Source: Tridacna crocea (lineage: Eukaryota; Mollusca; Bivalvia; Cardiida; Cardiidae). Taken from it: a stretch of DNA of 64,000 nt. The notes beneath the pieces are model-generated. The model saw only the letters and a program-made list of their open reading frames with translations, was not told the DNA's origin and made no database searches. A program made the translations under genes and the position numbers. This document shows positions 1-64,000 of the stretch, piece by piece. How positions within the stretch are numbered: position 1 is the stretch's first letter; each line of letters starts with the position of its first letter. Location of the stretch: NCBI GenBank assembly GCA_943736015.1, contig OX031069.1, positions 17,241,235-17,305,234 on the forward strand. Direction: 5' to 3'.

Positions 1-10
1 CGGCATAAAA
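1..10 (+). repeat. Last 10 bp of the preceding unit (unit 0)
   Basis: The first ten bases (CGGCATAAAA) match the end of the promoter module of every other unit. They show that the array continues to the left of the window. Confidence 0.9.
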
Positions 11-1684
11 GTGGATTTTAAGTTTTCTTTAAAGGCTGCTGTGCAGTCCTTGGCAAACTGCAAAGATTTCACTGAAAATGGGCAAACATTTAAGAAAATA
101 GGGGCGCAGAAGACCGTGTTTTGGTCTTTTCAAGCCCCTTGCAAGAATTACTTCCCTTTAACCCTCGATGCACCCACGCCCCCTCCCCAGCCCTTAACTG
201 GATTTGCTTTTCTAACTCAGCCCACAATAAATGCTGCACATTGAAACTTTCAATTAGTCAATTTTTAGTGATCAATGTACAGTGTAAAAAAACAAACAAA
301 AAAAAAAAAACGCCCAGAAATTAATGCAAGAATTACTTCCCTTTAACCCTCGATGCACCCAACACCCCCCTCCCCAGCCCTTTACTGGACTTGCTTTTCT
401 AACTCAGCCCACAATAAATGCTGCACATTAGAACTTTCAATAAGCCAAAGTGATCAATGTACAGTGTAAAAAAAAAAAAAACGCCCAGAAATTAATGCAA
501 GAATTACTTCCCTTTAACCCTCGATGTACCCAACCCCCCCTCCCCCCAGTCCTTAACTGGATTTGCTTTTCTAACTCAGCCCACAATAAATGCTGCACAT
601 TGAAACTTTCAATAAGCCAAAGTGATCAATGTACAGTGTAAAAAGAAAACGCCCAGAAATTAATGTGACAAGTGGCTAAAAAAAGATTGTAAACTCTTTC
701 AGTTGCTTCCTATTGCATAAATCAAACAAAGGCAACTGAAGTGTAATTTTTCTAATCTCTTCAAACCGCAACAAGAAACCCAGTTACGTTGACTATGTGC
801 CAGTTACGCTCATGCGAAAACCTCAGAAATTAATGCGACAAGTGGCTAAAAAAAGCCTGAAGACTCTCATATATCAAACAAAGGCAACTGAAGTGTAATT
901 TTTCCAATCTCTTCAAACCGCAACAAGAAACCCAGTTACGTCGACTACCGTCTCATAGGTGCCAGTTACGCTCATGCGAAAACCCCAGAAAATAATGCAA
1001 CAAGTGGCAAAAAAAAGACTGAAGACTCTTTCAGTAGCAACTGCTTCTTATTGCATAAATCAAACAAAAGGAACTAAATTTTTAATTTATATTTTTTTCT
1101 CCAATCTCTTTATACCGTGACCACAAATCCATTTACGTTGACTGCCATCGGATACGCGAAAACGCGAAAAATCGACTTACGGAACATTTCATAGCAGAGG
1201 ACACCTGTTGCTTAATAGGTCAAATATAGGGAATTTAGTTTCTAATATCTGTTTTTTATTTCTGCAATCTTTATTTACCGTGACGACAAACCCTTTTAGG
1301 TTGTCTATTGTCTCGCAGGTGCCACTTACGTATCCGCAAAACCATGAAAAATCGACTTATGGAATATCTTATAGCAGACGACAACTGTTGCTTGAGTCAA
1401 TTATAGGGATTTTTCTTTTTCTTTTTCTCTCACTAGGGCCATTGATTTGGTTACGATGACCATCTAACCCATACGTGACTGTTACGTGCCGCGCATAAAA
1501 TTGTAAAATCAGCTTCGACACTTTTGGAGGCAACTGAAACCTGTCGTACAAATCAAAGAAAGGTAAAGCAAATTTTTCCCTGTTTTCTTACCAGGGTCAT
1601 GAAAACATTGAACCAATTTAGACGACCGCGTGAGTCAAAAGTCAATTTTATGTTTAATCTCTGCGCAAAATATAAAATTCAGAA

Positions 1685-1696
1685 GCAACCGGTTGC
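1685..1696. other. 12-bp perfect palindrome GCAACCGGTTGC
   Basis: Present in units 1, 3, 5, 6, 7, 10, 12 and others. Replaced by GCAACCCGTTGC (for example units 2, 4, 9, 22) or GCATACGGTTGC (for example units 8, 11, 13, 15, 19-21, 23). It serves here as a haplotype marker. Confidence 0.6.
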
Positions 1697-1828
1697 TGTT
1701 GCGAAAACTTTTTCCGACAAAAAAATCTTGTTCTTGTTTGAAGAATTTAGAAGTAGGCCATAAAGACACAATAAGATGTAAGAATAACTAAAAATCAATT
1801 GCTTCCTTGATAGGGTAGAAAACATTGT

Positions 1829-1873
1829 GGGAAAAGGAGAAAATGCTGGTAGCCTGCATTGTCTCCTTTCCTC
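1829..1873 (+). other. 45-nt near-perfect hairpin upstream of the promoter module (unit 1 copy)
   Basis: Left arm 1833-1846 (AAAGGAGAAAATGC) and right arm 1856-1869 (GCATTGTCTCCTTT) match at 13 of 14 positions, with a single A/G opposition. Three further pairs outside, including one G-T, continue the stem past one mismatch. The 9-nt loop TGGTAGCCT contains GG and CC that can also pair. It lies about 65 bp before the first CCAAT box. Confidence 0.6.
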
Positions 1874-1938
1874 AGATTACTTTCAAAAGCCTTCTTTAAA
1901 AGGCGTCATGCATTGTGTGGTAAAAGGTTAATAATTAT

Positions 1939-2093
1939 CCAATCAGAGAAGCTTTAAGGAAATCAGAATGGATACCAGCAGCCAATCAGAGAAGACTTAA
2001 GAAATTCAACAGCCAATCAGAGAGCTTCAAAATCGCTCGAAATTGGCGCCAAAATTTATCAATTAAAAAACAGTGAAAAAAACGGCATAAAAG
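1939..2093 (+). promoter_or_regulatory. Cell-cycle-type promoter module: three CCAAT boxes, CHR-like, E2F palindrome, TATA-like (reference copy)
   Basis: CCAAT boxes lie at 1939-1943, 1982-1986 and 2013-2017, in the contexts ATCCAATCAGAG, AGCCAATCAGAG and AGCCAATCAGAG. TTCAAA, the reverse complement of the CHR core TTTGAA, starts at 2026. The perfect palindrome TTGGCGCCAA at 2043-2052 carries an E2F-type core and overlaps a reverse CCAAT (ATTGG, 2042-2046). CATAAAAG at 2086-2093 is TATA-like and suggests a start site near 2115-2125. From established knowledge, NF-Y binds CCAAT boxes often spaced around 31-35 bp, and NF-Y with E2F or CHR sites marks promoters that peak in S or G2/M. The strong conservation in 30 copies is also expected from array homogenisation, so function is inferred. 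Confidence 0.65.
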
Positions 2094-2113
2094 TGGATTT
2101 AAAGTTTTCTTTA

Positions 2114-2133
2114 AAGGCTGCTGTGCAGTCCTT
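2114..2133 (+). other. Small hairpin at the start of the predicted transcript
   Basis: AAGGCTGC and GCAG-T-CCTT pair around a TGT loop, with one bulged T: an 8-bp stem. In units 28-31 the sequence GTGCCGTCC replaces GTGCAGTCC, which breaks the pair next to the loop-side bulge. The short length means it could be coincidental. Confidence 0.4.
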
Positions 2134-2191
2134 GGCAAACTGCAAAGATTTCACTGAAAATGGGCAAACATTTAAGAAAATAGGGGCGCAG

Positions 2192-2210
2192 AAGACCGTG
2201 TTTTGGTCTT
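2192..2210 (+). other. Small hairpin AAGACC / GGTCTT
   Basis: A perfect 6-bp stem with a 7-nt GTGTTTT loop lies inside the predicted transcript. In beta units with GTCTTC the outermost pairs remain possible. Confidence 0.35.
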
Positions 2211-2222
2211 TTCAAGCCCCTT

Positions 2223-2407
2223 GCAAGAATTACTTCCCTTTAACCCTCGATGCACCCACGCCCCCTCCCCAGCCCTTAACTGGATTTGCTTTTCTAACTC
2301 AGCCCACAATAAATGCTGCACATTGAAACTTTCAATTAGTCAATTTTTAGTGATCAATGTACAGTGTAAAAAAACAAACAAAAAAAAAAAAACGCCCAGA
2401 AATTAAT
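2223..2407 (+). repeat. A1 monomer (reference copy, 185 bp)
   Basis: It runs from GCAAGAATTACTTCCC to the CGCCCAGAAATTAAT junction. Markers are GATGCACCCACG, CCCTTAACTGG and an extra TTAGTCAATTTTTAGTG segment absent from A2 and A3. An AATAAA sits at 2308-2313. The A-rich tail at 2368-2392 is interrupted by C. Its 5' flank has no CGCCCAG junction, so it is the monomer continuous with the upstream transcript; A2 and A3 look like tandem duplicates of this 3' end. Confidence 0.85.
2308..2313 (+). terminator. Polyadenylation signal AATAAA in A1
   Basis: Canonical hexamer in the context CACAATAAATGCTGCACA. CA dinucleotides suitable for cleavage lie 10-13 nt further on, followed by T-rich and GT-rich sequence. 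It recurs in all A monomers. Confidence 0.6.
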
Positions 2408-2578
2408 GCAAGAATTACTTCCCTTTAACCCTCGATGCACCCAACACCCCCCTCCCCAGCCCTTTACTGGACTTGCTTTTCTAACTCAGCCCACAATAAA
2501 TGCTGCACATTAGAACTTTCAATAAGCCAAAGTGATCAATGTACAGTGTAAAAAAAAAAAAAACGCCCAGAAATTAAT
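2408..2578 (+). repeat. A2 monomer (reference copy, 171 bp)
   Basis: Markers are GATGCACCCAACAC, CCCTTTACTGGACTTGC and CACATTAGAAC. AATAAA is at 2495-2500 and a 14-nt pure A tract at 2550-2563. Units 28, 30 and 31 have an A1-type monomer in this place. Confidence 0.85.
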
Positions 2579-2747
2579 GCAAGAATTACTTCCCTTTAAC
2601 CCTCGATGTACCCAACCCCCCCCTCCCCCCAGTCCTTAACTGGATTTGCTTTTCTAACTCAGCCCACAATAAATGCTGCACATTGAAACTTTCAATAAGC
2701 CAAAGTGATCAATGTACAGTGTAAAAAGAAAACGCACAGAAATTAAT
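2579..2747 (+). repeat. A3 monomer (reference copy, 169 bp)
   Basis: Markers are GATGTACCCAAC, a variable C tract and CAGTCCTTAACTGG. AATAAA is at 2668-2673. Its tail is GTGTAAAAAGAAAACGC rather than a long A tract, and it joins directly to B1. This tail looks like the ancestral state from which the A1 and A2 tracts expanded. Confidence 0.85.
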
Positions 2748-2917
2748 GTGACAAGTGGCTAAAAAAAGATTGTAAACTCTTTCAGTTGCTTCCTATTGCA
2801 TAAATCAAACAAAGGCAACTGAAGTGTAATTTTTCTAATCTCTTCAAACTGCAACAAGAAACCCAGTTACGTTGACTATGTGCCAGTTACGCTCATGCGA
2901 AAACCTCAGAAATTAAT
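2748..2917 (+). repeat. B1 monomer (170 bp)
   Basis: It begins GTGACAAGTGGCTAAAAAAAG and ends GCGAAAACCTCAGAAATTAAT. The start and end align well with B2 and B3. TTACG occurs at 2867-2871 and 2887-2891. Confidence 0.8.
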
Positions 2918-3079
2918 GCGACAAGTGGCTAAAAAAAGCCTGAAGACTCTCATATATCAAACAAAGGCAACTGAAGTGTAATTTTTCCAATCTCTTCAAA
3001 CCGCAACAAGAAACCCAGTTACGTCGACTACCGTCTCATAGGTGCCAGTTACGCTCATGCGAAAACCCCAGAAAATAAT
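2918..3079 (+). repeat. B2 monomer (162 bp)
   Basis: It begins GCGACAAGTGGC and carries the B1 motifs AAAGGCAACTGAAGTG and CAACAAGAAACCCAG. TTACG is at 3019-3023 and 3049-3053. Its first third is shorter than in B1, lacking the TTGCTTCCTATTGC stretch. Confidence 0.8.
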
Positions 3080-3255
3080 GCAACAAGTGGCAAAAAAAAG
3101 ACTGAAGACTCTTTCAGTAGCAACTGCTTCTTATTGCATAAATCAAACAAAAGGAACTAAATTTTTAATTTATACTTTTTTCTCCAATCTCTTTATACCG
3201 TGACCACAAATCCATTTACGTTGACTGCCATCGGATACGCAAAAACGCGAAAAAT
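3080..3255 (+). repeat. B3 monomer (about 176 bp)
   Basis: It begins GCAACAAGTGGC and shares TTCTTATTGCATAAATCAAA with B1. The second half is more diverged (TACCGTGACCACAAATCC). TTACG is at 3216-3220. Confidence 0.75.
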
Positions 3256-3435
3256 CGACTTACGGAACATTTCATAGCAGAGGACACCTGTTGCTTAATA
3301 GGTCAAATATAGGGAATTTAGTTTCTAATATCTGTTTTTTATTTCTGCAATCTTTATTTACCGTGACGACAAACCCTTTTAGGTTGTCTATTGTCTCGCA
3401 GGTGCCACTTACGTATCCGCAAAAACATGAAAAAT
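3256..3435 (+). repeat. B4 monomer (about 180 bp, diverged)
   Basis: It aligns to B3 through CAATCT-TTATTTACCGTGAC, GTTGTCTATTGTCTCGCAGG and the GCCACTTACG end. It begins CGACTTACGGAACAT after GCGAAAAAT. TTACG is at 3260-3264 and 3409-3413. Confidence 0.7.
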
Positions 3436-3592
3436 CGACTTATGGAATATCTTATAGCAGACGACAACTGTTGCTTGAGTCAATTATAGGGATTTTTCTT
3501 TTTCTTTTTCTCTTACTAGGGCCATTGATTTGGTTACGATGACCATCTAACCCATACGTGACTGTTACGTACCGCGCATAAAATTGTAAAAT
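3436..3592 (+). repeat. B5 monomer (about 157 bp, diverged)
   Basis: It begins CGACTTATGGAATATCTTAT, parallel to the start of B4. It holds a pyrimidine-rich run of CTTTTT repeats. TTACG is at 3534-3538 and 3565-3569. Confidence 0.65.
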
Positions 3593-3772
3593 CAGCTTCG
3601 ACACTTTTGGAGGCAACTGAAACCTGTCGTACAAATCAAAGAAAGGTAAACCAAATTTTTCCCTGTTTTCTTACCAGGGTCATGAAAACATTGAACCAAT
3701 TTAGACGACCGCATGAGTCAAAAGTCAATTTTATGTTTAATCTCTGCGCAAAATATAAAATTCAGAAGCAAC
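3593..3772 (+). repeat. B6 monomer (about 180 bp, strongly diverged)
   Basis: The boundaries rest on weak alignment of AAAATCAGC and AAAATTCAG to the starts of B4 and B5. GGCAACTGAAACCTG resembles the B1 GGCAACTGAAGTG. It contains the splice-like GTAAA...CCAG element. Confidence 0.5.
3646..3677 (+). other. Splice-like signals 32 nt apart inside B6
   Basis: AAAG/GTAAAC at 3646 resembles a 5' splice site. CCCTGTTTTCTTACCAG/GG, ending at 3677, resembles a strong 3' splice site. CCCTG and CAGGG also pair around a 9-nt loop (3661-3679). A 32-nt intron would be far shorter than normal animal introns, so this may be chance or a remnant of an older gene. Confidence 0.25.
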
Positions 3773-3911
3773 CCGTTGCTGTTGCGAAAACTTTTTCCGA
3801 CAAAAAAATCTTGTTCTTGTTTGAAGAATTTAGAAGTAGGCCATAAAGACACAATAAGATGTAAGAATAACTAAAAATCAATTGCTTCCTTGATCGGGTA
3901 GAAAACATTGT
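3773..3911 (+). repeat. Decayed end of the B array, no recognisable element
   Basis: It begins with AGAAGCAACCCGTTGC, a polymorphic palindrome site, then AT-rich sequence to CATTGTG. I see no gene or clear monomer here. Confidence 0.5.
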
Positions 3912-3956
3912 GGGAAAAGGAGAAAATGCTGGTAGCCTGCATTGTCTCCTTTCCTC
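3912..3956 (+). other. 45-nt hairpin, reference unit copy
   Basis: Same structure as the copy at 1829-1873, with unchanged arms and loop. A second, smaller inverted repeat GCCTT/AAGGC follows at 3972-3987. Confidence 0.6.
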
Positions 3957-4021
3957 AGATTACTTTCAAAAGCCTTCTTTAAAAGGCGTCATGCATTGTG
4001 TGGTAAAAGGTTAATAATTAT

Positions 4022-4176
4022 CCAATCAGAGAAGCTTTAAGGAAATCAGAATGGATACCAGCAGCCAATCAGAGAAGACTTAAGAAATTCAACAGCCAAT
4101 CAGAGAGCTTCAAAATCGCTCGAAATTGGCGCCAAAATTTATCAATTAAAAAACAGTGAAAAAAACGGCATAAAAG
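4022..4176 (+). promoter_or_regulatory. Promoter module upstream of unit 3
   Basis: CCAAT at 4022, 4065 and 4096; TTCAAA at 4109-4114; E2F palindrome 4126-4135; CATAAAAG 4169-4176. All elements intact. Confidence 0.6.
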
Positions 4177-4446
4177 TGGATTTAAAGTTTTCTTTAAAGG
4201 CTGCTGTGCAGTCCTTGGCAAACTGCAAAGATTTCACTGAAAATGGGCAAACATTTAAGAAAATAGGGGCGCAGAAGACCGTGTTTTGGTCTTTTCAAGC
4301 CCCTTGCAAGAATTACTTCCCTTTAACCCTCGATACACCCACGCCCCCTCCCCAGCCCTTAACTGGATTTGCTTTTCTAACTCAGCCCACAATAAATGCT
4401 GCACATTGAAACTTTCAATTAGTCAATTTTTAGTGATCAATGTACA

Positions 4447-4478
<32 letters not shown>

Positions 4479-6260
4479 CGCCCAGAAATTAATGCAAGAA
4501 TTACTTCCCTTTAACCCTCGATGCACCCAACACCCCCCTCCCCAGCCCTTTACTGGACTTGCTTTTCTAACTCAGCCCACAATAAATGCTGCACATTAGA
4601 ACTTTCAATAAGCCAAAGTGATCAATGTACAGTGTAAAAAAAAAAAAAACGCCCAGAAATTAATGCAAGAATTACTTCCCTTTAACCCTCGATGTGCCCA
4701 ACCCCCCCTCCCCCCAGTCCTTAACTGGATTTGCTTTTCTAACTCAGCCCACAATAAATGCTGCACATTGAAACTTTCAATAAGCCAAAGTGATCAATGT
4801 ACAGTGTAAAAAGAAAACGCCCAGAAATTAATGTGACAAGTGGCTAAAAAAAGATTGTAAACTCTTTCAGTTGCTTCCTATTGCATAAATCAAACAAAGG
4901 CAACTGAAGTGTAATTTTTCTAATCTCTTCAAACCGCAACAAGAAACCCAGTTACGTTGACTATGTGCCAGTTACGCTCATGCGAAAACCTCAGAAATTA
5001 ATGCGACAAGTGGCTAAAAAAAGCCTGAAGACTCTCATATATCAAACAAAGGCAACTGAAGTGTAATTTTTCCAATCTCTTCAAACCGCAACAAGAAACC
5101 CAGTTACGTCGACTACCGTCTCATAGGTGCCAGTTACGCTCATGCGAAAACCCCAGAAAATAATGCAACAAGTGGCAAAAAAAAGACTGAAGACTCTTTC
5201 AGAAGCAACTGCTTCTTATTGCATAAATCAAACAAAAGGAACTAAATTTTTAATTTATACTTTTTTCTCCAATCTCTTTATACCGTGACCACAAATCCAT
5301 TTACGTTGACTGCCATCGGATACGCGAAAACGTGAAAAATCGACTTACGGAACATTTCATAGCAGAGGACACCTGTTGCTTAATAGGTCAAATATAGGGA
5401 ATTTAGTTTCTAATATCTGTTTTTTATTTCTGCAATCTTTATTTACCGTGACGACAAACCCTTTTAGGTTGTCTATTGTCTCGCAGGTGCCACTTACGTA
5501 TCCGCAAAAACATGAAAAATCGACTTATGGAATATCTTATAGCAGACGACAACTGTTGCTTGAGTCAATTATAGGGATTTTTCTTTTTCTTTTTCTCTCA
5601 CTAGGGCCATTGATTTGGTTACGATGACCATCTAACCCATACGTGACTGTTACGTACCGCGCATAAAATTGTAAAATCAGCTTCGACACTTTTGGAGGCA
5701 ACTGAAACCTGTCGTACAAATCAAAGAAAGGTAAACCAAATTTTTCCCTGTTTTCTTACCAGGGTCATGAAAACATTGAACCAATTTAGACGACCGCGAG
5801 AGTCAAAAGTCAATTTTATGTTTAATCTCTGCGCAAAATATAAAATTCAGAAGCAACCGGTTGCTGTTGCGAAAACTTTTTCCGACAAAAAAATCTTGTT
5901 CTTGTTTGAAGAATTTAGAAGTAGGCCATAAAGACACAATAAGATGTAAGAATAACTAAAAATCAATTGCTTCCTTGATCGGGTAGAAAACATTGTGGGA
6001 AAAGGAGAAAATGCTGGTAGCCTGCATTGTCTCCTTTCCTCAGATTACTTTCAAAAGCCTTCTTTAAAAGGCGTCATGCATTGTGTGGTAAAAGGTTAAT
6101 AATTATCCAATCAGAGAAGCTTTAAGGAAATCAGAATGGATACCAGCAGCCAATCAGAGAAGACTTAAGAAATTCAACAGCCAATCAGAGAGCTTCAAAA
6201 TCGCTCGAAATTGGCGCCAAAATTTATCAATTAAAAAACAGTGAAAAAAACGGCATAAAA
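4176..6260 (+). repeat. Array unit 3 (2085 bp)
   Basis: The A1 tail is an uninterrupted run of 28 A (4451-4478). Private changes are CGATACACCC in A1, CGATGTGCCC in A3, TTCAGAAGCAACTGC in B3 and CCGCGAGAGTC in B6. It carries the GCAACCGGTTGC palindrome. Confidence 0.95.
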
Positions 6261-6261
6261 G
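6107..6261 (+). promoter_or_regulatory. Promoter module upstream of unit 4
   Basis: CCAAT at 6107, 6150 and 6181; E2F palindrome 6211-6220; CATAAAAG 6254-6261. Intact. Confidence 0.6.
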
Positions 6262-8343
6262 TGGATTTAAAGTTTTCTTTAAAGGCTGCTGTGCAGTCCT
6301 TGGCAAACTGCAAAGATTTCACTGAAAATGGGCAAACATTTAAGAAAATAGGGGCGCAGAAGACCGTGTTTTGGTCTTTTCAAGCCCCTTGCAAGAATTA
6401 CTTCCCTTTAACCCTCGATGCACCCACGCCCCCTCCCCAGCCCTTAACTGGATTTGCTTTTCTAACTCAGCCCACAATAAATGCTGCACATTGAAACTTT
6501 CAATTAGTCAATTTTTAGTGATCAATGTACAGTGTAAAAAAACAAACAAAAAAAAAAAAACGCCCAGAAATTAATGCAAGAATTACTTCCCTTTAACCCT
6601 CGATGCACCCAACACCCCCCTCCCCAGCCCTTTACTGGACTTGCTTTTCTAACTCAGCCCACAATAAATGCTGCACATTAGAACTTTCAATAAGCCAAAG
6701 TGATCAATGTACAGTGTAAAAAAAAAAAAAACGCCCAGAAATTAATGCAAGAATTACTTCCCTTTAACCCTCGATGTACCCAACCCCCCCCTCCCCCCAG
6801 TCCTTAACTGGATTTGCTTTTCTAACTCAGCCCACAATAAATGCTGCACATTGAAACTTTCAATAAGCCAAAGTGATCAATGTACAGTGTAAAAAGAAAA
6901 CGCACAGAAATTAATGTGACAAGTGGCTAAAAAAAGATTGTAAACTCTTTCAGTTGCTTCCTATTGCATAAATCAAACAAAGGCAACTGAAGTGTAATTT
7001 TTCTAATCTCTTCAAACTGCAACAAGAAACCCAGTTACGTTGACTATGTGCCAGTTACGCTCATGCGAAAACCTCAGAAATTAATGCGACAAGTGGCTAA
7101 AAAAAGCCTGAAGACTCTCATATATCAAACAAAGGCAACTGAAGTGTAATTTTTCCAATCTCTTCAAACCGCAACAAGAAACCCAGTTACGTCGACTACC
7201 GTCTCATAGGTGCCAGTTACGCTCATGCGAAAACCCCAGAAAATAATGCAACAAGTGGCAAAAAAAAGACTGAAGACTCTTTCAGTAGCAACTGCTTCTT
7301 ATTGCATAAATCAAACAAAAGGAACTAAATTTTTAATTTATACTTTTTTCTCCAATCTCTTTATACCGTGACCACAAATCCATTTACGTTGACTGCCATC
7401 GGATACGCAAAAACGCGAAAAATCGACTTACGGAACATTTCATAGCAGAGGACACCTGTTGCTTAATAGGTCAAATATAGGGAATTTAGTTTCTAATATC
7501 TGTTTTTTATTTCTGCAATCTTTATTTACCGTGACGACAAACCCTTTTAGGTTGTCTATTGTCTCGCAGGTGCCACTTACGTATCCGCAAAAACATGAAA
7601 AATCGACTTATGGAATATCTTATAGCAGACGACAACTGTTGCTTGAGTCAATTATAGGGATTTTTCTTTTTCTTTTTCTCTTACTAGGGCCATTGATTTG
7701 GTTACGATGACCATCTAACCCATACGTGACTGTTACGTACCGCGCATAAAATTGTAAAATCAGCTTCGACACTTTTGGAGGCAACTGAAACCTGTCGTAC
7801 AAATCAAAGAAAGGTAAACCAAATTTTTCCCTGTTTTCTTACCAGGGTCATGAAAACATTGAACCAATTTAGACGACCGCGTGAGTCAAAAGTCAATTTT
7901 ATGTTTAATCTCTGCGCAAAATATAAAATTCAGAAGCAACCCGTTGCTGTTGCGAAAACTTTTTCCGACAAAAAAATCTTGTTCTTGTTTGAAGAATTTA
8001 GAAGTAGGCCATAAAGACACAATAAGATGTAAGAATAACTAAAAATCAATTGCTTCCTTGATCGGGTAGAAAACATTGTGGGAAAAGGAGAAAATGCTGG
8101 TAGCCTGCATTGTCTCCTTTCCTCAGATTACTTTCAAAAGCCTTCTTTAAAAGGCGTCATGCATTGTGTGGTAAAAGGTTAATAATTATCCAATCAGAGA
8201 AGCTTTAAGGAAATCAGAATGGATACCAGCAGCCAATCAGAGAAGACTTAAGAAATTCAACAGCCAATCAGAGAGCTTCAAAATCGCTCGAAATTGGCGC
8301 CAAAATTTATCAATTAAAAAACAGTGAAAAAAACGGCATAAAA
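6261..8343 (+). repeat. Array unit 4 (2083 bp), near-duplicate of unit 2
   Basis: It shares with unit 2 the CGCACAG junction, CAAACTGC, ACGCAAAAACGCG, CTCTTACTAGG, GTTACGTACC and CAACCCGTTGC. It differs in CCGCGTGAGTC (CCGCATGAGTC in unit 2). A shared haplotype 4168 bp away points to exchange at a two-unit register. Confidence 0.95.
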
Positions 8344-8344
8344 G
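8190..8344 (+). promoter_or_regulatory. Promoter module upstream of unit 5
   Basis: CCAAT at 8190, 8233 and 8264; E2F palindrome 8294-8303; CATAAAAG 8337-8344. Intact. Confidence 0.6.
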
Positions 8345-10427
8345 TGGATTTAAAGTTTTCTTTAAAGGCTGCTGTGCAGTCCTTGGCAAACTGCAAAGAT
8401 TTCACTGAAAATGGGCAAACATTTAAGAAAATAGGGGCGCAGAAGACCGTGTTTTGGTCTTTTCAAGCCCCTTGCAAGAATTACTTCCCTTTAACCCTCG
8501 ATGCACCCACGCCCCCTCCCCAGCCCTTAACTGGATTTGCTTTTCTAACTCAGCCCATAATAAATGCTGCACATTGAAACTTTCAATTAGTCAATTTTTA
8601 GTGATCAATGTACAGTGTAAAAAAAAAAACAAAAAAAAAAAAACGCCCAGAAATTAATGCAAGAATTACTTCCCTTTAACCCTCGATGCAACCAACACCC
8701 CCCTCCCCAGCCCTTTACTGGACTTGCTTTTCTAACTCAGCCCACAATAAATGCTGCACATTAGAACTTTCAATAAGCCAAAGTGATCAATGTACAGTGT
8801 AAAAAAAAAAAAACGCCCAGAAATTAATGCAAGAATTACTTCCCTTTAACCCTCGATGTACCCACCCCCCCCCCTCCCCCCAGTCCTTAACTGGATTTGC
8901 TTTTCTAACTCAGCCCACAATAAATGCTGCACATTGAAACTTTCAATAAGCCAAAGTGATCAATGTACAGTGTAAAAAGAAAACGCCCAGAAATTAATGT
9001 GACAAGTGGCTAAAAAAAGATTGTAAACTCTTTCAGTTGCTTCCTATTGCATAAATCAAACAAAGGCAACTGAAGTGTAATTTTTCTAATCTCTTCAAAC
9101 TGCAACAAGAAACCCAGTTACGTTGACTATGTGCCAGTTACGCTCATGCGAAAACCTCAGAAATTAATGCGACAAGTGGCTAAAAAAAGCCTGAAGACTC
9201 TCATATATCAAACAAAGGCAACTGAAGTGTAATTTTTCCAATCTCTTCAAACCGCAACAAGAAACCCAGTTACGTCGACTACCGTCTCATAGGTGCCAGT
9301 TACGCTCATGCGAAAACCCCAGAAAATAATGCAACAAGTGGCAAAAAAAAAGACTGAAGACTCTTTCAGTAGCAACTGCTCCTTATTGCATAAATCAAAC
9401 AAAAGGAACTAAATTTTTAATTTATATTTTTTTCTCCAATCTCTTTATACCGTGACCACAAATCCATTTACGTTGACTGCCATCGGATACGCGAAAACGC
9501 GAAAAATCGACTTACGGAACATTTCATAGCAGAGGACACCTGTTGCTTAATAGGTCAAATATAGGGAATTTAGTTTCTAATATCTGTTTTTTATTTCTGC
9601 AATCTTTATTTACCGTGACGACAAACCCTTTTAGGTTGTCTATTGTCTCGCAGGTGCCACTTACGTATCCGCAAAAACATGAAAAATCGACTTATGGAAT
9701 ATCTTATAGCAGACGACAACTGTTGCTTGAGTCAATTATAGGGATTTTTCTTTTTCTTTTTCTCTCACTAGGGCCATTGATTTGGTTACGATGACCATCT
9801 AACCCATACGTGACTGTTACGTGCCGCGCATAAAATTGTAAAATCAGCTTCGACACTTTTGGAGGCAACTGAAACCTGTCGTACAAATCAAAGAAAGGTA
9901 AACCAAATTTTTCCCTGTTTTCTTACCAGGGTCATGAAAACATTGAACCAATTTAGACGACCGCGTGAGTCAAAAGTCAATTTTATGTTTAATCTCTGCG
10001 CAAAATATAAAATTCAGAAGCAACCGGTTGCTGTTGCGAAAACTTTTTCCGACAAAAAAATCTTGTTCTTGTTTGAAGAATTTAGAAGTAGGCCATAAAG
10101 ACACAATAAGATGTAAGAATAACTAAAAATCAATTGCTTCCTTGATCGGGTAGAAAACATTGTGGGAAAAGGAGAAAATGCTGGTAGCCTGCATTGTCTC
10201 CTTTCCTCAGATTACTTTCAAAAGCCTTCTTTAAAAGGCGTCATGCATTGTGTGGTAAAAGGTTAATAATTATCCAATCAGAGAAGCTTTAAGGAAATCA
10301 GAATGGATAGCAGCAGCCAATCAGAGAAGACTTAAGAAATTCAACAGCCAATCAGAGAGCTTCAAAATCGCTCGAAATTGGCGCCAAAATTTATCAATTA
10401 AAAAACAGTGAAAAAAACGGCATAAAA
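8344..10427 (+). repeat. Array unit 5 (2084 bp)
   Basis: Private variants: the A1 polyadenylation region reads CCCATAATAAATG, A2 has GCAACCAACACC, A3 has a longer C tract after GTACCCA, B3 has ACTGCTCCTTATTG, and GATAGCAGC lies between the first and second CCAAT boxes. Confidence 0.95.
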
Positions 10428-10428
10428 G
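10274..10428 (+). promoter_or_regulatory. Promoter module upstream of unit 6
   Basis: CCAAT at 10274, 10317 and 10348; E2F palindrome 10378-10387; CATAAAAG 10421-10428. A private GATAGCAGC sits just upstream of the second CCAAT box, where other copies have GATACCAGC. Confidence 0.6.
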
Positions 10429-10698
10429 TGGATTTAAAGTTTTCTTTAAAGGCTGCTGTGCAGTCCTTGGCAAACTGCAAAGATTTCACTGAAAATGGGC
10501 AAACATTTAAGAAAATAGGGGCGCAGAAGACCGTGTTTTGGTCTTTTCAAGCCCCTTGCAAGAATTACTTCCCTTTAACCCTCGATGCACCCACGCCCCC
10601 TCCTCAGCCCTTAACTGGATTTGCTTTTCTAACTCAGCCCACAATAAATGCTGCACATTGAAACTTTCAATTAGTCAATTTTTAGTGATCAATGTACA

Positions 10699-10734
<36 letters not shown>

Positions 10735-12518
10735 GCCCAGAAATTAATGCAAGAATTACTTCCCTTTAACCCTCGATGCACCCAACACCCCCCTCCCCAG
10801 CCCTTTACTGGACTTGCTTTTCTAACTCAGCCCACAATAAATGCTGCACATTAGAACTTTCAATAAGCCAAAGTGATCAATGTACAGTGTAAAAAAAAAA
10901 AAAAACGCCCAGAAATTAATGCAAGAATTACTTCCCTTTAACCCTCGATGTACCCAACCCCCCCCCTCCCCCCAGTCCTTAACTGGATTTGCTTTTCTAA
11001 CTCAGCCCACAATAAATGCTGCACATTGAAACTTTCAATAAGCCAAAGTGATCAATGTACAGTGTAAAAAGAAAACGCCCAGAAATTAATGTGACAAGTG
11101 GCTAAAAAAAGATTGTAAACTCTTTCAGTTGCTTCCTATTGCATAAATCAAACAAAGGCAACTGAAGTGTAATTTTTCTAATCTCTTCAAACTGCAACAA
11201 GAAACCCAGTTACGTTGACTATGTGCCAGTTACGCTCATGCGAAAACCTCAGAAATTAATGCGACAAGTGGCTAAAAAAAGCCTGAAGACTCTCATATAT
11301 CAAACAAAGGCAACTGAAGTGTAATTTTTCCAATCTCTTCAAACCGCAACAAGAAACCCAGTTACGTCGACTACCGTCTCATAGGTGCCAGTTACGCTCA
11401 TGCGAAAACCCCAGAAAATAATGCAACAAGTGGCAAAAAAAAGACTGAAGACTCTTTCAGTAGCAACTGCTTCTTATTGCATAAATCAAACAAAAGGAAC
11501 TAAATTTTTAATTTATATTTTTTTCTCCAATCTCTTTATACCGTGACCACAAATCCATTTACGTTGACTGCCATCGGATACGCGAAAACGCGAAAAATCG
11601 ACTTACGGAACATTTCATAGCAGAGGACACCTGTTGCTTAATAGGTCAAATATAGGGAATTTAGTTTCTAATATCTGTTTTTTATTTCTGCAATCTTTAT
11701 TTACCGTGACGACAAACCCTTTTAGGTTGTCTATTGTCTCACAGGTGCCACTTACGTATCCGCAAAAACATGAAAAATCGACTTATGGAATATCTTATAG
11801 CAGACGACAACTGTTGCTTGAGTCAATTATAGGGATTTTTCTTTTTCTTTTTCTCTCACTAGGGCCATTGATTTGGTTACGATGACCATCTAACCCATAC
11901 GGGACTGTTACGTGCCGCGCATAAAATTGTAAAATCAGCTTCGACACTTTTGGAGGCAACTGAAACCTGTCGTACAAATCAAAGAAAGGTAAACCAAATT
12001 TTTCCCTGTTTTCTTACCAGGGTCATGAAAACATTGAACCAATTTAGACGACCGCGTGAGTCAAAAGTCAATTTTATGTTTAATCTCTGCGCAAAATATA
12101 AAATTCAGAAGCAACCGGTTGCTGTTGCGAAAACTTTTTCCGACAAAAAAATCTTGTTCTTGTTTGAAGAATTTAGAAGTAGGCCATAAAGACACAATAA
12201 GATGTAAGAATAACTAAAAATCAATTGCTTCCTTGATAGGGTAGAAAACATTGTGGGAAAAGGAGAAAATGCTGGTAGCCTGCATTGTCTCCTTTTCTCA
12301 GATTACTTTCAAAAGCCTTCTTTAAAAGGCGTCATGCATTGTGTGGTAAAAGGTTAATAATTATCCAATCAGAGAAGCTTTAAGGAAATCAGAATGGATA
12401 CCAGCAGCCAATCAGAGAAGACTTAAGAAATTCAACAGCCAATCAGAGAGCTTCAAAATCGCTCGAAATTGGCGCCAAAATTTATCAATTAAAAAACAGT
12501 GAAAAAAACGGCATAAAA
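10428..12518 (+). repeat. Array unit 6 (2091 bp)
   Basis: It is slightly long because the A1 tail is an uninterrupted run of 31 A (10703-10733), the longest pure A run in the window by my count. Other private changes are CTCCTCAGCCC in A1, GTCTCACAGG in B4, ATACGGGACTG in B5 and CCTTTTCTCAG beside the conserved hairpin. Confidence 0.95.
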
Positions 12519-12519
12519 G
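12365..12519 (+). promoter_or_regulatory. Promoter module upstream of unit 7
   Basis: CCAAT at 12365, 12408 and 12439; E2F palindrome 12469-12478; CATAAAAG 12512-12519. Intact. Confidence 0.6.
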
Positions 12520-14956
12520 TGGATTTAAAGTTTTCTTTAAAGGCTGCTGTGCAGTCCTTGGCAAACTGCAAAGATTTCACTGAAAATGGGCAAACATTTA
12601 AGAAAGTAGGGGCGCAGAAGACCGTGTTTTGGTCTTTTCAAGCCCCTTGCAAGAATTACTTCCCTTTAACCCTCGATGCACCCACGCCCCCTCCCCAGCC
12701 CTTAACTGGATTTGCTTTTCTAACTCAGCCCACAATAAATGCTGCACATTGAAACTTTCAATTACTCAATTTTTAGTGATCAATGTACAGTGTAAAAAAA
12801 AAAACACAAAAAAAAAAAAACGCCCAGAAATTAATGCAAGAATTACTTCCCTTTAACCCTCGATGCACCCAACACCCCCCTCCCCAGCCCTTTACTGGAC
12901 TTGCTTTTCTAACTCAGCCCACAATAAATGCTGCACATTAGAACTTTCAATAAGCCAAAGTGATCAATGTACAGTGTAAAAAAAAAAAAAACGCCCAGAA
13001 ATTAATGCAAGAATTACTTCCCTTTATCCCTCGATGCACCCACGCCCCCTCCCTAGCCCTTAACTGGATTTGCTTTTCTAACTCAGCCCACAATAAATGC
13101 TGCACATTGAAACTTTCAATTAGTCAATTTTTAGTCATCAATGTACAGTGTAAAAAAAAAAACAAACACAAAAAAACGCCCAGAAATTAATGCAAGAATT
13201 ACTTCCCTTTAACCCTCGATGCACCCAACACCCCCCTCCCCAGCCCTTTACTGGACTTGCTTTTCTAACTCAGCCCACAATAAATGCTGCACATTAGAAC
13301 TTTCAATAAGCCAAAGTGATCAATGTACAGTGTAAAAAAAAAAAACGCCCAGAAATTAATGCAAGAATTACTTCCCTTTAACCCTAGATGTACCCAATCC
13401 CCCCTCCCCCCAGTCCTTAACTGAATTTGCTTTTCTAACTCAGCCCACAATAAATGCTGCACATTGAAACTTTCAATAAGCCAAAGTGATCAATGTACAG
13501 TGTAAAAAGAAAACGCCCAGAAATTAATGTGACAAGTGGCTAAAAAAAGATTGTAAACTCTTTCAGTTTCTTCCTATTGCATAAATCAAACAAAGGCAAC
13601 TGAAGTGTAATTTTTCTAATCTCTTCAAACCACAACAAGAAACCCAGTTACGTTGACTATGTGCCAGTTACGCTCATGCGAAAACCTCAGAAATTAATGC
13701 GACAAGTGGCTAAAAAAAGCCTGAAGACTCTCATATATCAAACAAAGGCAACTGAAGTGTAATTTTTCCAATCTCTTCAAACCGCAACAAGAAACCCAGT
13801 TACGTTGACTACCGTCTCATAGGTGCCAGTTACGCTCATGCGAAAACCCCAGAAAATAATGCAACAAGTGGCAAAAAAAAGACTGAAGACTCTTTCAGTA
13901 GCAACTGCTTCTTATTGCATAAATCAAACAAAAGGAACTAAATTTTTAATTTATATTTTTTTCTCCAATCTCTTTATACCGTGACCACAAATCCATTTAC
14001 GTTGACTGCCATCGTATCCGCAAAAACGTGAAAAATCGACTTACGGAACATTTCATAGCAGAGGACACCTGTTGCTTAATAGGTCAAATATAGGGAATTT
14101 AGTTTCTAATATCTGTTTTTTATTTCTGCAATCTTTATTTACCGTGACGACAAACCCTTTTAGGTTGTCTATTGTCTCGCAGGTGCCACTTACGTATCCG
14201 CAAAAACATGAAAAATCGACTTATGGAATATCTTATAGCAGACGACAACTGTTGCTTGAGTCAATTATAGGGATTTTTCTTTTTCTTTTTCTCTCACTAG
14301 GGCCATTGATTTGGTTACGATGACCATCTAACCCATACGTGACTGTTACGTGCCGCGCATAAAATTGTAAAATCAGCTTCGACACTTTTGGAGGCAACTG
14401 AAACCTGTCGTACAAATCAAAGAAAGGTAAACCAAATTTTTCCCTGTTTTCTTACCAGGGTCATGAAAACATTGAACCAATTTAGACGACCGCGTGAGTC
14501 AAAAGTCAATTTTATGTTTAATCTCTGCGCAAAATATAAAATTCAGAAGCAACCGGTTGCTGTTGCGAAAACTTTTTCCGACAAAAAAATCTTGTTCTTG
14601 TTTGAAGAATTTAGGAGTAGGCCATAAAGACACAATAAGATGTAAGAATAACTAAAAATCAATTACTTCCTTGATAGGGTAGAAAACATTGTGGGAAAAG
14701 GAGAAAATGCTGGTAGCCTGCATTGTCTCCTTTCCTCAGATTACTTTCAAAAGCCTTCTTTAAAAGGCGTCATGCATTGTGTGGTAAAAGGTTAATAATT
14801 ATCCAATCAGAGAAGCTTTAAGGAAATCAGAATGGATACCAGCAGCCAATCAGAGAAGACTTAAGAAATTCAACAGCCAATCAGAGAGCTTCAAAATCGC
14901 TCGAAATTGGCGCCAAAATTTATCAATTAAAAAACAGTGAAAAAAACGGCATAAAA
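12519..14956 (+). repeat. Array unit 7 (2438 bp), hybrid with five A monomers
   Basis: The unit is longer than its neighbours by about two monomers. The A block reads A1(alpha)-A2-A1(beta)-A2-A3. The second A1 has the beta markers TTTATCCCTC, CCCTAGCCC and TTAGTCATC, and the following A3 has CCTAGATGTACCCAATC. B1 has TTCAGTTTCTTCC and CAAACCACAAC. The layout fits an unequal exchange between an alpha and a beta unit. It begins the first copy of the three-unit block. Confidence 0.95.
12649..13528 (+). repeat. Expanded A block of unit 7 (five monomers)
   Basis: Monomers start at 12649 (A1 alpha), 12836 (A2), 13007 (A1 beta), 13192 (A2) and 13361 (A3). The beta A1 has no upstream transcript start of its own; it follows an A2 junction. 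The A block is about 350 bp longer than in ordinary units. Confidence 0.9.
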
Positions 14957-14957
14957 G
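14803..14957 (+). promoter_or_regulatory. Promoter module upstream of unit 8
   Basis: CCAAT at 14803, 14846 and 14877; E2F palindrome 14907-14916; CATAAAAG 14950-14957. Intact. Confidence 0.6.
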
Positions 14958-15227
14958 TGGATTTAAAGTTTTCTTTAAAGGCTGCTGTGCAGTCCTTGGC
15001 AAACTGCAAAGATTTCACTGAAAATGGGCAAACATTTAAGAAAATAGGGGCGCAGAAGACCGTGTTTTGGTCTTTTCAAGCCCCTTGCAAGAATTACTTC
15101 CCTTTAACCCTCGATGCACCCACGCCCCCTCCCCAGCCCTTAACTGGATTTGCTTTTCTAACTCGGCCCACAATAAATGCTGCACATTGAAACTTTCAAT
15201 TAGTCAATTTTTAGTCATCAATGTACA

Positions 15228-15258
<31 letters not shown>

Positions 15259-17041
15259 CCGCACAGAAATTAATGCAAGAATTACTTCCCTTTAACCCTC
15301 GATGCACCCAACACCCCCCTCCCCAGCCCTTTACTGGACTTGCTTTTCTAACTCAGCCCACAATAAATGCTGCACATTAGAACTTTCAATAAGCCAAAGT
15401 GATCAATGTACAGTGTAAAAAAAAAAAAACGCCCAGAAATTAATGCAAGAATTACTTCCCTTTAACCCTCGATGTACCAAACCCCCCCCTCCCCCCAGTC
15501 CTTAACTGGATTTGCTTTTCTAACTCAGCCCACAATAAATGCTGCACATTGAAACTTTCAATAAGCCAAAGTGATCAATGTACAGTGTAAAAAGAAAACG
15601 CCCAGAAATTAATGTGACAAGTGGCTAAAAAAAGATTGTAAACTCTTTCAGTTGCTTCCTATTGCATAAATCAAACAAAGGCAACTGAAGTGTAATTTTT
15701 CTAATCTCTTCAAACCGCAACAAGAAACCCAGTTACGTTGACTATGTGCCAGTTACGCTCATGCGAAAACCTCAGAAATTAATGCGACAAGTGGCTAAAA
15801 AAAGCCTGAAGACTCTCATATATCGAACAAAGGCAACTGAAGTGTAATTTTTCCAATCTCTTCAAACCGCAACAAGAAACCCAGTTACGTCGACTACCGT
15901 CTCATAGGTGCCAGTTACGCTCATGCGAAAACCCCAGAAAATAATGCAACAAGTGGCAAAAAAAAGACTGAAGACTCTTTCAGTAGCAACTGCTTCTTAT
16001 TGCATAAATCAAACAAAAGGAACTAAATTTTTAATTTATATTTTTTTCTCCAATCTCTTTATACCGTGACCACAAATCCATTTACGTTGACTGCCATCGG
16101 ATACGCGAAAACGCGAAAAATCGACTTACGGAACATTTCATAGCAGAGGACACCTGTTGCTTAATAGGTCAAATATAGGGAATTTAGTTTCTAATATCTG
16201 TTTTTTATTTCTGCAATCTTTATTTACCGTGACGACAAACCCTTTTAGGTTGTCTATTGTCTCGCAGGTGCCACTTACGTATCCGCAAAAACATGAAAAA
16301 TCGACTTATGGAATATCTTATAGCAGACGACAACTGTTGCTTGAGTCAATTATAGGGATTTTTCTTTTTCTTTTTCTCTCACTAGGGCCATTGATTTGGT
16401 TACGATGACCATCTAACCCATACGTGACTGTTACGTGCCGCGCATAAAATTGTAAAATCAGCTTCGACACTTTTGGAGGCAACTGAAACCTGTCGTACAA
16501 ATCAAAGAAAGGTAAACCAAATTTTTCCCTGTTTTCTTACCAGGGTCATGAAAACATTGAACCAATTTAGACGACCGCGTGAGTCAAAAGTCAATTTTAT
16601 GTTTAATCTCTGCGCAAAATATAAAATTCAGAAGCATACGGTTGCTGTTGCGAAAACTTTTTCCGACAAAAAAATCTTGTTCTTGTTTGAAGAATTTAGA
16701 AGTAGGCCATAAAGACACAATAAGATGTAAGAATAACTAAAAATCAATTGCTTCCTTGATAGGGTAGAAAACATTGTGGGAAAAGGAGAAAATGCTGGTA
16801 GCCTGCATTGTCTCCTTTCCTCAGATTACTTTCAAAAGCCTTCTTTAAAAGGCGTCATGCATTGTGTGGTAAAAGGTTAATAATTATCCAATCAGAGAAG
16901 CTTTAAGGAAATCAGAATGGATACCAGCAGCCAATCAGAGAAGACTTAAGAAATTCAACAGCCAATCAGAGAGCTTCAAAATCGCTCGAAATTGGCGCCA
17001 AAATTTATCAATTAAAAAACAGTGAAAAAAACGGCATAAAA
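14957..17041 (+). repeat. Array unit 8 (2085 bp)
   Basis: Diagnostic variants shared only with unit 11 are CTCGGCCCAC beside the A1 polyadenylation signal and TATCGAACAAAG in B2. The B6 end reads GCATACGGTTGC. The A1/A2 junction reads CCGCACAG. Confidence 0.95.
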
Positions 17042-17042
17042 G
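16888..17042 (+). promoter_or_regulatory. Promoter module upstream of unit 9
   Basis: CCAAT at 16888, 16931 and 16962; E2F palindrome 16992-17001; CATAAAAG 17035-17042. Intact. Confidence 0.6.
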
Positions 17043-19125
17043 TGGATTTAAAGTTTTCTTTAAAGGCTGCTGTGCAGTCCTTGGCAAACTGCAAAGATTT
17101 CACTGAAAATGGGCAAACATTTAAGAAAATAGGGGCGCAGAAGACCGTGTTTTGGTCTTCTCAAGCCCCTTGCAAGAATTACTTCCCTTTATCCCTCGAT
17201 GCACCCACGCCCCCTCCCCAGCCCTTAACTGGATTTGCTTTTCTAACTCAGCCCACAATAAATGCTGCACATTGAAACTTTCAATTAGTCAATTTTTAGT
17301 CATCAATGTACAGTGTAAAAAGAAAACACAAAAAAAAAAAAACGCCCAGAAATTAATGCAAGAATTACTTCCCTTTAACCCTCGATGCACCCAACACCCC
17401 CCTCCCCAGCCCTTTACTGGACTTGCTTTTCTAACTCAGCCCACAATAAATGCTGCACATTAGAACTTTCAATAAGCCAAAGTGATCAATGTACAGTGTA
17501 AAAAAAAAAAAAACGCCCAGAAATTAATGCAAGAATTACTTCCCTTTAACCCTCGATGTACCCAACCCCCCCCTCCTCCCAGTCCTTAACTGGATTTGCT
17601 TTTCTAACTCAGCCCACAATAAATGCTGCACATTGAAACTTTCAATAAGCCAAAGTGATCAATGTACAGTGTAAAAAGAAAACGCCCAGAAATTAATGTG
17701 ACAAGTGGCTAAAAAAAGATTGTAAACTCTTTCAGTTGCTTCCTATTGCATAAATCAAACAAAGGCAACTGAAGTGTAATTTTTCTAATCTCTTCAAACC
17801 GCAACAAGAAACCCAGTTACGTTGACTATGTGCCAGTTACGCTCATGCGAAAACCTCAGAAATTAATGCGACAAGTGGCTAAAAAAAGCCTGAAGACTCT
17901 CATATATCAAACAAAGGCAACTGAAGTGTAATTTTTCCAATCTCTTCAAACCGCAACAAGAAACCCAGTTACGTCGACTACCGTCTCATAGGTGCCAGTT
18001 ACGCTCATGCGAAAACCCCAGAAAATAATGCAACAAGTGGCAAAAAAAAGACTGAAGACTCTTTCAGTAGCAACTGCTTCTTATTGCATAAATCAAACAA
18101 AAGGAACTAAATTTTTAATTTATATTTTTTTCTCCAATCTCTTTATACCGTGACCACAAATCCATTTACGTTGACTGCCATCGGATACGCGAAAACGCGA
18201 AAAATCGACTTACGGAACATTTCATAGCAGAGGACACCTGTTGCTTAATAGGTCAAATATAGGGAATTTAGTTTCTAATATCTGTTTTTTATTTCTGCAA
18301 TCTTTATTTACCGTGACGACAAACCCTTTTAGGTTGTCTATTGTCTCGCAGGTGCCACTTACGTATCCGCAAAAACATGAAAAATCGACTTATGGAATAT
18401 CTTATAGCAGACGACAACTGTTGCTTGAGTCAATTATAGGGATTTTTCTTTTTCTTTTTCTCTCACTAGGGCCATTGATTTGGTTACGATGACCATCTAA
18501 CCCATACGTGACTGTTACGTGCCGCGCATAAAATTGTAAAATCAGCTTCGACACTTTTGGAGGCAACTGAAACCTGTCGTACAAATCAAAGAAAGGTAAA
18601 CCAAATTTTTCCCTGTTTTCTTACCAGGGTCATGAAAACATTGAACCAATTTAGACGACCGCGTGAGTCAAAAGTCAATTTTATGTTTAATCTCTGCGCA
18701 AAATATAAAATTCAGAAGCAACCCGTTGCTGTTGCGAAAACTTTTTCCGACAAAAAAATCTTGTTCTTGTTTGAAGAATTTAGAAGTAGGCCATAAAGAC
18801 ACAATAAGATGTAAGAATAACTAAAAATCAATTGCTTCCTTGATAGGGTAGAAAACATTGTGGGAAAAGGAGAAAATGCTGGTAGCCTGCATTGTCTCCT
18901 TTCCTCAGATTACTTTCAAAAGCCTTCTTTAAAAGGCGTCATGCATTGTGTGGTAAAAGGTTAATAATTATCCAATCAGAGAAGCTTTAAGGAAATCAGA
19001 ATGGATACCAGCAGCCAATCAGAGAAGACTTAAGAAATTCAACAGCCAATCAGAGAGCTTCAAAATCGCTCGAAATTGGCGCCAAAATTTATCAATTAAA
19101 AAACAGTGAAAAAAACGGCATAAAA
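17042..19125 (+). repeat. Array unit 9 (2084 bp)
   Basis: Beta-like A1: GTCTTCTCAAG, TTTATCCCTC and TTAGTCATC, but CCCCAGCCC rather than CCCTAGCCC. The A1 tail is interrupted by G and C. A3 has CCCTCCTCCCAG. It is the third unit of the first three-unit block and corresponds to unit 12. Confidence 0.95.
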
Positions 19126-19126
19126 G
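18972..19126 (+). promoter_or_regulatory. Promoter module upstream of unit 10
   Basis: CCAAT at 18972, 19015 and 19046; E2F palindrome 19076-19085; CATAAAAG 19119-19126. Intact. Confidence 0.6.
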
Positions 19127-21562
19127 TGGATTTAAAGTTTTCTTTAAAGGCTGCTGTGCAGTCCTTGGCAAACTGCAAAGATTTCACTGAAAATGGGCAA
19201 ACATTTAAGAAAATAGGGGCGCAGAAGACCGTGTTTTGGTCTTTTCAAGCCCCTTGCAAGAATTACTTCCCTTTAACCCTCGATGCACCCACGCCCCCTC
19301 CCCAGCCCTTAACTGGATTTGCTTTTCTAACTCAGCCCACAATAAATGCTGCACATTGAAACTTTCAATTAGTCAATTTTTAGTGATCAATGTACAGTGT
19401 AAAAAAAAAACACACAAAAAAAAAACGCCCAGAAATTAATGCAAGAATTACTTCCCTTTAACCCTCGATGCACCCAACACCCCCCTCCCCAGCCCTTTAC
19501 TGGACTTGCTTTTCTAACTCAGCCCACAATAAATGCTGCACATTAGAACTTTCAATAAGCCAAAGTGATCAATGTACAGTGTAAAAAAAAAAAAAACGCC
19601 CAGAAATTAATGCAAGAATTACTTCCCTTTATCCCTCGATGCACCCACGCCCCCTCCCTAGCCCTTAACTGGATTTGCTTTTCTAACTCAGCCCACAATA
19701 AATGCTGCACATTGAAACTTTCAATTAGTCAATTTTTAGTCATCAATGTACAGTGTAAAAAAAAAAACAAACACAAAAAAACGCCCAGAAATTAATGCAA
19801 GATTTACTTCCCTTTAACCCTCGATGCACCCAACACCCCCCTCCCCAGCCCTTTACTGGACTTGCTTTTCTAACTCAGCCCACAATAAATGCTGCACATT
19901 AGAACTTTCAATAAGCCAAAGTGATCAATGTACAGTGTAAAAAAAAAAAACGCCCAGAAATTAATGCAAGAATTACTTCCCTTTAACCCTAGATGTACCC
20001 AATCCCCCCCTCCCCCCAGTCCTTAACTGAATTTGCTTTTCTAACTCAGCCCACAATAAATGCTGCACATTGAAACTTTCAATAAGCCAAAGTGATCAAT
20101 GTACAGTGTAAAAAGAAAACGCCCAGAAATTAATGTGACAAGTGGCTAAAAAAAGATTGTAAACTCTTTCAGTTTCTTCCTATTGCATAAATCAAACAAA
20201 GGCAACTGAAGTGTAATTTTTCTAATCTCTTCAAACCACAACAAGAAACCCAGTTACGTTGACTATGTGCCAGTTACGCTCATGCGAAAACCTCAGAAAT
20301 TAATGCGACAAGTGGCTAAAAAAAGCCTGAAGACTCTCATATATCAAACAAAGGCAACTGAAGTGTAATTTTTCCAATCTCTTCAAACCGCAACAAGAAA
20401 CCCAGTTACGTCGACTACCGTCTCATAGGTGCCAGTTACGCTCATGCGAAAACCCCAGAAAATAATGCAACAAGTGGCAAAAAAAAGACTGAAGACTCTT
20501 TCAGTAGCAACTGCTTCTTATTGCATAAATCAAACAAAAGGAACTAAATTTTTAATTTATATTTTTTTCTCCAATCTCTTTATACCGTGACCACAAATCC
20601 ATTTACGTTGACTGCCATCGTATCCGCAAAAACGCGAAAAATCGACTTACGGAACATTTCATAGCAGAGGACACCTGTTGCTTAATAGGTCAAATATAGG
20701 GAATTTAGTTTCTAATATCTGTTTTTTATTTCTGCAATCTTTATTTACCGTGACGACAAACCCTTTTAGGTTGTCTATTGTCTCGCAGGTGCCACTTACG
20801 TATCCGCAAAAACATGAAAAATCGACTTATGGAATATCTTATAGCAGACGACAACTGTTGCTTGAGTCAATTATAGGGATTTTTCTTTTTCTTTTTCTCT
20901 CACTAGGGCCATTGATTTGGTTACGATGACCATCTAACCCATACGTGACTGTTACGTGCCGCGCATAAAATTGTAAAATCAGCTTCGACACTTTTGGAGG
21001 CAACTGAAACCTGTCGTACAAATCAAAGAAAGGTAAACCAAATTTTTCCCTGTTTTCTTACCAGGGTCATGAAAACATTGAACCAATTTAGACGACCGCG
21101 TGAGTCAAAAGTCAATTTTATGTTTAATCTCTGCGCAAAATATAAAATTCAGAAGCAACCGGTTGCTGTTGCGAAAACTTTTTCCGACAAAAAAATCTTG
21201 TTCTTGTTTGAGGAATTTAGGAGTAGGCCATAAAGACACAATAAGATGTAAGAATAACTAAAAATCAATTGCTTCCTTGATAGGGTAGAAAACATTGTGG
21301 GAAAAGGAGAAAATGCTGGTAGCCTGCATTGTCTCCTTTCCTCAGATTACTTTCAAAAGCCTTCTTTAAAAGGCGTCATGCATTGTGTGGTAAAAGGTTA
21401 ATAATTATCCAATCAGAGAAGCTTTAAGGAAATCAGAATGGATACCAGCAGCCAATCAGAGAAGACTTAAGAAATTCAACAGCCAATCAGAGAGCTTCAA
21501 AATCGCTCGAAATTGGCGCCAAAATTTATCAATTAAAAAACAGTGAAAAAAACGGCATAAAA
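19126..21562 (+). repeat. Array unit 10 (2437 bp), second copy of the five-A-monomer hybrid
   Basis: It matches unit 7 in monomer order and in TTCAGTTTCTTCC, CAAACCACAAC and CCTAGATGTACCCAATC. It therefore descends from the same recombination event rather than an independent one. Private changes are CAAGATTTACTTCC in the second A2 and GAGGAATTTAGGAG after B6. Confidence 0.95.
19256..20134 (+). repeat. Expanded A block of unit 10 (five monomers)
   Basis: Same order as in unit 7, with the internal A1 beta starting at 19612. Small differences in A-tract length and CAAGATTTAC in the second A2 show some divergence since duplication. Confidence 0.9.
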
Positions 21563-21563
21563 G
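21409..21563 (+). promoter_or_regulatory. Promoter module upstream of unit 11
   Basis: CCAAT at 21409, 21452 and 21483; E2F palindrome 21513-21522; CATAAAAG 21556-21563. Intact. Confidence 0.6.
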
Positions 21564-23649
21564 TGGATTTAAAGTTTTCTTTAAAGGCTGCTGTGCAGTC
21601 CTTGGCAAACTGCAAAGATTTCACTGAAAATGGGCAAACATTTAAGAAAATAGGGGCGCAGAAGACCGTGTTTTGGTCTTTTCAAGCCCCTTGCAAGAAT
21701 TACTTCCCTTTAACCCTCGATGCACCCACGCCCCCTCCCCAGCCCTTAACTGGATTTGCTTTTCTAACTCGGCCCACAATAAATGTTGCACATTGAAACT
21801 TTCAATTAGTCAATTTTTAGTGATCAATGTACAGTGTAAAAAAAAAAAACAAAAAAAAAAAAAAACGCCCAGAAATTAATGCAAGAATTACTTCCCTTTA
21901 ACCCTCGATGCACCCAACACCCCCCTCCCCAGCCCTTTACTGGACTTGCTTTTCTAACTCAGCCCACAATAAATGCTGCACATTAGAACTTTCAATAAGC
22001 CAAAGTGATCAATGTACAGTGTAAAAAAAAAAAAAAACGCCCAGAAATTAATGCAAGAATTACTTCCCTTTAACCCTCGATGTACCCAACCCCCCCCTCC
22101 CCCCAGTCCTTAACTGGATTTGCTTTTCTAACTCAGCCCACAATAAATGCTGCACATTGAAACTTTCAATAAGCCAAAGTGATCAATGTACAGTGTAAAA
22201 AGAAAACGCCCAGAAATTAATGTGACAAGTGGCTAAAAAAAGATTGTAAACTCTTTCAGTTGCTTCCTATTGCATAAATCAAACAAAGGCAACTGAAGTG
22301 TAATTTTTCTAATCTCTTCAAACCGCAACAAGAAACCCAGTTACGTTGACTATGTGCCAGTTACGCTCATGCGAAAACCTCAGAAATTAATGCGACAAGT
22401 GGCTAAAAAAAGCCTGAAGACTCTCATATATCGAACAAAGGCAACTGAAGTGTAATTTTTCCAATCTCTTCAAACCGCAACAAGAAACCCAGTTACGTCG
22501 ACTACCGTCTCATAGGTGCCAGTTACGCTCATGCGAAAACCCCAGAAAATAATGCAACAAGTGGCAAAAAAAAGACTGAAGACTCTTTCAGTAGCAACTG
22601 CTTCTTATTGCATAAATCAAACAAAAGGAACTAAATTTTTAATTTATATTTTTTTCTCCAATCTCTTTATACCGTGACCACAAATCCATTTACGTTGACT
22701 GCCATCGGATACGCGAAAACGCGAAAAATCGACTTACGGAACATTTCATAGCAGAGGACACCTGTTGCTTAATAGGTCAAATATAGGGAATTTAGTTTCT
22801 AATATCTGTTTTTTATTTCTGCAATCTTTATTTACCGTGACGACAAACCCTTTTAGGTTGTCTATTGTCTCGCAGGTGCCACTTACGTATCCGCAAAAAC
22901 ATGAAAAATCGACTTATGGAATATCTTATAGCAGACGACAACTGTTGCTTGAGTCAATTATAGGGATTTTTCTTTTTCTTTTTCTCTCACTAGGGCCATT
23001 GATTTGGTTACGATGACCATCTAACCCATACGTGACTGTTACGTGCCGCGCATAAAATTGTAAAATCAGCTTCGACACTTTTGGAGGCAACTGAAACCTG
23101 TCGTACAAATCAAAGAAAGGTAAAGCAAATTTTTCCCTGTTTTCTTACCAGGGTCATGAAAACATTGAACCAATTTAGACGACCGCGTGAGTCAAAAGTC
23201 AATTTTATGTTTAATCTCTGCGCAAAATATAAAATTCAGAAGCATACGGTTGCTGTTGCGAAAACTTTTTCCGACAAAAAAATCTTGTTCTTGTTTGAAG
23301 AATTTAGAAGTAGGCCATAAAGACACAATAAGATGTAAGAATAACTAAAAATCAATTGCTTCCTTGATAGGGTAGAAAACATTGTGGGAAAAGGAGAAAA
23401 TGCTGGTAGCCTGCATTGTCTCCTTTCCTCAGATTACTTTCAAAAGCCTTCTTTAAAAGGCGTCATGCATTGTGTGGTAAAAGGTTAATAATTATCCAAT
23501 CAGAGAAGCTTTAAGGAAATCAGAATGGATACCAGCAGCCAATCAGAGAAGACTTAAGAAATTCAACAGCCAATCAGAGAGCTTCAAAATCGCTCGAAAT
23601 TGGCGCCAAAATTTATCAATTAAAAAACAGTGAAAAAAACGGCATAAAA
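21563..23649 (+). repeat. Array unit 11 (2087 bp), counterpart of unit 8
   Basis: It shares CTCGGCCCAC, TATCGAACAAAG and GCATACGGTTGC with unit 8. Private changes are AAATGTTGCAC after the A1 polyadenylation signal and AAAGCAAATT in B6. Confidence 0.95.
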
Positions 23650-23650
23650 G
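23496..23650 (+). promoter_or_regulatory. Promoter module upstream of unit 12
   Basis: CCAAT at 23496, 23539 and 23570; E2F palindrome 23600-23609; CATAAAAG 23643-23650. Intact. Confidence 0.6.
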
Positions 23651-25735
23651 TGGATTTAAAGTTTTCTTTAAAGGCTGCTGTGCAGTCCTTGGCAAACTGC
23701 AAAGATTTCACTGAAAATGGGCAAACATTTAAGAAAATAGGGGCGCAGAAGACCGTGTTTTGGTCTTCTCAAGCCCCTTGCAAGAATTACTTCCCTTTAT
23801 CCCTCGATGCACCCACGCCCCCTCCCCAGCCCTTAACTGGATTTGCTTTTCTAACTCAGCCCACAATAAATGCTGCACATTGAAACTTTCAATTAGTCAA
23901 TTTTTAGTCATCAATGTACAGTGTAAAAAAAAAAACACAAAAAAAAAAAAACGCCCAGAAATTAATGCAAGAATTACTTCCCTTTAACCCTCGATGCACC
24001 CAACACCCCCCTCCCCAGCCCTTTACTGGACTTGCTTTTCTAACTCAGCCCACAATAAATGCTGCACATTAGAACTTTCAATAAGCCAAAGTGATCAATG
24101 TACAGTGTAAAAAAAAAAAAAACGCCCAGAAATTAATGCAAGAATTACTTCCCTTTAACCCTCGATGTACCCAACCCCCCCCCTCCCCCCAGTCCTTAAC
24201 TGGATTTGCTTTTCTAACTCAGCCCACAATAAATGCTGCACATTGAAACTTTCAATAAGCCAAAGTGATCAATGTACAGTGTAAAAAGAAAACGCCCAGA
24301 AATTAATGTGACAAGTGGCTAAAAAAAGATTGTAAACTCTTTCAGTTGCTTCCTATTGCATAAATCAAACAAAGCCAACTGAAGTGTAATTTTTCTAATC
24401 TCTTCAAACCGCAACAAGAAACCCAGTTACGTTGACTATGTGCCAGTTACGCTCATGCGAAAACCTCAGAAATTAATGCGACAAGTGGCTAAAAAAAGCC
24501 TGAAGACTCTCATATATCAAACAAAGGCAACTGAAGTGTAATTTTTCCAATCTCTTCAAACCGCAACAAGAAACCCAGTTACGTCAACTACCGTCTCATA
24601 GGTGCCAGTTACGCTCATGCGAAAACCCCAGAAAATAATGCAACAAGTGGCAAAAAAAAGACTGAAGACTCTTTCAGTAGCAACTGCTTCTTATTGCATA
24701 AATCAAACAAAAGGAACTAAATTTTTAATTTATATTTTTTTCTCCAATCTCTTTATACCGTGACCACAAATCCATTTACGTTGACTGCCATCGGATACGC
24801 GAAAACGCGAAAAATCGACTTACGGAACATTTCATAGCAGAGGACACCTGTTGCTTAATAGGTCAAATATAGGGAATTTAGTTTCTAATATCTGTTTTTT
24901 ATTTCTGCAATCTTTATTTACCGTGACGACAAACCCTTTTAGGTTGTCTATTGTCTCGCAGGTGCCACTTACGTATCCGCAAAAACATGAAAAATCGACT
25001 TATGGAATATCTTATAGCAGACGACAACTGTTGCTTGAGTCAATTATAGGGATTTTTCTTTTTCTTTTTCTCTCACTAGGGCCATTGATTTGGTTACGAT
25101 GACCATCTAACCCATACGTGACTGTTACGTGCCGCGCATAAAATTGTAAAATCAGCTTCGACACTTTTGGAGGCAACTGAAACCTGTCGTACAAATCAAA
25201 GAAAGGTAAACCAAATTTTTCCCTGTTTTCTTACCAGGGTCATGAAAACATTGAACCAATTTAGACGACCGCGTGAGTCAAAAGTCAATTTTATGTTTAA
25301 TCTCTGCGCAAAATATAAAATTCAGAAGCAACCGGTTGCTGTTGCGAAAACTTTTTCCGACAAAAAAATCTTGTTCTTGTTTGAAGAATTTAGGAGTGGG
25401 CCATAAAGACACAATAAGATGTAAGAATAACTAAAAATCAATTGCTTCCTTGATAGGGTAGAAAACATTGTGGGAAAAGGAGAAAATGCTGGTAGCCTGC
25501 ATTGTCTCCTTTCCTCAGATTACTTTCAAAAGCCTTCTTTAAAAGGCGTCATGCATTGTGTGGTAAAAGGTTAATAATTATCCAATCAGAGAAGCTTTAA
25601 GGAAATCAGAATGGATACCAGCAGCCAATCAGAGAAGACTTAAGAAATTCAACAGCCAATCAGAGAGCTTCAAAATCGCTCGAAATTGGCGCCAAAATTT
25701 ATCAATTAAAAAACAGTGAAAAAAACGGCATAAAA
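23650..25735 (+). repeat. Array unit 12 (2086 bp), counterpart of unit 9
   Basis: It has the unit-9 A1 haplotype GTCTTCTCAAG with TTTATCCCTC. Private changes are CAAAGCCAACTG in B1, TTACGTCAACTAC in B2 and TAGGAGTGGGCC after B6. It ends the second three-unit block. Confidence 0.95.
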
Positions 25736-25736
25736 G
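25582..25736 (+). promoter_or_regulatory. Promoter module upstream of unit 13
   Basis: CCAAT at 25582, 25625 and 25656; E2F palindrome 25686-25695; CATAAAAG 25729-25736. Intact. Confidence 0.6.
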
Positions 25737-27820
25737 TGGATTTAAAGTTTTCTTTAAAGGCTGCTGTGCAGTCCTTGGCAAACTGCAAAGATTTCACTGA
25801 AAATGGGCAAACATTTAAGAAAATAGGGGCGCAGAAGACCGTGTTTTGGTCTTTTCAAGCCCCTTGCAAGAATTACTTCCCTTTAACCCTCGATGCACCC
25901 ACGCCCCCTCCCCAGCCCTTAACTGGATTTGCTTTTCTAACTCAGCCCACAATAAATGCTGCACATTGAAACTTTCAATTAGTCAATTTTTAGTGATCAA
26001 TGTACAGTGTAAAAAAAAAAAACAAAAAAAAAAAAAAACGCAAAGAAATTAATGCAAGAATTACTTCCCTTTAACCCTCGATGCACCCAACACCCCCCTC
26101 CCCAGCCCTTTACTGGACTTGCTTTTCTAACTCAGCCCACAATAAATGCTGCACATTAGAACTTTCAATAAGCCAAAGTGATCAATGTACAGTGTAAAAA
26201 AAAAAAAACGCCCAGAAATTAATGCAAGAATTACTTCCCTTTAACCCTCGATGTACCCAACCCCCCCCTCCCCCCAGTCCTTAACTAGATTTTCTTTTCT
26301 AACTCAGCCCACAATAAATGATGCACATTGAAACTTTCAATAAGCCAAAGTGATCAATGTACAGTGTAAAAAGAAAACGCCCAGAAATTAATGTGACAAG
26401 TGGCTAAAAAAAGATTGTAAACTCTTTCAGTTGCTTCCTATTGCATAAATCAAACAAAGGCAACTGAAGTGTAATTTTTCTAATCTCTTCAAACCGCAAC
26501 AAGAAACCCAGTTACGTTGACTATGTGCCAGTTACGCTCATGCGAAAACCTCAGAAATTAATGCGACAAGTGGCTAAAAAAAGCCTGAAGACTCTCATAT
26601 ATCAAACAAAGGCAACTGAAGTGTAATTTTTCCAATCTCTTCAAACCGCAACAAGAAACCCAGTTACGTCGACTACCGTCTCATAGGTGCCAGTTACGCT
26701 CATGCGAAAACCCCAGAAAATAATGCAACAAGTGGCAAAAAAAAGACTGAAGACTCTTTCAGTAGCAACTGCTTCTTATTGCATAAATCAAACAAAAGGA
26801 ACTAAATTTTTAATTTATATTTTTTTCTCCAATCTCTTTATACCGTGACCACAAATCCATTTACGTTGACTGCCATCGGATACGCGAAAACGCGAAAAAT
26901 CGACTTACGGAACATTTCATAGCAGAGGACACCTGTTGCTTAATAGGTCAAATATAGGGAATTTAGTTTCTAATATCTGTTTTTTATTTCTGCAATCTTT
27001 ATTTACCGTGACGACAAACCCTTTTAGGTTGTCTATTGTCTCGCAGGTGCCACTTACGTATCCGCAAAAACATGAAAAATCGACTTATGGAATATCTTAT
27101 AGCAGACAACAACTGTTGCTTGAGTCAATTATAGGGATTTTTCTTTTTCTTTTTCTCTCACTAGGGCCATTGATTTGGTTACGATGACCATCTAACCCAT
27201 ACGTGACTGTTACGTGCCGCGCATAAAATTGTAAAATCAGCTTCGACACTTTTGGAGGCAACTGAAACCTGTCGTACAAATCAAAGAAAGGTAAACCAAA
27301 TTTTTCCCTGTTTTCTTACCAGGGTCATGAAAACATTGAACCAATTTAGACGACCGCGTGAGTCAAAAGTCAATTTTATGTTTAATCTCTGCGCAAAATA
27401 TAAAATTCAGAAGCATACGGTTGCTGTTGCGAAAACTTTTTCCGACAAAAAAATCTTGTTCTTGTTTGAAGAATTTAGAAGTAGGCCATAAAGACACAAT
27501 AAGATGTAAGAATAACTAAAAATCAATTGCTTCCTTGATAGGGTAGAAAACATTGTGGGAAAAGGAGAAAATGCTGGTAGCCTGCATTGTCTCCTTTCCT
27601 CAGATTACTTTCAAAAGCCTTCTTTAAAAGGCGTCATGCATTGTGTGGTAAAAGGTTAATAATTATCCAATCAGAGAAGCTTTAAGGAAATCAGAATGGA
27701 TACCAGCAGCCAATCAGAGAAGACTTAAGAAATTCAACAGCCAATCAGAGAGCTTCAAAATCGCTCGAAATTGGCGCCAAAATTTATCAATTAAAAAACA
27801 GTGAAAAAAACGGCATAAAA
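25736..27820 (+). repeat. Array unit 13 (2085 bp)
   Basis: Alpha A1. A3 has AACTAGATTTTC and AAATGATGCAC; the AACTAGATT and GATGCAC changes recur in units 18, 19 and 23. B5 begins CAGACAACAACTG and B6 ends GCATACGG. Confidence 0.95.
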
Positions 27821-27821
27821 G
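27667..27821 (+). promoter_or_regulatory. Promoter module upstream of unit 14
   Basis: CCAAT at 27667, 27710 and 27741; E2F palindrome 27771-27780; CATAAAAG 27814-27821. Intact. Confidence 0.6.
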
Positions 27822-29900
27822 TGGATTTAAAGTTTTCTTTAAAGGCTGCTGTGCAGTCCTTGGCAAACTGCAAAGATTTCACTGAAAATGGGCAAACATT
27901 TAAGAAAATAGGGGCGCAGAAGACCGTGTTTTGGTCTTCTCAAGCCCCTTGCAAGAATTACTTCCCTTTATCCCTCGATGCACCCACGCCCCCTCCCTAG
28001 CCCTTAACTGGATTTGCTTTTCTAACTCAGCCCACAATAAATGCTGCACATTGAAACTTTCAATTAGTCAATTTTTAGTCATCAATGTACAGTGTAAAAA
28101 AAAAAACAAACACAAAAAAACGCCCAGAAATTAATGCAAGATTTACTTCCCTTTAACCCTCGATGCACCCAACACCCCCCTCCCCAGCCCTTTACTGGAC
28201 TTGCTTTTCTAACTCAGCCCACAATAAATGCTGCACATTAGAACTTTCAATAAGCCAAAGTGATCAATGTACAGTGTAAAAAAAAAAAACGCCCAGAAAT
28301 TAATTCAAGAATTACTTCCCTTTAACCCTCGATGTACCCAATCCGCCCTCCCCCCAGTCCTTAACTGAATTTGCTTTTCTAACTCAGCCCACAATAAATG
28401 CTGCACATTGAAACTTTCAATAAGCCAAAGTGATCAATGTACAGTGTAAAAAGAAAACGCCCAGAAATTAATGTGACAAGTGGCTAAAAAAAGATTGTAA
28501 ACTCTTTCAGTTGCTTCCTATTGCATAAATCAAACAAAGGCAACTGAAGTGTAATTTTTCTAATCTCTTCAAACCGCAACAAGAAACCCAGTTACGTTGA
28601 CTATGTGCCAGTTACGCTCATGCGAAAACCTCAGAAATTAATGCGACAAGTGGCTAAAAAAAGCCTGAAGACTCTCATATATCAAACAAAGGCAACTGAA
28701 GTGTAATTTTTCCAATCTCTTCAAACCGCAACAAGAAACCCAGTTACGTCGACTACCGTCTCATAGGTGCCAGTTACGCTCATGCGAAAACCCCAGAAAA
28801 TAATGCAACAAGTGGCAAAAAAAAGACTGAAGACTCTTTCAGTAGCAACTGCTTCTTATTGCATAAATCAAACAAAAGGAACTAAATTTTTAATTTATAT
28901 TTTTTTCTCCAATCTCTTTATACCGTGACCACAAATCCATTTACGTTGACTGCCATCGTATCCGCAAAAACGTGAAAAATCGACTTACGGAACATTTCAT
29001 AGCAGAGGACACCTGTTGCTTAATAGGTCAAATATAGGGAATTTAGTTTCTAATATCTGTTTTTTATTTCTGCAATCTTTATTTACCGTGACGACAAACC
29101 CTTTTAGGTTGTCTATTGTCTCGCAGGTGCCACTTACGTATCCGCAAAAACATGAAAAATCGACTTATGGAATATCTTATAGCAGACGACAACTGTTGCT
29201 TGAGTCAATTATAGGGATTTTTCTTTTTCTTTTTCTCTCACTAGGGCCATTGATTTGGTTACGATGACCATCTAACCCATACGTGACTGTTACGTGCCGC
29301 GCATAAAATTGTAAAATCAGCTTCGACACTTTTGGAGGCAACTGAAACCTGTCGTACAAATCAAAGAAAGGTAAACCAAATTTTTCCCTGTTTTCTTACC
29401 AGGGTCATGAAAACATTGAACCAATTTAGACGACCGCGTGAGTCAAAAGTCAATTTTATGTTTAATCTCTGCGCAAAATATAAAATTCAGAAGCAACCGG
29501 TTGCTGTTGCGAAAACTTTTTCCGACAAAAAAATCTTGTTCTTGTTTGAAGAATTTAGGAGTAGGCCATAAAGACACAATAAGATGTAAGAATAACTAAA
29601 AATCAATTGCTTCCTTGATAGGGTAGAAAACATTGTGGGAAAAGGAGAAAATGCTGGTAGCCTGCATTGTCTCCTTTCCTCAGATTACTTTCAAAAGCCT
29701 TCTTTAAAAGGCGTCATGCATTGTGTGGTAAAAGGTTAATAATTATCCAATCAGAGAAGCTTTAAGGAAATCAGAATGGATACCAGCAGCCAATCAGAGA
29801 AGACTTAAGAAATTCAACAGCCAATCAGAGAGCTTCAAAATCGCTCGAAATTGGCGCCAAAATTTATCAATTAAAAAACAGTGAAAAAAACGGCATAAAA
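27821..29900 (+). repeat. Array unit 14 (2080 bp)
   Basis: Full beta A1 (GTCTTCTCAAG, TTTATCCCTC, CCCTAGCCC, TTAGTCATC). A2 has CAAGATTTACTTCC. A3 has TAATTCAAGAATT and CAATCCGCCCTCC. The B3/B4 junction has TATCCGCAAAAACGTG. The TAG in CCCTAGCCC closes the open frame that runs through A1 in alpha units. Confidence 0.95.
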
Positions 29901-29901
29901 G
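29747..29901 (+). promoter_or_regulatory. Promoter module upstream of unit 15
   Basis: CCAAT at 29747, 29790 and 29821; E2F palindrome 29851-29860; CATAAAAG 29894-29901. Intact. Confidence 0.6.
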
Positions 29902-31986
29902 TGGATTTAAAGTTTTCTTTAAAGGCTGCTGTGCAGTCCTTGGCAAACTGCAAAGATTTCACTGAAAATGGGCAAACATTTAAGAAAATAGGGGCGCAGA
30001 AGACCGTGTTTTGGTCTTTTCAAGCCCCTTGCAAGAATTACTTCCCTTTAACCCTCGATGCACCCACGCCCCCTCCCCAGCCCTTAACTGGATTTGCTTT
30101 TCTAACTCAGCCCACAATAAATGCTGCACATTGAAACTTTCAATTAGTCAATTTTTAGTGATCAATGTACAGTGTAAAAAAAAAAAACAAAAAAAAAAAA
30201 AAAAGGCACAGAAATTAATGCAAGAATTACTTCCCTTTAACCCTCGATGCACCCAACACCCCCCTCCCCAGCCCTTTACTGGACTTGCTTTTCTAACTCA
30301 GCCCACAATAAATGCTGCACATTAGAACTTTCAATAAGCCAAAGTGATCAATGTACAGTGTAAAAAAAAAAAAACGCCCAGAAATTAATGCAAGAATTAC
30401 TTCCCTTTAACCCTCGATGTACCCAACCCCCCCCTCCCCCCAGTCCTTAACTGGATTTGCTTTTCTAACTCAGCCCACAATAAATGCTGCACATTGAAAC
30501 TTTCAATAAGCCAAAGTGATCAATGTACAGTGTAAAAAGAAAACGCCCAGAAATTAATGTGACAAGTGGCTAAAAAAAGATTGTAAACTCTTTCAGTTGC
30601 TTCCTATTGCATAAATCAAACAAAGGCAACTGAAGTGTAATTTTTCTAATCTCTTCAAACCGCAACAAGAAACCCAGTTACGTTGACTATGTGCCAGTTA
30701 CGCTCATGCGAAAACCTCAGAAATTAATGCGACAAGTGGCTAAAAAAAGCCTGAAGACTCTCATATATCAAACAAAGGCAACTGAAGTGTAATTTTTCCA
30801 ATCTCTTCAAACCGCAACAAGAAACCCAGTTACGTCGACTACCGTCTCATAGGTGCCAGTTACGCTCATGCGAAAACCCCAGAAAATAATGCAACAAGTG
30901 GCAAAAAAAAGACTGAAGACTCTTTCAGTAGCAACTGCTTCTTATTGCATAAATCAAACAAAAGGAACTAAATTTTTAATTTATATTTTTTTCTCCAATC
31001 TCTTTATACCGTGACCACAAATCCATTTACGTTGACTGCCATCGGATACGCGAAAACGCGAAAAATCGACTTACGGAACATTTCATAGCAGAGGACACCT
31101 GTTGCTTAATAGGTCAAATATAGGGAATTTAGTTTCTAATATCTGTTTTTTATTTCTGCAATCTTTATTTACCGTGACGACAAACCCTTTTAGGTTGTCT
31201 ATTGTCTCGCAGGTGCCACTTACGTATCCGCAAAAACATGAAAAATCGACTTATGGAATATCTTATAGCAGACGACAACTGTTGCTTGAGTCAATTATAG
31301 GGATTTTTCTTTTTCTTTTTCTCTCACTAGGGCCATTGATTTGGTTACGATGACCATCTAACCCATACGTGACTGTTACGTGCCGCGCATAAAATTGTAA
31401 AATCAGCTTCGACACTTTTGGAGGCAACTGAAACCTGTCGTACAAATCAAAGAAAGGTAAACCAAATTTTTCCCTGTTTTCTTACCAGGGTCATGAAAAC
31501 ATTGAACCAATTTAGACGACCGCGTGAGTCAAAAGTCAATTTTATGTTTAATCTCTGCGCAAAATATAAAATTCAGAAGCATACGGTTGCTGTTGCGAAA
31601 ACTTTTTCCGACAAAAAAATCTTGTTCTTGTTTGAAGAATTTAGAAGTAGGCCATAAAGACACAATAAGATGTAAGAATAACTAAAAATCAATTGCTTCC
31701 TTGATAGGGTAGAAAACATTGTGGGAAAAGGAGAAAATGCTGGTAGCCTGCATTGTCTCCTTTCCTCAGATTACTTTCAAAAGCCTTCTTTAAAAGGCGT
31801 CATGCATTGTGTGGTAAAAGGTTAATAATTATCCAATCAGAGAAGCTTTAAGGAAATCAGAATGGATACCAGCAGCCAATCAGAGAAGACTTAAGAAATT
31901 CAACAGCCAATCAGAGAGCTTCAAAATCGCTCGAAATTGGCGCCAAAATTTATCAATTAAAAAACAGTGAAAAAAACGGCATAAAA
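29901..31986 (+). repeat. Array unit 15 (2086 bp)
   Basis: Alpha A1. The A1/A2 junction reads AAAAGGCACAG. B6 ends with GCATACGG, and the next unit is beta, as is usual after that marker. Confidence 0.95.
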
Positions 31987-31987
31987 G
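31833..31987 (+). promoter_or_regulatory. Promoter module upstream of unit 16
   Basis: CCAAT at 31833, 31876 and 31907; E2F palindrome 31937-31946; CATAAAAG 31980-31987. Intact. Confidence 0.6.
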
Positions 31988-34070
31988 TGGATTTAAAGTT
32001 TTCTTTAAAGGCTGCTGTGCAGTCCTTGGCAAACTGCAAAGATTTCACTGAAAATGGGCAAACATTTAAGAAAATAGGGGCGCAGAAGACCGTGTTTTGG
32101 TCTTCTCAAGCCCCTTGCAAGAATTACTTCCCTTTATCCCTCGATGCACCCACGCCCCCTCCCTAGCCCTTAACTGGATTTGCTTTTCTAACTCAGCCCA
32201 CAATAAATGCTGCACATTGAAACTTTCAATTAGTCAATTTTTAGTCATCAATGTACAGTGTAAAAAAAAAACACAAAAAAAAAAAAACGCCCAGAAATTA
32301 ATGCAAGAATTACTTCCCTTTAACCCTCGATGCACCCAACACCCCCCTCCCCAGCCCTTTACTGGACTTGCTTTTCTAACTCAGCCCACAATAAATGCTG
32401 CACATTAGAACTTTCAATAAGCCAAAGTGATCAATGTACAGTGTAAAAAAAAAAAAAAACGCCCAGAAATTAATGCAAGAATTACTTCCCTTTAACCCTC
32501 GATGTACCCAACCCCCCCTCCCCCCAGTCCTTAACTGGATTTGCTTTTCTAACTCAGCCCACAATAAATGCTGCACATTGAAACTTTCAATAAGCCAAAG
32601 TGATCAATGTACAGTGTAAAAAGAAAACGCCCAGAAATTAATGTGACAAGTGGCTAAAAAAAGATTGTAAACTCTTTCAGTTGCTTCCTATTGCATAAAT
32701 CAAACAAAGGCAACTGAAGTGTAATTTTTCTAATCTCTTCAAACCGCAACAAGAAACCCAGTTACGTTGACTATGTGCCAGTTACGCTCATGCGAAAACC
32801 TCAGAAATTAATGCGACAAGTGGCTAAAAAAAGCCTGAAGACTCTCATATATCAAACAAAGGCAACTGAAGTGTAATTTTTCCAATCTCTTCAAACCGCA
32901 ACAAGAAACCCAGTTACGTCGACTACCGTCTCATAGGTGCCAGTTACGCTCATGCGAAAACCCCAGAAAATAATGCAACAAGTGGCAAAAAAAAGACTGA
33001 AGACTCTTTCAGTAGCAACTGCTTCTTATTGCATAAATCAAACAAAAGGAACTAAATTTTTAATTTATATTTTTTTCTCCAATCTCTTTATACCGTGACC
33101 ACAAATCCATTTACGTTGACTGCCATCGGATACGCGAAAACGCGAAAAATCGACTTACGGAACATTTCATAGCAGAGGACACCTGTTGCTTAATAGGTCA
33201 AATATAGGGAATTTAGTTTCTAATATCTGTTTTTTATTTCTGCAATCTTTATTTACCGTGACGACAAACCCTTTTAGGTTGTCTATTGTCTCGCAGGTGC
33301 CACTTACGTATCCGCAAAAACATGAAAAATCGACTTATGGAATATCTTATAGCAGACGACAACTGTTGCTTGAGTCAATTATAGGGATTTTTCTTTTTCT
33401 TTTTCTCTCACTAGGGCCATTGATTTGGTTACGATGACCATCTAACCCATACGTGACTGTTACGTGCCGCGCATAAAATTGTAAAATCAGCTTCGACACT
33501 TTTGGAGGCAACTGAAACCTGTCGTACAAATCAAAGAAAGGTAAACCAAATTTTTCCCTGTTTTCTTACCAGGGTCATGAAAACATTGAACCAATTTAGA
33601 CGACCGCGTGAGTCAAAAGTCAATTTTATGTTTAATCTCTGCGCAAAATATAAAATTCAGAAGCAACCGGTTGCTGTTGCGAAAACTTTTTCCGACAAAA
33701 AGATCTTGTTCTTGTTTGAAGAATTTAGAAGTAGGCCATAAAGACACAATAAGATGTAAGAATAACTAAAAATCAATTGCTTCCTTGATAGGGTAGAAAA
33801 CATTGTGGGAAAAGGGGAAAATACTGGTAGCCTGCATTGTCTCCTTTCCTCAGATTACTTTCAAAAGCCTTCTTTAAAAGGCGTCATGCATTGTGTGGTA
33901 AAAGGTTAATAATTATCCAATCAGAGAAGCTTTAAGGAAATCAGAATGGATACCAGCAGCCAATCAGAGAAGACTTAAGAAATTCAACAGCCAATCAGAG
34001 AGCTTCAAAATCGCTCGAAATTGGCGCCAAAATTTATCAATTAAAAAACAGTGAAAAAAACGGCATAAAA
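31987..34070 (+). repeat. Array unit 16 (2084 bp)
   Basis: Beta A1 followed by an A2 of the common type. After B6 it has AAAAAGATCTTG. The conserved hairpin carries two private changes (GGGGAAAATACTGG at about 33815-33828), both in its left arm, which weaken pairing. Confidence 0.95.
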
Positions 34071-34071
34071 G
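33917..34071 (+). promoter_or_regulatory. Promoter module upstream of unit 17
   Basis: CCAAT at 33917, 33960 and 33991; E2F palindrome 34021-34030; CATAAAAG 34064-34071. Intact. Confidence 0.6.
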
Positions 34072-36151
34072 TGGATTTAAAGTTTTCTTTAAAGGCTGCT
34101 GTGCAGTCCTTGGCAAACTGCAAAGATTTCACTGAAAATGGGCAAACATTTAAGAAAATAGGGGCGCAGAAGACCGTGTTTTGGTCTTTTCAAGCCCCTT
34201 GCAAGAATTACTTCCCTTTATCCCTCGATGCACCCACGCCCCCTCCCTAGCCCTTAACTGCATTTGCTTTTCTAACTCAGCCCACAATAAATGCTGCACA
34301 TTGAAACTTTCAATTAGTCAATTTTTAGTCATCAATGTACAGTGTAAAAAAAAAAACAAAAACAAAAAAACGCCCAGAAATTAATGCAAGATTTACTTCC
34401 CTTTAACCCTCGATGCACCCAACACCCCCCTCCCCAGCCCTTTACTGGACTTGCTTTTCTAACTCAGCCCACAATAAATGCTGCACATTAGAACTTTCAA
34501 TAAGCCAAAGTGATCAATGTACAGTGTAAAAAAAAAAAACGCCCAGAAATTAATGCAAGAATTACTTCCCTTTAACCCTCGATGTACCCAATCCCCCCCT
34601 CCCCCCAGTCCTTAACTGAATTTGCTTTTCTAACTCAGCCCACAATAAATGCTGCACATTGAAACTTTCAATAAGCCAAAGTGATCAATGTACAGTGTAA
34701 AAAGAAAACGCCCAGAAATTAATGTGACAAGTGGCTAAAAAAAGATTGTAAACTCTTTCAGTTGCTTCCTATTGCATAAATCAAACAAAGGCAACTGAAG
34801 TGTAATTTTTCTAATCTCTTCAAACCGCAACAAGAAACCCAGTTACGTTGACTATGTGCCAGTTACGCTCATGCGAAAACCTCAGAAATTAATGCGACAA
34901 GTGGCTAAAAAAAGCCTGAAGACTCTCATATATCAAACAAAGGCAACTGAAGTGTAATTTTTCCAATCTCTTCAAACCGCAACAAGAAACCCAGTTACGT
35001 CGACTACCGTCTCATAGGTGCCAGTTACGCTCATGCGAAAACCCCAGAAAATAATGCAACAAGTGGCAAAAAAAAGACTGAAGACTCTTTCAGTAGCAAC
35101 TGCTTCTTATTGCATAAATCAAACAAAAGGAACTAAATTTTTAATTTATATTTTTTTCTCCAATCTCTTTATACCGTGACCACAAATCCATTTACATTGA
35201 CTGCCATCGTATCCGCAAAAACGTGAAAAATTGACTTACGGAACATTTCATAGCAGAGGACACCTGTTGCTTAATAGGTCAAATATAGGGAATTTAGTTT
35301 CTAATATCTGTTTTTTATTTCTGCAATCTTTATTTACCGTGACGACAAACCCTTTTAGGTTGTCTATTGTCTCGCAGGTGCCACTTACGTATCCGCAAAA
35401 ACATGAAAAATCGACTTATGGAATATCTTATAGCAGACGACAACTGTTGCTTGAGTCAATTATAGGGATTTTTCTTTTTCTTTTTCTCTCACTAGGGCCA
35501 TTGATTTGGTTACGATGACCATCTTACCCATACGTGACTGTTACGTGCCGCGCATAAAATTGTAAAATCAGCTTCGACACTTTTGGAGGCAACTGAAACC
35601 TGTCGTACAAATCAAAGAAAGGTAAACCAAATTTTTCCCTGTTTTCTTACCAGGGTCATGAAAACATTGAACCAATTTAGACGACCGCGTGAGTCAAAAG
35701 TCAATTTTATGTTTAATCTCTGCGCAAAATATAAAATTCAGAAGCAACCGGTTGCTGTTGCGAAAACTTTTTCCGACAAAAAAATCTTGTTCTTGTTTGA
35801 AGAATTTAGGAGTAGGCCATAAAGACACAATAAGATGTAAGAATAACTAAAAATCAATTGCTTCCTTGATAGGGTAGAAAACATTGTGGGAAAAGGAGAA
35901 AATGCTGGTAGCCTGCATTGTCTCCTTTCCTCAGATTACTTTCAAAAGCCTTCTTTAAAAGGCGTCATGCATTGTGTGGTAAAAGGTTAATAATTATCCA
36001 ATCAGAGAAGCTTTAAGGAAATCAGAATGGATACCAGCAGCCAATCAGAGAAGACTTAAGAAATTCAACAGCCAATCAGAGAGCTTCAAAATCGCTCGAA
36101 ATTGGCGCCAAAATTTATCAATTAAAAAACAGTGAAAAAAACGGCATAAAA
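34071..36151 (+). repeat. Array unit 17 (2081 bp)
   Basis: Beta A1 but with GTCTTTTCAAG at its start and AACTGCATTTGC. The B3-B5 stretch has TTTACATTGAC, AAATTGACTTACGG and ATCTTACCC, shared with unit 18. Confidence 0.95.
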
Positions 36152-36152
36152 G
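35998..36152 (+). promoter_or_regulatory. Promoter module upstream of unit 18
   Basis: CCAAT at 35998, 36041 and 36072; E2F palindrome 36102-36111; CATAAAAG 36145-36152. Intact. Confidence 0.6.
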
Positions 36153-38236
36153 TGGATTTAAAGTTTTCTTTAAAGGCTGCTGTGCAGTCCTTGGCAAACT
36201 GCAAAGATTTCACTGAAAATGGGCAAACATTTAAGAAAATAGGGGCGCAGAAGACCGTGTTTTGGTCTTTTCAAGTCCCTTGCAAGAATTACTTCCCTTT
36301 AACCCTCGATGCACCCACGCCCCCTCCCCAGCCCTTAACTGGATTTGCTTTTCTAACTCAGCCCACAATAAATGCTGCACATTGAAACTTTCAATTAGTC
36401 AATTTTTAGTGATCAATGTACAGTGTAAAAAAAAAAAACAAAAAAAAAAAAAAACGCACAGAAATTAATGCAAGAATTACTTCCCTTTAACCCTCGATGC
36501 ACCCAACACCCCCCTCCCCAGCCCTTTACTGGACTTGCTTTTCTAACTCAGCCCACAATAAATGCTGCACATTAGAACTTTCAATAAGCCAAAGTGATCA
36601 ATGTACAGTGTAAAAAAAAAAAAACGCCCAGAAATTAATGCAAGAATTACTTCCCTTTAACCCTCGATGTACCCAACCCCCCCCTCCCCCCAGTCCTTAA
36701 CTAGATTTGCTTTTCTAACTCAGCCCACAATAAATGATGCACATTGAAACTTTCAATAAGCCAAAGTGATCAATGTACAGTGTAAAAAGAAAACGCCCAG
36801 AAATTAATGTGACAAGTGGCTAAAAAAAGATTGTAAACTCTTTCAGTTGCTTCCTATTGCATAAATCAAACAAAGGCAACTGAAGTGTAATTTTTCTAAT
36901 CTCTTCAAACTGCAACAAGAAACCCAGTTACGTTGACTATGTGCCAGTTACGCTCATGCGAAAACCTCAGAAATTAATGCGACAAGTGGCTAAAAAAAGC
37001 CTGAAGACTCTCATATATCAAACAAAGGCAACTGAAGTGTAATATTTCCAATCTCTTCAAACCGCAACAAGAAACCCAGTTACGTCGACTACCGTCTCAT
37101 AGGTGCCAGTTACGCTCATGCGAAAACCCCAGAAAATAATGCAACAAGTGGCAAAAAAAAGACTGAAGACTCTTTCAGTAGCAACTGCTTCTTATTGCAT
37201 AAATCAAACAAAAGGAACTAAATTTTTAATTTATATTTTTTTCTCCAATCTCTTTATACCGTGACCACAAATCCATTTACATTGACTGCCATCGTATCCG
37301 CAAAAACGTGAAAAATTGACTTACGGAACATTTCATAGCAGAGGACACCTGTTGCTTAATAGGTCAAATATAGGGAATTTAGTTTCTAATATCTGTTTTT
37401 TATTTCTGCAATCTTTATTTACCGTGACGACAAACCCTTTTAGGTTGTCTATTGTCTCGCAGGTGCCACTTACGTATCCGCAAAAACATGAAAAATCGAC
37501 TTATGGAATATCTTATAGCAGACGACAACTGTTGCTTGAGTCAATTATAGGGATTTTTCTTTTTCTTTTTCTCTCACTAGGGCCATTGATTTGGTTACGA
37601 TGACCATCTTACCCATACGTGACTGTTACGTGCCGCGCATAAAATTGTAAAATCAGCTTCGACACTTTTGGAGGCAACTGAAACCTGTCGTACAAATCAA
37701 AGAAAGGTAAACCAAATTTTTCCCTGTTTTCTTACCAGGGTCATGAAAACATTGAACCAATTTAGACGACCGCGTGAGTCAAAAGTCAATTTTATGTTTA
37801 ATCTCTGCGCAAAATATAAAATTCAGAAGCAACCGGTTGCTGTTGCGAAAACTTTTTCCGACAAAAAAATCTTGTTCTTGTTTGAAGAATTTAGGAGTAG
37901 GCCATAAAGACACAATAAGATGTAAGAATAACTAAAAATCAATTGCTTCCTTGATAGGGTAGAAAACATTGTGGGAAAAGGAGAAAATGCTGGTAGCCTG
38001 CATTGTCTCCTTTCCTCAGATTACTTTCAAAAGCCTTCTTTAAAAGGCGTCATGCATTGTGTGGTAAAAGGTTAATAATTATCCAATCAGAGAAGCTTTA
38101 AGGAAATCAGAATGGATACCAGCAGCCAATCAGAGAAGACTTAAGAAATTCAACAGCCAATCAGAGAGCTTCAAAATCGCTCGAAATTGGCGCCAAAATT
38201 TATCAATTAAAAAACAGTGAAAAAAACGGCATAAAA
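36152..38236 (+). repeat. Array unit 18 (2085 bp)
   Basis: Alpha A1 with CAAGTCCCTTG (shared with units 19 and 23). A3 has AACTAGATTTGC and AAATGATGCAC. B2 has TGTAATATTTCC. The unit 17 haplotype from B3 to B5 continues here, so a segment spanning part of a unit has been copied between neighbours. Confidence 0.95.
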
Positions 38237-38237
38237 G
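38083..38237 (+). promoter_or_regulatory. Promoter module upstream of unit 19
   Basis: CCAAT at 38083, 38126 and 38157; E2F palindrome 38187-38196; CATAAAAG 38230-38237. Intact. Confidence 0.6.
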
Positions 38238-40321
38238 TGGATTTAAAGTTTTCTTTAAAGGCTGCTGTGCAGTCCTTGGCAAACTGCAAAGATTTCACTG
38301 AAAATGGGCAAACATTTAAGAAAATAGGGGCGCAGAAGACCGTGTTTTGGTCTTTTCAAGTCCCTTGCAAGAATTACTTCCCTTTAACCCTCGATGCACC
38401 CACGCCCCCTCCCCAGCCCTTAACTGGATTTGCTTTTCTAACTCAGCCCACAATAAATGCTGCACATTGAAACTTTCAATTAGTCAATTTTTAGTGATCA
38501 ATGTACAGTGTAAAAAAAAAAAACAAAAAAAAAAAAAAACGCACAGAAATTAATGCAAGAATTACTTCCCTTTAACCCTCGATGCACCCAACACCCCCCT
38601 CCCCAGCCCTTTACTGGACTTGCTTTTCTAACTCAGCCCACAATAAATGCTGCACATTAGAACTTTCAATAAGCCAAAGTGATCAATGTACAGTGTAAAA
38701 AAAAAAAAACGCCCAGAAATTAATGCAAGAATTACTTCCCTTTAACCCTCGATGTACCCAACCCCCCCCTCCCCCCAGTCCTTAACTAGATTTGCTTTTC
38801 TAACTCAGCCCACAATAAATGATGCACATTGAAACTTTCAATAAGCCAAAGTGATCAATGTACAGTGTAAAAAGAAAACGCCCAGAAATTAATGTGACAA
38901 GTGGCTAAAAAAAGATTGTAAACTCTTTCAGTTGCTTCCTATTGCATAAATCAAACAAAGGCAACTGAAGTGTAATTTTTCTAATCTCTTCAAACCGCAA
39001 CAAGAAACCCAGTTACGTTGACTATGTGCCAGTTACGCTCATGCGAAAACCTCAGAAATTAATGCGACAAGTGGCTAAAAAAAGCCTGAAGACTCTCATA
39101 TATCAAACAAAGGCAACTGAAGTGTAATTTTTCCAATCTCTTCAAACCGCAACAAGAAACCCAGTTACGTCGACTACCGTCTCATAGGTGCCAGTTACGC
39201 TCATGCGAAAACCCCAGAAAATAATGCAACAAGTGGCAAAAAAAAGACTGAAGACTCTTTCAGTAGCAACTGCTTCTTATTGCATAAATCAAACAAAAGG
39301 AACTAAATTTTTAATTTATATTTTTTTCTCCAATCTCTTTATACCGTGACCACAAATCCATTTACGTTGACTGCCATCGGATACGCGAAAACGCGAAAAA
39401 TCGACTTACGGAACATTTCATAGCAGAGGACACCTGTTGCTTAATAGGTCAAATATAGGGAATTTAGTTTCTAATATCTGTTTTTTATTTCTGCAATCTT
39501 TATTTACCGTGACGACAAACCCTTTTAGGTTGTCTATTGTCTCGCAGGTGCCACTTACGTATCCGCAAAAACATGAAAAATCGACTTATGGAATATCTTA
39601 TAGCAGACAACAACTGTTGCTTGAGTCAATTATAGGGATTTTTCTTTTTCTTTTTCTCTCACTAGGGCCATTGATTTGGTTACGATGACCATCTAACCCA
39701 TACGTGACTGTTACGTGCCGCGCATAAAATTGTAAAATCAGCTTCGACACTTTTGGAGGCAACTGAAACCTGTCGTACAAATCAAAGAAAGGTAAAGCAA
39801 ATTTTTCCCTGTTTTCTTACCAGGGTCATGAAAACATTGAACCAATTTAGACGACCGCGTGAGTCAAAAGTCAATTTTATGTTTAATCTCTGCGCAAAAT
39901 ATAAAATTCAGAAGCATACGGTTGCTGTTGCGAAAACTTTTTCCGACAAAAAAATCTTGTTCTTGTTTGAAGAATTTAGAAGTAGGCCATAAAGACACAA
40001 TAAGATGTAAGAATAACTAAAAATCAATTGCTTCCTTGATAGGGTAGAAAACATTGTGGGAAAAGGAGAAAATGCTGGTAGCCTGCATTGTCTCCTTTCC
40101 TCAGATTACTTTCAAAAGCCTTCTTTAAAAGGCGTCATGCATTGTGTGGTAAAAGGTTAATAATTATCCAATCAGAGAAGCTTTAAGGAAATCAGAATGG
40201 ATACCAGCAGCCAATCAGAGAAGACTTAAGAAATTCAACAGCCAATCAGAGAGCTTCAAAATCGCTCGAAATTGGCGCCAAAATTTATCAATTAAAAAAC
40301 AGTGAAAAAAACGGCATAAAA
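38237..40321 (+). repeat. Array unit 19 (2085 bp)
   Basis: The left half matches unit 18 (CAAGTCCCTTG, AACTAGATTTGC, AAATGATGCAC). The right half instead has GGATACGCGAAAACGCG, CAGACAACAACTG, AAAGCAAATT and GCATACGG, as in unit 20. The switch lies between A3 and the B3/B4 junction. Confidence 0.95.
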
Positions 40322-40322
40322 G
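40168..40322 (+). promoter_or_regulatory. Promoter module upstream of unit 20
   Basis: CCAAT at 40168, 40211 and 40242; E2F palindrome 40272-40281; CATAAAAG 40315-40322. Intact. Confidence 0.6.
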
Positions 40323-42405
40323 TGGATTTAAAGTTTTCTTTAAAGGCTGCTGTGCAGTCCTTGGCAAACTGCAAAGATTTCACTGAAAATGGGCAAACAT
40401 TTAAGAAAATAGGGGCGCAGAAGACCGTGTTTTGGTCTTCTCAAGCCCCTTGCAAGAATTACTTCCCTTTATCCCTCGATGCACCCACGCCCCCTCCCTA
40501 GCCCTTAACTGGATTTGCTTTTCTAACTCAGCCCACAATAAATGCTGCACATTGAAACTTTCAATTAGTCAATTTTTAGTCATCAATGTACAGTGTAAAA
40601 AAAAAACAAAAACCAAAAAAACGCCCAGAAATTAATGCAAGAATTACTTCCCTTTAACCCTCGATTCACCCAACACCCCCCTCCCCAGCCCTTTACTGGA
40701 CTTGCTTTTCTAACTCAGCCCACAATAAATGCTGCACATTAGAACTTTCAATAAGCCAAAGTGATCAATGTACAGTGTAAAAAAAAAAAAAACGCCCAGA
40801 AATTAATGCAAGAATTACTTCCCTTTAACCCTCGATGTACCCAACCCCCCCCCTCCCCCCAGTCCTTAACTGGATTTGCTTTTCTAACTCAGCCCACAAT
40901 AAATGCTGCACATTGAAACTTTCAATAAGCCAAAGTGATCAATGTACAGTGTAAAAAGAAAACGCCCAGAAATTAGTGTGACAAGTGGCTAAAAAAAGAT
41001 TGTAAACTCTTTCAATTGCTTCCTATTGCATAAATCAAACAAAGGCAACTGAAGTGTAATTTTTCTAATCTCTTCAAACCGCAACAAGAAACCCAGTTAC
41101 GTTGACTATGTGCCAGTTACGCTCATGCGAAAACCTCAGAAATTAATGCGACAAGTGGCTAAAAAAAGCCTGAAGACTCTCATATATCAAACAAAGGCAA
41201 CTGAAGTGTAATTTTTCCAATCTCTTCAAACCGCAACAAGAAACCCAGTTACGTCGACTACCGTCTCATAGGTGCCAGTTACGCTCATGCGAAAACCCCA
41301 GAAAATAATGCAACAAGTGGCAAAAAAAAGACTGAAGACTCTTTCAGTAGCAACTGCTTCTTATTGCATAAATCAAACAAAAGGAACTAAATTTTTAATT
41401 TATATTTTTTTCTCCAATCTCTTTATACCGTGACCACAAATCCATTTACGTTGACTGCCATCGGATACGCGAAAACGCGAAAAATCGACTTACGGAACAT
41501 TTCATAGCAGAGGACACCTGTTGCTTAATAGGTCAAATATAGGGAATTTAGTTTCTAATATCTGTTTTTTATTTCTGCAATCTTTATTTACCGTGACGAC
41601 AAACCCTTTTAGGTTGTCTATTGTCTCGCAGGTGCCACTTACGTATCCGCAAAAACATGAAAAATCGACTTATGGAATATCTTATAGCAGACAACAACTG
41701 TTGCTTGAGTCAATTATAGGGATTTTTCTTTTTCTTTTTCTCTCACTAGGGCCATTGATTTGGTTACGATGACCATCTAACCCATACGTGACTGTTACGT
41801 GCCGCGCATAAAATTGTAAAATCAGCTTCGACACTTTTGGAGGCAACTGAAACCTGTCGTACAAATCAAAGAAAGGTAAAGCAAATTTTTCCCTGTTTTC
41901 TTACCAGGGTCATGAAAACATTGAACCAATTTAGACGACCGCGTGAGTCAAAAGTCAATTTTATGTTTAATCTCTGCGCAAAATATAAAATTCAGAAGCA
42001 TACGGTTGCTGTTGCGAAAACTTTTTCCGACAAAAAAATCTTGTTCTTGTTTGAAGAATTTAGAAGTAGGCCATAAAGACACAATAAGATGTAAGAATAA
42101 CTAAAAATCAATTGCTTCCTTGATAGGGTAGAAAACATTGTGGGAAAAGGAGAAAATGCTGGTAGCCTGCATTGTCTCCTTTCCTCAGATTACTTTCAAA
42201 AGCCTTCTTTAAAAGGCGTCATGCATTGTGTGGTAAAAGGTTAATAATTATCCAATCAGAGAAGCTTTAAGGAAATCAGAATGGATACCAGCAGCCAATC
42301 AGAGAAGACTTAAGAAATTCAACAGCCAATCAGAGAGCTTCAAAATCGCTCGAAATTGGCGCCAAAATTTATCAATTAAAAAACAGTGAAAAAAACGGCA
42401 TAAAA
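40322..42405 (+). repeat. Array unit 20 (2084 bp), near-identical to unit 21
   Basis: Beta A1. It shares AATTAGTGTGAC and TTTCAATTGCTTCC in B1 only with unit 21. It differs from unit 21 in CGATTCACCC in A2 and in CAGACAACAACTG at B5. Confidence 0.95.
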
Positions 42406-42406
42406 G
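42252..42406 (+). promoter_or_regulatory. Promoter module upstream of unit 21
   Basis: CCAAT at 42252, 42295 and 42326; E2F palindrome 42356-42365; CATAAAAG 42399-42406. Intact. Confidence 0.6.
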
Positions 42407-44489
42407 TGGATTTAAAGTTTTCTTTAAAGGCTGCTGTGCAGTCCTTGGCAAACTGCAAAGATTTCACTGAAAATGGGCAAACATTTAAGAAAATAGGGGC
42501 GCAGAAGACCGTGTTTTGGTCTTCTCAAGCCCCTTGCAAGAATTACTTCCCTTTATCCCTCGATGCACCCACGCCCCCTCCCTAGCCCTTAACTGGATTT
42601 GCTTTTCTAACTCAGCCCACAATAAATGCTGCACATTGAAACTTTCAATTAGTCAATTTTTAGTCATCAATGTACAGTGTAAAAAAAAAACAAAAACCAA
42701 AAAAACGCCCAGAAATTAATGCAAGAATTACTTCCCTTTAACCCTCGATGCACCCAACACCCCCCTCCCCAGCCCTTTACTGGACTTGCTTTTCTAACTC
42801 AGCCCACAATAAATGCTGCACATTAGAACTTTCAATAAGCCAAAGTGATCAATGTACAGTGTAAAAAAAAAAAAAACGCCCAGAAATTAATGCAAGAATT
42901 ACTTCCCTTTAACCCTCGATGTACCCAACCCCCCCCCTCCCCCCAGTCCTTAACTGGATTTGCTTTTCTAACTCAGCCCACAATAAATGCTGCACATTGA
43001 AACTTTCAATAAGCCAAAGTGATCAATGTACAGTGTAAAAAGAAAACGCCCAGAAATTAGTGTGACAAGTGGCTAAAAAAAGATTGTAAACTCTTTCAAT
43101 TGCTTCCTATTGCATAAATCAAACAAAGGCAACTGAAGTGTAATTTTTCTAATCTCTTCAAACCGCAACAAGAAACCCAGTTACGTTGACTATGTGCCAG
43201 TTACGCTCATGCGAAAACCTCAGAAATTAATGCGACAAGTGGCTAAAAAAAGCCTGAAGACTCTCATATATCAAACAAAGGCAACTGAAGTGTAATTTTT
43301 CCAATCTCTTCAAACCGCAACAAGAAACCCAGTTACGTCGACTACCGTCTCATAGGTGCCAGTTACGCTCATGCGAAAACCCCAGAAAATAATGCAACAA
43401 GTGGCAAAAAAAAGACTGAAGACTCTTTCAGTAGCAACTGCTTCTTATTGCATAAATCAAACAAAAGGAACTAAATTTTTAATTTATATTTTTTTCTCCA
43501 ATCTCTTTATACCGTGACCACAAATCCATTTACGTTGACTGCCATCGGATACGCGAAAACGCGAAAAATCGACTTACGGAACATTTCATAGCAGAGGACA
43601 CCTGTTGCTTAATAGGTCAAATATAGGGAATTTAGTTTCTAATATCTGTTTTTTATTTCTGCAATCTTTATTTACCGTGACGACAAACCCTTTTAGGTTG
43701 TCTATTGTCTCGCAGGTGCCACTTACGTATCCGCAAAAACATGAAAAATCGACTTATGGAATATCTTATAGCAGACGACAACTGTTGCTTGAGTCAATTA
43801 TAGGGATTTTTCTTTTTCTTTTTCTCTCACTAGGGCCATTGATTTGGTTACGATGACCATCTAACCCATACGTGACTGTTACGTGCCGCGCATAAAATTG
43901 TAAAATCAGCTTCGACACTTTTGGAGGCAACTGAAACCTGTCGTACAAATCAAAGAAAGGTAAAGCAAATTTTTCCCTGTTTTCTTACCAGGGTCATGAA
44001 AACATTGAACCAATTTAGACGACCGCGTGAGTCAAAAGTCAATTTTATGTTTAATCTCTGCGCAAAATATAAAATTCAGAAGCATACGGTTGCTGTTGCG
44101 AAAACTTTTTCCGACAAAAAAATCTTGTTCTTGTTTGAAGAATTTAGAAGTAGGCCATAAAGACACAATAAGATGTAAGAATAACTAAAAATCAATTGCT
44201 TCCTTGATAGGGTAGAAAACATTGTGGGAAAAGGAGAAAATGCTGGTAGCCTGCATTGTCTCCTTTCCTCAGATTACTTTCAAAAGCCTTCTTTAAAAGG
44301 CGTCATGCATTGTGTGGTAAAAGGTTAATAATTATCCAATCAGAGAAGCTTTAAGGAAATCAGAATGGATACCAGCAGCCAATCAGAGAAGACTTAAGAA
44401 ATTCAACAGCCAATCAGAGAGCTTCAAAATCGCTCGAAATTGGCGCCAAAATTTATCAATTAAAAAACAGTGAAAAAAACGGCATAAAA
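42406..44489 (+). repeat. Array unit 21 (2084 bp), near-identical to unit 20
   Basis: Beta A1 with the same interrupted A tract as unit 20 (AAAAACCAAAAAAACG) and the same private B1 changes. It has CGATGCACCC in A2 and the common CAGACGACAACTG. This is one of the most recent-looking adjacent duplications in the window. Confidence 0.95.
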
Positions 44490-44490
44490 G
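44336..44490 (+). promoter_or_regulatory. Promoter module upstream of unit 22
   Basis: CCAAT at 44336, 44379 and 44410; E2F palindrome 44440-44449; CATAAAAG 44483-44490. Intact. Confidence 0.6.
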
Positions 44491-46571
44491 TGGATTTAAA
44501 GTTTTCTTTAAAGGCTGCTGTGCAGTCCTTGGCAAACTGCAAAGATTTCACTGAAAATGGGCAAACATTTAAGAAAATAGGGGCGCAGAAGACCGTGTTT
44601 TGGTCTTTTCAAGCCCCTTGCAAGAATTACTTCCCTTTATCCCTCGATGCACCCACGCCCCCTCCCTAGCCCTTAACTGGATTTGCTTTTCTAACTCAGC
44701 CCACAATAAATGCTGCACATTGAAACTTTCAATTAGTCAATTTTTAGTCATCAATGTACAGTGTAAAAAAAAAAACAAAAACAAAAAAACGCCCAGAAAT
44801 TAATGCAAGATTTACTTCCCTTTAACCCTCGATGCACCCAACACCCCCCTCCCCAGCCCTTTACTGGACTTGCTTTTCTAACTCAGCCCACAATAAATGC
44901 TGCACATTAGAACTTTCAATAAGCCAAAGTGATCAATGTACAGTGTAAAAAAAAAAAACGCCCAGAAATTAATGCAAGAATTACTTCCCTTTAACCCTCG
45001 ATGTACCCAATCCCCCCCTCCCCCCAGTCCTTAACTGAATTTGCTTTTCTAACTCAGCCCACAATAAATGCTGCACATTGAAACTTTCAATAAGCCAAAG
45101 TGATCAATGTACAGTGTAAAAAGAAAACGCCCAGAAATTAATGTGACAAGTGGCTAAAAAAAGATTGTAAACTCTTTCAGTTGCTTCTTATTGCATAAAT
45201 CAAACAAAGGCAACTGAAGTGTAATTTTTCTAATCTCTTCAAACCACAACAAGAAACCCAGTTACGTTGACTATGTGCCAATTACGCTCATGCGAAAACC
45301 TCAGAAATTAATGCGACAAGTGGCTAAAAAAAGCCTGAAGACTCTCATATATCAAACAAAGGCAACTGAAGTGTAATTTTTCCAATCTCTTCAAACCGCA
45401 ACAAGAAACCCAGTTACGTCGACTACCGTCTCATAGGTGCCAGTTACGCTCATGCGAAAACCCCAGAAAATAATGCAACAAGTGGCAAAAAAAAGACTGA
45501 AGACTCTTTCAGTAGCAACTGCTTCTTATTGCATAAATCAAACAAAAGGAACTAAATTTTTAATTTATATTTTTTTCTCCAATCTCTTTATACCGTGACC
45601 ACAAATCCATTTACGTTGACTGCCATCGTATCCGCAAAAACGTGCAAAATTGACTTACGGAACATTTCATAGCAGAGGACACCTGTTGCTTAATAGGTCA
45701 AATATAGGGAATTTAGTTTCTAATATCTGTTTTTTATTTCTGCAATCTTTATTTACCGTGACGACAAACCCTTTTAGGTTGTCTATTGTCTCGCAGGTGC
45801 CACTTACGTATCCGCAAAAACATGAAAAATCGACTTATGGAATATCTTATAGCAGACGACAACTGTTGCTTGAGTCAATTATAGGGATTTTTCTTTTTCT
45901 TTTTCTCTCACTAGGGCCATTGATTTGGTTACGATGACCATCTAACCCATACGTGACTGTTACGTGCCGCGCATAAAATTGTAAAATCAGCTTCGACACT
46001 TTTGGAGGCAACTGAAACCTGTCGTACAAATCAAAGAAAGGTAAACCAAATTTTTCCCTGTTTTCTTACCAGGGTCATGAAAACATTGAACCAATTTAGA
46101 CGACCGCGTGAGTCAAAAGTCAATTTTATGTTTAATCTCTGCGCAAAATATAAAATTCAGAAGCAACCCGTTGCTGTTGCGAAAACTTTTTCCGACAAAA
46201 AAATCTTGTTCTTGTTTGAAGAATTTAGAAGTAGGCCATAAAGACACAATAAGATGTAAGAATAACTAAAAATCAATTGCTTCCTTGATAGGGTAGAAAA
46301 CATTGTGGGAAAAGGAGAAAATGCTGGTAGCCTGCATTGTCTCCTTTCCTCAGATTACTTTCAAAAGCCTTCTTTAAAAGGCGTCATGCATTGTGTGGTA
46401 AAAGGTTAATAATTATCCAATCAGAGAAGCTTTAAGGAAATCAGAATGGATACCAGCAGCCAATCAGAGAAGACTTAAGAAATTCAACAGCCAATCAGAG
46501 AGCTTCAAAATCGCTCGAAATTGGCGCCAAAATTTATCAATTAAAAAACAGTGAAAAAAAACGGCATAAAA
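44490..46571 (+). repeat. Array unit 22 (2082 bp)
   Basis: Beta A1 beginning GTCTTTTCAAG. A2 has CAAGATTTACTTCC. B1 has GCTTCTTATTGC, CAAACCACAAC and GCCAATTACGC. The B3/B4 junction has CGTGCAAAATTGAC. An extra A lies between CAGTG and CGGCATAAAA at its right end. Confidence 0.95.
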
Positions 46572-46572
46572 G
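46417..46572 (+). promoter_or_regulatory. Promoter module upstream of unit 23
   Basis: CCAAT at 46417, 46460 and 46491; E2F palindrome 46521-46530; CATAAAAG 46565-46572. One extra A between CAGTG and CGGC lengthens the E2F-to-TATA gap by 1 bp, as also in the modules before units 25 and 27. Confidence 0.6.
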
Positions 46573-46842
46573 TGGATTTAAAGTTTTCTTTAAAGGCTGC
46601 TGTGCAGTCCTTGGCAAACTGCAAAGATTTCACTGAAAATGGGCAAACATTTAAGAAAATAGGGGCGCAGAAGACCGTGTTTTGGTCTTTTCAAGTCCCT
46701 TGCAAGAATTATTTCCCTTTAACCCTCGATGCACCCACGCCCCCTCCCCAGCCCTTAACTGGATTTGCTTTTCTAACTCAGCCCACAATAAATGCTGCAC
46801 ATTGAAACTTTCAATTAGTCAATTTTTAGTGATCAATGTACA

Positions 46843-46873
<31 letters not shown>

Positions 46874-48655
46874 CGCACAGAAATTAATGCAAGAATTACT
46901 TCCCTTTAACCCTCGATGCACCCAACACCCCCCTCCCCAGCCCTTTACTGGACTTGCTTTTCTAACTCAGCCCACAATAAATGCTGCACATTAGAACTTT
47001 CAATAAGCCAAAGTGATCAATGTACAGTGTAAAAAAAAAAAAACGCCCAGAAATTAATGCAAGAATTACTTCCCTTTAACCCTCGATGTACCCAACCCCC
47101 CCCTCCCCCCAGGCCTTAACTAGATTTGCCTTTCTAACTCAGCCCACAATAAATGATGCACATTGAAACTTTCAATAAGCCAAAGTGATCAATGTACAGT
47201 GTAAAAAGAAAACGCCCAGAAATTAATGTGACAAGTGGCTAAAAAAAGATTGTAAACTCTTTCAGTTGCTTCCTATTGCATAAATCAAACAAAGGCAACT
47301 GAAGTGTAATTTTTCTAATCTCTTCAAACCGCAACAAGAAACCCAGTTACGTTGACTATGTGCCAGTTACGCTCATGCGAAAACCTCAGAAATTAATGCG
47401 ACAAGTGGCTAAAAAAAGCCTGAAGACTCTCATATATCAAACAAAGGCAACTGAAGTGTAATTTTTCCAATCTCTTCAAACCGCAACAAGAAACCCAGTT
47501 ACGTCGACTACCGTCTCATAGGTGCCAGTTACGCTCATGCGAAAACCCCAGAAAATAATGCAACAAGTGGCAAAAAAAAGACTGAAGACTCTTTCAGTAG
47601 CAACTGCTTCTTATTGCATAAATCAAACAAAAGGAACTAAATTTTTAATTTATATTTTTTTCTCCAATCTCTTTATACCGTGACCACAAATCCATTTACG
47701 TTGACTGCCATCGGATACGCGAAAACGCGAAAAATCGACTTACGGAACATTTCATAGCAGAGGACACCTGTTGCTTAATAGGTCAAATATAGGGAATTTA
47801 GTTTCTAATATCTGTTTTTTATTTCTGCAATCTTTATTTACCGTGACGACAAACCCTTTTAGGTTGTCTATTGTCTCGCAGGTGCCACTTACGTATCCGC
47901 AAAAACATGAAAAATCGACTTATGGAATATCTTATAGCAGACAACAACTGTTGCTTGAGTCAATTATAGGGATTTTTCTTTTTCTTTTTCTCTCACTAGG
48001 GCCATTGATTTGGTTACGATGACCATCTAACCCATACGTGACTGTTACGTGCCGCGCATAAAATTGTAAAATCAGCTTCGACACTTTTGGAGGCAACTGA
48101 AACCTGTCGTACAAATCAAAGAAAGGTAAACCAAATTTTTCCCTGTTTTCTTACCAGGGTCATGAAAACATTGAACCAATTTAGACGACCGCGTGAGTCA
48201 AAAGTCAATTTTATGTTTAATCTCTGCGCAAAATATAAAATTCAGAAGCATACGGTTGCTGTTGCGAAAACTTTTTCCGACAAAAAAATCTTGTTCTTGT
48301 TTGAAGAATTTAGAAGTAGGCCATAAAGACACAATAAGATGTAAGAATAACTAAAAATCAATTGCTTCCTTGATAGGGTAGAAAACATTGTGGGAAAAGG
48401 AGAAAATGCTGGTAGCCTGCATTGTCTCCTTTCCTCAGATTACTTTCAAAAGCCTTCTTTAAAAGGCGTCATGCATTGTGTGGTAAAAGGTTAATAATTA
48501 TCCAATCAGAGAAGCTTTAAGGAAATCAGAATGGATACCAGCAGCCAATCAGAGAAGACTTAAGAAATTCAACAGCCAATCAGAGAGCTTCAAAATCGCT
48601 CGAAATTGGCGCCAAAATTTATCAATTAAAAAACAGTGAAAGAAACGGCATAAAA
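46572..48655 (+). repeat. Array unit 23 (2084 bp)
   Basis: Alpha A1 with CAAGTCCCTTG and AATTATTTCCC. A3 has CCAGGCCTTAACTAG and AAATGATGCAC. It has CAGACAACAACTG and GCATACGG in its right half, and GTGAAAGAAACGG before the next anchor. It is the only GCATACGG unit followed by an alpha unit. Confidence 0.95.
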
Positions 48656-48656
48656 G
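48502..48656 (+). promoter_or_regulatory. Promoter module upstream of unit 24
   Basis: CCAAT at 48502, 48545 and 48576; E2F palindrome 48606-48615; CATAAAAG 48649-48656. The A run before the TATA-like box is interrupted by G (GAAAGAAACGG). Confidence 0.6.
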
Positions 48657-50733
48657 TGGATTTAAAGTTTTCTTTAAAGGCTGCTGTGCAGTCCTTGGCA
48701 AACTGCAAAGATTTCACTGAAAATGGGCAAACATTTAAGAAAATAGGGGCGCAGAAGACCGTGTTTTGGTCTTTTCAAGCCCCTTACAAGAATTACTTCC
48801 CTTTAACCCTCGATGCACCCACGCCCCCTCCCCAGCCCTTAACTGGATTTGCTTTTCTAACTCAGCCCACAATAAATGCTGCACATTGAAACTTTCAATT
48901 AGTCAATTTTTAGTGATCAATGTACAGTGTAAAAAAAAAACAAAAAAAAAAACGCCCAGAAATTAATGCAAGAATTACTTCCCTTTAACCCTCGATGCAC
49001 CCAACACCCCCCTCCCCAGCCCTTTACTGGACTTGCTTTTCTACCTCAGCCCACAATAAATGCTGCACATTAGAACTTTCAATAAGCCAAAGTGATCAAT
49101 GTACAGTGTAAAAAAAAAAAAACGCCCAGAAATTAATGCAAGAATTACTTCCCTTTAACCCTCGATGTACCCAACCCCCCTCCCCCCAGTCCTTAACTGG
49201 ATTTGCTTTTCTAACTCAGCCCACAATAAATGCTGCACATTGAAACTTTCAATAAGCCAAAGTGATCAATGTACAGTGTAAAAAGAAAACGCCCAGAAAT
49301 TAATGTGACAAGTGGCTAAAAAAAGATTGTAAACTCTTTCAGTTGCTTCCTATTGCATAAATCAAACAAAGGCAACTGAAGTGTAATTTTTCTAATCTCT
49401 TCAAACCGCAACAAGAAACCCAGTTACGTTGACTATGTGCCAGTTACGCTCATGCGAAAACCTCAGAAATTAATGCGACAAGTGGCTAAAAAAAGCCTGA
49501 AGACTCTCATATATCAAACAAAGGCAACTGAAGTGTAATTTTTCCAATCTCTTCAAACCGCAACAAGAAACCCAGTTACGTCGACTACCGTCTCATAGGT
49601 GCCAGTTACGCTCATGCGAAAACCCCAGAAAATAATGCAACAAGTGGCAAAAAAAAGACTGAAGACTCTTTCAGTAGCAACTGCTTCTTATTGCATAAAT
49701 CAAACAAAAGGAACTAAATTTTTAATTTATATTTTTTTCTCCAATCTCTTTATACCGTGACCACAAATCCATTTACGTTGACTGCCATCGTATCCGCGAA
49801 AACGCGAAAAATCGACTTACGAAACATTTCATAGCAGAGGACACCTGTTGCTTAATAGGTCAAATATAGGGAATTTAGTTTCTAATATCTGTTTTTTATT
49901 TCTGCAATCTTTATTTACCGTGACGACAAACCCTTTTAGGTTGTCTATTGTCTCGCAGGTGCCACTTACGTATCCGCAAAAACATGAAAAATCGACTTAT
50001 GGAATATCTTATAGCAGACGACAACTGTTGCTTGAGTCAATTATAGGGATTTTTCTTTTTCTTTTTCTCTCACTAGGGCCATTGATTTGGTTACGATGAC
50101 CATCTAACCCATATGTGACTGTTACGTGCCGCGCATAAAATTGTAAAATCAGCTTTGACACTTTTGGAGGCAACTGAAACCTGTCGTACAAATTAAAGAA
50201 AGGTAAACCAAATTTTTCCCTGTTTTCTTACCAGGGTCATGAAAACATTGAACCAATTTAGACGACCGCGTGAGTCAAAAGTCAATTTTATGTTTAATCT
50301 CTGCGCAAAATATAAAATTCAGAAGCAACCCGTTGCTGTTGCGAAAACTTTTTCCGACAAAAAAATCTTGTTCTTGTTTGAAGAATTTAGAAGTAGGCCA
50401 TAAAGACACAATAAGATGTAAGAATAACTAAAAATCAATTGCTTCCTTGATAGGGTAGAAAACATTGTGGGAAAAGGAGAAAATGCTGGTAGCCTGCATT
50501 GTCTCCTTTCCTCAGATTACTTTCAAAAGCCATCTTTAAAAGGCGTCATGCATTGTGTGGTAAAAGGTTAATAATTATCCAATCAGAAAAGCTTTAAGGA
50601 AATCAGAATGGATACCAGCAGCCAATCAGAGAAGACTTAAGAAATTCAACAGCCAATCAGAGAGCTTCAAAATCGCTCGAAATTGGCGCCAAAATTTATC
50701 AATTAAAAAACAGTGAAAAAAAACGGCATAAAA
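48656..50733 (+). repeat. Array unit 24 (2078 bp)
   Basis: Private changes: CCCCTTACAAG in A1, CTACCTCAGC in A2, TTACGAAACATTT in B4, ATATGTGACTG in B5, AAAGCCATCTTT and AATCAGAAAAG near the promoter. It shares CAGCTTTGACAC and CAAATTAAAGAAAGG only with unit 25. Confidence 0.95.
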
Positions 50734-50734
50734 G
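50579..50734 (+). promoter_or_regulatory. Promoter module upstream of unit 25
   Basis: CCAAT at 50579, 50622 and 50653; E2F palindrome 50683-50692; CATAAAAG 50727-50734. The 3' flank of the first box is changed (CCAATCAGAAAAG) and one extra A precedes CGGC. Confidence 0.58.
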
Positions 50735-52804
50735 TGGATTTAAAGTTTTCTTTAAAGGCTGCTGTGCAGTCCTTGGCAAACTGCAAAGATTTCACTGAAA
50801 ATGGGCAAACATTTAAGAAAATAGGGGCGCAGAAGACCGTGTTTTGGTCTTTTCAAGCCCCTTGCAAGAATTACTTCCCTTTAACCCTCGATGCACCCAC
50901 GCCCCCTCCCCAGCCCTTAATTGGATTTGCTTTTCTAACTCAGCCCACAATAAATGCTGCACATTGAAACTTTCAATTAGCCAATTTTTAGTGATCAATG
51001 TACAGTGTAAAAAAAAAACAAAAAAAAAAGGCCCAGAAATTAATGCAAGAATTACTTCCCTTTAACCCTCGATGCACCCAACACCCCCCTCCCCAGCCCT
51101 TTACTGGACTTGCTTTTCTAACTCAGCCCACAATAAATGCTGCACATTAGAACTTTCAATAAGCCAAAGTGATCAATGTACAGTGTAAAAAAAAAACGCC
51201 CAGAAATTAATGCAAGAATTACTTCCCTTTAACCCTCGATCTCTCCAACCCCCCCCCCCAGTCCTTAACTGGATTTGCTTTTCTAACTCAGCCCACAATA
51301 AATGCTGCACATTGAAACTTTCAATAAGCCAAAGTGATCAATGTACAGTGTAAAAAGAAAACGCCCAGAAATTAATGTGACAAGTGGCTAAAAAAAGATT
51401 GTAAACTCTTTCAGTTGCTTCCTATTGCATAAATCAAACAAAGGCAACTGAAGTGTAATTTTTCTAATCTCTTCAAACGGCAACAAGAAACCCAGTTACA
51501 TTGACTATGTGCCAGTTACGCTCATGCGAAAACCTCAGAAATTAATGCGACAAGTGGCTAAAAAAAGCCTGAAGACTCTCATATATCAAACAAAGGCAAC
51601 TGAAGTGTAATTTTTCCAATCTCTTCAAACCGCAACAAGAAATCCAGTTACGTCGACTACCGTCTCATAGGTGCCAGTTACGCTCATGCGAAAACCCCAG
51701 AAAATAATGCAACAAGTGGCAAAACAAAGACTGAAGACTCTTTCAGTAGCAACTGCTTCTTATTGCATAAATCAAACAAAAGGAACTAAATTTTTAATTT
51801 ATATTTTTTTCTCCAATCTCTTTATACCGTGACCACAAATCCATTTACGTTGACTGCCATCGTATCCGCGAAAACGCGAAAAATCGACTTACGGAACATT
51901 TCATAGCAGAGGACACCTGTTGCTTAATAGGTCAAATATAGGGAATTTAGTTTCTAATATCTGTTTTTTATTTCTGCAATCTTTATTTACCGTGACGACA
52001 AACCCTTTTAGGTTGTCTATTGTCTCGCAGGTGCCACTTACGTATCCGCAAAAACATGAAAAATCGACTTATGGAATATCTTATAGCAGACGACAACTGT
52101 TGCTTGAGTCAATTATAGGGATTTTTCTTTTTCTTTTTCTCTCACTAGGGCCATTGATTTGGTTACGATGACCATCTAACCCATACGTGACTGTTAGGTG
52201 CCGCGCATAAAATTGTAAAATCAGCTTTGACACTTTTGGAGGCAACTGAAACCTGTCGTACAAATTAAAGAAAGGTAAACCAAATTTTTCCCTTTTTTCT
52301 TACCAGGGTCATGAAAACATTGAACCAATTTAGACGACCGCGTGAGTCAAAAGTCAATTTTATGTTTAATCTCTGCGCAAAATATAAAATTCAGAAGCAA
52401 CCCGTTGCTGTTGCGAAAACTTTTTCCGACAAAAAAATCTTGTTCTTGTTTGAAGAATTTAGAAGTAGGCCATAAAGACACAATAAGATGTAAGAATAAC
52501 TAAAAATCAATTGCTTCCTTGATAGGGTAGAAAACATTGTGGGAAAAGGAGAAAATGCTGGTAGCCTGCATTGTCTCCTTTCCTCAGATTACTTTCAAAA
52601 GCCTTCTTTAAAAGGCGTCATGCATTGTGTGGTAAAAGGTTAATAATTATCCGATCAGAGAAGCTTTAAGGAAATCAGAATGGATACCAGCAGCCAATCA
52701 GAGAAGACTTAAGAAATTCAACAGCCAATCAGAGAGCTTCAAAATCGCTCGAAATTGGCGCCAAAATTTATCAATTAAAAAACAGTGAAAAAAACGGCAT
52801 AAAA
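50734..52804 (+). repeat. Array unit 25 (2071 bp), the shortest and one of the most diverged
   Basis: Shortened by contraction of the A tracts and of the A3 C tract, which follows GATCTCTCCAAC. Private changes include CTTAATTGG in A1, AAACGGCAAC and GTTACATTGAC in B1, GAAATCCAG in B2, GGCAAAACAAAG in B3, CTGTTAGGTGCC in B5 and CCCTTTTTTC in B6. Confidence 0.95.
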
Positions 52805-52805
52805 G
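52651..52805 (+). promoter_or_regulatory. Promoter module upstream of unit 26, first CCAAT box mutated
   Basis: The first box reads CCGAT (52651-52655), which should weaken NF-Y binding. The other boxes at 52694 and 52725, the E2F palindrome 52755-52764 and CATAAAAG 52798-52805 are intact. This is the only broken core element I found in the 30 modules. Confidence 0.55.
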
Positions 52806-54878
52806 TGGATTTAAAGTTTTCTTTAAAGGCTGCTGTGCAGTCCTTGGCAAACTGCAAAGATTTCACTGAAAATGGGCAAACATTTAAGAAAATAGGGGCG
52901 CAGAAGACCGTGTTTTGGTCTTTTCAAGCCCCTTGCAAGAATTACTTCCCTTTAACCCTCGATGCACCCACGCCCCCTCCCCAGCCCTTAACTGGATTTG
53001 CTTTTCTAACTCAGCCCACAATAAATGCTGCACATTGAAACTTTCACTTAGCCAATTTCTAGTGATCAATGTACAGTGTAAAAAAAAAAACAAAAAAAAA
53101 AACGCCCAGAAATTAATGCAAGAATTACTTCCCTTTAACCCTCGATGCACCCAACATCCCCCTCCCCAGCCCTTTACTGGACTTGTTTTTCTAACTCAGC
53201 CCACAATAAATGCTGCACATTAGAACTTTCAATAAGCCAAAGTGATCAATGTACAGTGTAAAAAAAAAAAACGCCCAGAAATTAATGCAAGAATTACTTC
53301 CCTTTAACCCTCGATCTACCCAACCCCCCCCCAGTCCTTAACTGGATTTGCTTTTCTAACTCAGCCCACAATAAATGCTGCACATTGAAACTTTCAATAA
53401 GCCAAAGTGATCAATGTACAGTGTAAAAAGAAAACGCCCAGAAATTAATGTGACAAGTGGCTAAAAAAAGATTGTAAACTCTTTCAGTTGCTTCCTATTG
53501 CATAAATCAAACAAAGGCAACTGAAGTGTAATTTTTCTAATCTCTTCAAACCGCAACAAGAAACCCAGTTACGTTGACTATGTGCCAGTTACGCTCATGC
53601 GAAAACCTCAGAAATTAATGCGACAAGTGGCTAAAAAAAGCCTGAAGACTCTCATATATCAAACAAAGGCAACTGAAGTGTAATTTTTCCAATCTCTTCA
53701 AACCACAACAAGAAACCCAGTTACGTCGACTACCGTCTCATAGGTGCCAGTTACGCTCATGCGAAAACTCCAGAAAATAATGCAACAAGTGGCAAAAAAA
53801 AGACTGAAGACTCTTTCAGTAGCAACTGCTTCTTATTGCATAAATCAAACAAAAGGAACTAAATTTTTAATTTATATTTTTTTCTCCAATCTCTTTATAC
53901 CGTGACCACAAATCCATTTACGTTGACTGCCATCGTATCCGCGAAAACGCGAAAAATCGACTTACGGAACATTTCATAGCAGAGGACACCTGTTGCTTAA
54001 TAGGTCAAATATAGGGAATTTAGTTTCTAATATCTGTTTCTTATTTCTGCAATCTTTATTTACCGTGACGACAAACCCTTTTAGGTTGTCTATTGTCTCG
54101 CAGGTGCCACTTACGTATCCGCAAAAACATGAAAAATCGACTTATGGAATATCTTATAGCAGACGACAACTGTTGCTTGAGTCAATTATAGGGATTTTTC
54201 TTTTTCTTTTTCTCTCACTAGGGCCATTGATTTGGTTACGATGACCATCTAACCCATACGTGACTGTTACGTGCCGCGCATAAAATTGTAAAATCAGCTT
54301 CGACACTTTTGGAGGCAACTGAAACCTGTCGTACAAATCAAAGAAAGGTAAACCAAATTTTTCCCTGTTTTCTTACCAGGGTCATGAAAACATTGAACCA
54401 ATTTAGACGACCGCGTGAGTCAAAAGTCAATTTTATGTTTAATCTCTGCGCAAAATATAAAATTCAGAAGCAACCGGTTGCTGTTGCGAAAACTTTTTCC
54501 GACAAAAAAATCTTGTTCTTGTTTGAAGAATTTAGAAGTAGGCCATAAAGACACAATAAGATGTAAGAATAACTAAAAATCAATTGCTTCCTTGATAGGG
54601 TAGAAAACATTGTGGGAAAAGGAGAAAATGCTGGTAGACCGCATTGTCTCCTTTCCTCAGATTACTTTCAAAAGCCTTCTTTAAAAGGCGTCATGCATTG
54701 TGTGGTAAAAGGTTAATAATTATCCAATCAGAGAAGCTTTAAGGAAATCAGAATGGATACCAGCAGCCAATCAGAGAAGACTTAAGAAATTCAACAGCCA
54801 ATCAGAGAGCTTCAAAATCGCTCGAAATTGGCGCCAAAATTTATCAATTAAAAAACAGTGAAAAAAAACGGCATAAAA
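52805..54878 (+). repeat. Array unit 26 (2074 bp)
   Basis: A1 ends with CACTTAGCCAATTTCTAG. A2 has CAACATCCCCC and ACTTGTTTTTC. The A3 C tract is short, after GATCTACCC. B2 has AAACCACAAC. The hairpin loop side has GGTAGACCGCATTG, which adds changes to the otherwise constant loop. Confidence 0.95.
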
Positions 54879-54879
54879 G
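54724..54879 (+). promoter_or_regulatory. Promoter module upstream of unit 27
   Basis: CCAAT at 54724, 54767 and 54798; E2F palindrome 54828-54837; CATAAAAG 54872-54879. One extra A precedes CGGC. Confidence 0.6.
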
Positions 54880-56951
54880 TGGATTTAAAGTTTTCTTTAA
54901 AGGCTGCTGTGCAGTCCTTGGCAAACTGCAAAGATTTCACTGAAAATGGGCAAACATTTAAGAAAATAGGGGCGCAGAAGACCGTGTTTTGGTCTTTTCA
55001 AGCCCCTTGCAAGAATTACTTCCCTTTAACCCTCGATGCACCCACGCCCCCTCCCCAGCCCTTAACTGGATTTGCTTTTCTAACTCAGCCCACAATAAAT
55101 GCTGCACATTGAAACTTTCAATTAGTCAATTTTTAGTGATCAATGTACAGTGTAAAAAAAAAACAAAAAAAAAACGCCCAGAAATTAATGCAAGAATTAC
55201 TTCCCTTTAACCCTCGATGCACCCAACACCCCCCTCCCCAGCCCTTTACTGGACTTGCTTTTCTAACTCAGCCCACAATAAATGCTGCACATTAGAACTT
55301 TCAATAAGCCAAAGTGATCAATGTACAGTGTAAAAAAAAAAACGCCCAGAAATTAATGCAAGAATTACTTCCCTTTAACCCTCGATCTACCCAACCCCCC
55401 CCCCCCAGTCCTTAACTGGATTTGCTTTTCTAACTCAGCCCACAATAAATGCTGCACATTGAAACTTTCAATAAGCCAAAGTGATCAATGTACAGTGTAA
55501 AAAGAAAACGCCCAGAAATTAATGTGACAAGTGGCTAAAAAAAGATTGTAAACTCTTTCAGTTGCTTCCTATTGCATAAATCAAACAAAGGCAACTGAAG
55601 TGTAATTTTTCTAATCTCTTCAAACCACAACAAGAAACCCAGTTACGTTGACTATGTGCCAGTTACGCTCATGCGAAAACCTCAGAAATTAATGCGACAA
55701 GTGGCTAAAAAAAGCCTGAAGACTCTCATATATCAAACAAAGGCAACTGAAGTGTAATTTTTCCAATCTCTTCAAACCGCAACAAGAAACCCAGTTACGT
55801 CGACTACCATCTCATAGGTGCCAGTTACGCTCATGCGAAAACCCCAGAAAATAATGCAACAAGTGGCAAAAAAAAGACTGAAGACTCTTTCAGTAGCAAC
55901 TGCTTCTTATTGCATAAATCAAACAAAAGGAACTAAATTTTTAATTTATATTTTTTTCTCCAATCTCTTTATACCGTGACCACAAATCCATTTAGGTTGA
56001 CTGCCATCGTATCCGCGAAAACGCGAAAAATCGACTTACGGAACATTTCATAGCAGAGGACACCTGTTGCTTAATAGGTCAAATATAGGGAATTTAGTTT
56101 CTAATATCTGTTTTTTATTTCTGCAATCTTTATTTACCGTGACGACAAACCCTTTTAGGTTGTCTATTGTCTCGCAGGTGCCACTTACGTATCCGCAAAA
56201 ACATGAAAAATCGACTTATGGAATATCTTATAGCAGACGACAACTGTTGCTTGAGTCAATTATAGGGATTTTTCTTTTTCTTTTTCTCTCACTAGGGCCA
56301 TTGATTTGGTTACGATGACCATCTAACCCATACGTGACTGTTACGTGCCGCGCATAAAATTGTAAAATCAGCTTCGACACTTTTGGAGGCAACTGAAACC
56401 TGTCGTACAAATCAAAGAAAGGTAAACCAAATTTTTCCCTGTTTTCTTACCAGGGTCATGAAAACATTGAACCAATTTAGACGACCGCGTGAGTCAAAAG
56501 TCAATTTTATGTTTAATCTCTGCGCAAAATATAAAATTCAGAAGCAACCGGTTGCTGTTGCGAAAACTTTTTCCGACAAAAAAATCTTGTTCTTGTTTGA
56601 AGAATTTAGGAGTAGGCCATTAAGACACAATAAGATGTAAGAATAACTAAAAATCAATTGCTTCCTTGATAGGGTAGAAAACATTGTGGGAAAAGGAGAA
56701 AATGCTGGTAGCCTGCATTGTCTCCTTTCCTCAGATTACTTTCAAAAGCCTTCTTTAAAAGGCGTCATGCATTGTGTGGTAAAAGGTTAATAATTATCCA
56801 ATCAGAGAAGCTTTAAGGAAATCAGAATGGATACCAGCAGCCAATCAGAGAAGACTTAAGAAATTCAACAGCCAATCAGAGAGCTTCAAAATCGCTCGAA
56901 ATTGGCGCCAAAATTTATCAATTAAAAAACAGTGAAAAAAACGGCATAAAA
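54879..56951 (+). repeat. Array unit 27 (2073 bp), pairs with unit 29
   Basis: It shares ACTACCATCTCATAGG in B2, TTTAGGTTGACTGCC in B3 and GGCCATTAAGAC after B6 only with unit 29. The last of these removes a TAA that ends an open frame in the other units. It starts the two-unit rhythm at the right end. Confidence 0.95.
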
Positions 56952-56952
56952 G
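56798..56952 (+). promoter_or_regulatory. Promoter module upstream of unit 28
   Basis: CCAAT at 56798, 56841 and 56872; E2F palindrome 56902-56911; CATAAAAG 56945-56952. Intact. Confidence 0.6.
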
Positions 56953-57408
56953 TGGATTTAAAGTTTTCTTTAAAGGCTGCTGTGCCGTCCTTGGCAAACT
57001 GCAAAGATTTCACTGAAAATGGGCAAACATTTAATGAAATAGGGGCGCAGAAGACCGTGTTTTGGTCTTTTCAAGCCCCTTGCAAGAATTACTTCCCTTT
57101 AACCCTCGATGCACCCACGCCCCCTCCCCAGCCCTTAACTGGATTTGCTTTTCTAACTCAGCCCACAATAAATGCTGCACATTGAAACTTTCAATTAGTC
57201 AATTTTTAGTGATCAATGTACAGTGTAAAAAAAAAAAAAAAAGAAAAAAAAACGCCCAGAAATTAATGCAAGAATTACTTCCCTTTAACCCTCGATGCAC
57301 CCACGCCCCCTCCCCAGCCCTTAACTGGATTTGCTTTTCTAACTCAGCCCACAATAAATGCTGCACATTGAAACTTTCAATTAGTCAATTTTTAGTGATC
57401 AATGTACA

Positions 57409-57441
<33 letters not shown>

Positions 57442-59051
57442 GCCCAGAAATTAATGCAAGAATTACTTCCCTTTAACCCTCGATGTACCCAACCCCCCCC
57501 TCCCCCCAGTCCTTAACTGGATTTGCTTTTCTAACTCAGCCCACAATAAATGCTGCACATTGAAACTTTCAATAAGCCAAAGTGATCAATGTACAGTGTA
57601 AAAAGAAAACGCCCAGAAATTAATGTGACAAGTGGCTAAAAAAAGATTGTAAACTCTTTCAGTTGCTTCCTATTGCATAAATCAAACAAAGGCAACTGAA
57701 GTGTAATTTTTCTAATCTCTTCAAACCGCAACAAGAAACCCAGTTACGTTGACTATGTGCCAGTTACGCTCATGCGAAAACCTCAGAAATTAATGCGACA
57801 AGTGGCTAAAAAAAGCCTGAAGACTCTCATATATCAAACAAAGGCAACTGAAGTGTAATTTTTCCAATCTCTTCAAACCGCAACAAGAAACCCAGTTACG
57901 TCGACTACCGTCTCATAGGTGCCAGTTACGCTCATGCGAAAACCCCAGAAAATAATGCAACAAGTGGCAAAAAAAAGACTGAAGACTCTTTCAGTAGCAA
58001 CTGCTTCTTATTGCATAAATCAAACAAAAGGAACTAAATTTTTAATTTATATTTTTTTCTCCAATCTCTTTATACCGTGACCACAAATCCATTTACGTTG
58101 ACTGCCATCGGATACGCGAAAATGCGAAAAATCGACTTACGGAACATTTCATAGCAGAGGACACCTGTTGCTTAATAGGTCAATATAGGGAATTTAGTTT
58201 CTAATATCTGTTTTTTATTTCTGCAATCTTTATTTACCTTGACGACAAACCCTTTTAGGTTGTCTATTGTCTCGCAGGTGCCACTTACGTATCCGCAAAA
58301 ACATGAAAAATCGACTTATGGAATATCTTATAGCAGACGACAACTGTTGCTTGAGTCAATTATAGGGATTTTTCTTTTTCTTTTTCTCTCACTAGGGCCA
58401 TTGATTTGGTTACGATGACCATCTAACCCATACGTGACTGTTACGTGCTGCGCATAAAATTGTAAAATCAGCTTCGACACTTTTGGAGGCAACTGAAACC
58501 TGTCGTACAAATCAAAGAAAGGTAAACCAAATTTTTCCCTGTTTTCTTACCAGGGTCATGAAAACATTGAACCAATTTAGACGACCGCGTGAGTCAAAAG
58601 TCAATTTTATGTTTAATCTCTGCGCAAAATATAAAATTCAGAAGCAACCGGTTGCTGTTGCGAAAACTTTTTCCGACAAAAAAATCTTGTTCTTGTTTGA
58701 AGAATTTAGAAGTAGGCCATAAAGACACAATAAGATGTAAGAATAACTAAAAATCAATTGCTTCCTTGATAGGGTAGAAAACATTGTGGGAAAAGGAGAA
58801 AATGCTGGTAGCCTGCATTGTCTCCTTTCCTCAGATTACTTTCAAAAGCCTTCTTTAAAAGGCGTCATGCATTGTGTGGTAAAAGGTTAATAATTATCCA
58901 ATCAGAGAAGCTTTAAGGAAATCAGAATGGATACCAGCAGCCAATCAGAGAAGACTTAAGAAATTCAACAGCCAATCAGAGAGCTTCAAAATCGCTCGAA
59001 ATTGGCGCCAAAATTTATCAATTAAAAAACAGTGAAAAAAACGGCATAAAA
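56952..59051 (+). repeat. Array unit 28 (2100 bp), A1-A1-A3 composition
   Basis: The second A monomer is A1-type (CACGCCCCCTCCCCAG and TTAGTCAATTTTTAGTG) instead of A2-type. Other markers are GTGCCGTCC, TTTAATGAAATAGG, an A tract interrupted by G, a deletion giving GGTCAATATAGGG, TTACCTTGACG and GTGCTGCGC. Confidence 0.95.
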
Positions 59052-59052
59052 G
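58898..59052 (+). promoter_or_regulatory. Promoter module upstream of unit 29
   Basis: CCAAT at 58898, 58941 and 58972; E2F palindrome 59002-59011; CATAAAAG 59045-59052. Intact. Confidence 0.6.
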
Positions 59053-61136
59053 TGGATTTAAAGTTTTCTTTAAAGGCTGCTGTGCCGTCCTTGGCAAACT
59101 GCAAAGATTTCACTGAAAATGGGCAAACATTTAAGAAAATAGGGGCGCAGAAGACCGTGTTTTGGTCTTTTCAAGCCCCTTGCAAGAATTACTTCCCTTT
59201 AACCCTCGATGCACCCACGCCCCCTCCCCAGCCCTTAACTGGATTTGCTTTTCTAACTCAGCCCACAATAAATGCTGCACATTGAAACTTTCAATTAGTC
59301 AATTTTTAGTGATCAATGTACAGTGTAAAAAAAAAAAAAAAAGAAAAAAAAACGCCCAGAAATTAATGCAAGAATTACTTCCCTTTAACCCTCGATGCAC
59401 CCAACACCCCCCTCCCTAGCCCTTTACTGGACTTGCTTTTCTAACTCAGCCCACAATAAATGCTGCACATTAGAACTTTCAATAAGCCAAAGTGATCAAT
59501 GTACAGTGTAAAAAAAAAAAAAAAACGCCCAGAAATTAATGCAAGAATTACTTCCCTTTAACCCTCGATGTACCCAACCCCCCCTCCCCCCAGTCCTTAA
59601 CTGGATTTGCTTTTCTAACTCAGCCCACAATAAATGCTGCACATTGAAACTTTCAATAAGCCAAAGTGATCAATGTACAGTGTAAAAAGAAAACGCCCAG
59701 AAATTAATGTGACAAGTGGCTAAAAAAAGATTGTAAACTCTTTCAGTTGCTTCCTATTGCATAAATCAAACAAAGGCAACTGAAGTGTAATTTTTCTAAT
59801 CTCTTCAAACCGCAACAAGAAACCCAGTTACGTTGACTATGTGCCAGTTACGCTCATGCGAAAACCTCAGAAATTAATGCGACAAGTGGCTAAAAAAAGC
59901 CTGAAGACTCTCATATATCAAACAAAGGCAACTGAAGTGTAATTTTTCCAATCTCTTCAAACCGCAACAAGAAACCCAGTTACGTCGACTACCATCTCAT
60001 AGGTGCCAGTTACGCTCATGCGAAAACCCCAGAAAATAATGCAACAAGTGGCAAAAAAAAGACTGAAGACTCTTTCAGTAGCAACTGCTTCTTATTGCAT
60101 AAATCAAACAAAAGGAACTAAATTTTTAATTTATATTTTTTTCTCCAATCTCTTTATACCGTGACCACAAATCCATTTAGGTTGACTGCCATCGTATCCG
60201 CGAAAACGCGAAAAATCGACTTACGGAACATTTCATAGCAGAGGACACCTGTTGCTTAATAGGTCAAATATAGGGAATTTAGTTTCTAATATCTGTTTTT
60301 TATTTCTGCAATCTTTATTTACCGTGACGACAAACCCTTTTAGGTTGTCTATTGTCTCGCAGGTGCCACTTACGTATCCGCAAAAACATGAAAAATCGAC
60401 TTATGGAATATCTTATAGCAGACGACAACTGTTGCTTGAGTCAATTATAGGGATTTTTCTTTTTCTTTTTCTCTCACTAGGGCCATTGATTTGGTTACGA
60501 TGACCATCTAACCCATACGTGACTGTTACGTGCCGCGCATAAAATTGTAAAATCAGCTTCGACACTTTTGGAGGCAACTGAAACCTGTCGTACAAATCAA
60601 AGAAAGGTAAACCAAATTTTTCCCTGTTTTCTTACCAGGGTCATGAAAACATTGAACCAATTTAGACGACCGCGTGAGTCAAAAGTCAATTTTATGTTTA
60701 ATCTCTGCGCAAAATATAAAATTCAGAAGCAACCGGTTGCTGTTGCGAAAACTTTTTCCGACAAAAAAATCTTGTTCTTGTTTGAAGAATTTAGGAGTAG
60801 GCCATTAAGACACAATAAGATGTAAGAATAACTAAAAATCAATTGCTTCCTTGATAGGGTAGAAAACATTGTGGGAAAAGGAGAAAATGCTGGTAGCCTG
60901 CATTGTCTCCTTTCCTCAGATTACTTTCAAAAGCCTTCTTTAAAAGGCGTCATGCATTGTGTGGTAAAAGGTTAATAATTATCCAATCAGAGAAGCTTTA
61001 AGGAAATCAGAATGGATACCAGCAGCCAATCAGAGAAGACTTAAGAAATTCAACAGCCAATCAGAGAGCTTCAAAATCGCTCGAAATTGGCGCCAAAATT
61101 TATCAATTAAAAAACAGTGAAAAAAACGGCATAAAA
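59052..61136 (+). repeat. Array unit 29 (2085 bp), pairs with unit 27
   Basis: The left end has GTGCCGTCC and the G-interrupted A tract of units 28 and 30, but AAGAAAATAGG rather than AATGAAATAGG. A2 is the common type with CCCTCCCTAGCCC. From B2 rightward it follows unit 27. Confidence 0.95.
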
Positions 61137-61137
61137 G
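60983..61137 (+). promoter_or_regulatory. Promoter module upstream of unit 30
   Basis: CCAAT at 60983, 61026 and 61057; E2F palindrome 61087-61096; CATAAAAG 61130-61137. Intact. Confidence 0.6.
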
Positions 61138-61592
61138 TGGATTTAAAGTTTTCTTTAAAGGCTGCTGTGCCGTCCTTGGCAAACTGCAAAGATTTCACTG
61201 AAAATGGGCAAACATTTAATGAAATAGGGGCGCAGAAGACCGTGTTTTGGTCTTTTCAAGCTCCTTGCAAGAATTACTTCCCTTTAACCCTCGATGCACC
61301 CACGCCCCCTCCCCAGCCCTTAACTGGATTTGCTTTTCTAACTCAGCCCACAATAAATGCTGCACATTGAAACTTTCAATTAGTCAATTTTTAGTGATCA
61401 ATGTACAGTGTAAAAAAAAAAAAAAAGAAAAAAAAACGCCCAGAAATTAATGCAAGAATTACTTCCCTTTAACCCTCGATGCACCCACGCCCCCTCCCCA
61501 GCCCTTAACTGGATTTGCTTTTCTAACTCAGCCCACAATAAATGCTGCACATTGAAACTTTCAATTAGTCAATTTTTAGTGATCAATGTACA

Positions 61593-61625
<33 letters not shown>

Positions 61626-63235
61626 GCCCAGAAATTAATGCAAGAATTACTTCCCTTTAACCCTCGATGTACCCAACCCCCCCCTCCCCCCAGTCCTTAA
61701 CTGGATTTGCTTTTCTAACTCAGCCCACAATAAATGCTGCACATTGAAACTTTCAATAAGCCAAAGTGATCAATGTACAGTGTAAAAAGAAAACGCCCAG
61801 AAATTAATGTGACAAGTGGCTAAAAAAAGATTGTAAACTCTTTCAGTTGCTTCCTATTGCATAAATCAAACAAAGGCAACTGAAGTGTAATTTTTCTAAT
61901 CTCTTCAAACCGCAACAAGAAACCCAGTTACGTTGACTATGTGCCAGTTACGCTCATGCGAAAACCTCAGAAATTAATGCGACAAGTGGCTAAAAAAAGC
62001 CTGAAGACTCTCATATATCAAACAAAGGCAACTGAAGTGTAATTTTTCCAATCTCTTCAAACCGCAACAAGAAACCCAGTTACGTCGACTACCGTCTCAT
62101 AGGTGCCAGTTACGCTCATGCGAAAACCCCAGAAAATAATGCAACAAGTGGCAAAAAAAAGACTGAAGACTCTTTCAGTAGCAACTGCTTCTTATTGCAT
62201 AAATCAAACAAAAGGAACTAAATTTTTAATTTATATTTTTTTCTCCAATCTCTTTATACCGTGACCACAAATCCATTTACGTTGACTGCCATCGGATACG
62301 CGAAAATGCGAAAAATCGACTTACGGAACATTTCATAGCAGAGGACACCTGTTGCTTAATAGGTCAATATAGGGAATTTAGTTTCTAATATCTGTTTTTT
62401 ATTTCTGCAATCTTTATTTACCGTGACGACAAACCCTTTTAGGTTGTCTATTGTCTCGCAGGTGCCACTTACGTATCCGCAAAAACATGAAAAATCGACT
62501 TATGGAATATCTTATAGCAGACGACAACTGTTGCTTGAGTCAATTATAGGGATTTTTCTTTTTCTTTTTCTCTCACTAGGGCCATTGATTTGGTTACGAT
62601 GACCATCTAACCCATACGTGACTGTTACGTGCTGCGCATAAAATTGTAAAATCAGCTTCGACACTTTTGGAGGCAACTGAAACCTGTCGTACAAATCAAA
62701 GAAAGGTAAACCAAATTTTTCCCTGTTTTCTTACCAGGGTCATGAAAACATTGAACCAATTTAGACGACCGCGTGAGTCAAAAGTCAATTTTATGTTTAA
62801 TCTCTGCGCAAAATATAAAATTCAGAAGCAACCGGTTGCTGTTGCGAAAACTTTTTCCGACAAAAAAATCTTGTTCTTGTTTGAAGAATTTAGAAGTAGG
62901 CCATAAAGACACAATAAGATGTAAGAATAACTAAAAATCAATTGCTTCCTTGATAGGGTAGAAAACATTGTGGGAAAAGGAGAAAATGCTGGTAGCCTGC
63001 ATTGTCTCCTTTCCTCAGATTACTTTCAAAAGCCTTCTTTAAAAGGCGTCATGCATTGTGTGGTAAAAGGTTAATAATTATCCAATCAGAGAAGCTTTAA
63101 GGAAATCAGAATGGATACCAGCAGCCAATCAGAGAAGACTTAAGAAATTCAACAGCCAATCAGAGAGCTTCAAAATCGCTCGAAATTGGCGCCAAAATTT
63201 ATCAATTAAAAAACAGTGAAAAAAACGGCATAAAA
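61137..63235 (+). repeat. Array unit 30 (2099 bp), pairs with unit 28
   Basis: It has the A1-A1-A3 composition, TTTAATGAAATAGG, the GGTCAATATAGGG deletion and GTGCTGCGC of unit 28. It adds CAAGCTCCTTG, shared only with unit 31. Confidence 0.95.
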
Positions 63236-63236
63236 G
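63082..63236 (+). promoter_or_regulatory. Promoter module upstream of unit 31
   Basis: CCAAT at 63082, 63125 and 63156; E2F palindrome 63186-63195; CATAAAAG 63229-63236. Intact. Confidence 0.6.
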
Positions 63237-63691
63237 TGGATTTAAAGTTTTCTTTAAAGGCTGCTGTGCCGTCCTTGGCAAACTGCAAAGATTTCACTGA
63301 AAATGGGCAAACATTTAATGAAATAGGGGCGCAGAAGACCGTGTTTTGGTCTTTTCAAGCTCCTTGCAAGAATTACTTCCCTTTAACCCTCGATGCACCC
63401 ACGCCCCCTCCCCAGCCCTTAACTGGATTTGCTTTTCTAACTCAGCCCACAATAAATGCTGCACATTGAAACTTTCAATTAGTCAATTTTTAGTGATCAA
63501 TGTACAGTGTAAAAAAAAAAAAAAAGAAAAAAAAACGCCCAGAAATTAATGCAAGAATTACTTCCCTTTAACCCTCGATGCACCCACGCCCCCTCCCCAG
63601 CCCTTAACTGGATTTGCTTTTCTAACTCAGCCCACAATAAATGCTGCACATTGAAACTTTCAATTAGTCAATTTTTAGTGATCAATGTACA

Positions 63692-63724
<33 letters not shown>

Positions 63725-64000
63725 GCCCAGAAATTAATGCAAGAATTACTTCCCTTTAACCCTCGATGTACCCAACCCCCCCCTCCCCCCAGTCCTTAAC
63801 TGGATTTGCTTTTCTAACTCAGCCCACAATAAATGCTGCACATTGAAACTTTCAATAAGCCAAAGTGATCAATGTACAGTGTAAAAAGAAAACGCCCAGA
63901 AATTAATGTGACAAGTGGCTAAAAAAAGATTGTAAACTCTTTCAGTTGCTTCCTATTGCATAAATCAAACAAAGGCAACTGAAGTGTAATTTTTCTAATC
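63236..64000 (+). repeat. Array unit 31, partial (765 bp, cut by the window end in B1)
   Basis: It matches unit 30 through A1-A1-A3, including TTTAATGAAATAGG and CAAGCTCCTTG. It ends inside B1, so the array continues to the right. Confidence 0.95.

Follow-up and report, generated by a model that had tools for sequence, protein, structure and literature searches.

The window analysed here is a stretch of 64,000 nucleotides (C14:17241235-17305234) in a 1.05-Gb genome of 31 contigs, that of Tridacna crocea, and it is filled by a tandem array in which the same cluster of promoter-like motifs comes back unit after unit. The question that this locus raises is whether the units carry a genuine promoter and, if so, of what kind. 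The initial annotation had proposed an NF-Y/E2F promoter of the cell-cycle type in every unit, based on three CCAAT boxes spaced 43 and 31 bp apart, a CHR-like TTCAAA, a palindrome lying over a reverse CCAAT and a TATA-like box, all of which are present and at the expected places (Table 1). Our analysis makes the NF-Y/TATA part of this reading plausible, and extends it from one array to a whole family of related repeats, whereas the E2F/CHR part is not supported.

The claim that every unit carries the block holds nearly everywhere, with few exceptions. Promoters were located by their TATA anchor and were scored for the full set of motifs, that is, three CCAAT boxes at the 43/31 spacing, the palindrome, ATTGG and TTCAAA. 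The full set, and with it the NF-Y-type arrangement (several CCAAT boxes, each at a set distance from a TATA box downstream), was found in 29/30 promoters of the window, 85/85 of the left part of the array (C14:16702500-16902499) and 3/4 of locus L050. When the promoters were located by the context of CCAAT box 3, a TATA anchor was found in 30/30, 85/86 and 4/4 cases, respectively, one left-part promoter being without it. Near its right edge, the array has a unit of greater divergence (L053) in which all three CCAAT boxes are kept along with the palindrome and TATA box, and the block differs at three other places; such retention would not be surprising by chance alone.

Chance expectations for the motifs come from shuffling one unit 2,000 times by dinucleotides. 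At least three CCAATCA arose in 10/2,000 shuffles, the ten-base palindrome TTGGCGCCAA in 5/2,000, and four or more CCAAT (either strand, within 155 bp) in 79/2,000. Neither TTCAAA/TTYGAA (5 seen vs. a shuffle mean of 6.5; 1,584/2,000 shuffles) nor a looser E2F consensus (reached by 456/2,000 shuffles) was enriched. It is important to note that not every CCAAT box counts as an independent one, because blocks 1 and 2 are alike outside the decamer as well (13/5,000 single-base shuffles as good) and look like duplicates of each other; blocks 2-3 and 1-3 show no clear likeness (566 and 519 of 5,000 shuffles as good, respectively).

Table 1. Features of the promoter-like block and of the unit around it (window coordinates).
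Feature	Position	Strand	Basis or remark
CCAAT box 1, CCAATCAGAG	1939..1948	+	motif search
CCAAT box 2, CCAATCAGAG	1982..1991	+	motif search
CCAAT box 3, CCAATCAGAG	2013..2022	+	motif search; exact CCAAT pairs 15,599 genome-wide
TTCAAA, CHR-like hexamer	2026..2031		not above chance
TTGGCGCCAA palindrome, E2F-like, overlapping reverse CCAAT (ATTGG) at 2042-2046	2043..2052		in 30/30 window promoters; absent from some related arrays
TATA block, containing CATAAAAG at 2086-2093	2077..2108	+	commonest of the four blocks counted
Leader block, predicted RNA start about 25-30 nt past the TATA box	2116..2147	+	putative start site
Nested hairpin in leader (GGGGC...AGACC...GGTCT...GCCCC)	2183..2220	+	folding
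Tandem sub-repeats of graded divergence (unit positions 139-1470)	2222..3553	+	self-comparison of the unit
Dispersed fold-back (MITE-like) repeat, same element at 1808-1932	3890..4014		just upstream of the promoter in every unit
Tandem array, part	1..64000	+	31 TATA anchors, 30 units

The array in which the block is repeated is a macrosatellite, i.e., a long tandem array of kilobase units, with more such arrays elsewhere in the genome (below). It covers about 0.62 Mb in units of ~2.08 kb, from an abrupt left edge in mid-unit at C14:16724077 to somewhere between 17341000 and 17350000 (array sequence of 95-97% identity is present at C14:17340000-17341000 and absent at 17350000), and its length corresponds to an estimated ~300 units. 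The left edge was placed from matches >60 bp within the first 60 kb (minus short, weak matches past 25 kb) and from matches >40 bp. Unit lengths in the window are 2,071-2,100 bp in 28/30 cases; the remaining two units, of 2,437 and 2,438 bp (window ~12510-14948 and 19117-21554), contain ~354 bp extra in the form of two additional sub-repeats, pointing to unequal exchange in this part of the unit. One unit of the left part measures 2,294 bp and contains a stretch without match to the reference unit.

Read from a copy starting at 2084, the unit consists of the TATA box and a leader of ~130 bp, the sub-repeats, a tail, a 125-bp fold-back repeat and the CCAAT block. The sub-repeats start at unit positions 139, 324, 495, 666 and 837 (lengths of 185, 171, 171 and 171 bp); the first three are 86-91% alike and the next three 74-78%, and the whole stretch is ~70% alike when shifted by one repeat. 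Each of the first three contains an AATAAA (2308, 2495 and 2668), and these are candidate poly(A) signals, although their position within sub-repeats of duplication origin counts against reading them as ending signals. The leader (2115-2232) folds only slightly better than its shuffles (z = -1.87; 8/200 shuffles fold as well). As for the fold-back repeat (~90-125 bp), it is very dense on C14, with matches >100 bp in 8/17 samples of 2.5 kb taken outside the array (at most three matches per locus reported, >100 bp only) and some match, on both strands, in 12/17 samples by a sensitive search; the loci are L009-L013, L015-L017, L021-L023 and L028, plus the left flank of the array. Six ORFs were searched against Pfam with nothing over the cut-off (a somatostatin match with E 0.29 was weak, fell below the cut-off and was rejected), and Rfam gave no family at the gathering threshold (five weak matches, E 0.28-2, all far below the gathering scores).

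The promoter-like core is found far beyond this array. Four 32-base blocks from the C14 array (window positions 2033-2064 and 2077-2108 among them, the latter being the TATA block) were searched genome-wide with up to 3 mismatches, and the resulting counts measure likeness to the C14 array. The TATA block has 19,315 copies (10,297 plus and 9,018 minus strand), the leader block with the predicted RNA start 14,685 (8,674 and 6,011), an upstream control block 8,375 (5,502 and 2,873), and the E2F block 1,843 (901 and 942). By a different, mismatch-free measure, there are 15,599 CCAATCAGAG pairs at about the C14-array spacing (8,495 plus and 7,104 minus), exact over 20 bases. All reversed-pattern controls gave 0. 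These counts are whole, and the array places that follow are those among the matches listed. All 100 CCAAT-pair places among the matches listed are at C1:24.84-24.94 Mb, on the minus strand and with a period of ~1,666 bp. Further arrays, again among the matches listed, are at C14:10.75-10.96, C7:13.33-13.49 and 15.25-15.27, C1:33.05-33.16, C3:25.19-25.27, C2:11.65-11.85 and C5:13.62-13.81 Mb. That is, at least six contigs (C1, C2, C3, C5, C7 and C14) have related arrays; single places on C6 and C8, and isolated matches away from long arrays (C14:6.23 Mb, C14:5.64 Mb, C2:55.39 Mb and those on C6 and C8), are also among the matches listed. In the C2:11.65-11.85 Mb array the TATA block is letter-perfect at 85 places among the matches listed. 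These other arrays are known by pattern matches, the letters seen being the matched strings of the CCAAT-pair and C14:10.75-10.96 Mb searches. Their periods differ (C1, ~1,666 and 2,090 bp; C2, ~2,036; C3, 1,653-1,677; C5, ~1,920; C7, ~2,090 and 2,104; C14, ~2,080-2,090), and C1, C7 and C14 have more than one array each, those on C1 and C7 in both orientations.

Since the genome-wide counts differ in this way between blocks, the CCAAT/TATA core looks like a feature of the family and the E2F-like site like an array-specific one. The counts also fall roughly with CpG content (TATA 1, leader 0, control 3 and E2F 3 CpG per block), and hence CpG decay could by itself make the ranking; because the blocks differ in CpG and one non-promoter control was counted, selection on the core is suggested, not shown. 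If each of the 19,315 TATA blocks is in a full unit of 1.65-2.1 kb, the satellite family may represent ~3-4% of the genome. No description of such a family was found in the literature searched, among the matches listed.

Inside the C14 array, a comparison of substitutions within the motifs with those in the rest of the unit, which the initial annotation had offered as a refuting test, gave no signal of constraint, the array being too homogeneous to show one. In an alignment of 111 normal-length units (28/30 from the window and 83/84 from the left part, units outside 2,060-2,110 bp being excluded), the 155 columns that lead up to the TATA anchor include 8 variable ones, and as few or fewer are seen in 513/1,926 sliding windows of 155 columns (337/1,930 for the window units and 1,782/1,926 for the left units). 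That is, variability in the promoter is no lower than elsewhere in the unit. The mean minor-base fraction is 0.0002 in the 83 left-hand units vs. 0.0053 in the 28 window units, as if amplification had been more recent on the left.

The cell-cycle part of the proposed promoter fares less well than its CCAAT/TATA part. CCAATCAGAG followed within 10-35 bp by the half-site GCGCCAAA occurs at 4,934 exact places (2,950 plus and 1,984 minus) vs. the 19,315 TATA blocks, the latter counted with up to 3 mismatches. CCAAT followed by the full palindrome and CATAAAA occurs at 391 places (314 plus and 77 minus), on C7 and C14 among the matches listed. The C14 array has at least 119 TATA-anchored promoters with the palindrome (30+85+4, a tally in which CCAAT box 3 is not required), and most of the other plus-strand places with palindrome and CATAAAA are probably there as well. 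The C14:10.75-10.96 Mb array is absent from this latter list among the matches listed, the ordered list extending past its position. Similarly, the half-site follows 0 of the 48 exact 41-bp CCAAT2-CCAAT3 pairs listed at C1:24.84-24.94 Mb, because the CCAAT-plus-half-site list, which is in contig order, begins at C1:33.05 Mb. On C2, this search gave one place among the matches listed, at 55.39 Mb; the C2:11.65 Mb array may lack an exact CCAAT box 3 as well as the E2F-like site, two situations between which the search cannot distinguish. It is also true that 4,934 exceeds the 1,843 E2F blocks, and thus the half-site has been kept in at least 3,000 copies with diverged 32-base surroundings and may be in use in some arrays. 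A fair statement, from these matches, is that the E2F-like site appears array-specific, retained in part of the family and missing from at least one related array. As to the CHR-like hexamer, it is at chance level (above) and lies upstream (2026) of the E2F-like site (2043), whereas in cell-cycle promoters the CDE precedes the CHR, with a 4-nt spacing.

That NF-Y and E2F/DREAM would together control an S-phase- or G2/M-linked transcription of the satellite is, on this evidence, very unlikely, even if the palindrome, above chance and in all window promoters, and the persistence of the half-site in diverged surroundings speak for it, as does the human cyclin B2 promoter, whose main sites are reported to be three CCAAT boxes and a CHR (cited in PMC3641139). 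The CCAAT/CHR promoters of cyclin B2 and KIF23 are like the block studied here in having several CCAAT boxes, one pair of them 31 bp apart, and are unlike it in that the CHR of the C14 array is not above chance and the E2F-like site is missing in some related arrays. Instead, we tentatively favor the hypothesis that the C14 array belongs to a family of promoter-bearing macrosatellites spread over the genome, in which each unit has a single core promoter of the RNA polymerase II type (NF-Y-type CCAAT boxes plus a TATA box) that reads into the unit. Under this hypothesis, NF-Y would bind the CCAAT boxes, the TATA box would direct initiation to about 2113-2120, and the likely product would be a short non-coding RNA with its predicted end at the AATAAA of the first sub-repeats, ~200-600 nt on; the E2F-like palindrome and TTCAAA would be either peculiar to some arrays or a matter of chance, and dispensable for the persistence of the family. 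Because the unit is modular (a unique promoter/leader module, central repeats of ~170 bp and a unique tail), its architecture suggests that the ancestor was perhaps a non-autonomous mobile element of a bivalve type. Alternatively, the promoter may be the relic of a gene or mobile element that was carried along by satellite amplification and homogenisation and serves no purposeful transcription, the counts then reflecting low CpG and recent spread. The ordinary variability of the promoter inside the C14 array is consistent with this alternative, and so are the rough agreement of the CpG ranking with the counts and the near identity of the 83 left-hand units, a sign of recent homogenisation; however, CCAAT pairs exact over 20 bases 15,599 times, and TATA and leader blocks about twofold over the single control, argue against it, and we consider it possible but somewhat unlikely. 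A bolder version of the favored hypothesis, which would apply if most TATA blocks are in full units and which we regard as rather unlikely, is that a non-coding RNA gene transcribed by Pol II is present in nearly twenty thousand tandem copies on many chromosomes, in an rDNA-like layout, with the core promoter and 5' leader under selection and the spacers turning over in each array, i.e., a large and as yet undescribed family of multicopy RNA genes or a satellite that persists via its own transcription.

Other origins for the TATA/leader part were also considered. A TATA-assisted RNA polymerase III unit with a tRNA- or SINE-like head would agree with the TATA box near -30 and with the poly(A)-like runs past the leader, but is exceedingly improbable given that no match to the A-box or B-box consensus was found in the 300 bp that start at the TATA anchor, that a tRNA search of the window found none, and that CCAAT boxes are typical mainly of Pol II promoters. 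(A primer-binding site was also entertained on account of TGGCGCC, which we take to be the letters of the tRNA-Lys site, and was dropped, the likeness ending there by eye.) It is further conceivable, albeit unlikely, that the TATA/leader part is the terminal or subterminal module of a non-autonomous element (a Pearl/HINE-like Helentron) that was kept for mobility, the likeness to a promoter being incidental. Bivalve elements of this kind, Pearl and Cg_HINE, are reported to have central repeats of 140-180 bp, arranged in tandem and bordered by unique sequence (PMC7492417), and the C14 unit is built likewise, with its repeats of 185, 171, 171 and 171 bp between unique modules; one 13-nt inverted pair (I9) flanks these central repeats, and the isolated pattern matches off the long arrays, among the matches listed, would also be in line with such an element. 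However, I9 is one of 21 such pairs and may be there by chance, subterminal inverted repeats or a 3' palindrome were not established in the unit, and neither an element end nor a target site nor a Helentron terminus was identified. Further, hundreds of head-to-tail units are the behaviour of a satellite; the C14 units differ from Pearl and Cg_HINE in forming long homogenised arrays with a prominent CCAAT/TATA block, although whole elements of that superfamily are reported to be tandem at times as well (PMC7492417). The biv-TRIM elements of bivalves, compared by architecture only, are also small, form tandem arrays and are reported to make up <1% of each genome (PMC6934838), but in the C14 unit we recognised no inner domain bounded by paired terminal direct repeats.

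Promoter-bearing macrosatellites such as D4Z4 would be the closest working analogue. The mammalian macrosatellites D4Z4 and SST1/NBL2 are also tandem arrays with units of at least one kilobase; their units can be transcribed, each has a promoter, and the arrays are confined to a few loci. Transcription from the D4Z4 array is reported (PMC3334996). Here, by contrast, there are 19,315 TATA blocks and arrays on at least six contigs, and the C14 family, which has no known ORF, is known from sequence alone. A second comparison is offered by the multi-copy histone cluster of the same genome (C13:7.05-7.47 Mb), where an H3 gene (L054) shows the same CCAAT-then-TATA grammar as the C14 array, with CAGCCAATCA upstream, the TATA box CGCATAAATAG 30 bp on, and the GGCCCTTTTAAGGGCC stem-loop after the ORF (2 exact matches in L054). 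However, only the 10-bp CCAAT core aligns between the two (21/500 shuffles as good). A derivation of the promoter from replication-dependent histone genes was rejected based on this 10-bp match, on the stem-loop, which has 0 occurrences in the window even with 3 mismatches, and on the six ORFs without a Pfam match over the cut-off.

If the promoter is live, the satellite family would represent a vast set of near-identical transcription units, and one could ask of it directly whether transcription is the reason why satellites spread or persist. With a dead promoter, the family would still illustrate well how promoter sequence can be taken along when a satellite amplifies, and would caution against the regulatory reading of motif clusters in repeats.

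Finally, the contig that carries COX1 (C31; L029, C31:25016-29009) measures 29,009 bp, which is large for an animal mitochondrial genome. COX1 on this contig reads by the invertebrate mitochondrial code, and the sequence upstream of it is ND1-like by eye. Unusually large mitochondrial genomes are reported for scallops (PMC8915466) and ark shells (PMC9727918).
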